The notes beneath the pieces were generated by a model. That model saw only the letters and a list, made by a program, of their open reading frames with translations, did no database searches and was not told the DNA's origin. 64,000 bases of DNA from Mycolicibacterium helvum. GTDB taxonomy: Bacteria > Actinomycetota > Actinomycetes > Mycobacteriales > Mycobacteriaceae. The DNA is taken from contig NZ_AP022596.1 of assembly GCF_010731895.1 (NCBI RefSeq), forward strand, positions 5,456,001 through 5,520,000, in the 5' to 3' direction. Of the stretch, positions 1 through 64,000 are shown one piece after another; within the stretch, counting starts at the first letter, position 1; each line of letters begins with the position of its first letter. The translations under genes and the position numbers were made by a program.

Positions 1-357
1 TCGGCCCCGGTAGTCGTGGACGGCCACCCGCAACGCCGCAGCGACGTGGGCGGGCGGCCCCTGCACCACCGCCCATTGGTCGCCAGTCCGCCATCGAACA
101 GCGAGGCCGTTGGCGGCCGCCCATGCCTCGAGGCGGTCGGGGCGTTCCGGTCTGTTGAGCTCGGCAGTGAGTTCGACCGTCTCGGCCCGCGAGTCGCCAA
201 GATTCGTCGAGATAGCCAAAAGGGTGGCGAACGGACCCGAAATGGGTGGCGGCAGACGCCAACCCGAGTGGGATCGCAGTTGGAGGGCCACCAGGGTCAG
301 CGCTCCGGCGGTGATCAGGGCGAGCGAAATCCGCAGTGGTCGTGTGGTTCGTCCCAT
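1..357 (-). CDS. S53 (sedolisin/kumamolisin) family peptidase, N-terminal part only
   Basis: The reading frame is open from an ATG at 357 to the window edge (119 codons seen) and the gene continues outside. It starts with a short basic stretch and one hydrophobic segment (residues 8-25), a signal peptide or anchor. Residues 45-119 look like the start of a pro-kumamolisin activation domain: they carry the pattern TVELTAELNRPERPDRLEAW and then AANGLAV and VQGPPAHVAAAL. In S53 peptidases this propeptide is removed to release an acid serine protease with a Ser-Glu-Asp triad. The catalytic domain is not visible, so activity cannot be judged. A purine-rich GAGGGGAG lies upstream of the ATG. Family assignment is by recognition of the prodomain pattern. 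Confidence 0.6.
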   Translation of the reverse strand, partial: MGRTTRPLRISLALITAGALTLVALQLRSHSGWRLPPPISGPFATLLAISTNLGDSRAETVELTAELNRPERPDRLEAWAAANGLAVRWRTGDQWAVVQGPPAHVAAALRVAVHDYRGR

Positions 358-465
358 CGGTACGTGTGTGCTCCCCTCGGCACATCGCCGGATGCTTCAG
401 TGCGCGAACGAAACTGTAATGGGACGACGTCGGTTTGGTACGACTCCTGGCGGCGCGTCGGCGAA

Positions 466-951
466 TTAGCCGGTCAGGCAGCCGAACTCGTACAGTGCGG
501 CGGGAATCTTGGCGTCAGCGGGCGCAGGGGTGGTCGACGCGTTCGTGCCGCACACCTTCTGCTTGTCCTCGTTCACCCACGCAGGACCTTGCTGCTGGAA
601 CACCAGGGTGGCGGGCGCGCCCATGTCCGGATTGGTCGTGCTGGACCACAGGCCGCCGGTTACCGCCCAGCCGTCGGCGCACTTCACGTCATCGATGCGG
701 TAGGTGTTTTCTTGTGCCACGGCCTGCACGGCTTTGGTGGCGGCGTCGGCGAGTCCGGCCTTGGTGCAGTCGGCCGCGGACGTGGTGGTCGAGCTGATGG
801 GTGCGTTCGATGTGGCCGATGCGGTGACGGCGGGTTTGGCAGATGTGCTCGTTGGCGATGGTGAATTCGACGATGAGCATCCTGGCAGGCTCACGGCGGC
901 AATGCCTCCCAGCGCAATGACGATGCCGAGCGTACGGGCGGTACGGTTCAC
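466..951 (-). CDS. putative lipoprotein
   Basis: 161-aa protein with a type II signal peptide: an Arg near the start, a hydrophobic core and lipobox LPGC with the lipidated Cys at residue 25. A Ser/Thr/Pro/Ala-rich linker (about 26-58) leads to a compact C-terminal domain with four further Cys residues (about 61, 90, 134, 157), so two disulfides are possible. I do not recognise the domain. The gene is downstream of the PepD-like protease on the same strand, but a perfect hairpin separates them, so it probably has its own promoter. Expected location is the outer leaflet of the plasma membrane. Confidence 0.75.
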   Translation of the reverse strand: MNRTARTLGIVIALGGIAAVSLPGCSSSNSPSPTSTSAKPAVTASATSNAPISSTTTSAADCTKAGLADAATKAVQAVAQENTYRIDDVKCADGWAVTGGLWSSTTNPDMGAPATLVFQQQGPAWVNEDKQKVCGTNASTTPAPADAKIPAALYEFGCLTG

Positions 952-1011
952 GATCGATCTCCCCTAGATGTCTGCCGACATAGCTGACCGCTAGGGACTA
1001 TAACCGCCACT

Positions 1012-1050
1012 GCCCAAGATAATTGGAGCATCGCTCCAATTATCTTGGGC
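1012..1050 (-). terminator. perfect 18-bp inverted repeat, likely terminator of the PepD-like gene
   Basis: Two 18-nt arms (1012-1029 and 1033-1050) are exact reverse complements around a 3-nt loop ATC. The repeat lies 14 nt past the stop codon of the protease gene and about 60 nt before the next lipoprotein gene. There is no U-tract, which is common in mycobacteria. The arms are less GC-rich than the surroundings (they contain AAGATAATTGGAGC), so a protein-binding site for the downstream gene is an alternative. Confidence 0.7.
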
Positions 1051-1064
1051 GCCAGGACAGTTTG

Positions 1065-2498
1065 TCAGGACTGCATCTGGCCGAGCGTCACCTGCACGGT
1101 CTGCGACGCCCCCGACGGATCGTTGTAGGTCAGGGTCACGTTGTCTCCGGGCGCCTTTGAACGAATCGCTGCGACAAGCGACTCGGGGCCGTCGATCACG
1201 CGGCTGTCGACCTTGGTGATCACCGCACCTTTTGGCAGGCCGGCCGTCGCGGCCGGACTGCCATCCGCGACTCCAGCGATCAGCGCACCGCGGGCGCTGT
1301 CGTTCGAACTGAGCTGGACACCCAGCGACGCGTGCTGGACCGTACCTGTGGAGATCAGTTCGTCGGCAATGCGTTTGGCCTGATCCACCGGAATGGCGAA
1401 GCCAAGGCCGATCGAGCCGGCTTGAGCCCCCGGCGAACCCTGGCCGCCGCCAAGGGATGCGATCGCCGAGTTCACACCGATCAGGTCACCGTTCATGTCC
1501 ACCAGCGCCCCGCCGGAGTTACCCGGGTTGATCGCCGCATCGGTCTGGATGGCGCTCATGACCGAATGCTGACCAGTCTGGTCGTCGCCGGTCGCCACCG
1601 GACGGTCCAGAGCGCTGATGATCCCGGTGGTGACCGTGCCCTGCAGTCCCAGCGGTGACCCGACGGCGACGACGTTCTGCCCCACCTTCAGGTCGCTGGA
1701 CGACCCGATGGTGATCGGGGTCAGGCCGGACGCGCCTTGTGCCCGGACCACCGCGATGTCGTCGGCGGGGTCGGTACCCACGACGGTGAACGGCACCGTC
1801 CGGCCGTCGGAGAGGGTCACGGTGGCCTCGACACCGCTGCCGCTGGTCCGGCCGAACGGCCGGACACCCGGGCCGCTCTGGTCGTCGCCGCTGGGACCGG
1901 CCTGGCCGGCCATCGGGCCCTGGCCACTCGCTGCTTGCGCGGCCGCCGCCACGACATGGTTGTTGGTCAAGATCAGTCCGTCGGAGCTCAGGACGATCCC
2001 GGACCCCTCTTCGCTCTGCTGTCCACTGCTGATCTGCAGTTTCACCACGCTAGGCAGCACCTTGGCCGAGACCTGTTCCACCGATCCGGCCGGCGCCTGG
2101 GCGGCAGGCTGGTTGGAGACGGACTTCGGGGAGGCGACTCCCGCGGTCGCCTGCGCGGGTGCCGCAACCGTGGCGGCAGGCTGCCCGACATGGTCGACCA
2201 CGACGACGGCGGCGGCGCCGGCAACCATCGCGACAGCGGCCGTCCCACACACCAACACGCCGGCCCGTGCTTTCGACCGCTGTTTCAGATTTTGCTGTGA
2301 CGCGGGTCTCACGAATTGACCGCGCATATCGGTGTGCGGCCCGTAAGTGGGCGGGTACATCTGACCTGCATCCGAAGTCTCGTTATGAGGTTGATACCTC
2401 TCATGACCCCATTGGTTCGAATTGGTCTGGTTTACAGCATCTTTCGGACGCCATTGCTGATGGTTGTCGTGTGGCGCATTCCCTGACCGGTAGCTCAT
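1065..2498 (-). CDS. pepD: HtrA-like trypsin-fold serine protease with PDZ domain (PepD family)
   Basis: 477 aa. An N-terminal cytoplasmic region rich in Gln/Asn/Pro (1-78) precedes one transmembrane helix (about 79-101), so the protease domain faces the periplasm. The chymotrypsin-like domain has the complete triad: His181 in LTNNHVV, Asp247 in DPADDIAVV and Ser328 in INPGNSGG. A PDZ domain follows (about 380-475). Architecture and motifs match M. tuberculosis PepD (Rv0983), a quality-control protease tied to the MprAB/SigE envelope-stress response. Unlike that locus, no mprAB genes are adjacent, so this may be a paralogue. It has a Gly/Ser/Gln-rich insertion of about 30 residues (192-222) between His and Asp. 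AGAAAGAGAAA upstream of the ATG serves as RBS. Confidence 0.88.
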   Translation of the reverse strand: MSYRSGNAPHDNHQQWRPKDAVNQTNSNQWGHERYQPHNETSDAGQMYPPTYGPHTDMRGQFVRPASQQNLKQRSKARAGVLVCGTAAVAMVAGAAAVVVVDHVGQPAATVAAPAQATAGVASPKSVSNQPAAQAPAGSVEQVSAKVLPSVVKLQISSGQQSEEGSGIVLSSDGLILTNNHVVAAAAQAASGQGPMAGQAGPSGDDQSGPGVRPFGRTSGSGVEATVTLSDGRTVPFTVVGTDPADDIAVVRAQGASGLTPITIGSSSDLKVGQNVVAVGSPLGLQGTVTTGIISALDRPVATGDDQTGQHSVMSAIQTDAAINPGNSGGALVDMNGDLIGVNSAIASLGGGQGSPGAQAGSIGLGFAIPVDQAKRIADELISTGTVQHASLGVQLSSNDSARGALIAGVADGSPAATAGLPKGAVITKVDSRVIDGPESLVAAIRSKAPGDNVTLTYNDPSGASQTVQVTLGQMQS

Positions 2499-2668
2499 CG
2501 CGTTCGATTTCTCTTTCTCATAACAAATTAATGTATGCGCCAGCTAGCGCCTGAACGCAGTCTGCCTTCGATGACTGAAGCTTTGCTGAGAATTACTTCA
2601 ACGCAGCCCAAGACTTTTTAGTTGGCCGATATTGGGTGCCGGTAGGCCAGCGTCGGGCAATGCGGCTG

Positions 2669-2674
2669 TAGCGT
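2669..2674 (+). promoter_or_regulatory. -10 box, leaderless start of FKBP gene
   Basis: TAGCGT fits TAnnnT and ends 7 nt before the GTG start, placing the transcript start at or next to the start codon. Confidence 0.5.
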
Positions 2675-2681
2675 TGCGACC

Positions 2682-3305
2682 GTGAATTCCCCTCGTGTGC
2701 CCTCTGCCGTCGCCCTTGCAGCCTGCGCCGCATCGATCGCCCTGACATTGACCGCGTGCGGCTCCGATACCAGCACCCCGTCGGCGAGCAAGACCTCCAC
2801 CGCCCCTGCGGTCGCGTCCTCGGTCACCCAGGCGGCCGGCCCGGACGCCACGTGCCCGACGACTCCGCCGGCGAATGCAGGCACGCCTGAGTGGACTTTG
2901 CCCGGAGCCACCGGCAGCGTTGCCGTTACCGGGTCCACCGACACCGCCGCGCCCGTCGTGAAGGTGACCACACCTTTCACCGTCACCGCGACCCAAGTGC
3001 ACACGCTTCAGGCCGGTAGCGGACCTGTCGTCGCGCCGACAGCGTCGGTTTCGGTCTGCTACATGGGCGTCAACGGACGTGACGGGAACGTGTTCGACAG
3101 CAGCTATCAGCGTGGCGAGCCGGCCGACTTCCCGCTCGACGGTGTTGTGCCAGGCTTCCAAAAGGCCATCGCCGGCCAGACAGTGGGATCGACTGTCGCT
3201 GTCGCGATGGTCTCCGCCGATGGCTATCCGGACGGTCAGCCCAGAGCGGGAATCCTCCCCGGCGATACCCTGGTTTTCGCGATCAAGATCCTCAGCGCCT
3301 CATAG
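2682..3305 (+). CDS. FKBP-type peptidyl-prolyl cis-trans isomerase, lipoprotein
   Basis: 207 aa starting at GTG. A lipoprotein signal (LTLTACGS, Cys about residue 26) is followed by a low-complexity Ser/Thr/Ala linker and a C-terminal FKBP domain (about 110-205) with the patterns FDSSYQRGEPADFPLDGVVPGF and GILPGDTLVFAI. FKBPs catalyse proline isomerisation; this one would act at the outer face of the membrane on secreted proteins. A TAGCGT hexamer sits 7 nt before the GTG, so the mRNA is probably leaderless. The gene is divergent from the PepD-like protease, another envelope protein-folding factor, and the two may answer the same stress, which is inference. Confidence 0.85.
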   Translation: MNSPRVPSAVALAACAASIALTLTACGSDTSTPSASKTSTAPAVASSVTQAAGPDATCPTTPPANAGTPEWTLPGATGSVAVTGSTDTAAPVVKVTTPFTVTATQVHTLQAGSGPVVAPTASVSVCYMGVNGRDGNVFDSSYQRGEPADFPLDGVVPGFQKAIAGQTVGSTVAVAMVSADGYPDGQPRAGILPGDTLVFAIKILSAS

Positions 3306-3312
3306 CCGCCGG

Positions 3313-3861
3313 CTACGGCAGGCAGGTCGGCTGGAGACCGTTCACCAGCGCGTAGATGTCGTCCTTCTTCTGGTCGGCATAGTCGATGGCGGTCCAGGTC
3401 GACGGCTGCGGCCAGGCGTTGGACACCGTGGGCCCGTAGGCCCCGTAGCCGTACCCGGAGCCACCGGAAATCACGAAGAGCGCCCCGACGGCATCCCGCA
3501 TGTCGTCACTGGCGCGGTGCAGGTCGACCAGTGCCGGCGTCAGCCCCGGGACTATGCCGGGGCCGTTGACGTCCTCCATGTAGTGCACGCCGTGGCTGAT
3601 CATCGCGAGTTTCACGTTGGTGTCGCGCTGTTGGGCGGCCCCACTCGCGTAGGGCGAGCTGATGACGATCCGCACGCCGCCGATGCCGGCGTTGATGTCG
3701 TTATCGAGGCTTTCCCGAACCTGGTCGAGCACGCCGCAGGGCACGCGCACCGGGTCGGCGGCGGCCATTGGCGCGACGACAGGCGTGCCCATCACCGCGG
3801 CCGCGAGGGCGCAACTGAGACGCAGTGAGTTGGCTACCTTCGAATGAGTTTGCGTCATCAT
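3313..3861 (-). CDS. exported protein of unknown function
   Basis: 182 aa with a Sec signal peptide (hydrophobic 15-32, likely cleavage after MAAA-DP). The mature part has two Cys residues near its ends (in RVPCGVL and QPTCLP), probably disulfide-bonded, and a Gly/Tyr-rich segment (SGGSGYGYGAYG). I do not recognise a domain; small secreted proteins of this type are frequent in mycobacteria. The stop codon is 7 nt from the convergent FKBP stop. Two adjacent ATG codons are possible starts, preceded by AGGTGG. Confidence 0.7.
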   Translation of the reverse strand: MMTQTHSKVANSLRLSCALAAAVMGTPVVAPMAAADPVRVPCGVLDQVRESLDNDINAGIGGVRIVISSPYASGAAQQRDTNVKLAMISHGVHYMEDVNGPGIVPGLTPALVDLHRASDDMRDAVGALFVISGGSGYGYGAYGPTVSNAWPQPSTWTAIDYADQKKDDIYALVNGLQPTCLP

Positions 3862-3950
3862 CCACCTGCGTATCCGGGCAACGTCGTTGATGCCGGTATA
3901 TAGATGGAATTGACGGTCGTGTTACCGCCGCCCAGAAATTAGCTCCGCAG

Positions 3951-4412
3951 TTATGTCCAGTCCCAGACGGACATATCGCCCTTCGGGTAGTTCATGCAGA
4001 CATCGGTGGCTTTGGCCACGACGCCCTTGTTGTTGAAGAACAGCTTGGCCCAGTTGCCCCAGCGGGTCGCGACGAACTCGTAGTAGATGTTGGTCGCGGT
4101 GTCCTCGGAGTACTGGCGTCGAGCCACCGGGTCGAGCGAGAAGAACCAGTGAATGCGGTCGAAGGCGAGCTGCTGCACCTCTGGGGGCCGGTTGCTGCGG
4201 TCGATCATGTAGCGCTCGAAGTAGACCGGGCTGGTGTCGCGCGCCGCAGCCATGTACTGCTCGGTGTCGCATTGAGTGACGATTATGCGATGCGGGATCG
4301 GATAGTCGTCGCTGGCGTCGGCGTTCGCCGGGCCGGCGGAGATGACACCTGCAGCCGCCACTGCGCTCAACGCCATTCCCGCGAGCGTTGCGCGACTCAT
4401 CAATCCGGTCAT
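3951..4412 (-). CDS. DUF5078 family exported protein
   Basis: 153 aa with a cleavable signal peptide (about 1-31, ending AGPANA-DA). The mature domain has the patterns YPIPHRIIVTQCD, EQYMAAARDTSPVYFERYMIDR and FDRIHWFFSLDPVARRQYSED, which I associate with the mycobacterial DUF5078 family (M. tuberculosis Rv1268c type). Two Cys residues may pair. Function is unknown. AGGAGAACG precedes the ATG. The upstream intergenic region is unusually AT-rich for this genome (ACTATATAG), suggesting its promoter. Confidence 0.75.
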   Translation of the reverse strand: MTGLMSRATLAGMALSAVAAAGVISAGPANADASDDYPIPHRIIVTQCDTEQYMAAARDTSPVYFERYMIDRSNRPPEVQQLAFDRIHWFFSLDPVARRQYSEDTATNIYYEFVATRWGNWAKLFFNNKGVVAKATDVCMNYPKGDMSVWDWT

Positions 4413-4569
4413 CGTTCTCCTGCTCCATCAGTCGGTCGGGTGCTGCCGGCGCGGCGCGAACCCTAAACCATTAAGCGGACTAACTATATAGCGGTCCAGT
4501 GCGCAGTATCCACCCTAGGTGCGCGTCGGACGGCGTTTGTGACGCGTGAGACTTCTGCCGTGGCAGGTG

Positions 4570-4833
4570 TCAGCCGCCATTGGTGACCGGGTTGGACGAC
4601 AGCGTGATGAAGCCGTCGTTGATCCACACGCCCCAGCGGCCTCCCCACATGTGGGTCCACACGACGGGGCGCCCGGCCCAGACCTCGGCAGGCTTGCTCG
4701 GTGCCCAGGCAGGCACCGGCTCGCCGACATTCTGGTCCGGCGGCGGCGGGTCAGCGCTCGCCGGTGCGATTCCGATCGCGAGTCCAACCGCGAGTGCGCC
4801 GACGGCAGTCAGCGCGGTTTTGATCAAGGTCAT
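4570..4833 (-). CDS. small exported protein, unknown function
   Basis: 87 aa. Signal peptide of about 28 residues ending PASA-DP. The mature protein is only about 58 aa, Pro-rich at first (DPPPPDQNVGEPVP) and then Trp-rich (WTHMWGGRWGVWINDGF). I chose the ATG preceded by GGAG at 8 nt over the GTG two codons upstream. No domain recognised. It belongs to a run of four small exported or membrane proteins on this strand. Confidence 0.65.
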   Translation of the reverse strand: MTLIKTALTAVGALAVGLAIGIAPASADPPPPDQNVGEPVPAWAPSKPAEVWAGRPVVWTHMWGGRWGVWINDGFITLSSNPVTNGG

Positions 4834-4933
4834 GAGCACGACTCCAGCGTTCAGACGTCATCGAGATACTTAGCAAATATAACCAGCACTGGGTGCGGAT
4901 AATCCGCTACCCCGGATATCGCGGTTCGCGGCG

Positions 4934-5539
4934 TTATGGCGTCGGCGCAGGTGTGGCAGTAATCGGGGCCGGCTGTCCAGGGGCGTTGAATTCGTATCCG
5001 GGCGGCGGCGGCCCGGTAATCGAGTAGTAGCCCGGCGGCAGAGCGGGAGTTCCAGGTGGCGGCGGTTTACCAGGGCCAGACTCGGACGGGGGCGCCTCAG
5101 AGCCGGGCGCGGTATACGACTTGAATCCGGGTGGCAGTGGCGGTGGCGCTCCGGCACCCGCCGGCGGCGCGACGGAGCCGCCGGCGTAGGCCTCGTCTTG
5201 GGGTCCGTAATACGGGTCGCGGACCTGATGCCACATATCTTTGAGCGACCCAAGAACGCCGGGGGTGTTCTGCGAGCCGTAGGTCGGGTTGGCGATCTCG
5301 GGGACCGACGGCGGCGCGCCGGGCGGCGGTGGTGCGGGCGCGGGTGCGGCTGCGGGGTCGACAGGCGCAGAGACCGGTTGGCCCGGTGGAACCGCTGCCG
5401 GGTCGGACGGGACCGGAATCGGCGTCGGTGTCATCGGGTCGGCTGAGGCGGCGGCAACCCCGACGAATGCGGTGCCGACAACTAGGCCTGCGATGACGAT
5501 CGCCCGGACGAATGGCGCGGTGCGGTGCCCGTCAGTCAT
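4934..5539 (-). CDS. Pro-rich exported protein
   Basis: 201 aa from the chosen ATG; an in-frame start 17 codons upstream would add a polar stretch that spoils the signal peptide. Signal peptide about 1-33 (ASA-DP). The mature chain is about 30% Pro, mainly PAP and PPPG runs, with a short non-repetitive core (NPTYGSQNTPGVLGSLKDMW HQVRDPYYGP). Such extended Pro-rich chains usually span or decorate the cell wall. Function unknown. Confidence 0.6.
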   Translation of the reverse strand: MTDGHRTAPFVRAIVIAGLVVGTAFVGVAAASADPMTPTPIPVPSDPAAVPPGQPVSAPVDPAAAPAPAPPPPGAPPSVPEIANPTYGSQNTPGVLGSLKDMWHQVRDPYYGPQDEAYAGGSVAPPAGAGAPPPLPPGFKSYTAPGSEAPPSESGPGKPPPPGTPALPPGYYSITGPPPPGYEFNAPGQPAPITATPAPTP

Positions 5540-5730
5540 GAATCCGACAGTCCTCTCGTTGGCCCTAGGCGTACGGGCATCGTCGCACACATCGCCGATC
5601 GCTGTGCCGGGAGAAAACGCCAGTCCCTGGAGCGAAGTCTGTGTACTCCCGACCTATCGCCCGCGCCGCGCTGGCCGTTTCAGGCCTTCCCGGTGCCCAG
5701 CGAGTCTCGCCAGGCACCGGGGGTGAGGGA

Positions 5731-6030
5731 TCAGGCGACTCTGTTGGTTTCGGTGCTGCCTTCGGTGCTGCCGTTAGCAGATCCCTTGCGATAACGGGTG
5801 ACGAAACCGTATGACGTGATCGCTGCGACAACGCCGATCACACCCCACAAGACGATCGGAAACACCAGCGCGCCGAAGATGAAGTCGTAGGTCAGCGCCA
5901 GGTAGATCGACCAGATGACCCGGTAGATCGACCAGAACGCCAACAGGCCGGTGCTGATACCAATGGCCAGGCTGTATTGGCGATCGACACGGTCGATCTG
6001 CTGCGTGATGGGAGTCGGCACGATCTTCAT
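5731..6030 (-). CDS. small two-helix membrane protein
   Basis: 99 aa with two predicted membrane helices (about 20-45 and 50-78), a basic segment RYRKG after the second helix and a Ser/Thr/Gly-rich tail. A good RBS (GAGAGGAAG) precedes the ATG. I recognise no family. Shape only suggests an integral membrane accessory protein. Confidence 0.6.
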   Translation of the reverse strand: MKIVPTPITQQIDRVDRQYSLAIGISTGLLAFWSIYRVIWSIYLALTYDFIFGALVFPIVLWGVIGVVAAITSYGFVTRYRKGSANGSTEGSTETNRVA

Positions 6031-6114
6031 GGGTTCTTCCTCTCGTTACTCGCCGCCTTCGTGGCGTCGTTGCGAGAAGTAAAGAACCGAAGATCGCCTA
6101 CCGATCCCAAGTAC

Positions 6115-6540
6115 TCATTCGGTGAAGTCGGCGGTCAACCAGCGATCCGGACGGATGGTGAACAGTACGGTCTCCTGTCCTGCCATGCTCTGCACGAACT
6201 GGCGGCCGGCCTCCTCCCCCAGGTAGCGCACGGCGATGGCCTCGCGTACCTCCAGCGGGGTGGGTGCGGTGACCTCGGCCACGGATCCTTCCACCACCAC
6301 GTACTGGTACGGCGGTTCCTCGTGTTGGACGACGAGCGTCACCACTCCGGCTTGCTCGATCAGTCGGGCCTTGCGTCGCCCCGCTCCGGTGTTGACCCGG
6401 ACGTTTCCGCCGGGGCTGTAGTCGTACCAGACCGGCACGCTGGCCGGCGGCCGGCCGTCGGTGGCGGCCACGGACAACACCGCGACATGCTTGGCGGCAA
6501 GAAAATCCTGCCGCTCGGACTCGGTCATTTCTCTGGGCAT
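6115..6540 (-). CDS. pyridoxamine 5'-phosphate oxidase-like (PPOX) split-barrel protein
   Basis: 141 aa. The N-terminal pattern MTESERQDFLAAKHVAVLSV, then DGRPPASVPVWYDYSPGG and RKARLIEQAGVVTLVVQ, are typical of the PPOX/FDOR split-barrel fold that binds FMN or F420. Mycobacteria carry many F420-dependent members acting on diverse substrates; the substrate cannot be read here. An in-frame ATG 15 codons upstream directly follows the stop of the AhpD-like gene and would be coupled to it, but the shorter start fits the family N-terminus and has AGAGG upstream. Likely co-transcribed with the AhpD-like gene. Confidence 0.75.
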   Translation of the reverse strand: MPREMTESERQDFLAAKHVAVLSVAATDGRPPASVPVWYDYSPGGNVRVNTGAGRRKARLIEQAGVVTLVVQHEEPPYQYVVVEGSVAEVTAPTPLEVREAIAVRYLGEEAGRQFVQSMAGQETVLFTIRPDRWLTADFTE

Positions 6541-6585
6541 GTAGCCGCAAACCTCTCGCTCCGCTGGGCTATTCCTGCCTGGCAT

Positions 6586-7200
6586 CTAGTGCTGCGGCAC
6601 ACCGGTGTATTCAGGGTTCGGCGGTACCGCCAGCGCGATCCCGATCCTGTTGGTTGCGCCGATGAACGCCGCGATCGAAATCGCCTCGAGGATGAGGTGG
6701 TCGTCGAGCCCAAGGCGGCGTAAGTTCTCGAAGTCGTGGTCGCGGATCGACTGCGGGTTGTTGTTCACCGCGATGGCCAGATCAGCCAGCCCACGCTCAC
6801 GGTCGGTCAGTTCGTGCACCTGGTGGTGGTCGATCGCCACCCGCTGGCCGAATGACCAGTCGCCGGCGACCTTGCCCAGCTTGTTCGCGTGGTTGGTGTG
6901 GCAGTACGCGCACCGGTTCTCGCCCGAGACAACCGTCGCAATCACTTCACGCTCCCGCGCGGTCAAGCCACCGCGTCCGTCGGTGCCCAGCAGCGGAAGG
7001 AGATAGCCGTTGAGCCGGCCCAGATCGTCTTCGTTCAGTGCGAGAGCCCGGAACCAGTTCGAGGTCAATCCCTCTTCGCGTTGCTGGTGGGTGAAGAAGC
7101 CCTTCACTGCCTGGTTGCTCAACGCGTCGACCTCGGGGACCTCGAGGCGCGAGATTCGCGTCGGGGCGAGGTTGGTGGCAGGGTCAGCGGTAGTCGTCAT
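6586..7200 (-). CDS. AhpD-like / carboxymuconolactone decarboxylase-family peroxidase-related protein
   Basis: 204 aa from ATG at 7200; the 29-codon upstream extension is basic and atypical. The AhpD-fold signature is complete: Cys97-Ala-Tyr-Cys100 followed by His104 in ENRCAYCHTNH, with Glu in the preceding helix (EREVIATV). Members reduce peroxides or act as alkylhydroperoxidase relatives through the vicinal cysteines. Length matches the uncharacterised peroxidase-related family rather than AhpD proper (about 175 aa). It lies divergent from tex and just upstream of a PPOX protein. Confidence 0.8.
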   Translation of the reverse strand: MTTTADPATNLAPTRISRLEVPEVDALSNQAVKGFFTHQQREEGLTSNWFRALALNEDDLGRLNGYLLPLLGTDGRGGLTAREREVIATVVSGENRCAYCHTNHANKLGKVAGDWSFGQRVAIDHHQVHELTDRERGLADLAIAVNNNPQSIRDHDFENLRRLGLDDHLILEAISIAAFIGATNRIGIALAVPPNPEYTGVPQH

Positions 7201-7308
7201 GGGGTGACTGTGCCGCCAACGCAGCGGCTGCCCAATCCTTTTGTGAAGGCAGACTCGAACTCTTGCGACATCCCCTGGACCGTTCACCAGTTTGTCGGCG
7301 AGGTTCGG

Positions 7309-7314
7309 TAGGGT
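7309..7314 (+). promoter_or_regulatory. -10 box, leaderless start of tex
   Basis: TAGGGT ends 6 nt before the GTG start of tex; no purine-rich RBS is present, so a leaderless transcript is likely. Confidence 0.5.
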
Positions 7315-7320
7315 CTCCGC

Positions 7321-9669
7321 GTGACTTCGAGCCCAACCGTCAAATCTGTAAATGCCCGTCTTGCTGAGGAACTCGCGGTAGCCGAGACACAGGTGATCGC
7401 CGCGGTCCGGCTCCTCGACGAGGGTGCGACCGTGCCGTTCATCGCCCGCTACCGCAAGGAAGTCACCGGCAGCCTCGATGACGGACAGCTACGTGACCTC
7501 GAGGAGCGGCTGCGCTATCTTCGCGAGCTCGACGAACGGCGCGACGCGGTACTGGCCTCCATCCAGGAGCAGGGCAAGCTGACCGATGAGCTGAGGGCGG
7601 CGCTGCTCACCGCCGATACCAAATCCCGAGTCGAGGACATCTACCTGCCGTACAAACCGAAGCGGCGCACGAAAGCGCAGATTGCCCGCGAAGCGGGACT
7701 GGAGCCCCTCGCCGATCGGCTGCTCGCCGACCCCAACGTCAATCCAGAAGTCGCGGCTGTGGAGTTCCTCAACGCCGATATCGCCGACGCCGCGGCGGCC
7801 CTCGACGGTGCACGGCACATCCTGGTCGAGCGTGCCGCCGAAGACGCCGAACTGGTCGGGGCGATCCGCACCAAATTCTGGGCCGAGGGCGCTCTGCGGA
7901 CCACACCCCACTCCGAAGAGTCCGCGAAAAGCCCAGCGGCGCAGAAGTTTCGCGACTATTTCGAGTTCTCCGAACGGCTGGAGGACATGCCGTCGCACCG
8001 GGTGCTGGCGGTCATGCGCGGTGAGAAAGAGCAGGCCCTGGCGCTGCGCTTCGACGGCGGCAGCGATGACGCCTACGAGGTGATGGTGGCCCATGCGTTG
8101 GGGGTCGACCTGTCGGCCAACGCGGCGGCGACGCCATGGCTGGCCACTACCGTCCGGTTGGCCTGGCGCACCCGGCTGATGATCTCTGGCGCGGTCGACG
8201 CGCGGATGCGGCTGCGTCAGCGTGCCGAGGACGACGCGGTCGCGGTGTTCGCCAAGAACCTCAAGGACCTCCTACTGGCAGCTCCGGCGGGTACCCGGAC
8301 CACGCTCGGGCTTGACCCCGGCTTCCGTACCGGCGTCAAGGTCGCCGTCGTCGATGGCACAGGCAAGGTGCTCGACACGTGTGCGATCTACCCGCATCAG
8401 CCACAACGCCAATGGGATACGGCGAAGGCGACACTGGCTGCGTTGGTTGCACGTCACGGCGTCGAACTGATCGCCATCGGGAACGGCACGGCGTCGCGCG
8501 AGACTGAAGCACTGGCCACCGAACTCATCGCCGATATCCGTGCTGCCGGTGCGACGGCGCCGCTGAAGGCGATGGTCAGTGAGGCCGGCGCGTCGGTGTA
8601 CTCGGCTTCTGCCTACGCCGCCCGCGAGCTGCCCAGCCTGGACGTGACGGTGCGCGGTGCGGTGTCGATCGCGCGACGGCTGCAGGATCCGCTCGCGGAA
8701 CTGGTGAAGATCGAGCCGAAGTCGATCGGTGTCGGTCAGTATCAGCACGACGTCACTCCGGGCACGCTCGCGCGCAGCCTCGACGCCGTGGTGGAGGATG
8801 CGGTCAACGCTGTAGGTGTCGACCTGAACACCGCCTCGGTTCCGTTGCTGGCGAAGGTATCCGGCGTGTCCGAGTCGCTGGCCGAAGCCATTGTCGCCCA
8901 CCGGGAGAAGACCGGACCGTTCCGTAACCGCCGGGCGCTGCTGGACGTCGCGCGGTTGGGCCCCAAGGCTTTCGAGCAGTGCGCGGGTTTCCTGCGGATC
9001 CGTGGTGGCGACGACGCCCTCGACGCGTCGGGAGTCCATCCGGAGGCTTACCCCGTGGTCCGGCGAATCCTGGATCGATCGGGGCTTGCCCTGGCCGAGC
9101 TCATCGGTAACGAACGGTCATTGCGATCGTTGAAGCCCGCCGACTTCTCCGACGAACGATTCGGTGTACCGACGGTGACCGATATCCTCGCCGAACTTGA
9201 GAAGCCGGGACGTGATCCGCGGCCGGCGTTCTCGACGGCGACGTTCGCCGCCGGGGTGGAGAAGGTGGGCGATCTGAAGGTCGGCATGGTGCTCGAAGGC
9301 GTCGTCACCAATGTCGCGGCATTCGGCGCCTTCGTCGACGTGGGTGTGCACCAGGACGGTTTGGTGCACGTTTCGGCGATGTCGGACCGATTCGTCTCCG
9401 ACCCGCACGAGGTGGTGCGGTCCGGTCAGGTGGTGCGGGTTAAGGTCCTCGACGTCGATATCGACCGTCAGCGAATCGGCCTGAGTCTTCGGCTCAGTGA
9501 TGAGCCAAAGAGCAATCAGGCCAAGGGCTCTGGTCGCGGTGTTGCCCCGGCCGGCCGCGGCGAGCGTCGGCAGCCCACTCGCGGCGGCGACGGCGCACGG
9601 CGCGAAAGCAATAATCGTTCCGCTGGCTCGATGGCACAGGCCCTGCGAGACGCCGGCTTCGGCCGGTAG
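7321..9669 (+). CDS. tex: Tex-family RNA-binding transcription accessory protein
   Basis: 782 aa, normal length for Tex. Domains in order: N-terminal helical Tex region (about 10-200), YqgF/RNase H-like domain beginning around residue 325 (TTLGLDPGFRTGVKVAVVDG), helix-hairpin-helix repeats (about 495-560, SVPLLAKVSGVSESLAEAIV), and a C-terminal S1 RNA-binding domain (about 650-720, GMVLEGVVTNVAAFGAFVDV). A basic Arg/Gly-rich tail follows (APAGRGERRQPTRGG). Tex is a conserved nucleic-acid-binding factor that affects transcription of toxin and stress genes in other bacteria. The gene starts with GTG and stands alone. Confidence 0.95.
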   Translation: MTSSPTVKSVNARLAEELAVAETQVIAAVRLLDEGATVPFIARYRKEVTGSLDDGQLRDLEERLRYLRELDERRDAVLASIQEQGKLTDELRAALLTADTKSRVEDIYLPYKPKRRTKAQIAREAGLEPLADRLLADPNVNPEVAAVEFLNADIADAAAALDGARHILVERAAEDAELVGAIRTKFWAEGALRTTPHSEESAKSPAAQKFRDYFEFSERLEDMPSHRVLAVMRGEKEQALALRFDGGSDDAYEVMVAHALGVDLSANAAATPWLATTVRLAWRTRLMISGAVDARMRLRQRAEDDAVAVFAKNLKDLLLAAPAGTRTTLGLDPGFRTGVKVAVVDGTGKVLDTCAIYPHQPQRQWDTAKATLAALVARHGVELIAIGNGTASRETEALATELIADIRAAGATAPLKAMVSEAGASVYSASAYAARELPSLDVTVRGAVSIARRLQDPLAELVKIEPKSIGVGQYQHDVTPGTLARSLDAVVEDAVNAVGVDLNTASVPLLAKVSGVSESLAEAIVAHREKTGPFRNRRALLDVARLGPKAFEQCAGFLRIRGGDDALDASGVHPEAYPVVRRILDRSGLALAELIGNERSLRSLKPADFSDERFGVPTVTDILAELEKPGRDPRPAFSTATFAAGVEKVGDLKVGMVLEGVVTNVAAFGAFVDVGVHQDGLVHVSAMSDRFVSDPHEVVRSGQVVRVKVLDVDIDRQRIGLSLRLSDEPKSNQAKGSGRGVAPAGRGERRQPTRGGDGARRESNNRSAGSMAQALRDAGFGR

Positions 9670-9907
9670 GACTCCCATCTCCCGCTGGGCGTGATTCACC
9701 GAAGCTGAACTAGAGGAACGGCTTTCCGTTGTTCGTGCCCGCCTGGAGTCCTGACCCCGCTGCGTGATGTCCCCCGATCGGTGGACCCCCGATTCATCCG
9801 CCATTCCAGCCGATCAGTGGACAGTCCGCGACGCTGCTGCACGTCATAGTTGCCTGGTGAGTCGTCAAGCAAGCGGCGACTCCCCCAAACAAATGAGGAT
9901 GGCAACG

Positions 9908-10753
9908 GTGAACAGCAGCATGGATTTGTCGGAACGTACGGCAGCGGCGTCCAGTGCGATCGGCATCTGCCCTGCATATTTCCTTCAGCAAGCGAACGGA
10001 AGTTTCCGGCCGACGACGTCGGCTTCGGCTTCGTGGAACGACGACGTGCTCAGCGGTCAGGCGATCGCCGGACTCGCGGCGTCAACGCTGGAGCGCAAGT
10101 ACGGTGCCATCGGATACCTGCCCGCCCGGCTGACCCTCGATCTGCTCAAACCGGCTCGAGCCGTCCCTACCCACACCCAAACCCGGCTGATTCGGCACGG
10201 GCACCGGATGCGCACGGCCGAATGCGACATCATCCAAGACGATTGGATCGTGGCGAGGGCAACGCTGTTGCAGTATCGGCAGACCAACGGATCGGTCGAT
10301 GAACAGTGGGAATCCGCGATGAGCGTCATCGCACCAGATAGCGCGCAGAACCACCCACCCCGCCCGGACAGCCACGGAACCGGCTGGAGCCCCGTGGATT
10401 TGCGGCACCACACCACAGGGCGCAAGCGCGCGTACTACGGCGGATTGGATGCGGTGGCCGGCTTGCCTGCCACGCCATTCGTCCGGTCCGCGGTCGTGGC
10501 TGAGGCAGCCGCCAACCTGGTAACCGACTTGGGCGCCAGCGGAATCGGCTACATCAACGGCGACCTGACGGTGGCACTGTCTCGGCTGCCGCGCGGTGTG
10601 TTCATCGGTGTGCAGGCCGACACCCACTTCTCGGAAAACGGGGTGTCCGTGGGCAGCGCGACGCTGTTCGACGACGACGGTGCGTTCGGCAGCAGCATGG
10701 TGACCGCGATGGCCAACCCGTCGGCCCGCATGGACATCAGCGGGCGCGGCTAG
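9908..10753 (+). CDS. acyl-CoA thioesterase-like double-hotdog protein
   Basis: 281 aa from a GTG preceded by GAGG at 9 nt; an ATG four codons later is equally possible, and the frame is open further upstream without homology. The first half (about 25-120) has the hotdog-like pattern SWNDDVLSGQAIAGLAAS, LTLDLLKPARAVPTHTQTRL and DWIVARATLLQYRQ; the second half carries a partner hotdog (NGDLTVALSRLPRGVFIGVQ, FDDDGAFGSS). This resembles the TesB-like thioesterase family that hydrolyses acyl-CoA. Substrate unknown. Followed by a strong terminator. Confidence 0.7.
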   Translation: MNSSMDLSERTAAASSAIGICPAYFLQQANGSFRPTTSASASWNDDVLSGQAIAGLAASTLERKYGAIGYLPARLTLDLLKPARAVPTHTQTRLIRHGHRMRTAECDIIQDDWIVARATLLQYRQTNGSVDEQWESAMSVIAPDSAQNHPPRPDSHGTGWSPVDLRHHTTGRKRAYYGGLDAVAGLPATPFVRSAVVAEAAANLVTDLGASGIGYINGDLTVALSRLPRGVFIGVQADTHFSENGVSVGSATLFDDDGAFGSSMVTAMANPSARMDISGRG

Positions 10754-10764
10754 AAACTGTCCAG

Positions 10765-10797
10765 TCGTCGAGGTCGCGTCGGGGGCGACCTCGACGA
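10765..10797 (+). terminator. 13-bp perfect stem, intrinsic terminator
   Basis: Arms 10765-10777 and 10785-10797 are exact reverse complements with a 7-nt loop, starting 11 nt after the thioesterase stop. No U-tract. It separates this gene from the crotonase gene, which has its own -10 box. Confidence 0.75.
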
Positions 10798-10806
10798 TGG
10801 CGTCAC

Positions 10807-10812
10807 TAGAGT
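10807..10812 (+). promoter_or_regulatory. -10 box, leaderless start of crotonase gene
   Basis: TAGAGT ends 6 nt before the ATG, directly after the terminator hairpin. Confidence 0.5.
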
Positions 10813-10818
10813 GCAGCA

Positions 10819-11592
10819 ATGAGCCTCGTCACCTACCGACTGGACGATCACGTCGCCACGATCACGCTCAATCGCCCCGAGGCGCGCAATGCCATCAACG
10901 GCCCGCTTCGGCGGGAGATCAACTCTGCATGGGACCGGTTCCGCGACGAGGAGGCGGCCTGGGTGGGGATCCTGACGGCTACCGGCGACGTCTTCTGCGC
11001 CGGCGGGGACCTCAAGGACGGCGAAGGGTCGGTTGGCACCTTTGGCGGCACCTTCTGGGAGAAGCCGACCATCAATAGCTTCGAATCCGGCATGGAGTTG
11101 TTCAAACCGACCATTGCCGCCGTGCACGGACCGTGCGTCGGTTACGGCCTGACCGGAGTATTGTTCTGCGACTTCGTGATTGCCTCTACCGAAGCAACTT
11201 TCCACTACCCCGAGGTGACGCTCGGCGTTCCCACCATCGTTGGCGCCATCCGACTGCCGCATCGCGTCGGTTGGGCCAACGCCATGGAGCTTCTGCTGAC
11301 CGGCAAGCCAATCAGCGCCGAGCGTGCCAAGGAGATCGGGTTGGTGTGGAAGCTGGTCGAACCCGAGGGCCTGCAGTCAGAAGCACAGGCGTGGGCCCAG
11401 ACCCTCACCGAGGCCGCGCCCTTGGCTCAGCGGGCGACCAAAGAGGTGGCCTGGCGCAGCGCCGACATGGGCTGGATCGAGTCAGTGCGCTTCGGTGAGG
11501 TGATGCGCAAGGTGGCCGGCGCCACCGAGGACGTCGCCGAAGGACTGCAGGCCTGGCGGGAGAAGCGCAGACCCCAGTGGCGGGGCCGCTGA
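10819..11592 (+). CDS. enoyl-CoA hydratase/isomerase (crotonase) family protein
   Basis: 257 aa single-domain crotonase. Visible motifs: NRPEARNAI near the N-terminus, the oxyanion-hole pattern AGGDL (about 61-65) and HGPCVGYG (103-110), and YPEVTLGVP (130-138). Of the two catalytic glutamates of rat enoyl-CoA hydratase, the one equivalent to Glu164 appears as Glu132, while the Glu144 position is Thr112. Isomerases and other crotonases keep only one, so hydration is not assured. Probably acts on acyl-CoA in lipid catabolism. Convergent with the next gene, 7 nt apart. Confidence 0.85.
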   Translation: MSLVTYRLDDHVATITLNRPEARNAINGPLRREINSAWDRFRDEEAAWVGILTATGDVFCAGGDLKDGEGSVGTFGGTFWEKPTINSFESGMELFKPTIAAVHGPCVGYGLTGVLFCDFVIASTEATFHYPEVTLGVPTIVGAIRLPHRVGWANAMELLLTGKPISAERAKEIGLVWKLVEPEGLQSEAQAWAQTLTEAAPLAQRATKEVAWRSADMGWIESVRFGEVMRKVAGATEDVAEGLQAWREKRRPQWRGR

Positions 11593-11599
11593 GCGCCGC

Positions 11600-12418
11600 C
11601 TACCGCGTCGCCTCGGGTACCGGAGAACCCAACCAGCGCTGATAGATCCCGGCGAATGTGCCGTCCCGCAGCGCGCCGGCCAGCCACGAATCGGTTAGGC
11701 CGGTGATCGGACTGTCGTTGGGCAGCAGATAAGCCTTGACCTCTGAGGTGAAGGGTTGTTCCGGGTGCAGCGCCACCAATCCCGGGTGCAGCGAGGACTG
11801 GTAGATCGCTTCCACCGCATCGGTGACCATCACGTCGGCATTGCCCGCCGCGAGCTGATCGAAGATGGTGGTGTTGTCGGCCCAGATCGTGATCTGGGCG
11901 GCCGGAAAGTTCGTCCGGGCGAACCGCTCGTTGGTGCCGCCGCTGTTTTCGATCACCCGCACGCCGGGCTGGTCGATGTCCTCGATCGACGAGTAGCGGC
12001 CGGCGTTGGCGGCCGCGACCACCGGGGTCTTTCCACTGGACAGGTACGGCAAGGTGACGTTGGCGAGGCGACGCCGTTCGGGTGTGTCGGTGATCCCGCC
12101 CACCGCGATATCGCATATCCCAGGCGAGGTCAGGTCCGCCATCAGCGTCGGCCAGGTGGTGGCCACGAAGACCGGCTGTCGCCCGAGGTGGGCGGCCAGA
12201 TCGCTGGCCATCTCGATGTCGACGCCGCTGTACTGCCCGGTTGCCTGATCCCGATACGTGAGCGGCGGGTAATCGCCGGTGGTGCAGATCTTCAGTGTGG
12301 CCTGGTCGCCACCCGCGGCTGCCGGAGGCGCGACGCAGCCGGCCGCCGCGACGGCTGCTACGAGAGCCAGTGCGCCAAAGCCCAACAGCCACATGCGGTC
12401 CGTGCACCCGCGATTCAT
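11600..12418 (-). CDS. periplasmic-binding-protein-fold lipoprotein, PheC/cyclohexadienyl-dehydratase-like
   Basis: 272 aa with lipobox VAAAGC (Cys about 27). The SBP_bac_3 fold is clear: CTTGDYPPLTYRD, YSGVDIEMASDLAAHLG, TTWPTLMADL, CDIAVGGITDTPERRR. The stretch GVRVIENSGGTNERFAR resembles the PheC subgroup, in which this fold works as an arogenate/prephenate dehydratase rather than a transporter subunit. No ABC permease or ATPase is adjacent, which favours an enzymatic or sensing role, but a solute receptor is not excluded. TAGACT lies 6 nt before the ATG, so I prefer it to the GTG one codon upstream. Confidence 0.72.
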   Translation of the reverse strand: MNRGCTDRMWLLGFGALALVAAVAAAGCVAPPAAAGGDQATLKICTTGDYPPLTYRDQATGQYSGVDIEMASDLAAHLGRQPVFVATTWPTLMADLTSPGICDIAVGGITDTPERRRLANVTLPYLSSGKTPVVAAANAGRYSSIEDIDQPGVRVIENSGGTNERFARTNFPAAQITIWADNTTIFDQLAAGNADVMVTDAVEAIYQSSLHPGLVALHPEQPFTSEVKAYLLPNDSPITGLTDSWLAGALRDGTFAGIYQRWLGSPVPEATR

Positions 12419-12478
12419 CACCGCAGTCTAGGCAGTTATCGTGAGTTCGATTTTGCCCACGACAACCACGAGGAGAAC

Positions 12479-13264
12479 ATGCCGAGCTGGATCGCCGAGT
12501 TGGTCCGACTCGACGGCGGCGGGCAGACCTTCAAGACCTCGGCGACGCCCGGGGTTGGCCCCCGGTTGTTCGGCGGGTTGATCGCCGCGCAGGCGCTGGC
12601 GGCGGCGGCCGCGACCGTGGACCCGGAGCGGATACCTCAGTCGCTGCATGCCTACTTCATCAAAGGCGGGCGGATCGGTGTCGACATCGAGTTCAGCGTG
12701 GAGATCACCCGCGATGGCCGCTCCTTCAATACCCGCCGGGTCACCGCAGTGCAGGAGGGTGCGGCGATCTTCGAGATGATGGCGTCGTTCCATCGGCCGG
12801 AGACCACCGCCGACTGGCAGCGGCCGGACCCGCTCGCGGTGGAATTGTCGGACGCGACAATCCTCACAGAGCTGCCGGTGCGGTGGGCTGATCACTTCGA
12901 GCTCCGGATCCCGCCGGGGCGACATGAACACGACGACTGGCCGGTCCAACCGTTCTGGTTTCGGACCCGCGACCCGGTCGAGGACGACCCGGTGCTGCGG
13001 GCTTGTGCGCTGACATTCATCTCTGACCTGGGCTTGGTGTCCTCGGCCCGGCCGCCGGGTGACGGCCACGCCGGTCCCGGGGGCGCAGCCAGCCTGGACC
13101 ATGCGCTGTGGCTGCACCGGCCCACCGACCCACATCACTGGCACCTCTACGACGCCTTTGCGGTAAGTCACAGCGACGCGCGGGGCTTGGCACGCGGGTC
13201 AATTCACCGCGGTGACGGTACCCTGATCGCCAGTGTCGCCCAGGAATCGCTCTGGCGAACCTGA
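12479..13264 (+). CDS. tesB: acyl-CoA thioesterase II (TesB family)
   Basis: 261 aa; ATG preceded by GAGGAGAAC. Two hotdog halves: N-terminal pattern GPRLFGGLIAAQALAAAAAT, SLHAYFIKGGR and FNTRRVTAVQEGAAIFEMMASFH; C-terminal pattern CALTFISDLGLVSSAR, SLDHALWLHRP and DARGLARGSIHRGDGTLIASVAQESL. These are the standard TesB signatures, including the Asp-containing second-half motif. The enzyme hydrolyses medium/long acyl-CoA to free acid and CoA in the cytosol. The frame is open far upstream, but that part is antisense to the divergent lipoprotein gene and is not coding. Confidence 0.9.
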   Translation: MPSWIAELVRLDGGGQTFKTSATPGVGPRLFGGLIAAQALAAAAATVDPERIPQSLHAYFIKGGRIGVDIEFSVEITRDGRSFNTRRVTAVQEGAAIFEMMASFHRPETTADWQRPDPLAVELSDATILTELPVRWADHFELRIPPGRHEHDDWPVQPFWFRTRDPVEDDPVLRACALTFISDLGLVSSARPPGDGHAGPGGAASLDHALWLHRPTDPHHWHLYDAFAVSHSDARGLARGSIHRGDGTLIASVAQESLWRT

Positions 13265-13395
13265 CGCCCTGTTTTTACGTCCCTATGGCATGGGATCTCG
13301 ACGGTGGTGGGCGGGCTGAGGCAACAGCTCGGCCAGCCCGAAACAACGGTGTTTAGCCGAGACCCGCTACGGGAACAAACTCGCATTCGGCCGCG

Positions 13396-13410
13396 TTGAC
13401 GCGACGTCAA
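13396..13410 (+). promoter_or_regulatory. perfect inverted repeat upstream of DUF4193 gene
   Basis: TTGACG-CGA-CGTCAA is a perfect 6-3-6 palindrome 27 nt before the ATG. Its left half also reads as a -35 hexamer. A dimeric repressor site overlapping the promoter is a reasonable reading. Confidence 0.4.
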
Positions 13411-13437
13411 GTGCGGATGGAACGAAAGGCACGGACC

Positions 13438-13728
13438 ATGACGGTTGATTATGACGCCCCCCGCCGGACCCAGGCCGAGCCTGAGGAAGAGTCGCTCGAA
13501 GACTTGGCGGGGCGGCGCAAGGACACGGCCACGGCCGTGATCGATGTCGACGAGGCTGACGCCGCGGACTCCTTCGAGCTGCCCGGCGCCGACCTGTCTG
13601 ACGAAGAGCTCACAGTTCGGGTGATCCCGAAGCAGGCTGACGAGTTCACCTGCACCAGCTGCTTTCTGGTCCACCACCGGAGCCGGCTGGCTGATGCCTC
13701 GAGCATGACCTGTACCGACTGCGCCTAA
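13438..13728 (+). CDS. DUF4193 family protein with zinc ribbon
   Basis: 96 aa, highly acidic. It begins MTVDYDAPRRTQAEPEEESL and ends with a paired CxxC zinc-ribbon (CTSC and CTDC, 21 residues apart). This is the actinobacterial DUF4193 family (M. tuberculosis Rv2699c type); function unknown. Acidic N-terminus plus Zn ribbon suggests interaction with RNA polymerase or nucleic acid, which is inference. AAAGG lies upstream of the ATG; an in-frame upstream start would add 14 codons and overrun the palindrome. Confidence 0.85.
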   Translation: MTVDYDAPRRTQAEPEEESLEDLAGRRKDTATAVIDVDEADAADSFELPGADLSDEELTVRVIPKQADEFTCTSCFLVHHRSRLADASSMTCTDCA

Positions 13729-13875
13729 CTGCTGCCCGGCCACAACGGTCGGATGGCGTGTGGAGCAAGCCGACTGGTGCCGGTGATGCTTTGTGCCCCA
13801 AGAGTTCTGATCAACTCTGCCCACCCGGGAAGGGATGTGCCGCTTGACGCCGCATTGTCGGCAGAATCAACGGCA

Positions 13876-13887
13876 CCCCCCGGGGGG
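13876..13887 (-). terminator. GC palindrome after ripD-like gene
   Basis: CCCCCCGGGGGG lies immediately after the stop codon. It could form part of a terminator stem, but with no loop it is a weak candidate. Confidence 0.3.
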
Positions 13888-13888
13888 C

Positions 13889-14386
13889 TTAGGCGATCAC
13901 GCGGACCAGGTAAGGGGCCATATCCTTGGCGCGTACCGCGGACACCGCCACGACGGTGTCGGTGACCTCGAGCATTTGTTGGTTGCCTAGGAACATCGCG
14001 ACGCTCTGGGTGCCGTCGGGTCCGTAGAAGATCAGATCACCCGGCAGCGCCTGATCAGCGGTCACGTGCTGGCCTACCTTGTACATATCACCCGAGGAAC
14101 GCGGCAGCTTGGCGCCGACCCCGGCGTAGATGTACTGGATCAGGCCAGACGAGTCGAACCCGACCACGGCGGCGCTCTCACCCTTGCCCAGGGTGGGCCC
14201 GTTGATATCGCCGCCGGCCCAGGCATAGGGCACGCCGCGCTGGGCGAGCCCACGCTGGATCACCAACTGGACGTACTGGTCCCGGCTGACCGGCGCGGCG
14301 GTTGCAATCGGGGCCAGCAGGCCGGGAAGACCCAGCAGCATCACCAAGCCGAGTGCGACGGCGTACAGGCGCTTCATCATCATCAT
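13889..14386 (-). CDS. ripD: RipD-like NlpC/P60-fold protein, catalytically inactive
   Basis: 165 aa from the first of four consecutive ATG codons, preceded by GAGAGGTGG. Signal peptide about 1-31 (ATAAP). The NlpC/P60 domain (about 33-160) aligns with M. tuberculosis RipD (Rv1566c): GVPYAWAGGDINGPT, VGFDSSGLIQYIYAGVGAKLPRSSG, GDLIFYGPDGTQSVAMFLG. The catalytic Cys position of RipA (FDCSGL) is Ser79, and the His position is Ser128, so hydrolysis of peptidoglycan stem peptides is not expected. The Pro/Gln-rich tail of tuberculous RipD is missing. Likely a peptidoglycan-binding pseudo-enzyme in the cell wall. Confidence 0.85.
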   Translation of the reverse strand: MMMMKRLYAVALGLVMLLGLPGLLAPIATAAPVSRDQYVQLVIQRGLAQRGVPYAWAGGDINGPTLGKGESAAVVGFDSSGLIQYIYAGVGAKLPRSSGDMYKVGQHVTADQALPGDLIFYGPDGTQSVAMFLGNQQMLEVTDTVVAVSAVRAKDMAPYLVRVIA

Positions 14387-14612
14387 TTCCACCTCTCCGG
14401 ACACCTCTGAGCAAAACCCCATTCTGTTCACAGAGGTCACTTCTGTAACTTCTACAGCAAATGGCTGACAGTCGCTGACCACGTTTCAAGCTTGAACAGG
14501 GCTTTTAGCCAAACCGTGATGTAACGGTGTCCGAAGTGGTGTGCATCCTTGCCCGATCGGTTGCGATCAGGCAAGCGCCCCAGCAACCGAACGACGTCGA
14601 CTCGCGGGCGGT

Positions 14613-15392
14613 TTAGTGCCGCCGATCGCGTACCCGGTAGGTCGACGGCCACGATTTGCGGGAATCGTCGCCGGTGAGGGCCATGCCCATGCCGCCGACC
14701 TTGACGTCGTAGGCCTCTTTACCGGCACCCACTTCGCGGTTGGCGTGCTCCCGGGCGAGGTAGTACAACTCGTCGATCGCGGCCTCGCTGTAGGCGACGA
14801 AAGACGTCTCGCGGACCACATCGTCACTTGGGGTCATCTTGTCGGGCAGGATGCGCGACGCCAGCGCTGCCAGTCCCATGAAGGCAAACGGGATGACCCA
14901 GTAGCACACGAACGACAACGGGGTCTTGGTATCGAGGATGGTCGCGTCGCCCTGCACGATCGGCGGGATCGCCGACGACACCGTCATACCCGCGAAGGCG
15001 GCGATCCAGATCCAGGTCAGCAGCGCGGTGATCCGGGTGAACAGTTCGCTGTTGACGACTTCGTCGGGACGGCCTGCCGCAGCGAACTCCCGCACGAACG
15101 GCTTCCCGATGAGCGCTCCTACCAAGGCAATCAGGAAGATTCCCGCGTTGCTCAGGGGCTGCATCCACTGTTCCATGAATGCCTGGCCGGTCACGAACGT
15201 CAGGATCGCTAGCACGGAGAACGTTGCGACAGCACCGATTTCGAAGGTCAGCCCGGCCGCTTTCGTGGCCCGGCCAATCACCAGCCCGATCACGGCGATA
15301 CCGAGAGCGACCAGCACGGCCGTCTCGAACGGGACGTTGCCGACCAGCACCCAATACACGATCCACGGCGCGAAGCCAACGAGAATGCCCAC
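14613..15392 (-). CDS. polytopic membrane protein, unknown function
   Basis: 259 aa with about six or seven predicted membrane helices in the first 190 residues, followed by a soluble C-terminal tail (SDDVVRETSFVAYSEAAIDELYYLAREHANREVG and on). No transporter signature recognised. It is divergent from the FNT-family gene with about 76 nt between starts, so the two may share regulation. Confidence 0.65.
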   Translation of the reverse strand: MGILVGFAPWIVYWVLVGNVPFETAVLVALGIAVIGLVIGRATKAAGLTFEIGAVATFSVLAILTFVTGQAFMEQWMQPLSNAGIFLIALVGALIGKPFVREFAAAGRPDEVVNSELFTRITALLTWIWIAAFAGMTVSSAIPPIVQGDATILDTKTPLSFVCYWVIPFAFMGLAALASRILPDKMTPSDDVVRETSFVAYSEAAIDELYYLAREHANREVGAGKEAYDVKVGGMGMALTGDDSRKSWPSTYRVRDRRH

Positions 15393-15468
15393 GGTGGCCC
15401 AGTGTATGGGCGGGCGTTGGGCAACTGCTCAGCGGTGTCGGCGCTGTCGGCGACGGGTACCCCCAACC

Positions 15469-16293
15469 GTGAGTTCAACGAGCCAGCGCCAACTGGGTGA
15501 ATCGAACAGCCCGATCGAGGATGAACTCGAAGAGGCGTTCACCCGCATGGTGGACGAGGGCGCGCAACGCCTGCACCGCGCCTGGCGTGAGGTCTTGGTC
15601 ACCGGGTTTTTCGGCGGGACCGAAGTCGCGATCGGCGTACTGGCCTATCTGTCGGTGCTGAACGAAACCCACAACCCACTGCTGGCGGGTTTGGCCTTCT
15701 CGATCGGCTTCCTGGCGCTGCTGCTCGGCCGCAGTGAGCTGTTCACCGAGGGCTTTCTGGTGCCGGTTGCGACGGTGGTGGCCAAACGCGCCAGCGTCGG
15801 TCAGCTGGCGAAATTGTGGAGCGGCACTCTGGTGGCGAATCTGGTCGGCGGTTGGGCGATCATGGCGCTGATCATGACGGGTTTGCCCAAGCTGAAGGCG
15901 CAAACGATCGAGTCCGCAGAGCATTTCGTCACCGCACCGCTGTCGGCGCAGAGCCTGGCGCTGGCGGTGCTGGGCGGAATGGTGATCACGTTGATGACGC
16001 GAATGCAGCACGGCACCGACTCGATGCCCGGCAAGATCGCCGCCGCTGTGGCGGGCGCGTTCGTGCTTGCCGGTCTGACGTTGTTCCACTCGATCTTGGA
16101 CTCGCTGTTGATTTTCGGTGCGCTGGCCACCGGCGAGGCGCCGTTCGGCTATCTCGATTGGTTGGGCTGGTTCTGGTACACGCTGGTCGGCAACGCCGCG
16201 GGCGGGCTGGTGTTGGTGACGTTGTTGCGGCTGGTGCGGAGCAAGGAGCGAATCAAAGACGAGCGGGAGGACGCAGATCAAGGCACGGGGTGA
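15469..16293 (+). CDS. formate/nitrite transporter (FNT) family membrane protein, YfdC-like
   Basis: 274 aa from the GTG; an open frame continues upstream but is antisense to the divergent gene. An acidic amphipathic N-terminus (IEDELEEAFTRMVDEGAQRL) is followed by about six helices with the FNT-like repeat pattern (GFFGGTEVAIGVLAYL, LLGRSELFTEGFLVPVATVV, GTLVANLVGGW, HSILDSLLIFGAL). The LGRSELFTE and N-terminal segments are closer to E. coli YfdC than to FocA/NirC, so the solute is unknown. The C-terminus is charged (RSKERIKDEREDADQ). Convergent with the PucR gene, 16 nt apart. Confidence 0.75.
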   Translation: MSSTSQRQLGESNSPIEDELEEAFTRMVDEGAQRLHRAWREVLVTGFFGGTEVAIGVLAYLSVLNETHNPLLAGLAFSIGFLALLLGRSELFTEGFLVPVATVVAKRASVGQLAKLWSGTLVANLVGGWAIMALIMTGLPKLKAQTIESAEHFVTAPLSAQSLALAVLGGMVITLMTRMQHGTDSMPGKIAAAVAGAFVLAGLTLFHSILDSLLIFGALATGEAPFGYLDWLGWFWYTLVGNAAGGLVLVTLLRLVRSKERIKDEREDADQGTG

Positions 16294-16309
16294 GCGCCAC
16301 GGGCCTGCG

Positions 16310-17878
16310 CTACTCCCCCGCCGGATTCAGGATCAGCATCGCGACATGCAGCGAGGTTCGCGACTCTGCGTCGTCGAGGTCGAGGCCGACGATGCGTTCG
16401 AGTGCATCCAACCGGGAATACAGCGTCGGCCGTGACATGTGCAGCGTCCTGGCCAGCTCGGCTTTGTTGCCGCCGGCATTCAGGAAGCGCCGCAACAGGT
16501 CGAACGTCTCGTCGCCGTGTTTCGCGCGGTGCGCGAGCAGTCCGGCCAATTCGGTCTCGGCGAACGCCTGCACCCGCGGATCGGTGCGGATCAGCGACAG
16601 CAACCCGCGCAGCCGTACATCCGAAGCGCGATGAAATGGCAAGGCGCGCAACGGCATCGACATCGCAACTTCGGCGACGTGACCGGCCTCGCGCAGGCCG
16701 CCCACTGCGTCGACCAAGCGACTGGACTCCGGCCCCACTCCGATCGTGCAGTCGCCGACGCCGTCCAGCCGGATGACCGACTGGCGAATCGCCGAGCACA
16801 CCTCGTCCAGGGTGCTGGTGCGTTGCGGCGCCAACATCAAGTCGATCTGCCCGTCGTCGCGGGTGGCTGCCAGACCGGTGTGGCCGGCGGCGCGCACCGC
16901 GTGCATGATTGCGTCCAACGTCCGCACCCGCCGCTGCGCGACCGCGACCTGATCGGCCCCCGCGCTCTCGCGCACTCGTACTGCCATCGGCACATACGTC
17001 AGCGCCGGCCGCAGGCCCAGCGCGTGGGCTCGGGCGGTCGCCTCTGCCTCGTCGGTGATCCGGCCGCGCCGTAGATCGTCGACAAGGCCGCTCTGCGCGC
17101 GTAGTTCGAGCGAGCTACGGTTCTGTTCGACCATCCGGTGCAGAGCCAGTGCCTGGGCTGCCCGCTCCAACGTCATCACCGCCCGGGTGTCGGCGGCGAT
17201 CCGCGGGGCGATCAACCGGCCCCACTCCTCCCGATACGGACCGACGGGACACGCCGTCCATGCGTCGCCGACGGTCAGCCGGGAGCGGCGCTCCCAATCC
17301 GCCAGCAGGACGGTGGCCGGCGTGCCCCAACCGTCGAACGCCAGCACTTGGCGGTTGAGGTCCTCCAGCACCACCGGGGTGTCCAGCATCTCCGCCGCCG
17401 CGGTGACGATCTGATCGACCGAGGCGCGGCGCATGCTCAGCGCGGTGAACGCCTCGTGCACCCGCTGCCCGTAGGCCACTTCGGCGTACTGATCGGCGAC
17501 GATCCTGCGGTGCACCTCTTCGGTGACGTCGATGAAGCGAACCGGCCGGTGCAGCACGATCACCGGCAGCGACAGCGCGCTACCGATGGCTCGAACCGAC
17601 TCCGGAAGGGCATCGATGTGCAGCCCGAGTTCGATCACCACGCCGGTGGCGCCGGCGTCGGCCAACCCTGGCAGATAGGCGTCGCGGCGAGCCGGATCGG
17701 CCAGCGCCTGGCCGGTGGTCAGGACCAACTCCCCGCCGGTCAGTAGGCCGGACAGGTCGGCAAGGTCGCTGACGTGGACCCAGCGCACAGCTTCATCCAT
17801 GGGCCCGGTGCACACCACCTCCGGCTCGCCAGCCCGGATCGACGGCAGCTCGAGAATGTCGGAGAGCGTCAGCTGCAT
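16310..17878 (-). CDS. PucR-family transcriptional regulator
   Basis: 522 aa, typical PucR length. N-terminal PucR sensor domain (about 8-130: SDILELPSIRAGEPEVV, LSGLLTGGELVLTTGQAL), a middle domain, and a C-terminal winged HTH (about 460-515) with GNKAELARTLHMSRPTLYSRLDALERIVGLDL. PucR regulators commonly control purine or amino-acid/amine catabolism. It is divergent from the semialdehyde dehydrogenase and aminotransferase genes, 81 nt apart, and is the likely regulator of them. Confidence 0.88.
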   Translation of the reverse strand: MQLTLSDILELPSIRAGEPEVVCTGPMDEAVRWVHVSDLADLSGLLTGGELVLTTGQALADPARRDAYLPGLADAGATGVVIELGLHIDALPESVRAIGSALSLPVIVLHRPVRFIDVTEEVHRRIVADQYAEVAYGQRVHEAFTALSMRRASVDQIVTAAAEMLDTPVVLEDLNRQVLAFDGWGTPATVLLADWERRSRLTVGDAWTACPVGPYREEWGRLIAPRIAADTRAVMTLERAAQALALHRMVEQNRSSLELRAQSGLVDDLRRGRITDEAEATARAHALGLRPALTYVPMAVRVRESAGADQVAVAQRRVRTLDAIMHAVRAAGHTGLAATRDDGQIDLMLAPQRTSTLDEVCSAIRQSVIRLDGVGDCTIGVGPESSRLVDAVGGLREAGHVAEVAMSMPLRALPFHRASDVRLRGLLSLIRTDPRVQAFAETELAGLLAHRAKHGDETFDLLRRFLNAGGNKAELARTLHMSRPTLYSRLDALERIVGLDLDDAESRTSLHVAMLILNPAGE

Positions 17879-17879
17879 T

Positions 17880-17890
17880 TACATAGTGTA
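17880..17890. promoter_or_regulatory. candidate PucR operator half-sites
   Basis: TACA-TAG-TGTA is an inverted repeat in an AT-rich patch within the PucR/dehydrogenase divergent region. Short and only suggestive. Confidence 0.25.
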
Positions 17891-17959
17891 TTCATAGCCT
17901 GCAAATTACTTACAGTTCGTCGGGGTCGCGTGGTGTGCGCAGCCCGCAGAATCGCAGGT

Positions 17960-19477
17960 ATGACTCTCACCGCGCCCACCACTCGCGTCCGGACCATCGC
18001 CCACTGGGCCGACGGGAAGAACTTCGCCGGCAGCAGTGATCGCACCGCCCCCGTGACGAACCCGGCCACCGGGCAGGTCACCGGTCAGGTCGCACTGGCC
18101 GACGTCGCCGACGCCCGCGCGGTCATCGACGCCGCGGCAGCGGCGTTCCCGGCGTGGCGCGATACGTCGCTGGCCAAACGCACGACGGTGCTCTTCTCGT
18201 TCAGGGAGCTGCTCAACGCCCGCAAAGAGGAGCTCGCCGCGATCATCACCGCCGAACACGGCAAGGTGCTCTCCGACGCGCTCGGCGAAGTCAGCCGTGG
18301 CCAGGAAGTCGTCGAATTCGCTTGCGGTATCTCGCATCTGCTCAAGGGCGGGATGACCGAGAACGCCTCCACCAACGTCGACGTCGCCTCGATCCGCCAG
18401 CCACTGGGCCCGGTGGCCGTCATCAGCCCGTTCAACTTCCCCGCAATGGTGCCGATGTGGTTCTTCCCCATCGCCATCGCCGCCGGAAACACCGTGGTGC
18501 TCAAGCCCTCTGAGAAGGATCCCTCGGCCGCACTGTGGATCGCGAACCTGTGGGCCGAGGCCGGACTCCCGGCCGGCGTCTTCAACGTCCTGCAGGGTGA
18601 CAAGGTCGCCGTCGATGAGCTGTTGACCAACAAGGCCATCAAGGCCGTCAGCTTCGTCGGTTCCACCCCGATCGCACAGTACGTGTACTCCACCGGCACC
18701 ATGCACGGCAAACGCGTGCAGGCTCTGGGTGGAGCCAAGAACCACGCGGTGATCCTGCCCGACGCCGACCTGGACCTGGCTGCCGACGCGATGGTCAATG
18801 CCGGCTTCGGCTCGGCAGGCGAACGCTGCATGGCGATCTCGGCCGCAGTGGCGGTTGGCCCGATCGCCGACGAGCTGGTCGCCAAAATCGCCCAGCGCAC
18901 AACGTCATTGAAGATCGGCGACGGCACCCGCAACACCGATATGGGCCCGTTGGTCACCAAGGCGCACCGAGACAAGGTGGCCTCCTACATCGACGCCGGT
19001 GAAGCCGACGGTGCCACCATCGTCGTCGACGGCCGCGGAACGGCGGTGGATGGCGAGTCCGACGGATTCTGGCTGGGCCCCACCTTGATCGACAACGTCA
19101 CCCCCGACATGAGCGTCTACACCGACGAGATCTTCGGCCCGGTGCTGTCGGTGGTCCGGGTGGACACGTATGACAAGGCACTGGAGCTGATCAACTCCAA
19201 CCCCTACGGCAATGGCACCGCGATCTTCACCAACGACGGCGGCGCCGCCCGGCGCTTCCAGAACGAAGTCGAGGTCGGCATGGTCGGCATCAACGTGCCC
19301 ATCCCGGTTCCGACCGCCTATTACAGCTTCGGCGGCTGGAAGAGTTCACTGTTTGGTGACACCCACGCGCACGGCACGGAAGGCGTGCACTTCTTCACCC
19401 GTGGCAAAGTGGTCACCACGCGGTGGCTCGATCCCTCCCACGGCGGCATCAACCTCGGCTTCCCACAGAACAACTGA
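17960..19477 (+). CDS. mmsA: CoA-acylating (methylmalonate-)semialdehyde dehydrogenase
   Basis: 505 aa from ATG after GCAGG. Aldehyde dehydrogenase fold: PVAVISPFNFPAMVPMWFFP, KPSEKDPSAALW, FVGSTPIAQYVY and catalytic Cys290 in GSAGERCMAIS. The PFNFP and FGSAGERCMA patterns and the VGINVPIPVPTAYYSFGGWK C-terminal motif identify the MmsA group, which oxidises methylmalonate or malonate semialdehyde to propionyl- or acetyl-CoA with NAD and CoA. With the aminotransferase 27 nt downstream it forms a two-gene operon that would turn beta-alanine or 3-aminoisobutyrate into acyl-CoA. Confidence 0.88.
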   Translation: MTLTAPTTRVRTIAHWADGKNFAGSSDRTAPVTNPATGQVTGQVALADVADARAVIDAAAAAFPAWRDTSLAKRTTVLFSFRELLNARKEELAAIITAEHGKVLSDALGEVSRGQEVVEFACGISHLLKGGMTENASTNVDVASIRQPLGPVAVISPFNFPAMVPMWFFPIAIAAGNTVVLKPSEKDPSAALWIANLWAEAGLPAGVFNVLQGDKVAVDELLTNKAIKAVSFVGSTPIAQYVYSTGTMHGKRVQALGGAKNHAVILPDADLDLAADAMVNAGFGSAGERCMAISAAVAVGPIADELVAKIAQRTTSLKIGDGTRNTDMGPLVTKAHRDKVASYIDAGEADGATIVVDGRGTAVDGESDGFWLGPTLIDNVTPDMSVYTDEIFGPVLSVVRVDTYDKALELINSNPYGNGTAIFTNDGGAARRFQNEVEVGMVGINVPIPVPTAYYSFGGWKSSLFGDTHAHGTEGVHFFTRGKVVTTRWLDPSHGGINLGFPQNN

Positions 19478-19504
19478 GCACAACTGAGCTCGAAAGAGGC
19501 GCGC

Positions 19505-20890
19505 ATGACGACAACTGCTCCCCACCTGCTACCCAACGGCCAAGACCTCGACACCGCCCGCGCCGAAGCCGCCCGGGCCTACGAGCTGGACCGCCAGCAC
19601 GTCTTCCACTCCTGGTCGGCGCAGGCGCAGATCAAGCCGATGACGATCGTCGCCTCGGACGGGTCTTACGTCTGGGACGGCGAGGGCAACAAGCTGCTCG
19701 ACTTTTCCTCCCAGCTGGTGTTCACCAATATCGGCCACCAGCATCCGAAGGTCGTCGCCGCGATCGCTGAACAGGCGGCCAAGCTGTGCACGATCGCGCC
19801 GCAGCACGCCAATGCCGCCCGGTCAGAGGCGGCCCGGCTGATCGCCGAACGCACTCCCGGTGACTTGAACCGGGTGTTCTTCACCAACGGTGGAGCCGAC
19901 GCCGTAGAGCACGCGGTCCGGATGGCCCGCCTGCACACCGGCCGCTACAAGGTGCTCGCCCGCTACCGCTCCTACCACGGCGGCACCGATACCGCGGTCA
20001 ACCTCACCGGCGACCCGCGGCGCTACCCGAACGACTACGCCAGCTCCGGCGTCGTGCACTTCAACGGCCCGTTCCTGTACCGCTCGTCGTTTTTTGCCGA
20101 GAACGAGCAGCAGGAATCCGAGCGCGCCCTCGACTATCTCGAGCGCCTGATCCAGCACGAGGGGCCGGCGTCGATCGCCGCGATCATCCTGGAATCGGTT
20201 CCGGGCACCGCGGGCATCATGGTGCCACCGCCCGGATACATGGCCGGCGTGCGGGAGATTTGTGACCGCCACGGCATCGTGTTCATCGCCGACGAGGTGA
20301 TGGCCGGCTTCGGTCGGACCGGAAAGTGGTTCGCCATCCAGAACTTTGACGTTGTGCCCGACCTGATGACCTTCGCCAAGGGCGTGACATCGGGGTATGT
20401 GCCGCTCGGCGGCGTGGCCATCAACGACGCGATCTATGCGACGTTCGCCGATCGCGCCTACCCGGGTGGACTGACCTACTCGGGGCACCCCCTGGCCTGC
20501 GGCGCCGCGGTGGCGACGATCAACGCCATGGAAGACGAGGGCATGGTCGCCAACGCCGCCCGGCTCGGCGAACACGTGCTCGGCCCGGGCCTGCACGAGC
20601 TGGCGGCTCGGCACCCGTCGGTGGGCGAGGTCCGCGGACTGGGTGTGTTCTGGGCCATCGAGCTGGTGACCAACCAGCAGACCCGCGAGCCGCTGGCGCC
20701 TTATGGCGGCTCCAGCCCCGCGATGAACGAGGTGCTGGCGGCCTGTAAGTCCGGCGGGCTGCTGCCCTTCGCCAACTTCAACCGAATCCACGCGGTGCCG
20801 GCCTGCAACATCAGCGACGACGAGGTGGCCCAGGGCCTGGCCATCCTGGACAAGGCGCTCGATGTCGCCGACGGATACGTGACCGGCTGA
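19505..20890 (+). CDS. class III PLP aminotransferase (omega-amino acid:pyruvate type)
   Basis: 461 aa. Motifs: FTNGGADAVEHAVRMAR, YHGGTDTAVNLTGDPRR, IADEVMAGFGRTGKWFAIQ and PLP-binding Lys292 in DLMTFAKGVTSGYVPLGG. This is the class III fold that moves omega-amino groups (beta-alanine, GABA, taurine and similar) to pyruvate or 2-oxoglutarate. The MmsA-type partner points to beta-alanine or 3-aminoisobutyrate, hence pyrimidine or valine breakdown; that is inference from context. RBS GAAAGAGG. The stop abuts the convergent gene. Confidence 0.85.
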   Translation: MTTTAPHLLPNGQDLDTARAEAARAYELDRQHVFHSWSAQAQIKPMTIVASDGSYVWDGEGNKLLDFSSQLVFTNIGHQHPKVVAAIAEQAAKLCTIAPQHANAARSEAARLIAERTPGDLNRVFFTNGGADAVEHAVRMARLHTGRYKVLARYRSYHGGTDTAVNLTGDPRRYPNDYASSGVVHFNGPFLYRSSFFAENEQQESERALDYLERLIQHEGPASIAAIILESVPGTAGIMVPPPGYMAGVREICDRHGIVFIADEVMAGFGRTGKWFAIQNFDVVPDLMTFAKGVTSGYVPLGGVAINDAIYATFADRAYPGGLTYSGHPLACGAAVATINAMEDEGMVANAARLGEHVLGPGLHELAARHPSVGEVRGLGVFWAIELVTNQQTREPLAPYGGSSPAMNEVLAACKSGGLLPFANFNRIHAVPACNISDDEVAQGLAILDKALDVADGYVTG

Positions 20891-21238
20891 TTAGTACGGG
20901 GTTGTGTGCTGCGTCAGGACGAACAGCATCAGCCCCAGACACAGCAGCACGTTGATCGCGATGAGAATCGCGACGACGAGAATGAACCCACGCACGGCAT
21001 GCCGTTGTGCGCGGCCACGTTTGGACCGGCGCTTCTCGCTGATGAGCTGTGTGGCGGTCAGCGCGAAGCTGACGTCGACCAGCTCGTCGGCGGTGGCCGT
21101 CCCACCCATGACGATCTGCTGCAGCCGCTCCGGCGGAATTCCCACCCCGACGCCGGCGAAGCTGCGGCTCATCCGTTTGAGCTGCCGCGGGCTGGTCGTT
21201 TCAGCGCGAGGCAGCCGCGGATCGGACCAGTCGGTCAT
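20891..21238 (-). CDS. small C-terminally anchored membrane protein
   Basis: 115 aa. A soluble N-terminal part (1-80) ends in a strongly basic stretch (EKRRSKRGRAQRHAVRG) followed by one membrane helix (about 86-110). No known family. Tail-anchored topology with the N-terminus in the cytoplasm is predicted by the positive-inside rule. Confidence 0.6.
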   Translation of the reverse strand: MTDWSDPRLPRAETTSPRQLKRMSRSFAGVGVGIPPERLQQIVMGGTATADELVDVSFALTATQLISEKRRSKRGRAQRHAVRGFILVVAILIAINVLLCLGLMLFVLTQHTTPY

Positions 21239-21303
21239 AACCTTCGGACTCTAATCCCGGGTGCGCCAGAACGCGCGCGAAATGCCGGGGCCGAGCGCGC
21301 CGT

Positions 21304-22488
21304 TCACAACCCGGGCTGGTCCTCGATAATGCCGAGCCAGATCTGGGCCACATCCATGGCCACCTTCTCGCTGATGAACGCGTGCTGGGTCCCGGTGTAG
21401 ATATCGCGGAACCCGCGCTCCAGGCGGCTGCCCTCGCGGATCGAGGTGGTGCCCGCGGCCAGGTGTGCCCACTCGGCGGCCTGCCGAGAGACGTCGGTGG
21501 CGTACACGGCGGCCACCCGCATATCGGCGCGCAGTGCCGGGGTGAGGTCGTCCCCGCCGGCCACGACCGCCTCGGCGGTGCCGAACGCATCCAGAACCAG
21601 CAGCCGCGCCGCCCGCCACGCCGCGACGTGATGAGCCAGGTCCTTCTGGAAGGTCGGCCGGCTGGCCAGCGAGGCCATGTCGCTCATCCGGAACTTGGTG
21701 GCCGCCAGCTCCTCGACATCGTCGAGCATGCTCTTGGCGACCCCGAGCGCCCACGATGCGTGGCCGGCCGCCGTCACCGGCATCAACCCCATCCGGGTGG
21801 CCGGCGAGCTGCCCCGGTAGGGCACGCGGGAGAACAGCGGGAAGGTCCGGCTGGCAGGGACGAACACGTCCTCGACGCCGTAGTCATAGGAGCCAGTCCC
21901 CTTCAGACCCTGGACGTGCCAACCGTCCTTGAAATCGACGTAGGCACGTGGGATCACGGCCACCAGCATCTCGGGCATACCTTCGGCGGCCCAGCGCATC
22001 TCACCGTTGTCCATCGGGAAGAACCCGGCGCAGACGTATTCGGAATGCCCGGTGCCGGATCCGAAGCTCCACGAGCCGGTCACCCGGTAACCGCCGTCGA
22101 CCGCGGCGCCCTGGCCGTTGGGGAAGAACTGCCCGCCCAGCGTGACGCGGTTGTCGTTGGCGGTGAACACCTCGGCGAAACCCTCGTCGGGCAGGTAAGC
22201 CGCGGCGGCGAACGAAGACGGCAGGTTGGCGATCCCGATCCACCCGAAGGACCCGTCCTGCCAGGCCATCTCGATCCAGGTTTCGATCATCTGCGTGAAC
22301 GACGGCTCCACACCGCCGGCCGCGACCGGATTGAAGGACTGCATCAGCCCACTGGCCCACATCTCGTCGACGACCGCCGGGGCGATGGTGCGTAGCCGCT
22401 CGGATTCACCGGCTTGCGCCACCACCAGCTCGCGCATCCCCCTCGCCAATCCGACGAGGTGGTCTCCCGATTGCAGTGTCGACGTCAT
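21304..22488 (-). CDS. acyl-CoA dehydrogenase-fold flavin oxidoreductase/monooxygenase
   Basis: 394 aa. The N-terminal helices, the middle beta domain (GGYRVTGSWSFGSGTGHSEYVCAGFF) and the C-terminal four-helix domain match the group-D flavin monooxygenase/acyl-CoA dehydrogenase fold (HsaA, DszC and 4-hydroxyphenylacetate hydroxylase relatives), not the classical Glu-containing acyl-CoA dehydrogenases. Such enzymes use reduced flavin from a partner reductase; no reductase gene is adjacent. Substrate unknown, possibly an aromatic or steroid ring intermediate. A 10-bp palindrome and TATACAT upstream may be its promoter. Confidence 0.78.
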   Translation of the reverse strand: MTSTLQSGDHLVGLARGMRELVVAQAGESERLRTIAPAVVDEMWASGLMQSFNPVAAGGVEPSFTQMIETWIEMAWQDGSFGWIGIANLPSSFAAAAYLPDEGFAEVFTANDNRVTLGGQFFPNGQGAAVDGGYRVTGSWSFGSGTGHSEYVCAGFFPMDNGEMRWAAEGMPEMLVAVIPRAYVDFKDGWHVQGLKGTGSYDYGVEDVFVPASRTFPLFSRVPYRGSSPATRMGLMPVTAAGHASWALGVAKSMLDDVEELAATKFRMSDMASLASRPTFQKDLAHHVAAWRAARLLVLDAFGTAEAVVAGGDDLTPALRADMRVAAVYATDVSRQAAEWAHLAAGTTSIREGSRLERGFRDIYTGTQHAFISEKVAMDVAQIWLGIIEDQPGL

Positions 22489-22545
22489 TGTCAGTTTCCG
22501 ATCTTGCGGCGGTACGCGGCAGGGAACAACTCCACGCAGTGAACA

Positions 22546-22555
22546 CTTTCGAAAG
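22546..22555 (-). promoter_or_regulatory. palindrome in the promoter region of the flavin oxidoreductase gene
   Basis: CTTTCGAAAG, a perfect 10-bp palindrome, lies next to TATACAT (minus strand), about 60 nt before the start codon. Candidate operator. Confidence 0.35.
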
Positions 22556-22587
22556 AATGTATAGCCCCGGCTCGATCGGCGGGGCGG

Positions 22588-23136
22588 TTACCAGGCAACC
22601 TCGCTGGTTGCCAACGTCGTCGCCGTTCGTCCCGGTGCCGACTGGTGCCCCCAATACAGATTCGTGTGGGCGATCACCTGCTCCGGTGGCGGCGCACCCC
22701 ACCTCGAAAGGTCCTCGGTGGTGTGCGCGTCAGTCACCAGGGTGACGTCATAGCCGCGGGTGAATCCGCCGTGAACCGTCGACCGGACGCACTGGTCGGT
22801 CTGGGCCCCGACCACCACGAGATGCCCGACGCCCAGGTTCGCGAGCGTCAGCTCCAAGGTGGTGTCTTCGAACGAGTCGCCGTAGTTCTTGGCCACCACC
22901 GGCTCCTCAGGTGCCGGTGCCAGTTCACTCACAATGCGCCACTGTTCGCTTCCCGCAGGCAGATCCGCATCGGCGTGCTGTATCCAGATGACGGGTGTGC
23001 GGTTCTGGCGCGCCCGATCGACCAACGCGGCGATGTTCGCCACGACCCGCTCTCTGCCGTGGGCTCGCGCCACGACATCGTTTTGTACGTCGATGACGAG
23101 CAGAGCGGTGTTCGGCCGGTTCGGCAACGTGGTCAT
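22588..23136 (-). CDS. isochorismatase-like cysteine hydrolase
   Basis: 182 aa from MTTLPNRP; ten upstream in-frame codons are less likely. The full triad of the cysteine hydrolase family is present: Asp16 in ALLVIDVQNDV, Lys83 in VVAKNYGDSF and Cys116 in GAQTDQCVRST. The family includes nicotinamidases, N-carbamoylsarcosine amidases and isochorismatases; the substrate cannot be told. It sits upstream of the flavin oxidoreductase on the same strand (about 100 nt apart). Confidence 0.85.
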   Translation of the reverse strand: MTTLPNRPNTALLVIDVQNDVVARAHGRERVVANIAALVDRARQNRTPVIWIQHADADLPAGSEQWRIVSELAPAPEEPVVAKNYGDSFEDTTLELTLANLGVGHLVVVGAQTDQCVRSTVHGGFTRGYDVTLVTDAHTTEDLSRWGAPPPEQVIAHTNLYWGHQSAPGRTATTLATSEVAW

Positions 23137-23318
23137 GACCGCGATCGTAGGACCGGTGCCCGACACACGACATTTGCTCGGCGCGCGGCGTACACGTTGA
23201 TGCGCGATAGTTCACGGGAGCGACTCGTCGACCTCGCCTTGTCGAAATACGGCGGTGCCAGACTTCGGGTCCTCGTAGGTGATCGAGAAGCGGTCTGGTC
23301 TGGGAGCAGGAGAAGAGA

Positions 23319-25835
23319 ATGACGGATGTCGTGAGCAACGCCCCGGGGGACGTCACCGGAGAGGCCGCCGCACGACCGCACGAGCACAGCCGCACCGGAT
23401 TGTCCGCCGATGCGCTGCGCCGCGCGATCGCCGATCACCTGGTCTATTCCATCGCCCGGCCGCCGAGCGTGCTGACCACCGAGCACTACTACCGCGCGCT
23501 GGCCCTGGCGGTCCGCGATCGCATGCAGCAGCGCTGGATGGCCACCACCCAGGACCTCCTGCACGGCCCCGCCAAGGTGACCTGCTACCTGTCCGCCGAA
23601 TTCCTGATGGGGCCGCAGCTCGGCAACAACCTGCTCAACCTGCAGATCGAGAAGCAGGCCCGCGAAGCGCTGGCCGCGCTGGGCCAAGATCTCGACGTGA
23701 TCCTGGAGTGCGAGGAGGAGCCCGGTCTCGGCAATGGTGGCCTCGGCCGGCTGGCCGCCTGTTACCTGGACTCGCTGGCCACCCTGCAGCGCCCGTCGAT
23801 CGGCTACGGAATCCGTTATGAGTTCGGCATTTTCGACCAGGAGATCCAAGACGGCTGGCAGGTCGAGAAGACCGACAACTGGCTCGTCGCCGGCAACCCG
23901 TGGGAGATCGACAAGCCCGACGCCAGCTACTTGGTGAACTGGGGCGGGCGCACCGAACAGTACGAGGATGTCGCCGGTAACCACCGGGTGCGCTGGATCC
24001 CCCGCCGGGTGATCAAGGGCGTGTCCTACGACACCCCGATCCAGGGCTACGGCGTGAACACCTGCAACACGCTGACCCTGTGGAGCGCCCGTTCGATGTC
24101 CTCGTTCGCGCTCGACGCGTTCAACACCGGCGATTTCTACAAGGCCGTCGAGGATGAGGTTCTCTCGGAGAAGATCTCGAAGGTCCTCTACCCCAACGAC
24201 GAGCCCGAGGCCGGCAAGCGGCTGCGGCTGCAGCAGCAGTACTTCTTCGTCAGCTCGTCACTCCAGGACATCCTGCGGATTCACCTCGAGCGGGCCCGCC
24301 TGCCGCTGACCGCGCTGCCGGACAAGTGGGCCATCCAGCTCAACGACACCCACCCGTCGATCGCAGTCGCCGAACTGATGCGCCTGCTCCTCGACGAACA
24401 CCACATGGGGTGGGACGAGGCGTGGGAGATCACTGTCGGGACCTTCGCCTACACCAATCACACACTGCTGCCCGAGGCGCTGGAGACCTGGCCGCTGGGC
24501 ATCTTCTCCGAATCCCTGCCACGGCACCTGGAGATCATCTACGAGATCAACAACAGGTTCCTCGAGGAGGTGGAGGCCAAGTTCCCCGGCGACGAGGACC
24601 GGGCCCGCCGGATGTCGCTGATCGGTGAGGACGGCGGCAAGAGTGTGCGGATGGCACACCTGGCCACCGTCGGCAGCCACGCCGTCAACGGCGTCGCTGC
24701 GCTGCACTCTGAATTGCTGAAAGCCAGTGTGCTGAAAGACTTTTACGAGATGTGGCCGGAGCGGTTCGGCAACGTGACCAACGGTGTCACCCCGAGGCGT
24801 TTCCTGGCTCTGTCCAACCCGGGGCTGCGGACCCTACTCGACGAGACCGTCGGCGACGGGTGGCTGTCCGACCTGGAGCAGTTACGCGGTCTTGAGTCTT
24901 ATGTCGACGATCCCGTGTTCCGGGAGCGTTGGCGAGACATGAAGCGCGCCAACAAAAGTCGTCTCGCCGAGTACGTGCATTCCGCGACCGGAATCGAACT
25001 CGACCCGACGTGGATGTTCGACATCCAGGTGAAGCGGATCCACGAATACAAGCGCCAGCACCTCAACGTGCTGCACATCATCACCCTCTACAACCGGCTC
25101 AAGCGCAATCCCGGATTCGCGATCGCGCCGCGCGCGTTCATCTTTGGCGGCAAGGCTGCGCCCGGCTACTTCATCGCCAAGCGGATGATCAGGCTGATCA
25201 CCGCCGTCGGTGCCACCATCAACAACGATCCCGACGTCAACCGTTACATGCGGGTGGTGTTCCTGCCGAACTTCAACGTCAAGAACGCCCACCTGATCTA
25301 CCCGGCGGCCAACCTGTCCGAGCAGATCTCCACCGCGGGCAAGGAAGCCTCGGGCACCGGGAACATGAAGTTCATGATCAATGGTGCGTTGACCATCGGG
25401 ACACTGGACGGCGCCAACGTCGAGATCCGCGAAGAGGCCGGGCCGGAGAACTTCTTCCTGTTCGGCATGACCGTCGAAGAGGTGGAACAGCTCAAGGCCG
25501 ACGGCTATCGGCCGACCAGCTTCGTCGAGCGCGACCCCGAGCTGGCCGAGGTGCTCGAGCTGATCGCGCAGGGCACGTTCACCCACGGCGACACCGAGGT
25601 GCTGCGGCCGCTGGTCGACAACCTGCTGCACCACGACCCGTTCCTGGTGCTTGCCGACTACCGCTCGTATGTCGACTGCCAGGCCCGGGTGAGTGCTGCC
25701 TGGCAGGATTCCGACGCCTGGTCGCGGATGTCGATCCTCAACGCGGCGCGCAGCGGCAAGTTCTCCTCCGATCGCGCGATCGCCGAATACTGCGACGAGA
25801 TCTGGCACGTCGGCGCGATGCCAGTGACGCTCTAG
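23319..25835 (+). CDS. glgP: glycogen (alpha-glucan) phosphorylase
   Basis: 838 aa, usual for the GT35 family. Conserved blocks: YLSAEFLMGPQLGNNLLNL, ECEEEPGLGNGGLGRLAACYLDSLA, FGGKAAPGYFIAK and the pyridoxal-phosphate site GTGNMKFMINGALTIGTLDG with Lys684. The enzyme releases glucose-1-phosphate from glycogen with inorganic phosphate in the cytosol. RBS GCAGGAGAAGAG precedes the ATG. The gene stands alone. Confidence 0.95.
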   Translation: MTDVVSNAPGDVTGEAAARPHEHSRTGLSADALRRAIADHLVYSIARPPSVLTTEHYYRALALAVRDRMQQRWMATTQDLLHGPAKVTCYLSAEFLMGPQLGNNLLNLQIEKQAREALAALGQDLDVILECEEEPGLGNGGLGRLAACYLDSLATLQRPSIGYGIRYEFGIFDQEIQDGWQVEKTDNWLVAGNPWEIDKPDASYLVNWGGRTEQYEDVAGNHRVRWIPRRVIKGVSYDTPIQGYGVNTCNTLTLWSARSMSSFALDAFNTGDFYKAVEDEVLSEKISKVLYPNDEPEAGKRLRLQQQYFFVSSSLQDILRIHLERARLPLTALPDKWAIQLNDTHPSIAVAELMRLLLDEHHMGWDEAWEITVGTFAYTNHTLLPEALETWPLGIFSESLPRHLEIIYEINNRFLEEVEAKFPGDEDRARRMSLIGEDGGKSVRMAHLATVGSHAVNGVAALHSELLKASVLKDFYEMWPERFGNVTNGVTPRRFLALSNPGLRTLLDETVGDGWLSDLEQLRGLESYVDDPVFRERWRDMKRANKSRLAEYVHSATGIELDPTWMFDIQVKRIHEYKRQHLNVLHIITLYNRLKRNPGFAIAPRAFIFGGKAAPGYFIAKRMIRLITAVGATINNDPDVNRYMRVVFLPNFNVKNAHLIYPAANLSEQISTAGKEASGTGNMKFMINGALTIGTLDGANVEIREEAGPENFFLFGMTVEEVEQLKADGYRPTSFVERDPELAEVLELIAQGTFTHGDTEVLRPLVDNLLHHDPFLVLADYRSYVDCQARVSAAWQDSDAWSRMSILNAARSGKFSSDRAIAEYCDEIWHVGAMPVTL

Positions 25836-25923
25836 TTCAGAACCGACGTGTGTTGGGTGCATCGACGCTACGTTGAGAGCGCGTCGCGAGGGCTGAATCG
25901 CGATCTGTGCGCAGAATCGACGG

Positions 25924-26886
25924 GTGGCAGCTATCCCCCTTGAGATCCGAAAGGCCGCAACGGTCATCGCGATCGCCATCGTGTTGGCGTCGAGTTTCGC
26001 AGCCGCCTACACCGTCGCACTCGGTCGTCCATCGCCGCGCAACTTGCCGGTCGGCGTGGTCGGATCGACGGGCCTCACGGCGCCGTTCGTCACCGCGTTG
26101 CACCGCAACAAGAACGAGTTCGACGTTCATCAGTACGCGACGCGCGATGACGCGGTCACTGCGATCAACCAGCAGCGCATCACCGCGGCCATCGACGCCA
26201 CTGCGGCGCCGCCTCAGCTGTTGCTGTCCAGCGCCAGTGACCCATCGGGTTCCCGCGCCCTGATCCAACTGGACCAGAGCCAGCCGGGACAGTTCATCCT
26301 GCCGATCGTCGACCTGCACCCGCTGCCGCCGTCCGATCCGGCCGGGCTGGCCACCTTTTATCTCGTCATCGCCGCCACCATCCTGGGCTTCATCACGATG
26401 TTCCAGCTGCGGGCCAACGTCAAAACGCTCAGCCTGCGGCGCTGGCTGGCCTGCCTGATGTTGCTCGCTGTCGTCGGCGGGGCGGCGCTGGCCGGCGTCA
26501 CCGGACCGGTCCTGGGCGCGCTGAGCACGCCGTTCCCGCAACTGTGGCTGCTGACTTCGGTGCAGATCGCGGTCGCGGCGTTGTTCAACTCGGCCATGCT
26601 GGTGCTGATCCACCGGTGGGCCATCATCCCCACCTGGCTGGTGTTCATCCTGCTCGGAAACACCTCATCGGGCGGGGCGGTGTCCGCGTCGCTGTTGCCC
26701 CAACCGTTCGCGTTCCTCAATCACGCGCTGCCCAGCGGCGCGACCGTGTCGGCCATTCATGCGGCGACGTACTTCCCGGACAACCAGCGCACGCTGCCGT
26801 TCATCGTGCTCGGGGTGTGGCTGGTGGCCAGCCTGGTCGTGTTGATCGTCTCGTCGCGCGCACTGCATCGCTCTCCGGCGGCGTGA
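25924..26886 (+). CDS. ABC-2-like (YhgE/DUF3533-type) membrane protein
   Basis: 320 aa starting with GTG. One N-terminal helix (about 10-32), a soluble domain of about 100 residues, then five more helices (about 140-315). This 1+5 topology with a long first extracytoplasmic loop resembles the permease half of ABC-2-like exporters (YhgE/Pip type). No ATPase gene is adjacent. Substrate unknown. The following MOSC gene has its own -10 box, so the two may be independent. Confidence 0.7.
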   Translation: MAAIPLEIRKAATVIAIAIVLASSFAAAYTVALGRPSPRNLPVGVVGSTGLTAPFVTALHRNKNEFDVHQYATRDDAVTAINQQRITAAIDATAAPPQLLLSSASDPSGSRALIQLDQSQPGQFILPIVDLHPLPPSDPAGLATFYLVIAATILGFITMFQLRANVKTLSLRRWLACLMLLAVVGGAALAGVTGPVLGALSTPFPQLWLLTSVQIAVAALFNSAMLVLIHRWAIIPTWLVFILLGNTSSGGAVSASLLPQPFAFLNHALPSGATVSAIHAATYFPDNQRTLPFIVLGVWLVASLVVLIVSSRALHRSPAA

Positions 26887-26891
26887 GGACC

Positions 26892-26897
26892 TAGTCT
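26892..26897 (+). promoter_or_regulatory. -10 box, leaderless start of MOSC gene
   Basis: TAGTCT ends 6 nt before the ATG. Confidence 0.5.
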
Positions 26898-26903
26898 GGT
26901 GGG

Positions 26904-27884
26904 ATGATCCCCGCCGGCCGTATCACCTCGATCTGGCGTTATCCGGTCAAGTCGATGCTGGGTGAGCAGCTCGCCGAGGCCGAGATCAACGAGCTCGGCC
27001 TGCACGCCGACCGCACCTGGGCTGTGCGTGACGTCGCGCTCGACGCGACGACCAGCGCCAAGCGGCTGCCCGGCCTGCTCTGGCTGACGGCGCGCTATGC
27101 GCAGGCGCCGACGCCGGACGCCGGGCCTGGCCGCGCGCCGGAAGTCATCATCGCCTTCCCTGACGGCGTCGAGGTCACCAGCTCCGATCCTGGTGTGCAC
27201 CAGGCACTGTCGCGCTATCTGGACCGTGAGGTTGAACTTCGGCCGCTGCCGCCTCTCGACCGTCGCGACCAATACCGCGGGCCGATGGCCACGAAAACTG
27301 ACCTGCGCACGATCTTCGGCCTCGAGGACGGCGAACCGCTGCCTGACCTGTCGATGTTCCCGGTCCGAAAGCTCGCCGAGATCAGCCGTTACGCAACGCC
27401 AGTCGGCAGTTATGTCGATGCGTATCCCGTCCACATCGTGACCGAGCAGAGCCTGGCCGCCATGGCTGCGCTGGCACCGGATTCCGATTTCGACGTCCGG
27501 CGGTTCCGCCCGACGATGGTGGTGGATGCCCCAGGGGCGTCGCCGCATCCGGAGTGGGACTGGTGTGGCGGCACGCTGCACGCCCCGCACGCCGACCTGC
27601 AGCCGCTGATCCCCACCATCCGCTGCGTGATGCCATCCCACGAACAGCCCGAACTTAAACGGGACAAGGAGATCACCCGGACCATCGCCGCCCACTCGCG
27701 GCGCTGCCTCGGTGCATACGGCAACATCACCCGAGCCGGCCGGATCGCCGAAGGTGATGTGCTGCAACTAGATCCGCTGAATCGCTCGACGATCGGCACC
27801 ACCGCGGGATCAGGTGCGGCGAAGGTGAAACGGGCCGTGATGCGGGCGGTGTCGGCGGCTATGCCGACCGGGAAAGGGAGTTGA
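26904..27884 (+). CDS. MOSC domain-containing protein (mARC/YcbX-like)
   Basis: 326 aa. N-terminal MOSC beta-barrel (GRITSIWRYPVKSMLGEQLAEAEI, GLHADRTWAVRD) and C-terminal MOSC domain (FDVRRFRPTMVVD, IRCVMPS, CLGAYGNITRAGRIAEGDVLQL). A Cys typical of molybdenum-cofactor ligation may be the one in RCVMP; the exact ligand is uncertain. Homologues such as YcbX and mARC reduce N-hydroxylated compounds. The stop overlaps the start of the next small gene by 4 nt, so translation is coupled. Confidence 0.85.
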   Translation: MIPAGRITSIWRYPVKSMLGEQLAEAEINELGLHADRTWAVRDVALDATTSAKRLPGLLWLTARYAQAPTPDAGPGRAPEVIIAFPDGVEVTSSDPGVHQALSRYLDREVELRPLPPLDRRDQYRGPMATKTDLRTIFGLEDGEPLPDLSMFPVRKLAEISRYATPVGSYVDAYPVHIVTEQSLAAMAALAPDSDFDVRRFRPTMVVDAPGASPHPEWDWCGGTLHAPHADLQPLIPTIRCVMPSHEQPELKRDKEITRTIAAHSRRCLGAYGNITRAGRIAEGDVLQLDPLNRSTIGTTAGSGAAKVKRAVMRAVSAAMPTGKGS

Positions 27885-28072
27885 CCATGCGTCATGCCGT
27901 CGGAGTTGTGGGTGTGCTGGTCGCGCTCTTCGGATCGTTGTGGGCGCTGCAGGGGTTCGGTGTGGTTCAGGGCAGCCCGATGAGCAACACCACGACCTGG
28001 TCGGTCATAGGGCCGATCACCGCACTGATCGGTGTCGGTCTGGCCGTCTGGGCCTGGCGTCCCCGGCGTTAA
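27881..28072 (+). CDS. small two-helix membrane protein coupled to the MOSC gene
   Basis: 63 aa; two helices (about 5-22 and 35-58), basic C-terminus WRPRR. Its ATG overlaps the MOSC stop (ATGA). Unknown function; the coupling suggests it belongs to the MOSC unit. Confidence 0.65.
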   Translation: MTMRHAVGVVGVLVALFGSLWALQGFGVVQGSPMSNTTTWSVIGPITALIGVGLAVWAWRPRR

Positions 28073-28190
28073 GCGGTGCAAACCCAGACTCTCGCCGTCT
28101 GTTAGGTGCCCGCGCCGAAGCTGTAGTTGTCGAGCGAAAGTCCGAGTAACTGTGTCGATCACTACAGGCCCAGGGGAAGGGGCCGCAGCG

Positions 28191-28940
28191 TCAGCCGACG
28201 TCGGCGACGATCAGTCGATATCCGAGGTCGAGATGCGTTGTTCTGGCGAGGTCAGCGTGTCGACGCTGCCAGGAGCCGTCGGCAAGGTCCGACCGAAGGC
28301 GCGAAAGGCCTTCTTCTAGGCGTCTTCGCGGGGTTGAGGCGAACAAGGACATGCCGGCTTGGGCCGCGGCCTCGAGGTAGAGGTGTGGTCGGCGCCAGTA
28401 GGCGCCTCCGAACCCGTCCGTGCAGTCGTGGGGTACCGGGACCGGCACTACGACGGTTCGGTCCTCGCCAAGCAGCGAAGTCAGTCTCCTCACCGGGACG
28501 GCCAGCCGCGCGTCGGTCTCTGCGGCAGCCGGAAGGTACTCGCGCAAGAGCCAGAATCGGCTGAAAACTTCATGTTCCCAGGTAAATACGACGACGCGGC
28601 GCCGTGCGACGCGCGCCATCTCCGCCATTCCGGCGGCAAGGTCGGTCCAATGATGAACTGTCAGGATGGCCATCGTGGCATCGACGGCGCCAGTGCCGAG
28701 AGGCAAGTGCTCGGCGGTCGCCTGGACCGCCGGAGGGCTGCCGCCAGTGCGTTGGTCGATCATGACCCGACTTGGTTCCACGGCCACTACGGTGCGCGGT
28801 GTTTCGTAAGAGCCCGTCCCTGCACCGATGTTCGCCACCGACTCCATGTCGGTCAGAGCGTCGTGTATGGCCGCAGCGATGCGGGCATCCGGGCGGCGAG
28901 TGACCGAATAGGTAGATCCGGTCCGGTCGTATCTGCTCAT
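28191..28940 (-). CDS. class I SAM-dependent methyltransferase
   Basis: 249 aa. SAM-binding motif I appears as VANIGAGTGSYE (35-46), followed by VVAVEPSRVM, a variant of the acidic loop with Glu, then GAVDATMAILTVHHWTDLAAGMAEMARV. This is the Methyltransf_11 fold. The N-terminus (YDRTGSTYSVTRRPDARI) is typical of the group. Substrate unknown. No operon partner. Confidence 0.82.
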   Translation of the reverse strand: MSRYDRTGSTYSVTRRPDARIAAAIHDALTDMESVANIGAGTGSYETPRTVVAVEPSRVMIDQRTGGSPPAVQATAEHLPLGTGAVDATMAILTVHHWTDLAAGMAEMARVARRRVVVFTWEHEVFSRFWLLREYLPAAAETDARLAVPVRRLTSLLGEDRTVVVPVPVPHDCTDGFGGAYWRRPHLYLEAAAQAGMSLFASTPRRRLEEGLSRLRSDLADGSWQRRHADLARTTHLDLGYRLIVADVG

Positions 28941-29021
28941 CTGGCATCCACAGCGCTCGTCTGTCGGGTTGGTCTGGCCAATCAGACTAGATCAATCGCC
29001 CACAGGCGATAGAGCGATGCT

Positions 29022-29144
29022 TCACCTTGCGGGACAACACGTCTGGGTGGTGTAGACCCAGTGCAGAATCAGGATGATCGCGGCGACCGGGTAGCTCGCC
29101 CAGAGGACGATGATCGTGGTTCGCCGTGATTCGAACGGGGACAT
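29022..29144 (-). CDS. possible 40-aa single-helix membrane protein
   Basis: An ATG frame of 40 codons encodes a basic N-terminus (SPFESRRTT), one strong hydrophobic helix (about 11-29) and a short tail with Cys-Cys (TQTCCPAR). The frame is open further upstream to a stop near 29224 without another ATG/GTG. No clear RBS. It fills most of the 285-nt gap between neighbours. Real coding status is uncertain. Confidence 0.35.
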   Translation of the reverse strand: MSPFESRRTTIIVLWASYPVAAIILILHWVYTTQTCCPAR

Positions 29145-29225
29145 CGACTGGGGCGGAATGGGCTGCCCGGCCGGCTCAGAAGTCGTCGGCGGGTAAGTAC
29201 CGTCGACCGGAGATCCAAACCGTTT

Positions 29226-30191
29226 CTAAAGAAGTTGTCGTGCGACACTCAGGCGCTGGCGCCACCACGTGATTCGCTCGGCGTCCTCGAGCGAGAATTC
29301 CGCGATACGTGCGGTATCGGGTGCTGGCGCCATCGGGGCCACCGGCAGGTAACCCTCGACCGGAATCAGCGCGCGGCCGTCCGAGACGATGTCGCCGGCC
29401 AACGCTGTGGCGGTGCCCAGCCCGCAGGCGAACGGCAGCTCGGGCAGCGCACCGGCTAGCGCCAGTCCCCCGGCCAACCCGATGCTGGTTTCCGACGACC
29501 CGGACGCCGCCGAGACCACACACGGCAGATCGCTGCGTTCGGCGAACCGCAGCGCCCGGCGCACACCGCCGAGCGCGCCGACGGTCAGGATCGCAAGGTC
29601 GGCGACCTCCGACAACGCCGGTCCGCCAGCGCTGAGAGTCGACGCGTCGACTGCCAGCCGCACATCAACGCGGCGGCGTACCGCTGCCAATTCCGCCGCC
29701 GTCGCGCACGGCTGTTGCACGAATTCCAGGCCACCGGCAGCCCGGTCGAGCACCGGAATCAGCTGGGCGGCGGTGTCGACATCCCAGGCGTGCTCGACCA
29801 CGCAGCGGATCGATCCATCCGGTCCCAGTGCGGTGCGCACCGCCTCGAGCCGGGAGGCGTCTTCGGGCTGCCCGGTGACTCGCACATCCGCCGCGCGGCA
29901 CCCGCTGCCCGCAACGATGGCACCAGCATCCTGCGGATTCACCGCAGGCACCGGCACCGCCACCGCGACCCGGCCGCGGACCACATCTGGCCAGCCGACC
30001 GTGCCGCCCTCGATGGCCGATGTCAGCCAGCGCGCCGCCGTCAGATCGTCGCCATCCCGAGGCGGACAGAACTCACCCCAGCCCTGCGGTCCCTCGATCA
30101 ACATCCCCTCGCAGGCGGTGAAGCCGCGATAGGACTCGCGAGCGGGGATGGCGAAAACCCGCGCGCCGTCGAAATCGATCAGTGCCTTCAC
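29226..30191 (-). CDS. MenC-like enolase-superfamily protein, probably non-catalytic
   Basis: 321 aa from a GTG 5 nt after the stop of the MTHFR gene. Overall pattern follows actinobacterial o-succinylbenzoate synthase (LIEGPQGWGEFCPP, QQPCATAAELAAVRRRVDV, SAASGSSETSIGLAGGLALAGALPELPFACGLG). Key residues differ: the KxK lysine pair is Asp102-Val-Arg104, the strand-4 metal Glu is Gln159, the strand-3 metal Asp is Val, and the second catalytic Lys (LKV) is Thr203; only Asp182 of the metal set is kept. I therefore doubt menaquinone synthesis activity. Linked to mycobacterial MTHFR by close spacing. Comparison is to the M. tuberculosis MenC sequence from memory. Confidence 0.75.
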   Translation of the reverse strand: MKALIDFDGARVFAIPARESYRGFTACEGMLIEGPQGWGEFCPPRDGDDLTAARWLTSAIEGGTVGWPDVVRGRVAVAVPVPAVNPQDAGAIVAGSGCRAADVRVTGQPEDASRLEAVRTALGPDGSIRCVVEHAWDVDTAAQLIPVLDRAAGGLEFVQQPCATAAELAAVRRRVDVRLAVDASTLSAGGPALSEVADLAILTVGALGGVRRALRFAERSDLPCVVSAASGSSETSIGLAGGLALAGALPELPFACGLGTATALAGDIVSDGRALIPVEGYLPVAPMAPAPDTARIAEFSLEDAERITWWRQRLSVARQLL

Positions 30192-30196
30192 GCCGA

Positions 30197-31096
30197 TTAG
30201 GAGGCGGATCCCGCCGGCGACCAGTAGGCCAGCATCTCGGCGAAGGTCTGGAAGGCCGGGCGGGACATGCCGTAGGTGGCCTCGAAATGGATGCTCAACG
30301 GAAATCCGAGATCGGCGACGCCGTCGATGACCCGCTTGTAGAGGTCGACCAGCAGTCGCCGCTTGACGTCGGGGTCGCTGTCGGCCAGCGTGCGTACGAA
30401 ATCCTGCTCGGGCACGACAGCGGCATTGCCCGGGTCCTGGATCAGCCAATTGATCAGCCCGACCCGGCTCTCGACCTTCGGGACGAAGCCGAACGACAGC
30501 AGGATCTCCGGGCGGAAGTCCGTGGTGGCGGCGAACTCGGTCAGGAAGCCGACGATGGCGTCGGAGTAGAGCAACTGGGTCATGCCGTAGGTGGCGCCGC
30601 GGCCGCACTTGAAACCGAATCGGCCGGCTTCACCGTCTCTGGTCGGAATCAGGATCGCCCCGCGGTTGGGGACGAGGTCGGAAAAGATGTTCAGCGCATC
30701 GGTCGGTGCGACGCCGGCGCCCTCGCCGTCGTTCATGGTGCGCGGAACGCCGACGAAGACGATCCCTTCCATGCCCGCGCCGAGGAGCTCGGTCAGCCGC
30801 CCGGTCAGCGTCTGTTCGTTCATGAAGGCGGTCACCTGGGTGCACAGGCCACGCACGCCAGGCAGTTCCGGTGAAATGCGGGACCAGTAGTCGAGCACAT
30901 CGAGCTTGGGCTTCATCTCGATCGGACGCCCGTCGTCCTCTTCGATCATCCCGGGGATCATCACGTGGCCGATGCGGCCCTCGAGGCCGGTCTCCGCGGA
31001 GAACTGCACGACCTTGCGCGCCTCCGCCAGCACCTCGTCCGGAGTGCGATCGGTGTTGGGCGGCACGAGTTCGAGCGCGACAGTGTTGAGGGGCAC
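30197..31096 (-). CDS. metF: mycobacterial-type methylenetetrahydrofolate reductase
   Basis: 299 aa. Patterns such as MPLNTVALELVPPN, GRIGHVMIPGMIEEDDGRPI, GLCTQVTAFMNE, GIVFVGVPRTMNDGEG and ILLSFGFVPKVESR match the M. tuberculosis Rv2172c family. That family is known as an NADH-dependent MTHFR lacking tightly bound FAD. It converts 5,10-methylene-THF to 5-methyl-THF for methionine synthesis. The protein is unlike classical MetF but keeps the TIM-barrel folate pattern. It is followed at 5 nt by the MenC-like gene, an arrangement that suggests co-expression. Confidence 0.82.
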   Translation of the reverse strand: MPLNTVALELVPPNTDRTPDEVLAEARKVVQFSAETGLEGRIGHVMIPGMIEEDDGRPIEMKPKLDVLDYWSRISPELPGVRGLCTQVTAFMNEQTLTGRLTELLGAGMEGIVFVGVPRTMNDGEGAGVAPTDALNIFSDLVPNRGAILIPTRDGEAGRFGFKCGRGATYGMTQLLYSDAIVGFLTEFAATTDFRPEILLSFGFVPKVESRVGLINWLIQDPGNAAVVPEQDFVRTLADSDPDVKRRLLVDLYKRVIDGVADLGFPLSIHFEATYGMSRPAFQTFAEMLAYWSPAGSAS

Positions 31097-31307
31097 GAAA
31101 CTGCTCCTGACAAGACGACTGGGTCCCCGGGGTGCGAGCCGGGATGGCCGCCGGACGCGATCCGCCGATCACCATACAGAAGGCCCGGTCTGGGACCCAC
31201 GTCGCTCTGTGACCGCGGTGCGCAAAGCGCGGTGCGCAAACCCGTGAGAGGGTAGTTTTCTCGGATAGCACCGCTGTCGTGGCGCGTCCGTGTTCGAGGG
31301 GTCAGCG

Positions 31308-31541
31308 ATGATGGGTCGGAATCGAATCCGCGCGGTCGGCTCGGTGGCGTTGGCCGCCGTCGGCATCGTGGTGTTCACCGCGTGCGGAACCAAGGCTCAC
31401 GAACCGACTTCCTCCACGAGCCCCTCGGTGTCACCGACGAGCAAGGTCACCATGCCTGGGCAGAACAACTTCAGCCCGTCTCCGATTGCGCCGCTGAACC
31501 CCACGGCCAGCCCGGGTAACCAAATCACTCAGCGTCCCTGA
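31308..31541 (+). CDS. small putative lipoprotein upstream of furA
   Basis: 77 aa from an ATG pair preceded by GAGGGG. Signal peptide with lipobox VFTAC (Cys about 25). The mature part is a Ser/Thr/Pro/Asn-rich chain (SSTSPSVSPTSKVTMPGQNN) of about 52 residues with no folded domain. Likely membrane-anchored at the cell surface. It lies directly before the furA promoter, on the same strand, but no functional tie is evident. Confidence 0.65.
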   Translation: MMGRNRIRAVGSVALAAVGIVVFTACGTKAHEPTSSTSPSVSPTSKVTMPGQNNFSPSPIAPLNPTASPGNQITQRP

Positions 31542-31573
31542 CCTGGGTATTTGAATTCAGCTGCGGCCAACTC

Positions 31574-31608
31574 TTGACTGATTCCAGAAAAGGGACGACG
31601 ATTTCACC
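31574..31608 (+). promoter_or_regulatory. furA promoter region
   Basis: TTGACT at 31574-31579 is a good -35 hexamer, and TTCCAGAAAAGGG follows as in other mycobacterial furA promoters. An AT-rich patch just upstream (around 31545-31560, TATTTGAATTCAG) is where FurA binds in M. tuberculosis. The match to that operator is inference. Confidence 0.5.
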
Positions 31609-32052
31609 GTGACCTCGATGTCGGATCTTGCCGACCAGCTGCGGACCGCGCAGCTGCGGGTCACCCGCCCGCGCGTCGCGGTGCTTGAGGCAGTCCATGC
31701 CCACCCGCACGCCGACACCGACACCATCTTCGGAGCGGTTCGTGCCGGCCTGCCCGAGGTATCGCGCCAGGCGGTCTACGACGTTCTGCACGCGTTGACC
31801 GCAACCGGGCTGGTGCGGCGCATTCAGCCGTCCGGTTCGGTGGCCCGTTACGAAGCGCGCGTCGGTGACAACCACCATCACGTGGTCTGCCGGTCCTGCG
31901 GTGTGATCGGCGATGTCGACTGTGCCGTCGGTGATGCGCCCTGCTTGACGCCATCCGATCACCACGGATTCGTCCTGGATGAAGCCGAGGTCGTCTATTG
32001 GGGCCTGTGCCCCGACTGTTCTGCCCGACAGATTTCGCGAGCACAACCGTGA
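31609..32052 (+). CDS. furA: Fur-family peroxide/iron-responsive repressor FurA
   Basis: 147 aa starting with GTG, the length of M. tuberculosis FurA. N-terminal winged helix (LRTAQLRVTRPRVAVLEAV, HADTDTIFGAVRAGLPEVSRQAVYDVLHAL) and C-terminal metal domain with HHHVVC, CRSCG, a Cys at DVDC and a CPDC pair, the structural zinc site. FurA represses itself and the downstream catalase-peroxidase until oxidised. katG follows 36 nt later. Confidence 0.93.
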   Translation: MTSMSDLADQLRTAQLRVTRPRVAVLEAVHAHPHADTDTIFGAVRAGLPEVSRQAVYDVLHALTATGLVRRIQPSGSVARYEARVGDNHHHVVCRSCGVIGDVDCAVGDAPCLTPSDHHGFVLDEAEVVYWGLCPDCSARQISRAQP

Positions 32053-32088
32053 TCGCAGCCCAATTCACCACCCCCGAAAGGAAATACA

Positions 32089-34290
32089 GTGCCTGAGGAA
32101 ACCAGCCCCCCAATCGGAGCGGCTCAGACCGAGCCCGCCGAAAGCGGCTGCCCGATGCGCATCAAGCCGCCCGTCGAGGGTGGCAGCAACCGCGACTGGT
32201 GGCCCAACGCGGTGAATCTCAAGATCCTGCAGAAGAATCCGCCCGCCATCGACCCGACGGACGAAGGCTACGACTACCGCGAGGCCGTCAAGACGCTCGA
32301 CTTCGAGGCATTCGAGCGTGATTTCGATGCCCTGCTGACAGATTCGCAGGCCTGGTGGCCCGCCGACTTCGGACACTACGGCCCGCTCTTCGTCCGGATG
32401 TCTTGGCACGCCGCCGGTACCTACCGGGTGGAGGACGGCCGCGGAGGCGGCGGGCGAGGGATGCAACGCTTCGCACCGCTGAACAGCTGGCCCGATAACG
32501 TCAGCCTGGACAAGGCCCGCCGCCTGCTGTGGCCGCTCAAGAAGAAGTACGGCAGCAAGATCTCGTGGTCAGACCTAATCGTCTACGCCGGAAACCGGGC
32601 CCAGGAGCACATGGGGTTCAAGACCGCCGGTTTCGCCTTCGGTCGCCCCGACTTCTGGGAGCCCGAAGAGGACATCTACTGGGGCGCCGAGCACGAGTGG
32701 CTGGGTTCGCAGGACCGCTACTCCGGCAGTGACCGGACCAAGCTGGAGAACCCGTTGGCCGCCAGCCACATGGGTCTGATCTACGTCAACCCCGAAGGCC
32801 CCGAAGGCAATCCGGATCCGGTCGCAGCAGCCATCGACATCCGCGAGACGTTCGGCCGGATGGCGATGAACGATATCGAGACCGCGGCCCTGATCGTCGG
32901 TGGCCACACCTTCGGCAAGACCCACGGCGCCACCGATATCGAGAACGGCGTGGAACCCGAAGCGGCCCCGCTCGAGCAGTTGGGCCTGGGCTGGAGCAAC
33001 CCCGGCGTCGGCAATGAGGCCGTCAGTAGCGGTCTGGAGGTGACCTGGACCCATACCCCCACCAAGTGGGACAACTCATTCCTGGAAATTCTCTACGGCA
33101 ACGAGTGGGAGCTCACCAAGAGCCCCCAGGGTGCCAACCAGTGGAAGCCCAAGGATGGCGGCTGGGCCAACTCGGTGCCGATGGCGCAGGGCAGCGGTAA
33201 GACCCACCCGTCGATGCTGACCACTGATCTGTCGATGCGGATGGATCCGATCTACGGCGAGATCACCCGCCGCTGGCTGGATCATCCCGAGGAGCTCGCC
33301 GAGGAGTACGCCAAGGCGTGGTTCAAGCTGCTGCACCGTGATCTGGGTCCGGTGGTCCGCTACCTCGGACCGCTGGTGCCCAAGCAGACCTGGCTGTGGC
33401 AGGACATCATTCCCGCAGGCAAGAGCCTGTCGGCCGATCAGGTCGCCACGCTCAAGTCGGCGATCGCGGACTCGGGTCTGACTGTGCCGCAGCTGGTTTC
33501 GACTGCCTGGAAGGCTGCCTCGTCCTACCGCAGCAGTGATATGCGAGGCGGCGCCAACGGTGGCCGGATCCGGCTGCAGCCACAGCTCGGCTGGGAGGCT
33601 AACGAGCCCGACGAACTGGCTCAGGTGATCAGCAAGCTGGAGCAGATCCAGGCCTCGGCGGGTGTCGACGTGTCCTTCGCCGACCTGGTGGTGCTGGCCG
33701 GCAACGTTGGTGTCGAAAAGGCCGCCAAGGCGGCCGGTTTCGACATCGAGGTGCCGTTCACCTCGGGTCGCGGTGACGCCACCCAGGAGCAGACCGACGT
33801 CGAGTCGTTCTCCTACCTGGAGCCGAAGGCCGATGGGTTCCGCAACTACGCGGGCAAGGGGCTGTCCCTGCCTGCCGAGTACCACCTCATCGACAAGGCC
33901 AACCTGCTGAATGTGTCGGCGCCGGAGATGACGGTGCTGGTCGGCGGCCTGCGGGTGCTGGGCGCCAATTTCGGTGGCACCAAGCTAGGTGTGCTGACCG
34001 ACAACCCGGGTGCGTTGACGACGGACTTCTTCGTCAATCTGCTCGATATGAGCACCAAGTGGGCGCCAGCAACCGACCAGTCGGCCGACGACGGCACCTA
34101 CATCGGCACGGACCGCGCCAGCGGTGCCGACAAGTACACCGCCAGCCGGGTGGACCTGCTGTTCGGGTCGAACTCGCAGCTGCGGGCGCTGGCTGAGGTG
34201 TACGCCGAGGATGACGCCAAGGAGAAGTTCGTCAAGGACTTCGTCGCGGCCTGGGTCAAGGTGATGGACGCCGACCGGTTCGACGTCTGA
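32089..34290 (+). CDS. katG: catalase-peroxidase KatG
   Basis: 733 aa starting with GTG after GAAAGGAAA. Both halves of the bifunctional haem enzyme are complete. Distal residues Arg103, Trp106 and His107 ([10 protein letters not shown]), the adduct residues Tyr232 and Met258 with Trp106, and proximal His273 ([10 protein letters not shown]) are all seen. Ser314 matches M. tuberculosis Ser315, whose change gives isoniazid resistance, so this is the wild-type state. Breaks down H2O2 and activates isoniazid; cytosolic. Transcribed with furA. Confidence 0.97.
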
Positions 34291-34304
34291 CCTCAAGCAG
34301 TAAG

Positions 34305-34337
34305 CGAAACCCCGCGGGCGTTGCCCGCGGGGTTTCG
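34305..34337 (+). terminator. terminator of the furA-katG operon
   Basis: A perfect 15-bp stem (arms 34305-34319 and 34323-34337) with loop GTT begins 15 nt after the katG stop. The 3' arm ends in GTTTCG, giving a short U run. Strong intrinsic terminator. Confidence 0.9.
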
Positions 34338-34535
34338 TCGGTATTGGGAGCTGGTGTTGCCCACCGAGCGGGTCACCGGTGTTGAATCCCGCTGTTCTCG
34401 TCATCGAGACCACTGGTCTCGACGTGGTCTAGGCGGCGAGCACCGCCGGATGCCCAACCGCCGAGCGTGGGGGGTATCGATCGAAATCGTCGGCAGACTC
34501 ACCGAAATCCCCCACCGACGGCGCGCGACAGCGCC

Positions 34536-34850
34536 TTAGCGGCAGCCGCCGGCGCTGACCCAGCGGCCGTTGTAGCCCACACAGCCGCTGACCGGCGGCG
34601 GCGGAGGCGGCGGAGGCGGCGGGTAGTCCTCGGGCAGCGGCGCGTAATAAGACGGCGGCGGCACGTAGGGCGCCATCACGTCGGACAGGTTGGCGCAGCC
34701 ACTGACCGTGACCCGGCGGCCGGCGCTGGCGCACACGTCGGCATGCGCCTCACCGCTGGGCGCAATGGTGACGATCGCGGCGGGAACACCGGTCAGCGCC
34801 AGCAGTGCCGCTCCGGCAACCCCCCAGGTTCGCATCGCATGTCGTTTCAT
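34536..34850 (-). CDS. exported protein with poly-proline tract
   Basis: 104 aa from ATG preceded by GAGGAC. Signal peptide about 1-36 (EAHA-DV). The mature part has a Cys-pair module (CASAGRRVTVSGC), a Pro/Tyr segment with ten consecutive prolines, and a second Cys pair with NGRW and SAGGC. Disulfide-linked ends around a stiff Pro rod suggest a wall-spanning protein. Function unknown. Confidence 0.7.
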   Translation of the reverse strand: MKRHAMRTWGVAGAALLALTGVPAAIVTIAPSGEAHADVCASAGRRVTVSGCANLSDVMAPYVPPPSYYAPLPEDYPPPPPPPPPPVSGCVGYNGRWVSAGGCR

Positions 34851-34918
34851 CCGCGTCCTCTCCCCTGTCTCACTCGTGCAGCGGACTATACCGACGCCCG
34901 CTGTGCGCCAACGGGGCT

Positions 34919-35776
34919 TCAGGGCCGGTGCTCGCGGGCGCGTCGCATCCGGACCGCCACTGCCACTGCAACCAGCACTGCTAGCGCAACGAGCCACGGC
35001 CAGGCACTCGTGCGGTACACCCAGCCGGCTATCGTGCCCTGCAGTCGGCCGGCCGCGGCGATGATCGGATCGGCGGGATTCCCGTCGGCGCTGAACAGCC
35101 GGATCTCGTAGAGACCGTAGTAGCCGACATAGAGACCGACGGCGATCAGCACGACACCGCTGATCCGGCTGACGTAAGGCAGCAGCTGGCGCATCTTGTC
35201 GATCAGCGCGGTACTGGTCAGGGCGATCCCGACCGCGAGCACGCCGACCACCAACGCCAGGCCGGCAGCGTAGGCGGCGTACACGAGCACGGCGCCGGCC
35301 ACCGACCCGCTGCGCATCGTGCTGCCGGTGACCGCGAGAAACGGCCCGATGGTGCAGGACAGCGACGCGATCGCATAGCCCATCCCGTACCCGAACATCG
35401 ACCCCAGCCGCGCCGTCGGCGCCCATCGCCAGCGCGACCCGACCGGATTCCAGGCCAGTTCGCGGCCGGCCAGCAGCCAAATGCCAAGGGCGACAAGGCT
35501 GATCCCAATGACGATGGTCGCATACGGAAGATAACGCTGCACGACGGTGGCGACTGGAACCGTCAAGAGCCCGAAGAGGCCGAACACCGCGAGGAATCCC
35601 AGTGCCATCGCAGCGGTCGCTGCCAGCGCGCGCCCCACCGCCGCGGTACGGCTCGGATCTGCGCCCTCACCACGAACGACGAGCGTCAGATAGGCCGGCA
35701 GCATGGCGAATCCGCACGGGTTCAGCGCGGCGACCATCCCGGCGGCCAGTGCTAGGCCGGTCAAGTTTGCATCCAC
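34919..35776 (-). CDS. CcdA/DsbD-family thiol-electron carrier membrane protein
   Basis: 285 aa. The two conserved cysteine motifs are present: AALNPCGFAMLP with Cys21 in the first helix and SLSCTIGPFLA in the fourth region. About six core helices, with one more near the C-terminus (about 255-275) and a basic end. CcdA-type proteins pass electrons from cytosolic thioredoxin to periplasmic redoxins. The redoxin gene lies 7 nt upstream, as in the mpt53-Rv2877c pair of M. tuberculosis. Likely partner in extracellular disulfide handling or cytochrome c maturation. Confidence 0.88.
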   Translation of the reverse strand: MDANLTGLALAAGMVAALNPCGFAMLPAYLTLVVRGEGADPSRTAAVGRALAATAAMALGFLAVFGLFGLLTVPVATVVQRYLPYATIVIGISLVALGIWLLAGRELAWNPVGSRWRWAPTARLGSMFGYGMGYAIASLSCTIGPFLAVTGSTMRSGSVAGAVLVYAAYAAGLALVVGVLAVGIALTSTALIDKMRQLLPYVSRISGVVLIAVGLYVGYYGLYEIRLFSADGNPADPIIAAAGRLQGTIAGWVYRTSAWPWLVALAVLVAVAVAVRMRRAREHRP

Positions 35777-35783
35777 GGATACC

Positions 35784-36284
35784 TCAGGACACCAGCGCGT
35801 GCACCCGGTCGCTGAGTTCCTGTTCCGACATCGCCGAGGTCGGGTTGTTCACGAACGTCGACGACCCGTCGGGACGAAGGAACACATACGCGGGTTGCCA
35901 CGGCACGTTGAACCGCGCCCAGATCGAACCGTCGGCATCGTTGAGGTTGGTGAAGTTCAGGTTGTACTTCGAGACGAAGCCTTCCATCTGCCCCACGTCG
36001 GAGCGCGCTGCGACCCCGACGAAGGTGACCTTCGGGTTCGCGGCCGCGACCTGGCTGACGTTCGGGGCCTCCTGATTGCAGAACGGGCACCACGGGGTCC
36101 AGAACCACAGCACCGCCGGTTTGCCCTGCAGACTTGCGCCGTTGAACGGGGCTCCGCTCAGGGTCGTGCCGGTGAACGCCAGCTGGTCCTCGGCAATGGC
36201 TGCCGGCGGTGTGGCGACTCCCACGGTGAGTACCGCCATCAGCACGGCCAGAGCCTGCAACGTGCGGTGTAACCAGAGTTTCAT
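35784..36284 (-). CDS. secreted thioredoxin-fold thiol:disulfide protein, MPT53/DsbE-like
   Basis: 166 aa from ATG after CAGGAGG. Signal peptide about 1-31. Thioredoxin fold with active site WTPWCPFCNQEAP (Cys66, Cys69) and cis-Pro region PWQPAYVFLRPDG. The sequence follows MPT53/DsbE-like proteins of mycobacteria; MPT53 oxidises unfolded exported proteins. With the CcdA-like gene it forms a two-gene redox unit. Whether it acts as oxidase or reductase cannot be told. Confidence 0.85.
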   Translation of the reverse strand: MKLWLHRTLQALAVLMAVLTVGVATPPAAIAEDQLAFTGTTLSGAPFNGASLQGKPAVLWFWTPWCPFCNQEAPNVSQVAAANPKVTFVGVAARSDVGQMEGFVSKYNLNFTNLNDADGSIWARFNVPWQPAYVFLRPDGSSTFVNNPTSAMSEQELSDRVHALVS

Positions 36285-36362
36285 GGCATGGCCTCCTGGC
36301 CGTCGGGGCGGACTGCTCTTGTTGTCACGTTTACCCGCGGCCGTTCGGTTCAATCGGAGACA

Positions 36363-36394
36363 TTGACAGTTTACGTGACGTAACGGAACATAAT
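36363..36394 (+). promoter_or_regulatory. promoter of the TetR operon with palindromic operator
   Basis: TTGACA (36363-36368) and CATAAT (36389-36394) flank a perfect 13-bp palindrome TTACGT-G-ACGTAA (36371-36383) that sits wholly in the spacer. The GTG of the TetR gene follows 5 nt after the -10 box. A TetR dimer here would block RNA polymerase. The 20-nt spacer is long. Confidence 0.6.
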
Positions 36395-36399
36395 TGTTC

Positions 36400-37026
36400 G
36401 TGACAACCCCCGATCGCGGAATCCTCTCGGTCAGCCCAGAACCGGCGCGCGGTCGTCCCCGGGACCCGCGCACCGACGAAGCGATCATGACGGCCACCCG
36501 CCGGCTGCTCACCGATGTCGGCTACGACCAGGTGTCGATGGAATCGATCGCCCGCGCGGCCGGGGTGAGCCGTCCGACCATTTACCGCCGCTGGCCGTCC
36601 AAGGCGCACGTGGTCTTCGAGGCCGCATTCGGTACCGACGCCGGCAGTGCCGCGTTGCCGCGTTCTGGCGATTTCGAATCCGACCTGCGGGAGTTCATTC
36701 GCGGTGCGGTGACTTTCTGGCGCGAGCCGGTGGTCGAAGCCGCGACGATGGGCATCCTCGCCGAACGCCGCCGCGACTCCGAATTGCACATCCGCACACA
36801 GCAATTGCTCGACGATCGGATCCGTGGCGAGCTGGCCGACCTGGTCAGCGCCGGCGCCGAGCAGGGAGTGGTGCGCGCCGATATCGACACCGACACGTTG
36901 TTCAACGTGCTGGTCGGTTCCACCTTCTATAGCGCCCTCGTGGACGGGCGCGACGACACCGACCACCTGGTCGACAGACTCTGCTCCCTGGTCATGCAGG
37001 GCGCGCAGGCACGAGAGAAGGAATGA
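36400..37026 (+). CDS. TetR-family transcriptional regulator
   Basis: 208 aa from GTG (a TTG two codons earlier is less likely). TetR_N helix-turn-helix: AIMTATRRLLTDVGYDQVSMESIARAAGVSRPTIYRRWPSK. The C-terminal ligand domain is helical and variable. The gene heads an operon with DUF1214 and sulfotransferase genes through ATGA overlaps, and the 13-bp palindrome in its promoter indicates autoregulation. Ligand unknown. Confidence 0.9.
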   Translation: MTTPDRGILSVSPEPARGRPRDPRTDEAIMTATRRLLTDVGYDQVSMESIARAAGVSRPTIYRRWPSKAHVVFEAAFGTDAGSAALPRSGDFESDLREFIRGAVTFWREPVVEAATMGILAERRRDSELHIRTQQLLDDRIRGELADLVSAGAEQGVVRADIDTDTLFNVLVGSTFYSALVDGRDDTDHLVDRLCSLVMQGAQAREKE

Positions 37027-38120
37027 ACATGTCCCACGACGGAAAGACGACGGCGGCAAACGAATTGTCACAGGCCTTTCACGAATTGCTGGACGAGCTC
37101 GGCTCGTTCGAGCGCAAGTTCCTGGCCGCCGATCCCCCGCTCGAGGAAGCCGACATCCTTGACGGGTATCGGCTGACGTTCACCCTGCTGCGCGTGGCGG
37201 TCGACGCCTACGTGTGGGGTGACAAGGCCAATCCCCGGTTCGTCGACGTCATCGGGCCCTATCAGCGATGGGGCGGGGACAACACCGACGCTTTCTACCA
37301 ACTGGCCCCGGTCGACCCCAATCGCACGTACCGGGTCACCGGGAACCGGGGTGACTCCGTCTACCTGTCGATCACCGTCTACGGCGGCCCTGACGACGGC
37401 CATTACAGCAATCGCATCGTCGGCACGATGAACGACCGCTCCCTGCAGTTCGACGACGACGGCAATTTCGAGTTCACCATCAGCCCCGACCCGCAGCCGG
37501 GCACCTGGCTGAAGCTCGAGTCGGATGCCGTTGTCGCGCTGACCCGCGACTACCTGGAGAACCCCGAGACCGACCGGCGCGTGCAGTGGAAGATCGAAGC
37601 CGTCGACCCACCCGCCCGCAAGCAGGACGACCGCGCCGACCTCATCCGCCGGCTGCGATCGGCCAGGACCTGGCTCAACGAGCAGTACTCCTTCCTCCCG
37701 ACCCGGGTCGAGCCGCCGAACGAGATCGCCGAACCGTATCCGGTGCCTCAGCAGACCTACGGCTGGGCCGCAGGCGATGCCGCTTACGCGATGGGGGCCT
37801 ACGAACTGCAGCCGGGCCAGGCGCTGATCATCGACGGCACCTCACCGTCGTGCGTGTTCTGGAATCTGTGCCTGTGGAACCCCTTCCTGCACACCTACGA
37901 CTACTCCTACGAGCGGGTGACCATCAACGGCGCGCATATCAGCTACGAGCCCGACGGCTCCTGGCGAATCGTGGTGAGCGACATTGATCCCGGCCATCCC
38001 AACTGGGTATCGACGGCGGGGCGCACCAAGGGCCTGATCTGGCTGCGCTGGTTCCTGCCGGACGAGACGCCGAAGCGGCCCACCTGCCGGGTCGTGGACG
38101 TCGCCGAGGCTTCCGCATGA
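37023..38120 (+). CDS. DUF1214-domain protein
   Basis: 365 aa. ATG overlaps the TetR stop by 4 nt; a second ATG is two codons on. The C-terminal part (about 110-360) has the DUF1214 pattern: TYRVTGNRGDSVYLSITVYGG, GTWLKLESDAVVALTRDYLENP and a WYNDY-like end (SYEPDGSWRIVVSD). DUF1214 proteins are often encoded with lipid-modifying enzymes, and their chemistry is unknown. No signal peptide. Coupled to the sulfotransferase by ATGA. Confidence 0.78.
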   Translation: MNMSHDGKTTAANELSQAFHELLDELGSFERKFLAADPPLEEADILDGYRLTFTLLRVAVDAYVWGDKANPRFVDVIGPYQRWGGDNTDAFYQLAPVDPNRTYRVTGNRGDSVYLSITVYGGPDDGHYSNRIVGTMNDRSLQFDDDGNFEFTISPDPQPGTWLKLESDAVVALTRDYLENPETDRRVQWKIEAVDPPARKQDDRADLIRRLRSARTWLNEQYSFLPTRVEPPNEIAEPYPVPQQTYGWAAGDAAYAMGAYELQPGQALIIDGTSPSCVFWNLCLWNPFLHTYDYSYERVTINGAHISYEPDGSWRIVVSDIDPGHPNWVSTAGRTKGLIWLRWFLPDETPKRPTCRVVDVAEASA

Positions 38121-39361
38121 CCGCTGGGGTGCAGCGGCCCGAGGCCATCAGGTTCACCGATCTGGCCAACCCGGTGTTCCCCGAGGCCGCCAAGCCGATG
38201 CGTGAGGCGCTGGCAGGCTACGGGTCGATCTTGGAACTGACCTCAGAGGCGTTGCTGACCACCGCAACTGAGCGCACCGGACTCGACGGCTGGGGCGACG
38301 ACAGCTTCCGCGAACGTCTCGACGTGCTGACCGAATCGTTGCGCGAGGAGACCGGGCTGTCCGACGTCGGCGTCGCCATAGTCTTCGAACAGCTGGTCGG
38401 CAATTTGGTCAACCGGCTTCGCTTCGAGGCGCTCATCGCCGCGCATCCCGAGATCGAGGATGTCGACATCACGCGGCCGATCATCATCTGCGGCCTGCCC
38501 CGCACCGGTACGACTCACCTGCACAACTTGATCGCTGCCGACCCCAACCTGCGTTATCTGCCGTACTGGGAGAGCCTGGAGCCCTTCCCCACCCCCGGTG
38601 AAGAGGACTCCGCGCGCCGGGATCGATGTTCGACCGGGCTGGATCTGGTTGACACCTCGATGCCCGATTTCAAGCGGATGCACGATATGACTGTCGACCA
38701 TGCACACGAGGAAATTCAGCTGCTGGCCAACGACATCTCCGGCATGCTCTTCGAAACGACCTACCACATACCGACATTCGCCGCGCATTACAAGTCCCAC
38801 GACCAGGGGCCCTCGTATGCCCATCTCAAGCGGCAACTGCAGGCCATGCAATGGCTACGGGGCGGAACTCGCTGGGTACTGAAATCCCCGCAGCACCTCG
38901 AACAGTTCGCCACCCTGTACGCCACCTTCCCGGATGCGACATTCATTGTGACGCATCGTGATCCGGTCGAGGTGACGCGCTCAATGCTCACCATGATCGT
39001 CTACGCCTCCCGCATGGCCTGCGCGCAGCCAGATCCTGCCAAGATCGCGCGAACCTGGCTCGACCGGGCCGACGACCTGTTCAGCGGCTGCCTGCACGGC
39101 CGCGACGTGCTGCCGGCCGAGCAGTCGATCGACGTGCGCTTCACCGACTTCATGGCCGACGAACAGGGCACGCTCTCGGCGATCTACGAACTGGCCGACC
39201 AGCCCTACGGCGACGACGTGCGCGCGGCAATGGCTGACTTCATCGCCGCGCACCCGCGCGGACGCTACGGCGAGGTGATCTACGATCTCGCCGACGTGGG
39301 ACTCGACCCTGCGGAGGTGGCCGACCGCCTGAGCACTTACCGAGACCGCTTCATCGGCTGA
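38117..39361 (+). CDS. PAPS-type sulfotransferase family protein
   Basis: 414 aa. The 5'-phosphosulfate loop is seen as PIIICGLPRTGTTHLHNL (121-138), and the 3'-phosphate segment as FIVTHRDPVEVTRSML. Family members move sulfate from PAPS to hydroxyl groups of lipids or glycans; mycobacteria have many (Stf proteins). The gene is translationally coupled to DUF1214 and ends 11 nt inside the convergent Mug gene. Substrate unknown, perhaps a lipid handled by the DUF1214 protein. Confidence 0.85.
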   Translation: MTAGVQRPEAIRFTDLANPVFPEAAKPMREALAGYGSILELTSEALLTTATERTGLDGWGDDSFRERLDVLTESLREETGLSDVGVAIVFEQLVGNLVNRLRFEALIAAHPEIEDVDITRPIIICGLPRTGTTHLHNLIAADPNLRYLPYWESLEPFPTPGEEDSARRDRCSTGLDLVDTSMPDFKRMHDMTVDHAHEEIQLLANDISGMLFETTYHIPTFAAHYKSHDQGPSYAHLKRQLQAMQWLRGGTRWVLKSPQHLEQFATLYATFPDATFIVTHRDPVEVTRSMLTMIVYASRMACAQPDPAKIARTWLDRADDLFSGCLHGRDVLPAEQSIDVRFTDFMADEQGTLSAIYELADQPYGDDVRAAMADFIAAHPRGRYGEVIYDLADVGLDPAEVADRLSTYRDRFIG

Positions 39362-39872
39362 ACGCTCGCAGCTCGGCGTACGCCTCGACCAGTGCCGCGA
39401 TGGGGAACCGCCGATTCCGACCGCTCGGATTGGGCAGCACCCAGGCCGTGGCGCCGGCAACGGTGTCGCGTTGGAGCCCCCACGCCACGCTGTTCGTTCC
39501 GAGCACCACCGACATTGCGGGCTTCCCCAGGAAGGCCAGCACGCGCGGCGAGACTGCACGCATCTTCGTCTCGAATGACGCGAGCGCCTGCCGGATCTCG
39601 TGAGCTGACACTGCGCGTGCCTCGGCGGTCGGTCTTGTCACGACCGCAGTGATGCCGCAACGGTATTCAAGCAGGCGGCGCTCCTCGGAAGGTGCCAACT
39701 GCCGATCGGTGAACCCGGCGAGATGGATCGCAGTCCAGAACCGGTTGGTCGGGCTGGAGAAGTTGTATCCGTCGGCTTGTGCGGTCAGCGCAGGGTTGAT
39801 TCCGCAGAAGACGATATCCAAGTCGTTGGCCAGGATGTCTGGCTGGTAGGTCCGCTCAGGTGGAGTCGTCAT
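39351..39872 (-). CDS. mug: G/U mismatch-specific (Mug-family) DNA glycosylase
   Basis: 173 aa. Uracil-glycosylase fold motifs of the Mug group: IVFCGINPALTAQADGYNFSSPTNRFW, with GINP as the water-activating motif, and VLPNPSGRNRR as the mismatch loop. Mug removes uracil or ethenocytosine opposite guanine. Its ATG overlaps the stop of the Mrr-like nuclease gene by 4 nt, so the two are made together. Its 3' end overlaps the convergent sulfotransferase by 11 nt. Confidence 0.88.
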   Translation of the reverse strand: MTTPPERTYQPDILANDLDIVFCGINPALTAQADGYNFSSPTNRFWTAIHLAGFTDRQLAPSEERRLLEYRCGITAVVTRPTAEARAVSAHEIRQALASFETKMRAVSPRVLAFLGKPAMSVVLGTNSVAWGLQRDTVAGATAWVLPNPSGRNRRFPIAALVEAYAELRAFSR

Positions 39873-40456
39873 TGGGTGCTCGGCGTTCGGGAGCGCGACA
39901 GCCGCGCCAGTCGAGTGCGATCGACCAGCACGCAGCCATGTGCGTCGGCCAGCTGTTGAGCGGCCCGCGTGTAGCGGTGGTTGGACACCACCATCGTCGC
40001 CGTGCAGTCGTAGACGGTTGCGCCGGCCACCACCTGCTGGATGGCGGCGCCGTTGACCACGCGGCTCTGCCGCTTGCACTGCACCGCGGTGCGGATACCG
40101 TCCCTGATTGCGATCAGATCGACGCCGAAATCGCCAGTCGCTCTTGTCAGCTCGACGGTGTAGCCGACACCCCGCAGTACCGCGGCGACGTAGCGCTCGA
40201 ATTCCACGCCCGCCATCGCGTCCACTGCGGCCTGCCCGGAGGCGCGGTAAAGCGCATCACGCCTGACCTTTCGGCGATAGCCGAGCCAGACCAGCAGTGC
40301 CCGCCACGCGCAGACCGGCACGCCCACCGCACTGACGACAGCTAGCACCCACACCGCCTTGTTGAGCTGGCCGACGAGCGCCAGTAGCGCTGTCGTGGCA
40401 ATCCACAACCCCAGCCATTGCAGTGCCGTCCTGACCGCGGCCGCGTCCTCGCGCAC
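39869..40456 (-). CDS. membrane-anchored Mrr-like restriction endonuclease-fold protein
   Basis: 195 aa from GTG; the frame is open upstream, but that part is antisense to the luciferase-like gene. Two helices (about 12-30 and 33-53) precede a basic linker and an Mrr catalytic domain (about 80-185) with FERYVAAVLRGVGY, then GDFGVDLIA (Asp113) and AVQCKR (Gln126, Lys128): the D-(Q)xK nuclease core. Mrr proteins cut modified foreign DNA; membrane-tethered versions of unknown role are widespread in actinobacteria. Coupled to mug by ATGA. Confidence 0.82.
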   Translation of the reverse strand: MREDAAAVRTALQWLGLWIATTALLALVGQLNKAVWVLAVVSAVGVPVCAWRALLVWLGYRRKVRRDALYRASGQAAVDAMAGVEFERYVAAVLRGVGYTVELTRATGDFGVDLIAIRDGIRTAVQCKRQSRVVNGAAIQQVVAGATVYDCTATMVVSNHRYTRAAQQLADAHGCVLVDRTRLARLSRSRTPSTQ

Positions 40457-40555
40457 GGCGCCACCGTAGCTGCGGGCACCGACAGGGAGCCGGGCAATGA
40501 GGCACAGCGGCCAAATCGTGACCCGTTCGCATCGAGTTTGGCGCAACGGCAGCAA

Positions 40556-40561
40556 TACAGT
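40556..40561 (+). promoter_or_regulatory. -10 box, leaderless start of LLM oxidoreductase gene
   Basis: TACAGT ends 6 nt before the ATG. Confidence 0.5.
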
Positions 40562-40567
40562 GCTCTG

Positions 40568-41530
40568 ATGCTCGCGATTCTCCGCTTCAATTTCGCCTCT
40601 CCTGGCGGCGATCCCGGTGTGCAGGGTGAATTGCTTTCCGCGGCATTGGAGTTGGCGCAGTTCGGGGATCGGCACGGGATCGCCGCGGTCAGTGTCGATG
40701 AGCACCACGCCACCGGGCACGGTTGGAGCTGTAACCCGGTCATGATCGCGGGCATGTTTCTGGCTCGCACGGCCAACATCTTCGCCAGCATCGACTGTGC
40801 GCTGGGGCCGCTGTGGAATCCGGTTCGAATGGCCGAAGACATCGCGCTGATCGACGCGATGAGCCGCGGCCGCCTGCACACCACCGTCGGCCTGGGTTAC
40901 CGCGAAGTGGAGTACGAAGCCCTCGGGGTGGACTTCGGCCGCCGCGGCGAACTGATGGATCAGCTGCTGGAAAAGATGCTGGCGTCCTGGACCGAGGGTT
41001 CCAGTGTGGTGTCGGGAACCTGGACCAGCCCGCATCCACCGCTGTATCTCGGCGGCGGGGTGCGGGCGACTGTCCGGCGGGCCGTGCGGTTCGGCCTGCC
41101 CTTGAGCCTGCCCGACCACCGCCCCGACCTGGCGGAGTACTACACCGAGTTGTGCCGCGAAGCGGGTCAGCGACCATTCGTCCTCATGCCACCAGCGGTC
41201 AACCGCGGGATGATCTACCTGCACGAAGACCCCGAGCGAGCCTGGGCCGAGCTCGGCGAGCACATCCTGTGGGAAGCGGTCACCTACGGACGATGGTCTG
41301 ACGACCCGTCGCGGTCGGTCATGCATCTGCCCGGTGTGCAGACCCTGGCCGAAGTTCAGGCGTCTGGCAGATACCGATTCCTGACTCCCGACCAGCTGAT
41401 CGACGAGGTACGTGCGTCGGCGAACTACGGCCCGATCGTGATGCATCCACTGGTCGGTGGCATGCCGGTGGACGAGGCCTGGAAGTCGGTAACTCTACTT
41501 ACGGACGAGGTCCTGCCCGCCCTGCGTTAG
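40568..41530 (+). CDS. luciferase-like (LLM) flavin/F420-dependent oxidoreductase
   Basis: 320 aa from the ATG; an upstream in-frame extension is antisense to the nuclease gene. TIM-barrel LLM pattern: LRFNFASPGGDP, VSVDEHHATGHGWSCNPVMIAG, RMAEDIALIDAMSRGRLHTTVGLGY and PHPPLYLGG. The family uses FMN or F420; mycobacteria favour F420. Substrate unknown. Ends near a 12-bp palindrome. Confidence 0.85.
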   Translation: MLAILRFNFASPGGDPGVQGELLSAALELAQFGDRHGIAAVSVDEHHATGHGWSCNPVMIAGMFLARTANIFASIDCALGPLWNPVRMAEDIALIDAMSRGRLHTTVGLGYREVEYEALGVDFGRRGELMDQLLEKMLASWTEGSSVVSGTWTSPHPPLYLGGGVRATVRRAVRFGLPLSLPDHRPDLAEYYTELCREAGQRPFVLMPPAVNRGMIYLHEDPERAWAELGEHILWEAVTYGRWSDDPSRSVMHLPGVQTLAEVQASGRYRFLTPDQLIDEVRASANYGPIVMHPLVGGMPVDEAWKSVTLLTDEVLPALR

Positions 41531-41551
41531 CCAATCTGGCGGTCGAGGTTG

Positions 41552-41563
41552 CCCGAATTCGGG
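41552..41563. promoter_or_regulatory. 12-bp perfect palindrome between LLM and STAS genes
   Basis: CCCGAATTCGGG lies 21 nt after the LLM stop. It may be a weak terminator or an operator for the STAS gene 140 nt later. Confidence 0.35.
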
Positions 41564-41701
41564 TATCGGTGGTGAAAACTGGTTCTTAACAGAGTTTTAG
41601 CCGCCGCTCCCGGTCACCTTAGATTTGCCGCATAGCGTACGAGTCAGGTTGAGGCAGCCGACAGGCCGCCACACACGCAACATGACCGAATGGAGCAGCC
41701 C

Positions 41702-42133
41702 ATGACGAGCTTCACGTCACGGTACGGAAACCCCATCGTCGATTACCGGGGCGCCCATATCCGAGCACACTCCCGCCATGTGGCCACCGTCGTCGCGGTC
41801 AGCGGGCGCATCGATTCGGCCAACCTCGATCACGTCGCCGACTTCGCGAAGAAGCTGGTCCTCGCCGACAAGCCCTTCGTTCTGGACCTGTCCGGCGTGA
41901 GCTCGTTTACTCCGCAATCGATTCGTTTGCTGTGCGATATCGACGACATCTGCAACTCGGTGGGAGTGGAGTGGGCCGTCGTGGGCAGTGACGCGGTGAA
42001 CCGCCGTCTCCGCCGGGACAGCGACGTTGTCTTCCCGGTCGTCGGTTCGGTCGCCGAGGCCGAGCACGAGTTCGACGACGCGATTCTGAATCGCCGCCGC
42101 TTTCTGCTGCCTCTGCTGAGCAAGACCGCTTAA
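41702..42133 (+). CDS. STAS-domain protein (anti-sigma-factor-antagonist-like)
   Basis: 143 aa from the second ATG, preceded by GGAG; the first ATG is four codons upstream. STAS fold: VATVVAVSGRIDSANLDHV, KPFVLDLSGVSSFTPQSIRLLCDI, VEWAVVG. In SpoIIAA-type proteins a phosphorylated Ser follows the Asp of the DSSG motif; here the aligned stretch reads TPQS and the phospho-Ser position appears to be Gln. It may then bind its partner without the usual switch. No anti-sigma kinase gene is adjacent. Confidence 0.75.
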   Translation: MTSFTSRYGNPIVDYRGAHIRAHSRHVATVVAVSGRIDSANLDHVADFAKKLVLADKPFVLDLSGVSSFTPQSIRLLCDIDDICNSVGVEWAVVGSDAVNRRLRRDSDVVFPVVGSVAEAEHEFDDAILNRRRFLLPLLSKTA

Positions 42134-42171
42134 TAGATTTTGACGGTTAGGTCGGCTAGGCATCGCCGGGT

Positions 42172-42177
42172 TACCCT
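42172..42177 (+). promoter_or_regulatory. -10 box, leaderless start of exported protein gene
   Basis: TACCCT ends 7 nt before the GTG at 42185. Confidence 0.45.
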
Positions 42178-42184
42178 GGTTGAC

Positions 42185-42763
42185 GTGCGTCTATTTACAA
42201 TAGTGCTCACTGTCGGTGCGCTGGCGGTAGGAGCTGGGGCGGGTATCGCGACGGCCGACCCCACCACTACCCCGGCGCCCGCACCTGCACCGACGACTTC
42301 CGATGCGCCGACGGGGCCTGCCCCGGGACCGACATCGTCGCCGGCTTCCCCGGCACCGACGTCGTCCCCTGGGGCGACCTCGTCCCCCGCGCCGACTCCG
42401 GCGGGTGGGCCCAAGAGCTCGATGGACTCCGACGGCACTTACAAGGTCGGCGTCGACATCGTGCCCGGAACGTACGCCACGGCGGGACCGGTCGAGGGTG
42501 GCGCCTGCTACTGGAAGCGGGTCGGCGGACCCGACGGCCAGACCAACTTGGACAACGGGCTGACCAAGAAGGCACAGGTCCAGCAGATCGATCCCGGTGA
42601 CGCCACCTTCAAGACCGACGGTTGTCAGCCGTGGACGCTGACCGATGCTCAGCCGCCGGCTGCACCGGGACCGCTGATGTCACAACTTCAGCTGCGCCAC
42701 TACCTCGACCAGCTCAACGGGATGTCCGGGGCGTCCGGCAACGGGCAGCTGCCGCCCTACTGA
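42185..42763 (+). CDS. exported protein with Pro/Ser-rich linker
   Basis: 192 aa from GTG. Signal peptide about 1-24 (GIATA-DP). A long low-complexity Pro/Ala/Ser/Thr linker (about 25-77) leads to a globular part with DGTYKVGVDIVPGTYATAGP, CYWKRVGG and DGCQPW, a pattern seen in small actinobacterial secreted proteins that follow a cell-wall linker. One disulfide is likely. Function unknown. Convergent with the GGDEF-EAL gene. Confidence 0.7.
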   Translation: MRLFTIVLTVGALAVGAGAGIATADPTTTPAPAPAPTTSDAPTGPAPGPTSSPASPAPTSSPGATSSPAPTPAGGPKSSMDSDGTYKVGVDIVPGTYATAGPVEGGACYWKRVGGPDGQTNLDNGLTKKAQVQQIDPGDATFKTDGCQPWTLTDAQPPAAPGPLMSQLQLRHYLDQLNGMSGASGNGQLPPY

Positions 42764-42780
42764 GTGCCTGACTGACCGCA

Positions 42781-45129
42781 TCAATGCGATCTGCCCGTGG
42801 ACGAGAGCCAGGGCGGATTGGCGAGCATCGGGAGAAGCTCGTCGAGCTCTTTTGGTCGGCTGAAGTAGTAGCCCTGCCCAAAGTCGCAGCGATACTCGCG
42901 GAGCTGTTCGAGGGTGTCGCGACGCTCGATGCCTTCTGCAACGGTCGCCATCCCCAGTTCGTGGGCGAGGTTCATCACTGCCCTGACCACCGCCGCCGCC
43001 CGCGGGTCGTTGGTGACCGGGGCGATGAAGTGCCGGTTGAGTTTTACGTGGTCGATGGGCAGGTCTCGAAGGTAGGAAAGCGACGAGTAGCCACTGCCGA
43101 AGTCGTCGATGGCGATCCGGATTCCGCATGCCCGTAGGTCGTGCAGCACGAGCTTGGTCTGCTCCGGGCCATTGAGAAGGAAGTCCTCGGTGATCTCGAT
43201 GATCAGTGAGGAGGAATCGAGGCCGCGCGCCGCCAGCGCGGCCGCGACCGTGGCCACAAGTCTCAGGGTGGTCAGCGAAGGGGCCGAGACATTGACCGCA
43301 ACCGGAACGTCGAAGCCGCTGGTGTGCCACCGACGCGCGCCGTCCAGGGCCTTGTTGACCACGAGATCGGTGACCGCTCCCATTAATCCGTGTCTACGGA
43401 CCAGCGGCAGGAACTCGTCGGGCGCCAACACGCCGCGCCTGGGGTGCGGCCAGCGGACCAACGCCTCAACCGCCACGATCTCGAGCGTGCGCAGATCAAC
43501 CTTGGGCTGGTACACCAGTGCCAGTTCGCCCTGATCGATCGCTCGCCGAAGCTCGCCCAGTAGCTGGACCCCGTGAGTCCGCTCGCCATCGGCACCGGAG
43601 CCGGAGTCCGAATGCGTGGTGCCGGTACCGAAGAACTCCGCTTCCATCTCGGGGGCGAAGGTGTGGACGCCGGCGACTCGGGACGTCTTGGCCGCGTCCA
43701 GGGCGATGGCTGCGCGTTTGAGAAGCTCGGCGGTGGTGATCTCGTGGTCGTCGCGCTCGGCGAGGGCAAGTCCGAAACTTGGCCGGGCGATCAACTCGCG
43801 GTCGCCGAGGACGAACGGACGGTCGAATGCCTCGGCCACCCGATTGGCGATGACCTGAGCCTGACCGGGGCTGCCCTCGATGAGGACCGCGAACTCGTCG
43901 CCGCCGAACCGCGCGACCGTGTCACCCGTACGCACGGTCGCGACGAGCCGTTCGGCGACCAGCATGAGAAGCACGTCGCCGGCGCCGTGACCCAGAGTGT
44001 CGTTGACCATTTTGAAGTCATCGAGGTCGAGTGCCATGACCCCTACCGATGACCCATCGCGATGGCGGATCTGCATCGCATGCCCGACCCGGTCGACGAA
44101 GACCGCGCGATTGGCCAGACCGGTCAGCGGGTCCCGCAGTGCCTGGCGGGTCACAGCGGTGAACAATCGTCGGTTCTCGGCGACGACGATCAGCTGGCGT
44201 GCCAGAAACGCAATGATGAGCAGCGCACCCGCGGTTGCCAGCGGTCCCCGCACCCCGTCATCCGGGGGTTCGGAGAAGGTGGCGACCGCGGATGCCGCCG
44301 CCACCGGCACGAACGGCAGGAAGACCGACGCCGGCGAAGGCGGCCGCGCGATGACGGTGTCTCTGCGCGCGTGGGACGGCCCGGTGACGGCGGCAGCGAT
44401 GCACAACAGCAGCCCGGCCAGCCAGCCAACCGTGACGATCTGATAGTCGAGTGTTTTCCGAGCCGCGAACAAATGGATGACGACATCGTTGGTCAGCGCG
44501 ATGCAGAGGCTGGCCAGTGCGATCAAACCTATCGTCATGCGTTGACCCGGCTGCGCATGCAGATACACCAGCACCGCAACCGTGATGACCACTGCGTCGA
44601 GGATCGGGTACGTCATCGACGCGGCCAACGGAACGGGTTCGGCGGCCTGGGAACGGTCGATGTCTCCCAAGACCTGGGCCCAGAGCACGATCACGATCGA
44701 ACCGGCGACCACCACCCCGTCGAGTAGCACTCGGATGCGTGTTGTCGTGCTCAAGCCGGTACTCAGTAACAGCAAAGCCGCACAGGCCCCAGCGGGCAGC
44801 AATGCCCGGATCAGATCAGCGGCCGGAGAGAACGCAGTGGTGTGTCCCGCAAGGGCGTACCAAGCGCGGGCCCCGATCCCAACGGCGAACCCGCCGAGTC
44901 CGAATGCCAGCGACAGCCACGCGGCCCGAATGACCCCGCCGGTCAGAGTCGCGGCTCGTAGCGTGGCTACTGTGGCCGCTACGGCAGCGAGCAAGAGTGC
45001 GAATCTGACGGCAGTGACAGTCGAATCGGCCGGCGTATCCCACAATGCAAAAGCGGTAAGTGCCAGTAATCCAGCCCCAGCCGAGGTCGCGCCGAAGGTT
45101 GCCCTGCCACTGGTGTGCAGCATGTGCAC
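42781..45129 (-). CDS. membrane GGDEF-EAL protein (bifunctional c-di-GMP synthase/phosphodiesterase)
   Basis: 782 aa. An N-terminal sensor of about eight membrane helices (1-310) precedes GGDEF (about 325-485) with intact RFGGDEFAVL (409-413) and NDTLGHGAGD, then EAL (about 520-770) with EAL at 555-557, VNVSAPSL, EITEDF, IDDFGSGYSSLSYLRDLPID and AEGIE. Both catalytic sets look complete, so it can in principle both make and hydrolyse c-di-GMP. No CSS or other known sensor signature. The gene has no operon partner and a 349-nt gap lies upstream. Confidence 0.9.
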   Translation of the reverse strand: MHMLHTSGRATFGATSAGAGLLALTAFALWDTPADSTVTAVRFALLLAAVAATVATLRAATLTGGVIRAAWLSLAFGLGGFAVGIGARAWYALAGHTTAFSPAADLIRALLPAGACAALLLLSTGLSTTTRIRVLLDGVVVAGSIVIVLWAQVLGDIDRSQAAEPVPLAASMTYPILDAVVITVAVLVYLHAQPGQRMTIGLIALASLCIALTNDVVIHLFAARKTLDYQIVTVGWLAGLLLCIAAAVTGPSHARRDTVIARPPSPASVFLPFVPVAAASAVATFSEPPDDGVRGPLATAGALLIIAFLARQLIVVAENRRLFTAVTRQALRDPLTGLANRAVFVDRVGHAMQIRHRDGSSVGVMALDLDDFKMVNDTLGHGAGDVLLMLVAERLVATVRTGDTVARFGGDEFAVLIEGSPGQAQVIANRVAEAFDRPFVLGDRELIARPSFGLALAERDDHEITTAELLKRAAIALDAAKTSRVAGVHTFAPEMEAEFFGTGTTHSDSGSGADGERTHGVQLLGELRRAIDQGELALVYQPKVDLRTLEIVAVEALVRWPHPRRGVLAPDEFLPLVRRHGLMGAVTDLVVNKALDGARRWHTSGFDVPVAVNVSAPSLTTLRLVATVAAALAARGLDSSSLIIEITEDFLLNGPEQTKLVLHDLRACGIRIAIDDFGSGYSSLSYLRDLPIDHVKLNRHFIAPVTNDPRAAAVVRAVMNLAHELGMATVAEGIERRDTLEQLREYRCDFGQGYYFSRPKELDELLPMLANPPWLSSTGRSH

Positions 45130-45478
45130 CAGCCCCCCAAGCGTCGAGAAAACAAGGACGCGCCAGCGCAGAGTAGCAAACTATGGTTCAGCCATCGGAT
45201 CGTTTGAGTGAAGCAACGCGGATTGACCAGCGCTGCAACACTGGCTCGCAGATGCTGATGCCGCATGGGTGCTGAATCGCCAAACATTTTGAGCAGCAAT
45301 TGATTAACGAGTCCGGCCGGATCAAGCTCGCGCTGTTCAAGGGAGATCTTGTGCGATCGTAGGCGGGTGCCCTCGGTTTCATCATCGCGTCATGCCGATG
45401 ACGAACACCGTGGTCGGCTACCTGACATGTCTGACGGCCGGGCCGATCACCGCTTAGGCAATTGCGTCGAGAATTCCA
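45130..45478. other. 349-nt stretch without a supported gene
   Basis: It lies upstream of the GGDEF-EAL gene and downstream of YeiH. Open frames of 60-106 codons exist on the minus strand but start inside other genes or lack an RBS and family resemblance. It probably holds the GGDEF-EAL promoter. I saw no hairpin or repeat that stands out. Confidence 0.5.
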
Positions 45479-46597
45479 CTAGGTGGCGCCGACCCCCCAG
45501 TGCAGCACCCGCGAGGTGACCAGCACCAACCCGAGCGACACCACGGCCACCACGACCAGCCCGATGACCGCAACGATCAGCGGTCGCCATCCGGTGCGAG
45601 CCAGCTCGCGAAAGTTGGTGTTGAGCCCCACGCCAGCGAAGGTCAGCAGAAACGCCCATTTCGAAACGTTGCCCAGGTTGGTGACCTGACCCTTGGTCAG
45701 CCAACCGGCGGTGGCGATCGCCGACACCGCCAGGAAGCCCAGCACGAACTTGGGGAACTTTTCCCAGACGAACCTGGCCTTGGCGCCGAACCCGGGCGCG
45801 ATCTCGTCGGCTTCGCCGCGGGCGGCCCAGTACAGCGCGAAACCCAGGACCACGAACCCGATCAATGCGTTTCGCACGGACTTCACCAACACAGCAAGCT
45901 TGCCGGCCTCATCGGAGAACAGGTACCCGGTCGCGGTGGTCTCGGCGGTGTTGTCGACGGCCAGACCGGCCCACAAGCCGAACTCATGGTCGGATAGGCC
46001 CAGAGCGTGGCCTAGCACGGGCAGTGTGAACAGGGCGACGGCCCCCAGCGCCAGGATCGCCGCGATCGCGTAGCTGACATCGGAGTTGCGGGCCCGGATC
46101 GCGCCCTTGGCCGCGACGATGGCCGACACTCCGCAGATCGAAGTACCGATGGCCAGCAGCGAACCCAACTTGCCCGACAGACCGAACAGTCGCGCCGCCA
46201 GCAGGATGATTCCGCCCGCGATGGCCATGTCCAGCAGGATCTGCACCAGCGAAATCCCGCCCAGCTTGACGATGTCGCCCAGCACGAATCGGGCACCGAG
46301 CGCCACGATGCCGATCTTCAACCAGAACTCGTAGGTCTGCACGCCCGGGCGGAAGATCCGGTGCACACCGACGGTGTTGGTGATCAGCAGGCCGATCACG
46401 ATGGCCCACAACACGTATTCGATATCGGGAACCGTCCAATGTTCCTTCTTGGCAAGCAGATTCCACCAGATCTGGGCGTACTTGCCCAGTAGGCCGATCC
46501 CGATCAGCAGCAGCACGCCTGGGACGTAGTCCAGCAGGTTGCGGCTGGTGAAGATCGGCTGTTCCTCGGAAGTCTGTGCGACGTCAGTTGTGCTCAT
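45479..46597 (-). CDS. YeiH/UPF0324-family putative sulfate exporter
   Basis: 372 aa with about ten membrane helices. Family patterns: [50 protein letters not shown] and [16 protein letters not shown], a proposed substrate region. YeiH proteins are believed to export sulfate or related anions. A 46-aa single-helix protein gene ends 4 nt upstream, and the YeiH start has only a weak RBS, so translation is likely coupled. Confidence 0.85.
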
Positions 46598-46601
46598 GGG
46601 G

Positions 46602-46742
46602 TCACCACGGAATCTTGGGAAGGAGACCCGCGACGGCGAGGACGACGAAGACGCCCGCGACGATGGTCGCCCACCAATCGATGCCGATCGACAACCGATC
46701 CCGGCGGGTGTCTCCCCTGCCGGGCTCTATGGATTCCGCCAC
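46602..46742 (-). CDS. 46-aa single-helix membrane protein upstream of YeiH
   Basis: GTG start with an excellent RBS (GGGGAGG, spacing 5). The N-terminal 20 residues are charged ([11 protein letters not shown]), followed by one helix (about 22-42, [19 protein letters not shown]) and a KIPW end. Its stop is 4 nt before the exporter ATG. The small size and tight coupling suggest an accessory subunit or a translational leader. No family recognised. Confidence 0.75.
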
Positions 46743-46839
46743 GGTTACCTCCCCGCTCGCGCTACATGTATGTCGCCGATGTTGGCGCTCGGGCGCCGGG
46801 CTGACCAGCAATGCGCTCGCGGTGATTTTCTCCGGGCGG

Positions 46840-47634
46840 CTACTTGGCGGTGGCCGGCGTCGCGGGTAGCGGCGGCGGGCAGGAATCGTGATCCTGCAGC
46901 TCCTCGCCCCCCGCGCCAGACTGGGCGTCGGCCCGGTCGGCCAGCATGACGAAGCCGGGTCGGCCCGCCGGGTCGGTGGCACCGACCACCACCAGCGTGT
47001 GCAATCCCATATCGGCCCGTGCTCCCTGGAGACCGTTGGCGAGCAGGACGAACGGGTTGGCGTCCAGATCGGCACCATTGATCGCCATCGCCCAGTAGGT
47101 GTGGCCGACCAACGGAACCGCAAGCGGTGCCCACGCCGGCCCGATGGCAGCGGCCGCCGACTGCAGCGCGTCGTGGACATCGGCACGCACGCAGTCGATA
47201 TGGATGTGCAGCTGGTTCTGGGTTCGCGCCACCGCCGAGTTGATCGCCAGGCTCATCCAGTCCCGCGCGATCGTTCCGCCGGCTTTCTGTTCGACGAACG
47301 ACCGGGCCTGCCATGCCGCGCCGAAGTAGTTCGTCGCACCGGAGTTCAGCAGTGCCGGGCTTTCGATCCCGGCGATGCGCGCGGTGGGGATCAGCAGATA
47401 CTGCCGATCACCGACCGCATCTTTGAACACCGCATAGCCGTGGTTCTCGCCCCCGCTGAGATCGACACGGGAACACGGTGCCGGGTCGTGCTGCTGGCGC
47501 TCGTCGACGATGCAGCGGTCGTGGACGATCGTCCAGAGTGCGTTCGGGTCAGCGTCGGCGGTGGCCGCGCCCAGCAGACCCAACGCGAGTGCCGCCGCCA
47601 GTGGTGCACTGCAACGCAGGTGTCGCACGGCCAC
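46840..47634 (-). CDS. cdh: CDP-diacylglycerol pyrophosphatase
   Basis: 264 aa with signal peptide about 1-28 (ADA-DP). The Cdh pattern is clear: LWTIVHDRCIVDE, YLLIPTARIAGIESP, and the HIT-like active-site stretch QNQLHIHIDCVR. Cdh cleaves CDP-diacylglycerol to phosphatidate and CMP at the outer side of the membrane. Homologous to M. tuberculosis Rv2289. The C-terminus is Pro-rich. Stands alone on this strand. Confidence 0.88.
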   Translation of the reverse strand: MAVRHLRCSAPLAAALALGLLGAATADADPNALWTIVHDRCIVDERQQHDPAPCSRVDLSGGENHGYAVFKDAVGDRQYLLIPTARIAGIESPALLNSGATNYFGAAWQARSFVEQKAGGTIARDWMSLAINSAVARTQNQLHIHIDCVRADVHDALQSAAAAIGPAWAPLAVPLVGHTYWAMAINGADLDANPFVLLANGLQGARADMGLHTLVVVGATDPAGRPGFVMLADRADAQSGAGGEELQDHDSCPPPLPATPATAK

Positions 47635-47710
47635 ACCCTACGGCGGCAGCGAGAGCACACCACCCCTCACCCGGCGAAGCCGCATCTGCGGATCTAAACC
47701 GAGGTATGGT

Positions 47711-47722
47711 CCGCAGCTGCGG
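47711..47722. promoter_or_regulatory. palindrome upstream of the HTH-TOBE/modA operon
   Basis: CCGCAGCTGCGG is a perfect 12-bp palindrome 23 nt before the GTG. The octamer CTGCGGAT occurs inside it and again at 47686-47693. Candidate binding site for the HTH-TOBE protein. Confidence 0.4.
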
Positions 47723-47733
47723 ATGCAATCGGA

Positions 47734-47739
47734 TACCAT
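47734..47739 (+). promoter_or_regulatory. -10 box, leaderless start of HTH-TOBE gene
   Basis: TACCAT ends 6 nt before the GTG; the palindrome lies in the spacer/-35 region. Confidence 0.5.
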
Positions 47740-47745
47740 TCGGCC

Positions 47746-48150
47746 GTGCCGATGCTGCGGGTTCGGGAGGCCGCCGAGTTGCTCGGCGTCAGTGACGACA
47801 CGATCCGGCGCTGGATCGAGGACGGCAACCTTCCCACGGGCAGTGACCAATCCGGCCGCAAGACCGTCGACGGAGCTGCGCTCGCCGCCTACTCCAGCAA
47901 GAACGCCGCCGCAACTCCGAAAGACCCGTTGTCCGTCGCCAGTTCGGCACGCAATCGGTTCGCCGGCCTGGTTACCCGGGTGGTCGCCGACACCGTGATG
48001 GCTCAGGTCGAGATGCAGTGCGGCCCGTTCACCGTCGTCTCGCTGATGAGTACCGAGGCGGTACGCGAACTGAACCTAGAACCGGGAAGCGTCGCGGTGG
48101 CTGTCGTCAAGGCCACCACCGTCATCGTCGAAACGTCAGGAGAATCGTGA
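47746..48150 (+). CDS. HTH-TOBE molybdate-binding regulator
   Basis: 134 aa starting with GTG. N-terminal excisionase/MerR-type helix (LRVREAAELLGVSDDTIRRWIEDGNLP, 4-30) and C-terminal TOBE/Mop domain (about 65-130: SARNRFAGLVTRVVADTVMAQVEMQCGPFTVVSLMS). Mop domains bind molybdate, so this reads as a molybdate-responsive regulator. Its stop overlaps the modA start by 4 nt (GTGA), so it is made with ModA. Confidence 0.85.
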   Translation: MPMLRVREAAELLGVSDDTIRRWIEDGNLPTGSDQSGRKTVDGAALAAYSSKNAAATPKDPLSVASSARNRFAGLVTRVVADTVMAQVEMQCGPFTVVSLMSTEAVRELNLEPGSVAVAVVKATTVIVETSGES

Positions 48151-48923
48151 TCAAAGGGCTGATGCCGGCAGTGGCCGCCGGTTTGCTCATCGCCGCAAGC
48201 GCCGGCTGTGGTTCCGCGTCGCAACCGTCGTCGTCGACGACGCCGGGCCAGCAGAAGATCATGGTGTTCGCCGCCGCGTCGTTGAAGAAGACCTTCACCG
48301 CGATCGGCGATCAGTTCAGCAAGGACAATCCCGGTGCCTCGGTGGAGTTTTCGTTCGCGGGGTCATCGGATTTGGTGACCCAGCTGACCCAGGGTGCCCA
48401 CGCTGACGTCTTCGCATCCGCCGACACCAAGAACATGGACAAGGCTGCTCAGGCAGGTCTGCTGGCAGGCTCGCCGGTGAACTTCGCGTCCAACACGCTC
48501 ACAATTGCCGTCGCACCCGGGAACCCCAAGGGCATCAACGCGTTTGGCGATCTGACCAAACCGGGCCTCAACGTCGTGGTGTGCGCCCCGCAGGTACCGT
48601 GCGGATCGGCCACCCAGGCCGTGGAGGCCAAGACCGGGGTGAAGCTGACTCCGGTGAGTGAGGAGTCTTCGGTCACCGACGTGCTGAACAAGGTGACCAG
48701 CGGTCAGGCTGACGCTGGCCTGGTCTATGTCACCGACGCCGCAGCCGCCGGTGACAAGGTCAGCGCGGTATCGTTTCCCGAGGCGGCTGGCGCGGTCAAC
48801 ACCTACCCGATCGCTATCCTCAAGCAAGCCGGAAATTCAAGTTTGGCAAGCAAATTCGTTGACCTGGTGACCGGTCCGGCTGGCCAACAGATCCTGACGA
48901 AAGCCGGTTTCGGCAAACCCTGA
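48147..48923 (+). CDS. modA: molybdate-binding lipoprotein ModA
   Basis: 258 aa from GTG coupled to the preceding gene. Lipobox ASAGC (Cys21). ModA pattern: IMVFAAASLKKTFTAIGDQF, VEFSFAGSSDLVTQLTQGAHADVFASAD, NTLTIAVAPGNP, VPCGSATQAVEA, DAGLVYVTDA. It captures molybdate or tungstate for an ABC importer. The permease (modB) and ATPase (modC) that normally follow are missing here; the next gene is a phosphodiesterase. Confidence 0.9.
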   Translation: MIKGLMPAVAAGLLIAASAGCGSASQPSSSTTPGQQKIMVFAAASLKKTFTAIGDQFSKDNPGASVEFSFAGSSDLVTQLTQGAHADVFASADTKNMDKAAQAGLLAGSPVNFASNTLTIAVAPGNPKGINAFGDLTKPGLNVVVCAPQVPCGSATQAVEAKTGVKLTPVSEESSVTDVLNKVTSGQADAGLVYVTDAAAAGDKVSAVSFPEAAGAVNTYPIAILKQAGNSSLASKFVDLVTGPAGQQILTKAGFGKP

Positions 48924-48965
48924 GGCCGGAGCCGGCGACTTTGGTTCTTGTGGCAGGCTCGACGT

Positions 48966-50102
48966 GTGGACCTGCCGCACCCCGACGTTGACACTCCGCA
49001 CCTGGCCGACGTAGTGCCGTCGGTCCTGGCCGCGATGGGGGTTGCCGGCTTCGAGCCGCGCATCGGCTTGCCCGAGCCCGCGGCCGGGGCCTGCGTCCTC
49101 CTGATCGACGGTCTGGGTGCCGAACTTCTCGACGCTCACGCCGAGGACGCCCCGGTTCTGGCCGGCTTGCGCGGCCGCACCCTGCACGTGGGTTTCCCCT
49201 CCACCACCGCGGCCGGGCTCGCCGCGGTCGGTACCGGCCGCCCGTCGGGTGGTCACGGCATGGTCGGCTACTCGTTTCGGCTGCCCGACGCCGGGGTCAT
49301 CAACGCGCTGCGCTGGCGCCCTCATCCCTGGGGCGACGATCTGCGGGAGTCGGCGGTACCCGAGCAGGTGCAGCCGCTACCCACCACCTTCGAGCGGGCC
49401 GCGTCGGCGGGCATCGCTGTCAGCGTCGTCTCGGGTGCGGAGTTCACCGGCTCGGGACTCACCCGGGCGGTGCTGCGCGGTGGGCGCTACGTCGGCGTGC
49501 ATGGCCTCGGCGACCTGGCTGCTGCGGTCCGCGCGACGGTGGCCGATGGTGGCTTCTGCTACGGCTACCACGCCGACCTCGATCTCATGGGCCATCTCTA
49601 TGGCCCGGGCTCGGCGGCCTGGCGGTTGCAGTTACGGCACGTGGACCGGCTGGTGGAGTCTGTCGTCGACGGCCTGCCGCCCGGCGGCCTGCTCGCGATC
49701 GTGGCCGACCACGGCATGGTGGCCGTCGATACTGTCGGAATCGTCGACATTGACTCCGCTACAACACTTCTCGACGGTACCGCCGCTATCGGTGGTGAGC
49801 CCCGCGCCCGCCACGTTTATGTTCGCGACGGTGCGGCCGCTGACGTTCTGGCGGTATGGCGGGAGTCACTGGCCGACCATGCCTGGGTGGCGTCGCGCGA
49901 TGAAGCGATCGCCGCCGGCTGGTTCGGCGCCACCGTCGACGACCGGGTACGGCCGCGCATCGGTGACGTGGTGGCCGCCGCCAAAGGTCAAGCCGTGCTG
50001 GTGCGACGCACGATCGAGCCGATGGAGTCGGCGCTGATCGGCCACCACGGGTCGCTGACGAGCGCCGAGCAACGGGTGCCGCTCCTGCTGGCCTACGGCT
50101 GA
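48966..50102 (+). CDS. nucleotide pyrophosphatase/phosphodiesterase (alkaline phosphatase superfamily)
   Basis: 378 aa from GTG. Metal and nucleophile motifs of the NPP group: CVLLIDGLGAELL (first metal Asp), GFPSTTAAGLAAVGTG (nucleophile Thr or Ser), GYHADLDLMGHLYG (His/Asp ligands), AIVADHGMVAVD. It has no signal peptide, so it is probably cytosolic. Substrates may be nucleotide sugars or phosphodiesters. It follows modA by 42 nt and probably has its own start. Confidence 0.82.
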   Translation: MDLPHPDVDTPHLADVVPSVLAAMGVAGFEPRIGLPEPAAGACVLLIDGLGAELLDAHAEDAPVLAGLRGRTLHVGFPSTTAAGLAAVGTGRPSGGHGMVGYSFRLPDAGVINALRWRPHPWGDDLRESAVPEQVQPLPTTFERAASAGIAVSVVSGAEFTGSGLTRAVLRGGRYVGVHGLGDLAAAVRATVADGGFCYGYHADLDLMGHLYGPGSAAWRLQLRHVDRLVESVVDGLPPGGLLAIVADHGMVAVDTVGIVDIDSATTLLDGTAAIGGEPRARHVYVRDGAAADVLAVWRESLADHAWVASRDEAIAAGWFGATVDDRVRPRIGDVVAAAKGQAVLVRRTIEPMESALIGHHGSLTSAEQRVPLLLAYG

Positions 50103-50204
50103 GCCGTGTCCTGCGCGGTCAGCAGGTCGGCGGCGGGGTTGCGGTGGCCGGGAGCGTCGGACTCGCGAAGCTGGGCCGTGTGCCGATACATGTCCATGTC
50201 GAGC

Positions 50205-50210
50205 TACGGT
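50205..50210 (+). promoter_or_regulatory. -10 box, leaderless start of yaaA
   Basis: TACGGT ends 7 nt before the GTG. Confidence 0.5.
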
Positions 50211-50217
50211 CTGGGTC

Positions 50218-50964
50218 GTGATCGTTCTGCTTCCGCCGTCGGAGACCAAACGCAGTGGCGGCGACGGCCCCCCGCTGCGGTTCGGTGAACTGGGCAGCTC
50301 CGCTCTTGACCCGCTGCGCCGAGAACTTGTCGACGAGCTCGTCGCGCTGGCCGCCGAGCCCGACGTGTGCCGTCGTGCGCTGGGTATCTCCCCCGCCCAG
50401 GATGCCGAGATCGAACGCAATGCCGCGCTGCTGAGCTCACCGACGCTGCCGGCGATCGACCGCTATACCGGGGTTCTCTACGACGCCCTGGACGTGGCGT
50501 CGCTGCGGGGTGCTGCTGCGGCCCGCGCCCGTGCTCGGCTCGCCGTCGGCTCCGCCCTGTTCGGGCTGCTTCGAGCCGACGACCGGATTCCGGCCTACCG
50601 GCTGTCGGCCTCGTCCAAACTCCCCGGGAGCGCGACTCTGGCGTCCCGGTGGCGGCCCGTCCTGGAGCCCGTCTTGGCCGAATTGGCCGCCACCGAGCTG
50701 GTGATCGATCTGCGCTCGGGTTCCTACGCCGGGTTGGGCAAGCTGCCGAATGCGGTGCGCGTCGACGTCCTGGCTGAGCATCCCGATGGCCGCCGCACCG
50801 TCGTCACGCACTTCAACAAGGCGCACAAAGGACGACTCGCCCGGGTGCTCGCGTCGAGCCGGTCCGAACCCGGCGATGCAGCTGCCGTCGCCACCGTGGC
50901 CCGCCGGGCCGGCATGCAGGTCGAACGAAGCGGCAACGAGCTGACCATCGTCGTCGCGGCGTGA
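50218..50964 (+). CDS. yaaA: peroxide stress protein YaaA/DUF328 family
   Basis: 248 aa starting with GTG. Patterns MIVLLPPSETKRSGG at the N-terminus, YTGVLYDALD, LLRADDRIPAYRLSASSKLPG and THFNKAHKGRLAR match YaaA. In E. coli YaaA lowers free iron during peroxide stress and has DNA-binding ability. The stop overlaps the following methyltransferase start by 4 nt (GTGA). Confidence 0.88.
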   Translation: MIVLLPPSETKRSGGDGPPLRFGELGSSALDPLRRELVDELVALAAEPDVCRRALGISPAQDAEIERNAALLSSPTLPAIDRYTGVLYDALDVASLRGAAAARARARLAVGSALFGLLRADDRIPAYRLSASSKLPGSATLASRWRPVLEPVLAELAATELVIDLRSGSYAGLGKLPNAVRVDVLAEHPDGRRTVVTHFNKAHKGRLARVLASSRSEPGDAAAVATVARRAGMQVERSGNELTIVVAA

Positions 50965-51584
50965 CCAGTGTCAGGATGATGGGCGTGAGCACCCGCTGGC
51001 AGAAGTCGACGGCACCACGCGGCGACGAGTACGACGCCCGGTGGAAATCGCTGGCCGACGCCGGCCAGAACATTCACGGCGAGGCCGATCTGATCGAAAG
51101 CTTGTTGCGTGAATCCGGTGGCACATCGGTGCTCGATGCTGGCTGCGGCACTGGCCGGGTAGCCATCGAATTAGCCAACCGCGGCGTGTCCGTGGCCGGC
51201 GTCGACTCCGACGCCGGGATGCTGGCCGCAGCGCGACGCAAAGCGCCGCAGCTGCGCTGGATCGAGGCTGATCTGGCCGACCTGGCAGCGGCGAACGTCG
51301 ACCGCGTCAACCTCGTAGTCCTGGCCGGCAACGTGATGATCTTTCTGGAACCAGGCACCGAGGCGCGGGTGCTCGCCGCGCTGGCGGGACGGCTGACACC
51401 GGGTGGACTGTTGGTCGCCGGGTTCTCGGTGCTCCCTGACCGCCTGTCACTACAGCGATATGACCAGGCCGCCGAAGCGGCCGGCCTGGTCCCGGTGGTG
51501 CGCTGGGCGGCGTGGGACCGCACCCCGTTCGAGGGCGGCGACTACGCCGTGTCGGTGCACCGGTTGCGTCGTTCGCCACGCTGA
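50961..51584 (+). CDS. class I SAM-dependent methyltransferase
   Basis: 207 aa from GTG coupled to yaaA; an inner GTG at codon 9 is an alternative. Motif I SVLDAGCGTGRVAIELANRG, acidic loop GVDSDAGML, then [12 protein letters not shown]. Compact Methyltransf_25-like fold. Substrate unknown; the coupling to yaaA suggests a shared stress context, which is inference. Confidence 0.82.
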   Translation: MTSVRMMGVSTRWQKSTAPRGDEYDARWKSLADAGQNIHGEADLIESLLRESGGTSVLDAGCGTGRVAIELANRGVSVAGVDSDAGMLAAARRKAPQLRWIEADLADLAAANVDRVNLVVLAGNVMIFLEPGTEARVLAALAGRLTPGGLLVAGFSVLPDRLSLQRYDQAAEAAGLVPVVRWAAWDRTPFEGGDYAVSVHRLRRSPR

Positions 51585-51734
51585 ATAAACTGCCGCCGAC
51601 GGAAACGCGGGTAAAACGGGGGGTGGCCAGTGCAGACAGCGTTCGCTAGGCTCTGTATCCGGCGCCGGTAGGTTGACTGCGACATCGTTGCTGGCGAGTC
51701 TGCTCTATCGGTGCGATCAGGGAGGGATGGCTTG

Positions 51735-52859
51735 ATGCGATCGGCGTTCTCGGGCCGTCCTGCGAACCAGTACTACACCCTCACAGCGTTGCTGGCCGCC
51801 CGCGGTGCGCAGACCTTCACCTCCCGGGTGATCGCGGGGTGTGTCTTCACCCTTGGCCTGATCGCATTGGGGACGCTTGGCAGCTCGGCCACTTTTCAGT
51901 GGGCGATTGGCCGAGACCTGCTGATCGCGGTGGTCGTCATCTGCTTCGTCTCGACGTTCATCTGGCTGCGCCACCGCTGGCCAACCAGGACGGAGTCAGC
52001 GTTGCTGGTCGCGATCGCGGCGGTGGCCATTCCGATCGGGAGCATCAGTCCGGCGATCCCGATGTACGGCTTGCTCGGCTCGTCGTCGTTCGTGTTGATC
52101 ATTGGCTACACGGCCCTGTTTCACGGCCCGCGCCTGCTGGCCTCGGTCCTGGCCGTCGCGGTCGCCACGCTCGCCTACCTTGGTTTCCGGATGGTCCATG
52201 CGGACCTTCCCTTCGCCCTGGCCGGCGTCGCGTTGATGCTCCTGCTCTACGTATTCGCCGCATTCTCCTGCCGACTAGTGGTGTGGTTGAGTGGCACCGA
52301 GGACGGCGCCGACGCCGTCGAACCGCTCACCGGGTTGCTCAACCGGGACGCGTTCTATCTGCAGACCGCGACGCTGCTGGCCTCCCGCAATCGCGACGAC
52401 GATCGCTACCTGGTGATCAGCGTCGTCAATATCGACAGCTTTGCGGCCATGGTCTCGGTCGCAGGTAGCCGGGGTGGCAACCGGGCGCGGGTCGCCGCCG
52501 GGCAGGCGTTGCGTGAAACAGTGCGCCGGGATGCCATCGTGGGCCACGTGGGCGAGGCCGAGTTCTTCGTCGCCGACTGTTTCACCACTCCCGACTCGTC
52601 ACCGTTGATCGAGCGCATCCGCGGTGCGATCGCGGCAACACCGGCCGGGATGACAGCGAGCATCGGGGTGGTCAGCACCCCGCTGCGTCCGTTGGTCGAG
52701 CACCCGCCCCACGAGATCCTCGACGAGATCGTCGCGCTGGCCACCACCGCGATGTACGAGGCGCGCAGGGCCGGCGGTAACCAGGCCCGCTATGTGGTGC
52801 GGCCGAACCTGAGCATCTCTGAGGACGGGACCGAGGGGTACGACACCCCACTGTTGTGA
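51735..52859 (+). CDS. membrane protein with degenerate GGDEF domain
   Basis: 374 aa from ATG after GGGAGGGA. Six or so membrane helices (about 35-185) precede a GGDEF-like domain (about 195-355: EPLTGLLNRDAF, VVNIDSFAAMV, MTASIGVV). The signature is HVGEAEFFV: Gly-Glu-Ala-Glu-Phe at 273-277 in place of GGDEF. With the second Gly and the Asp lost, c-di-GMP synthesis is doubtful; it may bind nucleotide or act as a sensor. Convergent with the SnoaL-like gene, 4 nt apart. Confidence 0.8.
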   Translation: MRSAFSGRPANQYYTLTALLAARGAQTFTSRVIAGCVFTLGLIALGTLGSSATFQWAIGRDLLIAVVVICFVSTFIWLRHRWPTRTESALLVAIAAVAIPIGSISPAIPMYGLLGSSSFVLIIGYTALFHGPRLLASVLAVAVATLAYLGFRMVHADLPFALAGVALMLLLYVFAAFSCRLVVWLSGTEDGADAVEPLTGLLNRDAFYLQTATLLASRNRDDDRYLVISVVNIDSFAAMVSVAGSRGGNRARVAAGQALRETVRRDAIVGHVGEAEFFVADCFTTPDSSPLIERIRGAIAATPAGMTASIGVVSTPLRPLVEHPPHEILDEIVALATTAMYEARRAGGNQARYVVRPNLSISEDGTEGYDTPLL

Positions 52860-52863
52860 ATCC

Positions 52864-53262
52864 TCAGCGCGTAGCCCCGTGGAGATCGGTAGGCGCGGCA
52901 GGCGATTCGGGATCGATTTCCACCCCGTAGGACGTGATGGACGTTATCTCGCGGCCGGCGAATTGGCAGATGTGGCAACTGGAGACGATGGTGAGGCCGT
53001 CCGGGCGCTGGTACCGGCCGAGTACCTCTACGACGACGGTGTCGTCCTGCTCGACGGTCAGGCACCGGTCCCAGGTCGCAACGGTTCCGGCCAGGCCGCC
53101 CGCGGTCTCCCGGCAGGTGGCGGCGACCGCGTCGGCGCCCTCGAGCACCGAGAAGCCGACAATCGTCCACGCAACGTCACGGGCCAGGTGCGGGAGGGCC
53201 TCGCCGAATCGGTGCTGGGCGAAGGCGCGCGCGATCTCCGCTCGGTCGCCAACCTCGGTCAT
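52864..53262 (-). CDS. SnoaL-like / NTF2-fold protein
   Basis: 132 aa. Cone-shaped NTF2 fold pattern: IARAFAQHRFGEALPHLARDVAWTIVG, CLTVEQDDTVVVEVLGRYQRPDG and ITSITSYGVEID. The family includes polyketide cyclases, dehydratases and carotenoid-binding domains; no active-site signature is decisive. Divergent from the agmatinase gene (93 nt between starts). Confidence 0.72.
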   Translation of the reverse strand: MTEVGDRAEIARAFAQHRFGEALPHLARDVAWTIVGFSVLEGADAVAATCRETAGGLAGTVATWDRCLTVEQDDTVVVEVLGRYQRPDGLTIVSSCHICQFAGREITSITSYGVEIDPESPAAPTDLHGATR

Positions 53263-53342
53263 GTCCGCTCCTGTCCTGCACCCTGCCGTCGAGGCTAGCG
53301 GCAAGCACGCGAAGCTGGCCCGCGCCGGCCCGACGGCAGCGG

Positions 53343-53348
53343 TAATGT
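53343..53348 (+). promoter_or_regulatory. -10 box, leaderless start of agmatinase-family gene
   Basis: TAATGT ends 7 nt before the ATG. Confidence 0.5.
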
Positions 53349-53355
53349 CTGCCCA

Positions 53356-54402
53356 ATGAGCCCCGGCCACGACCACAAACCCGAGCGTGAACTTCCACCC
53401 GGTATGGCCGAGCAGCTGGATCTGCCGTATTCGGGAATGGTCTCGTTCGGGCAGCGCCCCTTCCTGACCGAGCCCGAGCAGCTGGATAGCTGGAAGCCGG
53501 ATGTGGCGATCGTCGGGGCACCATTCGACATCGCCACCACCAATCGGCCCGGCGCAAGGTTCGGCCCGCGGGCGATCCGGTCCACCGCCTACGAACCCGG
53601 CACCTATCACATGGATCTCGGGCTGGAGATCTTCGACTGGCTGGAGGTCGTCGACTTCGGCGACGCACACTGCCCGCACGGCTCCACCGAGGTGTCGCAT
53701 GCGAACATCCGCGAGCGGGTGCACACCATCGCCTCGCGCGGCATCGTCCCGGTCGTCCTCGGCGGCGACCACTCGATCACCTGGCCGTCGGCCACCGCTG
53801 TCGCCGATGTGCACGGCTACGGCAATGTCGGGATCGTGCATTTCGACGCGCACGCCGACACCGCCGACATCATCGACGGCAACCTGGCCAGCCATGGCAC
53901 CCCGATGCGCCGGTTGATCGAGTCCGGCGCCGTGCCGGGAACGCACTTCGTCCAGGTCGGGCTGCGCGGCTACTGGCCGCCGCAGGACACCTTCGAGTGG
54001 ATGCAAGAACAAGGCATGGTCTGGCACACCATGCAGGAGATCTGGGATCACGGCTTCAAATCCGTGATGGCCAAGGCCGTGAGCGAAGCCCTCGCCAAGG
54101 CCGACAAGCTTTATGTCTCAGTCGATATCGACGTCCTCGACCCGGCCCACGCACCCGGCACCGGCACCCCCGAGCCGGGCGGAATCACCAGCGCCGACCT
54201 GCTACGCATGGTCCGGCAGCTGTGCTACGAGCACGATGTGGCCGGCGTCGACGTGGTGGAGGTCGCGCCGGCTTACGACCACGCCGAGCTCACGGTCAAC
54301 GCCGCACACCGGGTGGTGTTCGAGGCACTCGCCGGGATGGCCGCCCGTCGCCGCGATGCGGCGAAGGTCAAGCCGGGCCCGCCGTCCCCGTTGGCCACCT
54401 AA
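53356..54402 (+). CDS. speB: agmatinase/ureohydrolase family enzyme
   Basis: 348 aa. The binuclear Mn site of the arginase/agmatinase fold is complete: GGDHS (136-140), DAHAD (164-168) and SVDIDVLDP (255-263). An N-terminal extension of about 30 residues and a basic C-terminus frame the core. Agmatinase releases urea from agmatine to give putrescine, but several relatives act on other guanidino compounds. No polyamine genes are adjacent, so substrate is open. Confidence 0.85.
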   Translation: MSPGHDHKPERELPPGMAEQLDLPYSGMVSFGQRPFLTEPEQLDSWKPDVAIVGAPFDIATTNRPGARFGPRAIRSTAYEPGTYHMDLGLEIFDWLEVVDFGDAHCPHGSTEVSHANIRERVHTIASRGIVPVVLGGDHSITWPSATAVADVHGYGNVGIVHFDAHADTADIIDGNLASHGTPMRRLIESGAVPGTHFVQVGLRGYWPPQDTFEWMQEQGMVWHTMQEIWDHGFKSVMAKAVSEALAKADKLYVSVDIDVLDPAHAPGTGTPEPGGITSADLLRMVRQLCYEHDVAGVDVVEVAPAYDHAELTVNAAHRVVFEALAGMAARRRDAAKVKPGPPSPLAT

Positions 54403-54408
54403 AGGAAC

Positions 54409-55539
54409 TCAGTAGTCGGACTCGGCGGCCAGGATCTCGGCCAGATAGGCGTCGGGTCCCGGCTCGGCCAGCCGGTTGCGGGCGAATCTCCGGACCCGCG
54501 CACGGGATTGGGCGGGTTCGGCCGTCTCGGCCCCGACAGTGACAACGGTAGCCGACCAGTTCTGGTCCCACGCCTGGGTGACGGTAGCCGGCCGGCCCGC
54601 CGCATCGATAAGTTCGAGGCTCGCCCGCCCCGATTCATCGAGCGCGCCAGCAGCGGTAAAAGCATTGCAGCGCAGTCTGATCGGGATACCGGCGGGCGAC
54701 CCGGGACCCACCACCGCGACCTGCAACACGGCGTTGACCCGATCACCGTCGGCCGTCACCGCCCAGCCGACGGTGTCCTCGGCGGCGTCGAACACGCCGC
54801 CGGGCACCGCAGACCAGGCCATCGACGTGACACCCCTGGCGATCAACCCGGCCGGCGTAGGTCCGGTATCGGTGCCGGCCGCCAGCGCGTAGTCGTCGTG
54901 GTGCGCGGATACCAGCGCCGGCGACGCTGTCATCTGCTCGACCGTGTCGGCCAGGTCGGCCCAGCCCGGGGCGTCGACGCCGACGTCCTGGGCCAGCTCC
55001 ACACACCGGACCACCAACTCCACCACCCGCGGCTCACCGACAATCAAATGCAGGGTCAGCGCAGCGGCGTGCGGGGCCAGCAACGCGCCGATATCGGCGT
55101 CGAGGCTGTCCTCCCCCATGAAGTCCTCGGCTTGCGCGGTGAGCAGCGCGATTTCGGCGTCGAGCAGGGCCGGGTCCAGGCCGATGATGCCGTCTTGAAC
55201 GCTGACCGGCCACCACCGACGCAGCCAGTGCCCGATGGCCAGCCGGCGCAGCCCGTCCAGTGTTCCTGAGCGCACTTCGACACTCGGAAGATCCACTCCC
55301 CTATCGACGTCCGGTGGCTGCGCCGCCGCAGCGGCTACGGCTCGGTGTCCGTCCTCGCCGAGTACGCGCCACAACCAGTCGGCTCGGTCGGCATCGGTCA
55401 GCGTGATCTGGGCCTGCTTCTCGGCCTCGTCCACGGTCCATGCCAGCACCGCGCCGTCGACCTCCACGACCGCCACCAACGGCACGGCGGCAACGGCGGG
55501 GCCGGTGCGCCACAGTCCGGATTCGGCGACCAATCTCAT
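54409..55539 (-). CDS. uncharacterised protein of the CHAT gene cluster (a)
   Basis: 376 aa; ATG overlaps the stop of the upstream gene by 4 nt. No signal peptide or membrane helix. Rich in Ala/Val with acidic character. Its first half has a Trp-rich patch (HWLRRWWPVSV, about 104-114) and the second half looks like beta-rich modules (GVTSMAWSAVPGGVFDAAEDTVGW). I recognise no family. Codon usage and GC look like the neighbours. It is the last gene of the pair and presumably works with it. Confidence 0.7.
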   Translation of the reverse strand: MRLVAESGLWRTGPAVAAVPLVAVVEVDGAVLAWTVDEAEKQAQITLTDADRADWLWRVLGEDGHRAVAAAAAQPPDVDRGVDLPSVEVRSGTLDGLRRLAIGHWLRRWWPVSVQDGIIGLDPALLDAEIALLTAQAEDFMGEDSLDADIGALLAPHAAALTLHLIVGEPRVVELVVRCVELAQDVGVDAPGWADLADTVEQMTASPALVSAHHDDYALAAGTDTGPTPAGLIARGVTSMAWSAVPGGVFDAAEDTVGWAVTADGDRVNAVLQVAVVGPGSPAGIPIRLRCNAFTAAGALDESGRASLELIDAAGRPATVTQAWDQNWSATVVTVGAETAEPAQSRARVRRFARNRLAEPGPDAYLAEILAAESDY

Positions 55540-56855
55540 TGCTTCACCTGGACTTCCAGCATGGACTTGATCCGCTGCCGGTGATCGAGGCTCACTGAAC
55601 GGGCGACCCCCTCGAGCAACGCGCGCAGATCGTCGACGTCCTCGCAGGGTTCCTGCCACACATCGCGCCCGTGCAGCCGCGCCCACAGCCGACCCAGGTA
55701 CGGCCGGGCAAAACTGGCCAGATCGTCGACGACTTGGCGCTGACGCGGATGAAGCGGCGCGACATCGGCCATGGCGCGGCGCGCATGCAGGACATAGGCC
55801 TCTTTGCGCAACCTGGCCTGAATCGTCGCGGCCAGCTGATACCGGCTGCTGGCTCGCTCATCGAGCGGAGTCAGCTGGCCGGCCACCTCGATCCCGGCCA
55901 CTAGCGCGGCCTGCTTGTCCTCGCCGAGGAAACCCCAAGGGGCGCAGGCACGGTCGACTTCTTCGGCGCACAGTAGTGGCACATCGGGAAGCTCGTCACG
56001 ATCCAGTGCGCGCCGCAGCGTCGCCCGGACGCGGTCCACCACGCTGCGGTCCAGCGGCCGGTCGCGATCCGATCCCCCGGACAACGGTGGCGGGCGCAGC
56101 GGCAATGCCGACGTCAGGCCGAGCTCCAGGATCGACCATGGCAGTGCCGATGGTTGGGTGCGCGCCTGGGCGCCCAGATTGTGCGGGGTCGCGTCGGCGA
56201 TCAGCGCCGACCACACCCGTTGACGCGCAACGGTGGCGCGATGTCCCTCGGCCGGACCCAGAACGGTGGTCAGACCGGCCAGGAACGGTCCGCTGATGCT
56301 GCCGTCGGCACGCACATCGGCCCAACTCCGCTGCAATTGGGCCGAGAGCCGGGAAAGCACCTGCGGCGACGTGACGAGCTCGTTGAGCACCTCGACGCCG
56401 GTGCGGTCACGGTCATCGTGCACGGCGCGTAGCGCCCCCGATGCCCTCTGCACACCATCGTCACCGGGTGCACCGTTGGTCACCGCGAGCTCGAAACAGA
56501 CTGGGAAATAGAGGTCCTGGGCGTTACCGGCGGTGACGCGCAGCCGGCGACGTTCGGCCTTCATCAACTCGAACCATGCCGCGGCCGAGCGCAATCGCTC
56601 GGCGTGATCTGCGATCAGGTCAGCCATCTGGGTGGCCACGTCGGCGTCAACGAACGCGGCGGAAAACGCGGGGTTGCTGCGCAGCCGCAAGACGAGGGGG
56701 TCGAGGATCCGCTTCACCGTTCGGCGTAGCGGCCCGCCATCGTCGCCGCTGAGGATCTCCACACCGGGTCCGATCGCCCGCCACGCACGGTCGATCACCG
56801 CGCGCCGCGGCTGCGACGTGCTGACGGCGGTGACCGTGGTCGAGCCGGCGCTCAT
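55536..56855 (-). CDS. uncharacterised protein of the CHAT gene cluster (b)
   Basis: 439 aa from ATG; the frame is open 270 codons upstream, but that part is antisense to the divergent gene. Predicted mostly helical, soluble, with repeated charged segments such as ADHAERLRSAAAWFELMKAERRRL and ATIQARLRKEAYVLHARRAMADV. No known domain. Translationally coupled to the 376-aa protein. Confidence 0.7.
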   Translation of the reverse strand: MSAGSTTVTAVSTSQPRRAVIDRAWRAIGPGVEILSGDDGGPLRRTVKRILDPLVLRLRSNPAFSAAFVDADVATQMADLIADHAERLRSAAAWFELMKAERRRLRVTAGNAQDLYFPVCFELAVTNGAPGDDGVQRASGALRAVHDDRDRTGVEVLNELVTSPQVLSRLSAQLQRSWADVRADGSISGPFLAGLTTVLGPAEGHRATVARQRVWSALIADATPHNLGAQARTQPSALPWSILELGLTSALPLRPPPLSGGSDRDRPLDRSVVDRVRATLRRALDRDELPDVPLLCAEEVDRACAPWGFLGEDKQAALVAGIEVAGQLTPLDERASSRYQLAATIQARLRKEAYVLHARRAMADVAPLHPRQRQVVDDLASFARPYLGRLWARLHGRDVWQEPCEDVDDLRALLEGVARSVSLDHRQRIKSMLEVQVKQ

Positions 56856-56921
56856 CCGGACAGGATAGAGGCAGCGCGAAGTTGGGTTCGGTAGCCGGTG
56901 CCCGCAGCCACGCTGCTCCCC

Positions 56922-57581
56922 ATGTCTGATGCACTGCTGGGCGCCATCGCCGTCGTCTCCGCCATCGCACTCGCGTCGATCATCGTCGCGGCCGGCCTGG
57001 CCGGCCAGCCACCGAGGGCGCCCCGCTCCCGCCGAACGCGCTGCGTGCGGGCGGTCGGCGTCGGGACGGTCCAGATGGTGGCCGAGGCCGATGACCCTGT
57101 CATCGTCATTGAGGTGGAAAGCGTTGCCGGCCATCGTTTCACCGGACGGCTGTGCCACGGCCATGGCGATCCGGTGGTGTCGGCCTTGCGTCCCGGGGTG
57201 ATCGTGCTGGTGTCCTTCGACCCGGCCAGCCGCAAGGAGCTCTCGCTGGCCGACGACGCCATCGCAGTGCGGGCCGCGGTCGACAACACGCTGCTGCGCC
57301 AGGGCGTACTCACCGGCGATCAGCTGGACGTGATCCGGTTCGGCACCCGCTCGTGCGGTGTCGTGACCGGGATGCGACCCACCGGCCGTGAGCGCGCCGA
57401 CTGCCGCGAGGTCGAACTGGACCTCATGGTCACCCGCCCGGGCGGCGGCCAGTTCCCGGCCCGCGAAACCACGCTCGTGCCCGAAGCCGCGCTGGCCAAA
57501 GTCTCCCCCGGCAGCATCATCGACGCCTACTACCTGCCGGAGGACGAGTCCGCGATCGCCGTCTGCCTGCCCCCGGCGTGA
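56922..57581 (+). CDS. N-terminally anchored protein inside the CHAT cluster
   Basis: 219 aa from ATG (a GTG eight codons upstream is possible). One N-terminal helix (about 5-28) followed by a basic stretch (PPRAPRSRRTR) and a beta-rich domain (about 40-215) with VGTVQMVAEADDPVIVIEVESVAGHRFTGRL, VIVLVSFDPASRKELSLADD and ELDLMVTRPGGGQFPARETTLV. No family recognised. It points opposite to the four cluster genes and lies between the two pairs; its 3' end is 5 nt from the convergent CHAT stop. Confidence 0.65.
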   Translation: MSDALLGAIAVVSAIALASIIVAAGLAGQPPRAPRSRRTRCVRAVGVGTVQMVAEADDPVIVIEVESVAGHRFTGRLCHGHGDPVVSALRPGVIVLVSFDPASRKELSLADDAIAVRAAVDNTLLRQGVLTGDQLDVIRFGTRSCGVVTGMRPTGRERADCREVELDLMVTRPGGGQFPARETTLVPEAALAKVSPGSIIDAYYLPEDESAIAVCLPPA

Positions 57582-57586
57582 CAAGT

Positions 57587-58927
57587 TCACCTCGCACCCC
57601 CGACCGCGAAGGTGACCACCGCGGCCCAGTACAACGGGCTGGCGCCCACGTTGCCGGCGCGCCACCGGCGCATCTGCTCCCGCTGCCAGCGGTTCAGGCT
57701 CAGCACCGCGTCATCGGCCTCATGCGCGTCGTCGACGGCAATGACGACCTGGGCCATCGGATCCTCAGTGCGGGCGGTGAACCGCCGGTATCCGGCGGTT
57801 GTGGGCAGTGACCACAGCGTTGCGGTCACCAGTTCGCTGCCGCAGAGCACCATTGCAGCGACCAGGCCGGTCGCCTCGTCGAACTGATAGTCGCCGCCTG
57901 AGCCGCACGCGAGTAGCGCCACCCGGGGCGGCAATGGCAGCTGTACGGCCATCAAGTCCGCGGCCAACAGCGGGCGGTGATCGCCGACGGGTTCGGCGGC
58001 ACCCTCCGCGGCGGACGTGCAGGCCAGATGCAGAGCTGCGCGGTCGGCGTAGCCGTGCGTACGGTCGGCGGCGCTGGCATGGCCGACGAACAGCAACCTG
58101 CTGGGGGCACGTTCCAGGACTGCGGCGAGCCAGCTCCGGTCGGCGTCGCTGCGGCGGAACAACTCCACTGCGGCGCCGACCGCGGGCAGCACCGTGCGGC
58201 GTGTGAGGAGCTCGCCGAAATGCAGGGACAGCGTGCTCTCACCCGACGGTCGCCCTAGGACTGACCCCAGCGGTGAATCAGGTCGCTGGCCCGGCACGCG
58301 GGGGTCCATCACCAGAAGTGCTGGGGCGCTTTTCCTTTCACGCCAGCACGCGGGTATACGCGACGCGTGGACGATGTTGGGAGGCACCGCCATCACCACG
58401 TCGACCATCTCCATGAGACGCAAACCCTCGGTGACGCTGGCGATGTCGACGAGCTGCCATGGAATGTGCGCGGCGTTGGTCCCGGTGAAGGTGATCGCCG
58501 ATTTCCGGGCGGCAAGCAGCTCCTCGGGGTTGGGGCCGGCCAGCGGGACCGCCAGCAGGCCCCACGGGATACGCGCCAGCCGCGCACTCGGGGAGATGAA
58601 CAGCACCGGCCGCGGATCGGCGACGTGTTCGGAGATCAGCTGCCAGGCAGGTGCGGGAATCAGCAGCACACCCAGGATGTAAGCGAGGGTCAATTCACCC
58701 TGCGCGGTGGCGAATGGTCCGCGGGTCAGGGCCCGGTCGAGAGCGTCTGTGAGGCTTTCGTCGCCGTCGGGGTCGGGCAGCGCCCCCCGCAGCTCCTCGA
58801 GCGCGGCCAGCAGGATCGGCTCGTGCACCACCCAGGTGATCGTGCGATCGGGCTGCCCGACCACACGCAGACTGGCGTATGTGGCGACGCCGAGATCGGC
58901 GAACCGCAACACGAGTTCGGTGTTCAT
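57587..58927 (-). CDS. CHAT-domain (caspase-like) protein
   Basis: 446 aa. C-terminal CHAT domain (about 170-445) with catalytic His283 in SRLLFVGHASAAD and Cys341 in RVALLACGSGGDYQ, followed by FDEATGLVAAMVLCGSELVTATLW. This is the clan-CD Cys-His dyad of separase/caspase-like peptidases. The first 150 residues form another, unknown domain. Its ATG overlaps the stop of the TPR-like gene by 4 nt. Cytosolic. Related CHAT proteins act in conflict and signalling systems; here the target is unknown. Confidence 0.85.
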   Translation of the reverse strand: MNTELVLRFADLGVATYASLRVVGQPDRTITWVVHEPILLAALEELRGALPDPDGDESLTDALDRALTRGPFATAQGELTLAYILGVLLIPAPAWQLISEHVADPRPVLFISPSARLARIPWGLLAVPLAGPNPEELLAARKSAITFTGTNAAHIPWQLVDIASVTEGLRLMEMVDVVMAVPPNIVHASRIPACWRERKSAPALLVMDPRVPGQRPDSPLGSVLGRPSGESTLSLHFGELLTRRTVLPAVGAAVELFRRSDADRSWLAAVLERAPSRLLFVGHASAADRTHGYADRAALHLACTSAAEGAAEPVGDHRPLLAADLMAVQLPLPPRVALLACGSGGDYQFDEATGLVAAMVLCGSELVTATLWSLPTTAGYRRFTARTEDPMAQVVIAVDDAHEADDAVLSLNRWQREQMRRWRAGNVGASPLYWAAVVTFAVGGAR

Positions 58928-60612
58928 GGCCACGTCGACCACACGGGGCCGCCGGAGGTGACGGCTTGGCCGTAGCGGCTCTGCGCCAGAATTCGGTAGC
59001 GCGCCAGGATAGGTGCGCTGTCGGGGTCCATCTGCAGGGCAGGTAGTGGCCCCAATGTCGTCAGAGTCAGCGCATCGACCGAGAGGCCACTGGCGGCCAG
59101 CGCCTCCTCGTCCACGGTTTCGACGGGAACCGTCACCGTCGCCGGGGCGTCCCACCCGCCGGCTTCGCCGCGTGGCTCGCTCGCGAACGTGCCACGCGCA
59201 CAATGGTATTCGATGAGTTCGCTCAGTAGCGCGTCGTTCTCCCATTCCCAGGCCACCGAGAAGGCGCCGGCGAGCATGCGTGCCGAGACCTGGGAGGCCC
59301 ATCGCCAGCGCGCGTCAGCATCGGTCATGGCGTATCGCACGGAGTCGACGGCCAGGGCGGCGGGGATCTTGAGCTCGGCGGCCTTCTCTAGCTTCTTGCG
59401 CGCGCTGCGGTGGCGCTCGCTTCCGGGGTCGAATCGCGTGACGCCGAGGGAGTCCACTTGGCGTTCCTGGATCTGCTGCCAGCTGTCCGACGGATCGCCG
59501 ATACCGTCGAAGTTCAGGTCGGCCAGGGCGTCGGCGCGCCAGATCGAGCCGAGGTGGTCGTCAAGGCGGGCATATTGCAACCAACTCGATCGCGGCCAGC
59601 TGTCCAGAAACGCGCGGGCCTCGGCGACCTGTTCGACCGCCTCTGCGAACCGGCCGCGGAATACCGAGATCCAGCTGCGCTGCATCAAGATGCGGTGGAT
59701 GTACAGCGGACGGCCCAATTCGCGCCATTGCGTTTCGGCGTGCCCCCAGGATTCGTCGGCCTCCGCCAGCCAGCCGACGCCCAGCCGGGTGAGCCCGAAG
59801 TACAACCAGCACCGAGCGACGTCGTTGGCCCGTGAGTGCTCGGCGATCACCGGATAGGCGGACCCGACCAGTCGTTCGGTGGACTCGTGGTCACCCCGCA
59901 TCCAGGTGGCTGCGGCGGTCTCGAGTTCGGCTCGCGCCCAATACAGTCCCCACCCCCGGCGTTGAGCCCGGGCGCCCGCCCGGTGCAGCCACAGTTCGCC
60001 TTCGGCCAGCCGACCGGTCTCGACGCAGAACCGGCCGTACGCGATGCCGGCCGCGACCAGCAGCTGGTCGGCTTCATCGGTGCCGTCGGGCAGCCCGTCG
60101 ATGATCGCAATGATGTTCTGCCACAGCTCCGCCGCCGGTACATGCAGGTCGTCATCGCACAGCGCCGTCGCGCACAGGACGCCCGCCAGGGTCGACAAGT
60201 GACGGTGTTCGGGTTCTAAGTCGGTGAATCGGTGTGCGGCGTCGTCCTCACGCAACCCGGCCAGTTCGGATGCGGCTTCTTCGTGATCACCGGCGGACGC
60301 GGCAAGGCCGGTGCGCAGGAAGCGGGCCCGCAGGGTGTAGCGGGCGACCATGTGGTCGACCTCGACGGCGTCGCGGGCATCGGCGTACTGCGCCAGGCAA
60401 TCGGTCATCCGTCGCAGGCACTCACGGGTACCGTCGTATGCCGTTCTGGTGAGATAGATTTCGCCGAGCTGGGCGAAAGCCTCGAGTGCCAAATCGTCGC
60501 GGTCCTCGCGTTCGATCTCCGGCATGAGCGACAGCAGGAGCTCCTTGGCCGCCTCCTCCTTGGCTGCGAGCGCGAGCTGGCGAGCCCGCTGTAGCTCACC
60601 GGTAATGGACAC
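58924..60612 (-). CDS. TPR-like helical-repeat protein coupled to the CHAT protein
   Basis: 562 aa from GTG; longer in-frame starts run into the intergenic region. Nearly all helical, with TPR-like units such as LALEAFAQLGEIYLTRTAYDG, AGIAYGRFCVETGRLAEGEL, CWLYFGLTRLGVGWLAEADE and MQRSWISVFRGRFAEAVEQV. TPR domains often bind peptides or partner proteins. Four-nt overlap with the CHAT gene indicates the two are made in fixed ratio. Likely sensor or adaptor of the CHAT protein. Confidence 0.78.
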   Translation of the reverse strand: MSITGELQRARQLALAAKEEAAKELLLSLMPEIEREDRDDLALEAFAQLGEIYLTRTAYDGTRECLRRMTDCLAQYADARDAVEVDHMVARYTLRARFLRTGLAASAGDHEEAASELAGLREDDAAHRFTDLEPEHRHLSTLAGVLCATALCDDDLHVPAAELWQNIIAIIDGLPDGTDEADQLLVAAGIAYGRFCVETGRLAEGELWLHRAGARAQRRGWGLYWARAELETAAATWMRGDHESTERLVGSAYPVIAEHSRANDVARCWLYFGLTRLGVGWLAEADESWGHAETQWRELGRPLYIHRILMQRSWISVFRGRFAEAVEQVAEARAFLDSWPRSSWLQYARLDDHLGSIWRADALADLNFDGIGDPSDSWQQIQERQVDSLGVTRFDPGSERHRSARKKLEKAAELKIPAALAVDSVRYAMTDADARWRWASQVSARMLAGAFSVAWEWENDALLSELIEYHCARGTFASEPRGEAGGWDAPATVTVPVETVDEEALAASGLSVDALTLTTLGPLPALQMDPDSAPILARYRILAQSRYGQAVTSGGPVWSTWP

Positions 60613-60660
60613 GGCTGGATCATAAGTCGGCCGGCGCAGACTCTGGAGATAACGCCGAGA

Positions 60661-60687
60661 CGGCGGACGTGCTCGGCACGTCCGCCG
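60661..60687 (-). terminator. 12-bp perfect stem, terminator of the lpqH-like gene
   Basis: Arms 60661-60672 and 60676-60687 are exact complements around loop TCG, 26 nt past the lipoprotein stop and before the TPR gene start. No U-tract. Confidence 0.75.
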
Positions 60688-60712
60688 CCCCTGGCCCGGG
60701 ATGCTCGTCACC

Positions 60713-61207
60713 TCACTTGCAGGTGACGGAGATTTCGAACTTCTTGCTGATCATGCCCGCCATGGGGTTCTTCATGTCGGCGCCGGCCGCCTCCCCGGTG
60801 ATCGTGTAGGTATTGCCGTCCACCTTCACCTCAGCAGAACCGGTCTTCATGCCCATGTTGTCGCTCACCGCGAGTGCGTTGCCATCGACGACCATCCCCA
60901 GCGACTGGACCTTCGGCGGCTGACCGTCGGTCATGACCACACCGAGACCCTGCTGACCACCCACGGCCCCGCTGGCGATATTGATGGTGCTGCCCTGCTT
61001 CACGCACGTCACGGTGTTCAGGTCCAGGCCCTGCAGGTCGTTTCCCTCGACCTTCACCGATGTCTTCCCGCCGGAGGCGACCGCGGCGCTGGTGGGTGCC
61101 GAACCCGTCGCCGAGCTGGTGCCCTTGCTGCTGTTGTTGTCGGAGCACGCCATCAGCAGCATGCTGCAGCCGATAACGCCGACACCGACCGCGAGAATTC
61201 GCTTCAC
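60713..61207 (-). CDS. lpqH: LpqH (19-kDa antigen) family lipoprotein
   Basis: 164 aa. Lipobox LLMAC (Cys21) and a Ser/Thr/Gly-rich linker, then the LpqH domain with TVTCVKQGSTINIASG, GVVMTDGQPPKVQSLG, YTITGEAAGADMKNPM and FEISVTCK. LpqH-family lipoproteins are surface-exposed TLR2 ligands of mycobacteria. The protein shares the paired Cys residues of the family. It may be a paralogue of the 19-kDa protein. Its own terminator follows. Confidence 0.85.
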   Translation of the reverse strand: MKRILAVGVGVIGCSMLLMACSDNNSSKGTSSATGSAPTSAAVASGGKTSVKVEGNDLQGLDLNTVTCVKQGSTINIASGAVGGQQGLGVVMTDGQPPKVQSLGMVVDGNALAVSDNMGMKTGSAEVKVDGNTYTITGEAAGADMKNPMAGMISKKFEISVTCK

Positions 61208-61393
61208 CTGTGTTCCCTTCGTTCGCGCGGCGCCTTGGTGGCACCGTCACGAGCCAAGTACAGGCGCCGGCCGTGGCTACCGATCCCAAACTTTGTGGCG
61301 CGTCACGGTGGGTACACGTCGATGCCGACGGTGGTGTGAGGCTCACTCGAACTTTCGCGCGCCGGCGTCGATCTCGCCGCCCCGGGCGTGGTG

Positions 61394-62656
61394 TCAGGTC
61401 TTGGCGAGTTGCTGTGCGGCGTAGCGCTGCGCCCACTCCTTGCGGGAGCGGATGGACACGTCGACGTCATTGGCCCTTGCCCGGAGCGCGGCAACCGTCG
61501 TGTCCTGCTTGGCGGTGCGGGCGAACGGATCCCAGCTAAAGAACCGGCAGGAATTCTCCCAGGTGATCTTGTTGATATCGGAATCGGAGGCGCCCGCGGC
61601 GTCCAGTTCGGCCAGCACTTTCTCGGGGGCGTCGGGCCAGAAGCAGTCCGAATGCGGATAGTCGCACTCCCAGGCGATGATGTCGATGCCGATCTCGTGA
61701 CGCAGTTTCAGCGACGTCTTGTCGGTGACGTAGCAGGCCAGCGAATGCTCGCGGAACACGTCGCTGGGCAGTTGAGAGCCGAAGTCGCGGCGCAGCCATT
61801 TCTGGTTGGTGTAGTGCCGGTCGCTCCTATCCAAGTAGAACGGGATCCAGCCGATACCGCCCTCGGAGAAGGCGAACTTCAGGTCCGGGTAGTTGCGCAT
61901 CGCCGGGCCCCACAACAGGTCCTGAGCGCACATCGCCGAGATCTGGGTGGCCAGGATGATCATGTTGTCGATCGGCGCATTGGGGGCCGTGCTGATCGCG
62001 CCGAACCCGGTGCCGATGTGCAGGCACATCACCGCGTTCTCCTCGGACAGCGTCCGGAACACCGGACCCCAGTAGTCCTCGTCGTGGTAACTCGGCAGAC
62101 CCTCCAGGTGCGGAAGCTCAGGCATGGTGACCGCCCGGCAGCCCTTGGCCGCAACCCGGCGGATCTCGGCGCACATCCCCTCGGGCGTCCACGTGGGCAG
62201 GATCGCGATCGGGATGAAGCGGTCCGGGTACGAACCGGCCCATTCGTCGATGTGCCAGTCGTTGTAGGCCGACACCATCACCAACGTGACGTCTTCGCGG
62301 GTCATGTTGAGGTGGCGTGCGGAGAAGCCGGTGAACGTCGGGAAGCACATCGAGGCCAGGATGCCGTTACGGTTCATATCGCGGACCCGCTCGTGCACGT
62401 CGTAGACGCCGGGACGCATCTCGGCGAAGCCGGCCGGGTCACGGCCCCACTCCTCGGGCGGCCAGGACACCACGGCGTTGAGACCGCTGACGCCCTGCGG
62501 ACGGCCCTGGTACATCCACTGGTCGACGCCCTGAGCGTCGGTGACGACGATCGGGGCCTCGGGCTTGAACTTGGCCGGGACGTGGTTGAGGAACATGTCC
62601 GGGGGCTCGACCACGTGGTCATCGATGCTCACCAGGATCAGGTCGTCGACGTTCAT
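61394..62656 (-). CDS. amidohydrolase-family (TIM-barrel) protein
   Basis: 420 aa. Amidohydrolase_2 pattern: LILVSIDDHVVEPPDMFLNHVP at the N-terminus, GILASMCFPTFTGFSARHLN, PIAILPTWTPE, CLHIGTGFG, FAFSEGGIGWIPFYLDRSDRHY and ACYVTDKTS with IDIIAWECDYPHSDC near the end. These enzymes are metal-dependent decarboxylases or hydrolases; mycobacteria use many in lipid and steroid breakdown. The substrate is unknown. Divergent from an AraC gene with only 24 nt between starts. Confidence 0.82.
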   Translation of the reverse strand: MNVDDLILVSIDDHVVEPPDMFLNHVPAKFKPEAPIVVTDAQGVDQWMYQGRPQGVSGLNAVVSWPPEEWGRDPAGFAEMRPGVYDVHERVRDMNRNGILASMCFPTFTGFSARHLNMTREDVTLVMVSAYNDWHIDEWAGSYPDRFIPIAILPTWTPEGMCAEIRRVAAKGCRAVTMPELPHLEGLPSYHDEDYWGPVFRTLSEENAVMCLHIGTGFGAISTAPNAPIDNMIILATQISAMCAQDLLWGPAMRNYPDLKFAFSEGGIGWIPFYLDRSDRHYTNQKWLRRDFGSQLPSDVFREHSLACYVTDKTSLKLRHEIGIDIIAWECDYPHSDCFWPDAPEKVLAELDAAGASDSDINKITWENSCRFFSWDPFARTAKQDTTVAALRARANDVDVSIRSRKEWAQRYAAQQLAKT

Positions 62657-62680
62657 GGCTTAGTTGTACCCTCGATCTTC

Positions 62681-63553
62681 GTGACCGTCTCCGCACATTC
62701 GGCCAGAGACTTGGCCCAAACGGCCAAGAATCGGCCGGACGCTCGACCGGCCAACATCGGCCAGGTGGAGCTTCGCCGTGGCGGGCGGGTGCTGGCCGGC
62801 AGCTACCTCTATGAAGGCGAACTGCTGGTCACCGGGTGGCATTTCCACGACGTCCACCAGATCGAATACGCGATCGGCGGAGTCGTCGACGTCGAGACGG
62901 CGTCGGCGCACTACCTGCTGCCGCCCCAGCAGGCGGCCTGGATTCCCGCGGGTCTGGAGCACCAGGCGACCATGAATCCGTCGGTCAAGACGCTGGCGGT
63001 GATGTTCGACCCGGAGCTCGTCCCCGCCGCCGGCGACCGGGCCCGGATCCTGGCGGTGTCTCCGCTGATCCGGGAGATGATGCTGTACGCGCTGCGCTGG
63101 CCGATCTATCGGGAGTCGGGGGCCGCCGAAGAGGACACAGCGTCCGACTCGTTCTTCCGCACGCTGGCCAATCTCGTGGCCGAGGCGCTGGATCATGAAG
63201 CGCCGTTGAGTCTTCCGAGCTCAGATGACCCGGTGGTCGCGGCTGCGATGGCCTATACCAAGGACCACTTGCAGTCAGTAAGCCTGCAGGAGGTGTGTCA
63301 GGCGGTCGCGGTCTCCGAGCGCACATTGCGCCGTCAGTTCCAGAAAGACGCTGAGATGTCCTGGCGCACTTATCTTTTACATGCCAGGATGCTGCGGGCG
63401 ATGGCCCTGCTGGCCGCACCTGTTCAGAGTGTCCAGCAGACCGCGACCGCTGTCGGCTTTGACAGTGTGGGTTCGTTCACCCGGGCCTTCAGCCAGTTCT
63501 GTGGGGAAACCCCGTCGTCATACCGTAGGCGTGTCACCAGCACTGGTGTATGA
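62681..63553 (+). CDS. AraC-family transcriptional regulator
   Basis: 290 aa from GTG; the frame is open upstream, but that part is antisense to the amidohydrolase. N-terminal cupin-like sensor (about 30-120: GWHFHDVHQIEYAIGG, HYLLPPQQAAWIPAGLEHQA) and C-terminal double HTH (about 190-285: QSVSLQEVCQAVAVSERTLRRQFQKDAEMSWRTYLL, QQTATAVGFDSVGSFTRAF). Likely controls the divergent amidohydrolase gene. Confidence 0.88.
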   Translation: MTVSAHSARDLAQTAKNRPDARPANIGQVELRRGGRVLAGSYLYEGELLVTGWHFHDVHQIEYAIGGVVDVETASAHYLLPPQQAAWIPAGLEHQATMNPSVKTLAVMFDPELVPAAGDRARILAVSPLIREMMLYALRWPIYRESGAAEEDTASDSFFRTLANLVAEALDHEAPLSLPSSDDPVVAAAMAYTKDHLQSVSLQEVCQAVAVSERTLRRQFQKDAEMSWRTYLLHARMLRAMALLAAPVQSVQQTATAVGFDSVGSFTRAFSQFCGETPSSYRRRVTSTGV

Positions 63554-63765
63554 GATGACTGCGCGCCGATGGGTGCGCTCGTGCCAGCGTAGGCGCAACA
63601 ACAACAATCCGCGGTGCGCCTCGAACCCCAGCGCCAGCGGATGCCGCCAGGGCCCCGATCGTGATCGCCGTGTTTGTGTCACCACACCACTGTGCCAGCC
63701 GCCTGATACCTGACGCCGCGCCACGCGGCCCGATGTGCCGCTCGTCACCTGAAGTTCGTTGTCTG

Positions 63766-64000
63766 TCAAGAATCCTCATCGGTACCGGTGATCGCGGCGA
63801 CCAGCGTTCCGGGTTCGCCGCCGATCGCGCCGCGAACCTCCTGGCCGGCCCGCTTGGCTGACTCGCTCACGTCGCCGCGAGCTGCGACCGCCGTGGCCCG
63901 CAGTTCTTCGATATTGCGGTCGAACACCTGGCGCACGTCGTCGCCCTGCGCCGCGGCGGTCGCCACCGCGAAGACGCCATCGAGGGCCGAACCCGCCACA
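63766..64000 (-). CDS. uncharacterised protein, partial at window edge
   Basis: At least 77 codons run to the window edge; the start may lie outside. The visible part is helical and Ala-rich (DGVFAVATAAAQGDDVRQVF, NIEELRATAVAARGDVSESAKRAG) with an acidic end TDEDS. It has a phasin-like or coiled-coil look, but I cannot assign it. Confidence 0.5.
   Translation of the reverse strand, partial: VAGSALDGVFAVATAAAQGDDVRQVFDRNIEELRATAVAARGDVSESAKRAGQEVRGAIGGEPGTLVAAITGTDEDS

What the first reader, a model, noticed from the sequence alone, without database searches (positions are those of the whole stretch)
54409..60612. Candidate undescribed CHAT-protease gene system
A TPR-like protein and a CHAT (caspase-like) protein with an apparent His283/Cys341 dyad overlap by 4 nt, and two uncharacterised cytosolic proteins overlap by 4 nt on the same strand downstream. 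A small anchored protein runs antiparallel between the pairs. TPR-CHAT pairs elsewhere serve as sensor and protease in defence or cell-death systems, but I recognise no known effector, gRAMP, MoxR or vWA partner here. The four same-strand genes may form one regulated proteolysis unit in mycobacteria.
Basis: partly seen in the sequence, partly recalled or inferred. Interest (0 to 1): 0.75.

Follow-up and report, generated by a model that had tools for sequence, protein, structure and literature searches.

The report
Six-gene TPR-CHAT protease cassette
Many mycobacteria and some related soil bacteria carry an apparently undescribed set of genes built around a caspase-like protease, and one partner protein hides, in its middle, the ending of the tag that bacteria use to mark proteins for destruction, which suggests a protease-triggered switch.

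Summary
In detail: a TPR-like and a CHAT gene (PF12770; dyad His283/Cys341) overlap by 4 nt, as do two downstream genes of no known family (G3, G4). They form one unit: in 148 Mycobacterium genomes CHAT matches 95 and G3 99, and all 95 CHAT genomes have G3. The conserved set also includes the antiparallel anchored protein and an upstream 19-kDa-type lipoprotein. It keeps its order in 70 of the 80 named loci fetched (the best 80 of 353), is re-ordered in Nocardia, occupies three alternative chromosomal sites, and its G3-G4-TPR-CHAT core lies on Streptomyces plasmids, once with TPR and CHAT fused. New here: G4 carries a near-invariant YALAAG, usually DYALAAG, in the least confidently modelled linker; DYALAA ends this genome's own tmRNA (ssrA) tag. 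I propose that TPR-CHAT cuts G4 at LAA|G, exposing an ssrA-like degron, so that ClpXP removes the acidic G4 half and frees basic G3. The unit is shown by comparative genomics; cleavage, degradation and G3's action are inferred. It resembles Craspase/Csx30 and RseA logic, but no gRAMP-sized gene, CRISPR-like repeat or defence model was found.

The parts
60713..61207 (-). LPQ: LpqH-type (Myco_19_kDa) lipoprotein, upstream of TPR
   Evidence: PF05481 112.5 bits, cut-off 23; found in 16 of 17 G3 loci (the 17th, L029, is near a contig end); lipobox-like motif in 87 of 88
58924..60612 (-). TPR: TPR-like protein, 562 aa, GTG start
   Evidence: conserved with CHAT; fused to CHAT in one Streptomyces plasmid homologue
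57587..58927 (-). CHAT: caspase-like protease, 446 aa
   Evidence: PF12770 42.9 bits; 4-nt overlap with TPR
58079..58081 (-). codon of His283, putative catalytic
   Evidence: invariant in 17 of 17 homologues
57905..57907 (-). codon of Cys341, putative catalytic
   Evidence: invariant in 17 of 17 homologues
56898..57581 (+). SM: small membrane-anchored protein, 227 aa (ATG at 56922)
   Evidence: found in 14 of 17 G3 loci (counting L030's two pieces once); hydrophobic N-terminal stretch
55536..56855 (-). G3: all-helical basic protein of no known family, 439 aa
   Evidence: no Pfam, NCBIfam, PADLOC or PHROG match; AlphaFold2 best model pLDDT 83.1, pTM 0.64, the five models ranging down to 54.6; pI 8.8
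54409..55539 (-). G4: acidic protein, helical part + low-confidence linker + Ig-like part, 376 aa
54874..54894 (-). codons 216-222 of G4, DYALAAG: internal ssrA-like motif (proposed cleavage after Ala221)
   Evidence: Y217-G222 weighted conservation 0.98-1.0, D216 0.81; 204-210 at 0.10-0.23 and 223-225 at 0.19-0.30; inside the pLDDT<50 stretch 207-228; tmRNA tag of this genome ADSNQRDYALAA

Best explanation
The genes encode one protease-triggered switch. TPR and CHAT form a sensor-protease pair (conservation, overlap and a natural fusion: shown by sequence; physical complex: inferred). Acidic G4 holds basic G3 in check (inferred from charge, gene overlap and co-conservation). On a signal, possibly from the envelope through the lipoprotein and the anchored SM protein (weakly inferred), CHAT cuts G4 in its flexible linker between Ala221 and Gly222. 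This leaves ...DDYALAA as a new C-terminus, whose last six residues are those that end the cell's tmRNA tag, so ClpXP (or ClpC1P) degrades the N-terminal half of G4 and frees G3, which acts as the output. The motif and its match to the tmRNA tag are shown; cleavage, degradation and release are inferred.
For: Unit: 95 both, 4 G3-only, 0 CHAT-only, 49 neither in 148 genomes (Fisher p 6.5e-35, not corrected for kinship); six genes in one order in 70 of 80 named loci; three alternative sites, tree fitting two relocations; TPR-CHAT fusion. Switch: YALA[AG] in 117 of 120 listed G4 homologues and [YF]ALA[AG] in 88 of 96 G4 in held loci; of the 8 others 5 are YALVAG, 1 YSLAAG, 1 masked, 1 lost. The lost one (L109) is the one held G3-G4 locus with upstream sequence but no CHAT there (a kinase gene lies there), and G535, whose G3 coordinates equal L109's, gave no CHAT match. 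[DE]YALAA occurs 70 times in 1466 predicted proteins of 81 loci, all in G4. tmRNA tags end [DE]YALAA in 12 of 12 family genomes and YALAA in the one outside. Mycobacterial ClpX and ClpC1 degrade proteins tagged ...RDYALAA (PMC4416901, passages); the mycobacterial anti-sigma factor RsdA has an ssrA-like internal VAA degron (PMC8165232, passage). TPR-CHAT Csx29 cuts Csx30 in a flexible loop, with no single residue essential there, and Csx30 inhibits CASP-sigma (PMC10028731, passages): protease specificity alone would then hardly keep six residues fixed.
Against: No cleavage has been measured, and nothing seen establishes an A|G specificity for CHAT (Csx30 is cut between residues 427 and 429). 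YALAA without a preceding D or E also occurs 26 times outside called G4 proteins in the same 81 loci, all in one protein cluster, which I read as G3 from its sequence context: so the pentamer can arise without this role. Tag and motif do not covary strictly: Nocardia G082 has a tag ending EYALAA but G4 VDYALAAG. The motif was noticed after the fact. The sibling sets in Rhodococcus show no such motif in the two proteins searched, nor do the related proteins of L043-L045. No co-fold was possible. G3 has no recognisable activity. Low pLDDT may partly reflect a shallow alignment.
Confidence: 0.38

Rival explanations
1. TPR-CHAT is a protease and G3/G4 form an effector complex, but the YALAAG segment is a docking peptide (for CHAT, TPR or G3), not a cryptic degron; its likeness to the tmRNA tag is coincidence.
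For: An invariant hexapeptide in a flexible linker is equally typical of a binding motif; Gly222, outside the tag match, is just as conserved; tag and motif do not covary strictly; YALAA also turns up in another protein of the set.
Against: The sequence equals the tag's last six residues, [DE]YALAA is absent from the other predicted proteins of the same 81 loci, and most departures are YALVAG, which would leave LVA, a degradation-tag variant recalled to be recognised by ClpX.
Confidence: 0.32
2. An abortive anti-phage or plasmid-conflict system: TPR senses a phage or mobile element, CHAT fires, G3 or a G4 fragment kills or arrests the cell.
For: TPR-CHAT in type III-E CRISPR belongs to a defence complex (abstracts in the listing); the core occurs on Streptomyces plasmids and sibling sets on Rhodococcus plasmids; the set was not found in a third of the Mycobacterium genomes and is fragmentary in some.
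Against: No PADLOC match for the five proteins, no relatives of G3 in viral contigs, the flanking proteins scanned look like housekeeping, and each of three chromosomal sites recurs in 17 to 34 loci.
Confidence: 0.25
3. A housekeeping envelope-stress pathway (RseA-like): the lipoprotein and SM pass an envelope signal to TPR-CHAT.
For: Lipoprotein and anchored protein are conserved in both gene arrangements; recurrent chromosomal sites.
Against: Not found in about a third of the Mycobacterium genomes; the lipoprotein profile did not match beside the two Streptomyces cores read and the SM profile only weakly (13.8 bits, one protein), though a DUF3592 membrane gene is there.
Confidence: 0.25
4. 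CHAT is proteolytically inactive and scaffolds a TPR/G3/G4 complex.
For: No activity has been shown.
Against: His283 and Cys341 are invariant in 17 of 17 and 94 of 95.
Confidence: 0.08

Closest known systems
Type III-E CRISPR Craspase (Cas7-11/gRAMP + TPR-CHAT Csx29, Csx30, CASP-sigma)
   Same: TPR plus CHAT protease next to partner genes; Csx30 is cut in a flexible loop and inhibits a partner (PMC10028731, passages); one Streptomyces homologue here is a single TPR-CHAT chain
   Different: No gene large enough for gRAMP among the calls at 44-64 kb and no CRISPR-like repeat array there; G3 and G4 match no family; G4 has an ssrA-like motif
Cleavage-exposed ClpXP degrons (RseA, RsgI; mycobacterial RsdA; RsiW and LexA recalled)
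   Same: A regulator bears a hidden degron revealed by an upstream cut, then ClpXP finishes it (RseA: PMC10202637, passages; RsgI: PMC12203970, abstract; RsdA: PMC8165232, passage)
   Different: RseA and RsgI are cut by membrane proteases; here a soluble CHAT is proposed, and the hidden motif matches the host tmRNA tag over six residues
vWA-MoxR and related NTP-dependent conflict systems with caspase-like proteases
   Same: Multi-gene systems with a caspase-superfamily protease (PMC7159879, passages)
   Different: No NTPase, vWA or MoxR hit in the set or among the flanking proteins scanned
Toxin-antitoxin systems controlled by Clp proteases
   Same: Proposed acidic inhibitor (G4) and basic partner (G3), overlapping genes
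   Different: Larger proteins, no family match, an extra dedicated protease; toxicity untested

Membership tests
CHAT (caspase-like) peptidase family | PF12770 above the curated cut-off | tested here: met
   42.9 bits against 24
CHAT (caspase-like) peptidase family | conserved His/Cys dyad | tested here: met
   H283, C341 in 17 of 17; 94 of 95
CHAT (caspase-like) peptidase family | proteolytic activity | not testable with these tools
   needs an assay
Type III-E CRISPR Craspase | gRAMP/Cas7-11 gene nearby | tested here: not met
   no predicted protein over 709 aa at 44-64 kb; Pfam scan of nine flanking proteins finds other families
Type III-E CRISPR Craspase | CRISPR array nearby | tested here: not met
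   at 44-64 kb only one two-copy 20-nt direct repeat, inside G3
Type III-E CRISPR Craspase | TPR and CHAT in one chain | tested here: not met
   separate genes in the window; fused in Streptomyces L152
Known anti-phage defence systems (PADLOC) | match to a defence model | tested here: not met
   0 models for five proteins at E up to 1
vWA-MoxR ternary systems | MoxR NTPase and vWA partner | tested here: not met
   no such Pfam hit in the five proteins or the nine flanking window proteins scanned
Cleavage-exposed ssrA-like degron substrates | xAA motif in a flexible internal position | tested here: met
   YALAA|G at 217-222 in the pLDDT<50 linker
Cleavage-exposed ssrA-like degron substrates | cut at the motif and ClpXP degradation | not testable with these tools
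   needs biochemistry
TPR proteins | TPR Pfam hit in the window protein | tested here: not met
   0 families at E up to 1; homologues hit TPR models
Known fold of G3/G4 | clear match to a solved structure | tested here: inconclusive

The most novel reading that the evidence does not exclude
A self-contained protease relay in which a dedicated TPR-CHAT protease converts an internal, evolutionarily fixed copy of the end of the host tmRNA tag in G4 into a live C-terminal degron, using ClpXP to release an effector of a new family (G3).
Probability: 0.36. Interest if true: 0.87.

Novelty: new variant of a known kind. Interest (0 to 1): 0.73.

Why it matters
If true, it shows a CHAT protease working in a non-CRISPR, actinobacterial switch with two new protein families, and a protein that has fixed the end of its host's tmRNA tag as a latent degron. 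It gives a testable cleavage site, a substrate and a readout for an enzyme class with few known natural substrates (recalled), and G3 is found in 99 of the 148 Mycobacterium genomes sampled.

Tried and rejected

Rejected: that the Rhodococcus two-hypothetical sets are proven G3/G4 homologues. Profile comparison is not significant (E 0.076 for the G4 pair, 0.17 for the G3 pair); only the last gene of L045 resembles G4 (hhalign E 3e-5, probability 73%, one sequence). They are called siblings by architecture. That SM is DUF3592: weak (18.3 bits in a Nocardia homologue, below cut-off; hhalign to two Streptomyces DUF3592 proteins E 0.097). Literature: no held paper has both 'chat domain' and 'mycobacterium' or the four terms; 28 hold 'chat domain' (listing seen). 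This searches open-licence PMC text only.

Limits and rows: the named loci are the best 80 of 353 confirmed and lie close to the query. The phylum searches scored 4 candidates per genome in the rows shown, so rare distant copies can be missed. One search merged same-family hits within 900 bases. Of the 10 of 80 named loci without the exact pattern 7 are cut by a contig end, L093 has the set plus a stray antisense hit, L082 lacks an SM hit, L109 lacks SM, CHAT and TPR. The tree used 91 of 97 loci with G3; the smallest clade holding site B has support 0.74, site C 1.0, site A 0.0.
Full report
What is there. On the minus strand lie TPR (58924-60612), CHAT (57587-58927), G3 (55536-56855) and G4 (54409-55539); the two pairs each overlap by four bases. 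A small anchored protein, SM (56898-57581), lies between the pairs on the plus strand. Upstream of TPR lies a lipoprotein gene of the Myco_19_kDa family, here LPQ (60713-61207, 112.5 bits). CHAT alone has a Pfam family among the five proteins of the finding; NCBIfam and PADLOC give nothing useful.

Conservation. In a sample of 151 genomes of the family, CHAT matches 34, TPR 30, G3 29 and G4 29; the 29 G3 genomes are the same as the 29 G4 genomes and all are among the CHAT genomes. In 148 genomes of the genus G3 matches 99 (E<=0.001) and CHAT 95 (E<=1e-10). All 95 CHAT genomes are in the G3 list. The four G3-only genomes are G535 (84% complete), G626 and G651 (fragments) and G627 (E 7.8e-4). 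So 95 have both, 4 G3 only, none CHAT only, 49 neither; Fisher p 6.5e-35, which ignores kinship. In a phylum sample of 396, G3 was found only inside the family (11 genomes) and CHAT in 12, one of them outside the family; these two searches scored few candidates per genome.

Arrangement. Profiles of the six genes were run over 101 loci: the window, 20 unnamed family loci and 80 named loci titled Mycobacterium, Mycolicibacterium or Mycobacteriaceae, the best 80 of 353. The order LPQ, TPR, CHAT, SM (opposite), G3, G4 occurs in 78, including 70 of the 80 named ones. Of the other 10 named loci seven are cut by contig ends, L093 has the full set plus a stray hit, L082 lacks an SM hit, and L109 has G3 and G4 but a kinase gene where CHAT and SM would be. 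In nine loci of Nocardia and two unnamed genera the order is SM and LPQ (opposite), G3, G4, TPR, CHAT: six complete, two without an SM hit, one cut by a contig end. A Nocardia farcinica record from the plasmid collection also holds all six. The same members in two arrangements is strong evidence for a unit. Four family loci with CHAT and TPR but no G3 or G4 by these profiles also exist (L035, L043-L045).

Movement. The flanks of the window and the 80 named loci fall into three exclusive sites: A 34, B 29, C 17 (the window is C), one undetermined. On a tree of the four core proteins, sites B and C each form one clade apart from unlabelled relatives, and A is not a clade (supports 0.74, 1.0 and 0.0). 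The simplest reading is two relocations of the set as a whole; separate gains are not excluded.

Plasmids and the fusion. By tblastn, nine of 72,556 plasmid records carry CHAT relatives and six carry G3; all six also carry CHAT. They are five Streptomyces records and the N. farcinica replicon. Two of the Streptomyces records were read: gene order G3, G4, TPR, CHAT (L152, L153). In L152 TPR and CHAT form one 978-residue chain (TPR 26-547, CHAT 560-977). A DUF3592 membrane gene lies beside both (30.1 and 25.2 bits, cut-off 25.3). The other three records are Rhodococcus plasmids with CHAT, TPR genes and two hypothetical genes upstream of CHAT; these are not significantly related to G3 or G4 by profile comparison.

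Structure. The G4 model (79 sequences, best pLDDT 82.3, pTM 0.80) has a helical part, a stretch at 207-228 below pLDDT 50, an Ig-like part and C-terminal helices. The G3 model (69 sequences, best pLDDT 83.1, pTM 0.64; the five models range from 83.1 down to 54.6) is all helical. No fold match is convincing. G3 is basic (pI 8.8), G4 acidic (pI 4.4), TPR acidic (pI 4.9). CHAT's His283 and Cys341 are invariant in 17 homologues.

The hidden tag. The least confident stretch of G4 contains some of its most conserved residues: Y217-G222 have weighted conservation 0.98-1.0 over 95 sequences, D216 0.81, while positions 204-210 lie at 0.10-0.23 and 223-225 at 0.19-0.30. Residues 216-221 read DYALAA. The tmRNA of this genome encodes ADSNQRDYALAA; of the 12 family genomes examined 10 tags end RDYALAA and 2 REYALAA, and the tag of the one genome outside the family ends SYALAA. 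YALA[AG] is in 117 of 120 listed G4 homologues, and both Streptomyces G4 read have YALAAG. In the held loci 88 of 96 G4 have [YF]ALA[AG]; the other eight are five YALVAG, one YSLAAG, one masked and one DYGPVAG. From recall, not from a call, LVA is a working variant of the ssrA end. The DYGPVAG case is L109, the locus without CHAT, and G535, whose G3 coordinates equal L109's, gave no CHAT match: a single case, but in the direction the model predicts.

Controls on the motif. Among 1466 predicted proteins of 81 loci [DE]YALAA occurs 70 times, all in G4. The shorter YALAA occurs 97 times: 71 in called G4 proteins and 26 outside, all 26 in one protein cluster, mostly as SRYALAAQI; by its context this is a variable stretch of G3, where the window itself has another sequence. 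So the pentamer can arise without a degron role, though it was seen in no other cluster. These proteins are related, so the counts overstate independence. Also against strict mimicry, Nocardia G082 has a tag ending EYALAA and a G4 with VDYALAAG, and the G4-like proteins of the sibling sets that were searched lack the motif.

Mechanism. ClpX needs a free C-terminus for ssrA-type tags (recalled), so an internal copy is silent until a cut just after LAA. Mycobacterial ClpX and ClpC1 degrade proteins ending RDYALAA (PMC4416901, passages; for ClpX also PMC6889138, passages). Precedents for cut-exposed degrons are RseA (passages), RsgI (abstract) and, in mycobacteria, RsdA (passage). A TPR-CHAT protease cutting a regulator in a flexible loop is shown for Csx29-Csx30, where no single loop residue was essential; the authors themselves compare it with RseA and ClpXP (PMC10028731, passages). 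Put together: signal, TPR-CHAT, cut of G4 at LAA|G, ClpXP removal of the acidic half, release of G3. Shown here: unit, dyad, motif, match to the tag, fusion. Inferred: signal, complex, cut, degradation, G3 output.

Comparison and verdict. It works like Craspase-Csx30 combined with an RseA-type degron, but is not shown to be a member of either: no gRAMP-sized gene, no CRISPR-like repeats at 44-64 kb, no defence model match, no MoxR or vWA partner in the proteins scanned. No held paper pairs 'chat domain' with 'mycobacterium'. The finding is real, broader than proposed, and gives a sharp testable prediction.

Noticed in passing
L154, L155, L156 (Rhodococcus plasmids): Sibling sets of CHAT + TPR + two hypothetical genes, each with an annotated NYN-domain gene within about 6 kb of CHAT; possibly a related plasmid-borne system.
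   Followed up: partly
L045:8637-14965 (unnamed genus g31): CHAT, TPR and two further same-strand genes; the last resembles G4 by profile comparison (E 3e-5, one sequence) but lacks the YALAA motif.
   Followed up: partly
L109:155-2098: A protein kinase gene stands upstream of G3-G4 where SM and CHAT normally lie, and G4 there has lost the YALAAG motif.
   Followed up: partly
G572, G558, G544, G568, G626, G651: G3 occurs as pieces or fragments in several Mycobacterium genomes (some on separate contigs), suggesting repeated decay of the cassette or assembly breaks.
   Followed up: no
G3 of 25-26 held loci, e.g. L041 and L040: YALAA also occurs in a variable stretch of G3 in part of Mycobacterium; not conserved and not in the window's G3.
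   Followed up: partly
G4 residues 360-376 (window 54412-54462): The extreme C-terminus (consensus PDAFLAEILAAESDY) is also strongly conserved and could be a binding tail.
   Followed up: no
L148: A truncated CHAT relative in a same-class genome outside the family, without a G3 match in that genome.
   Followed up: no
window 45479-54402: Nine flanking proteins scanned look like housekeeping or regulation: CDP-diacylglycerol pyrophosphatase, MerR/TOBE regulator, solute-binding protein, phosphodiesterase, YaaA, methyltransferase, GGDEF, arginase family and a conserved hypothetical.
   Followed up: yes
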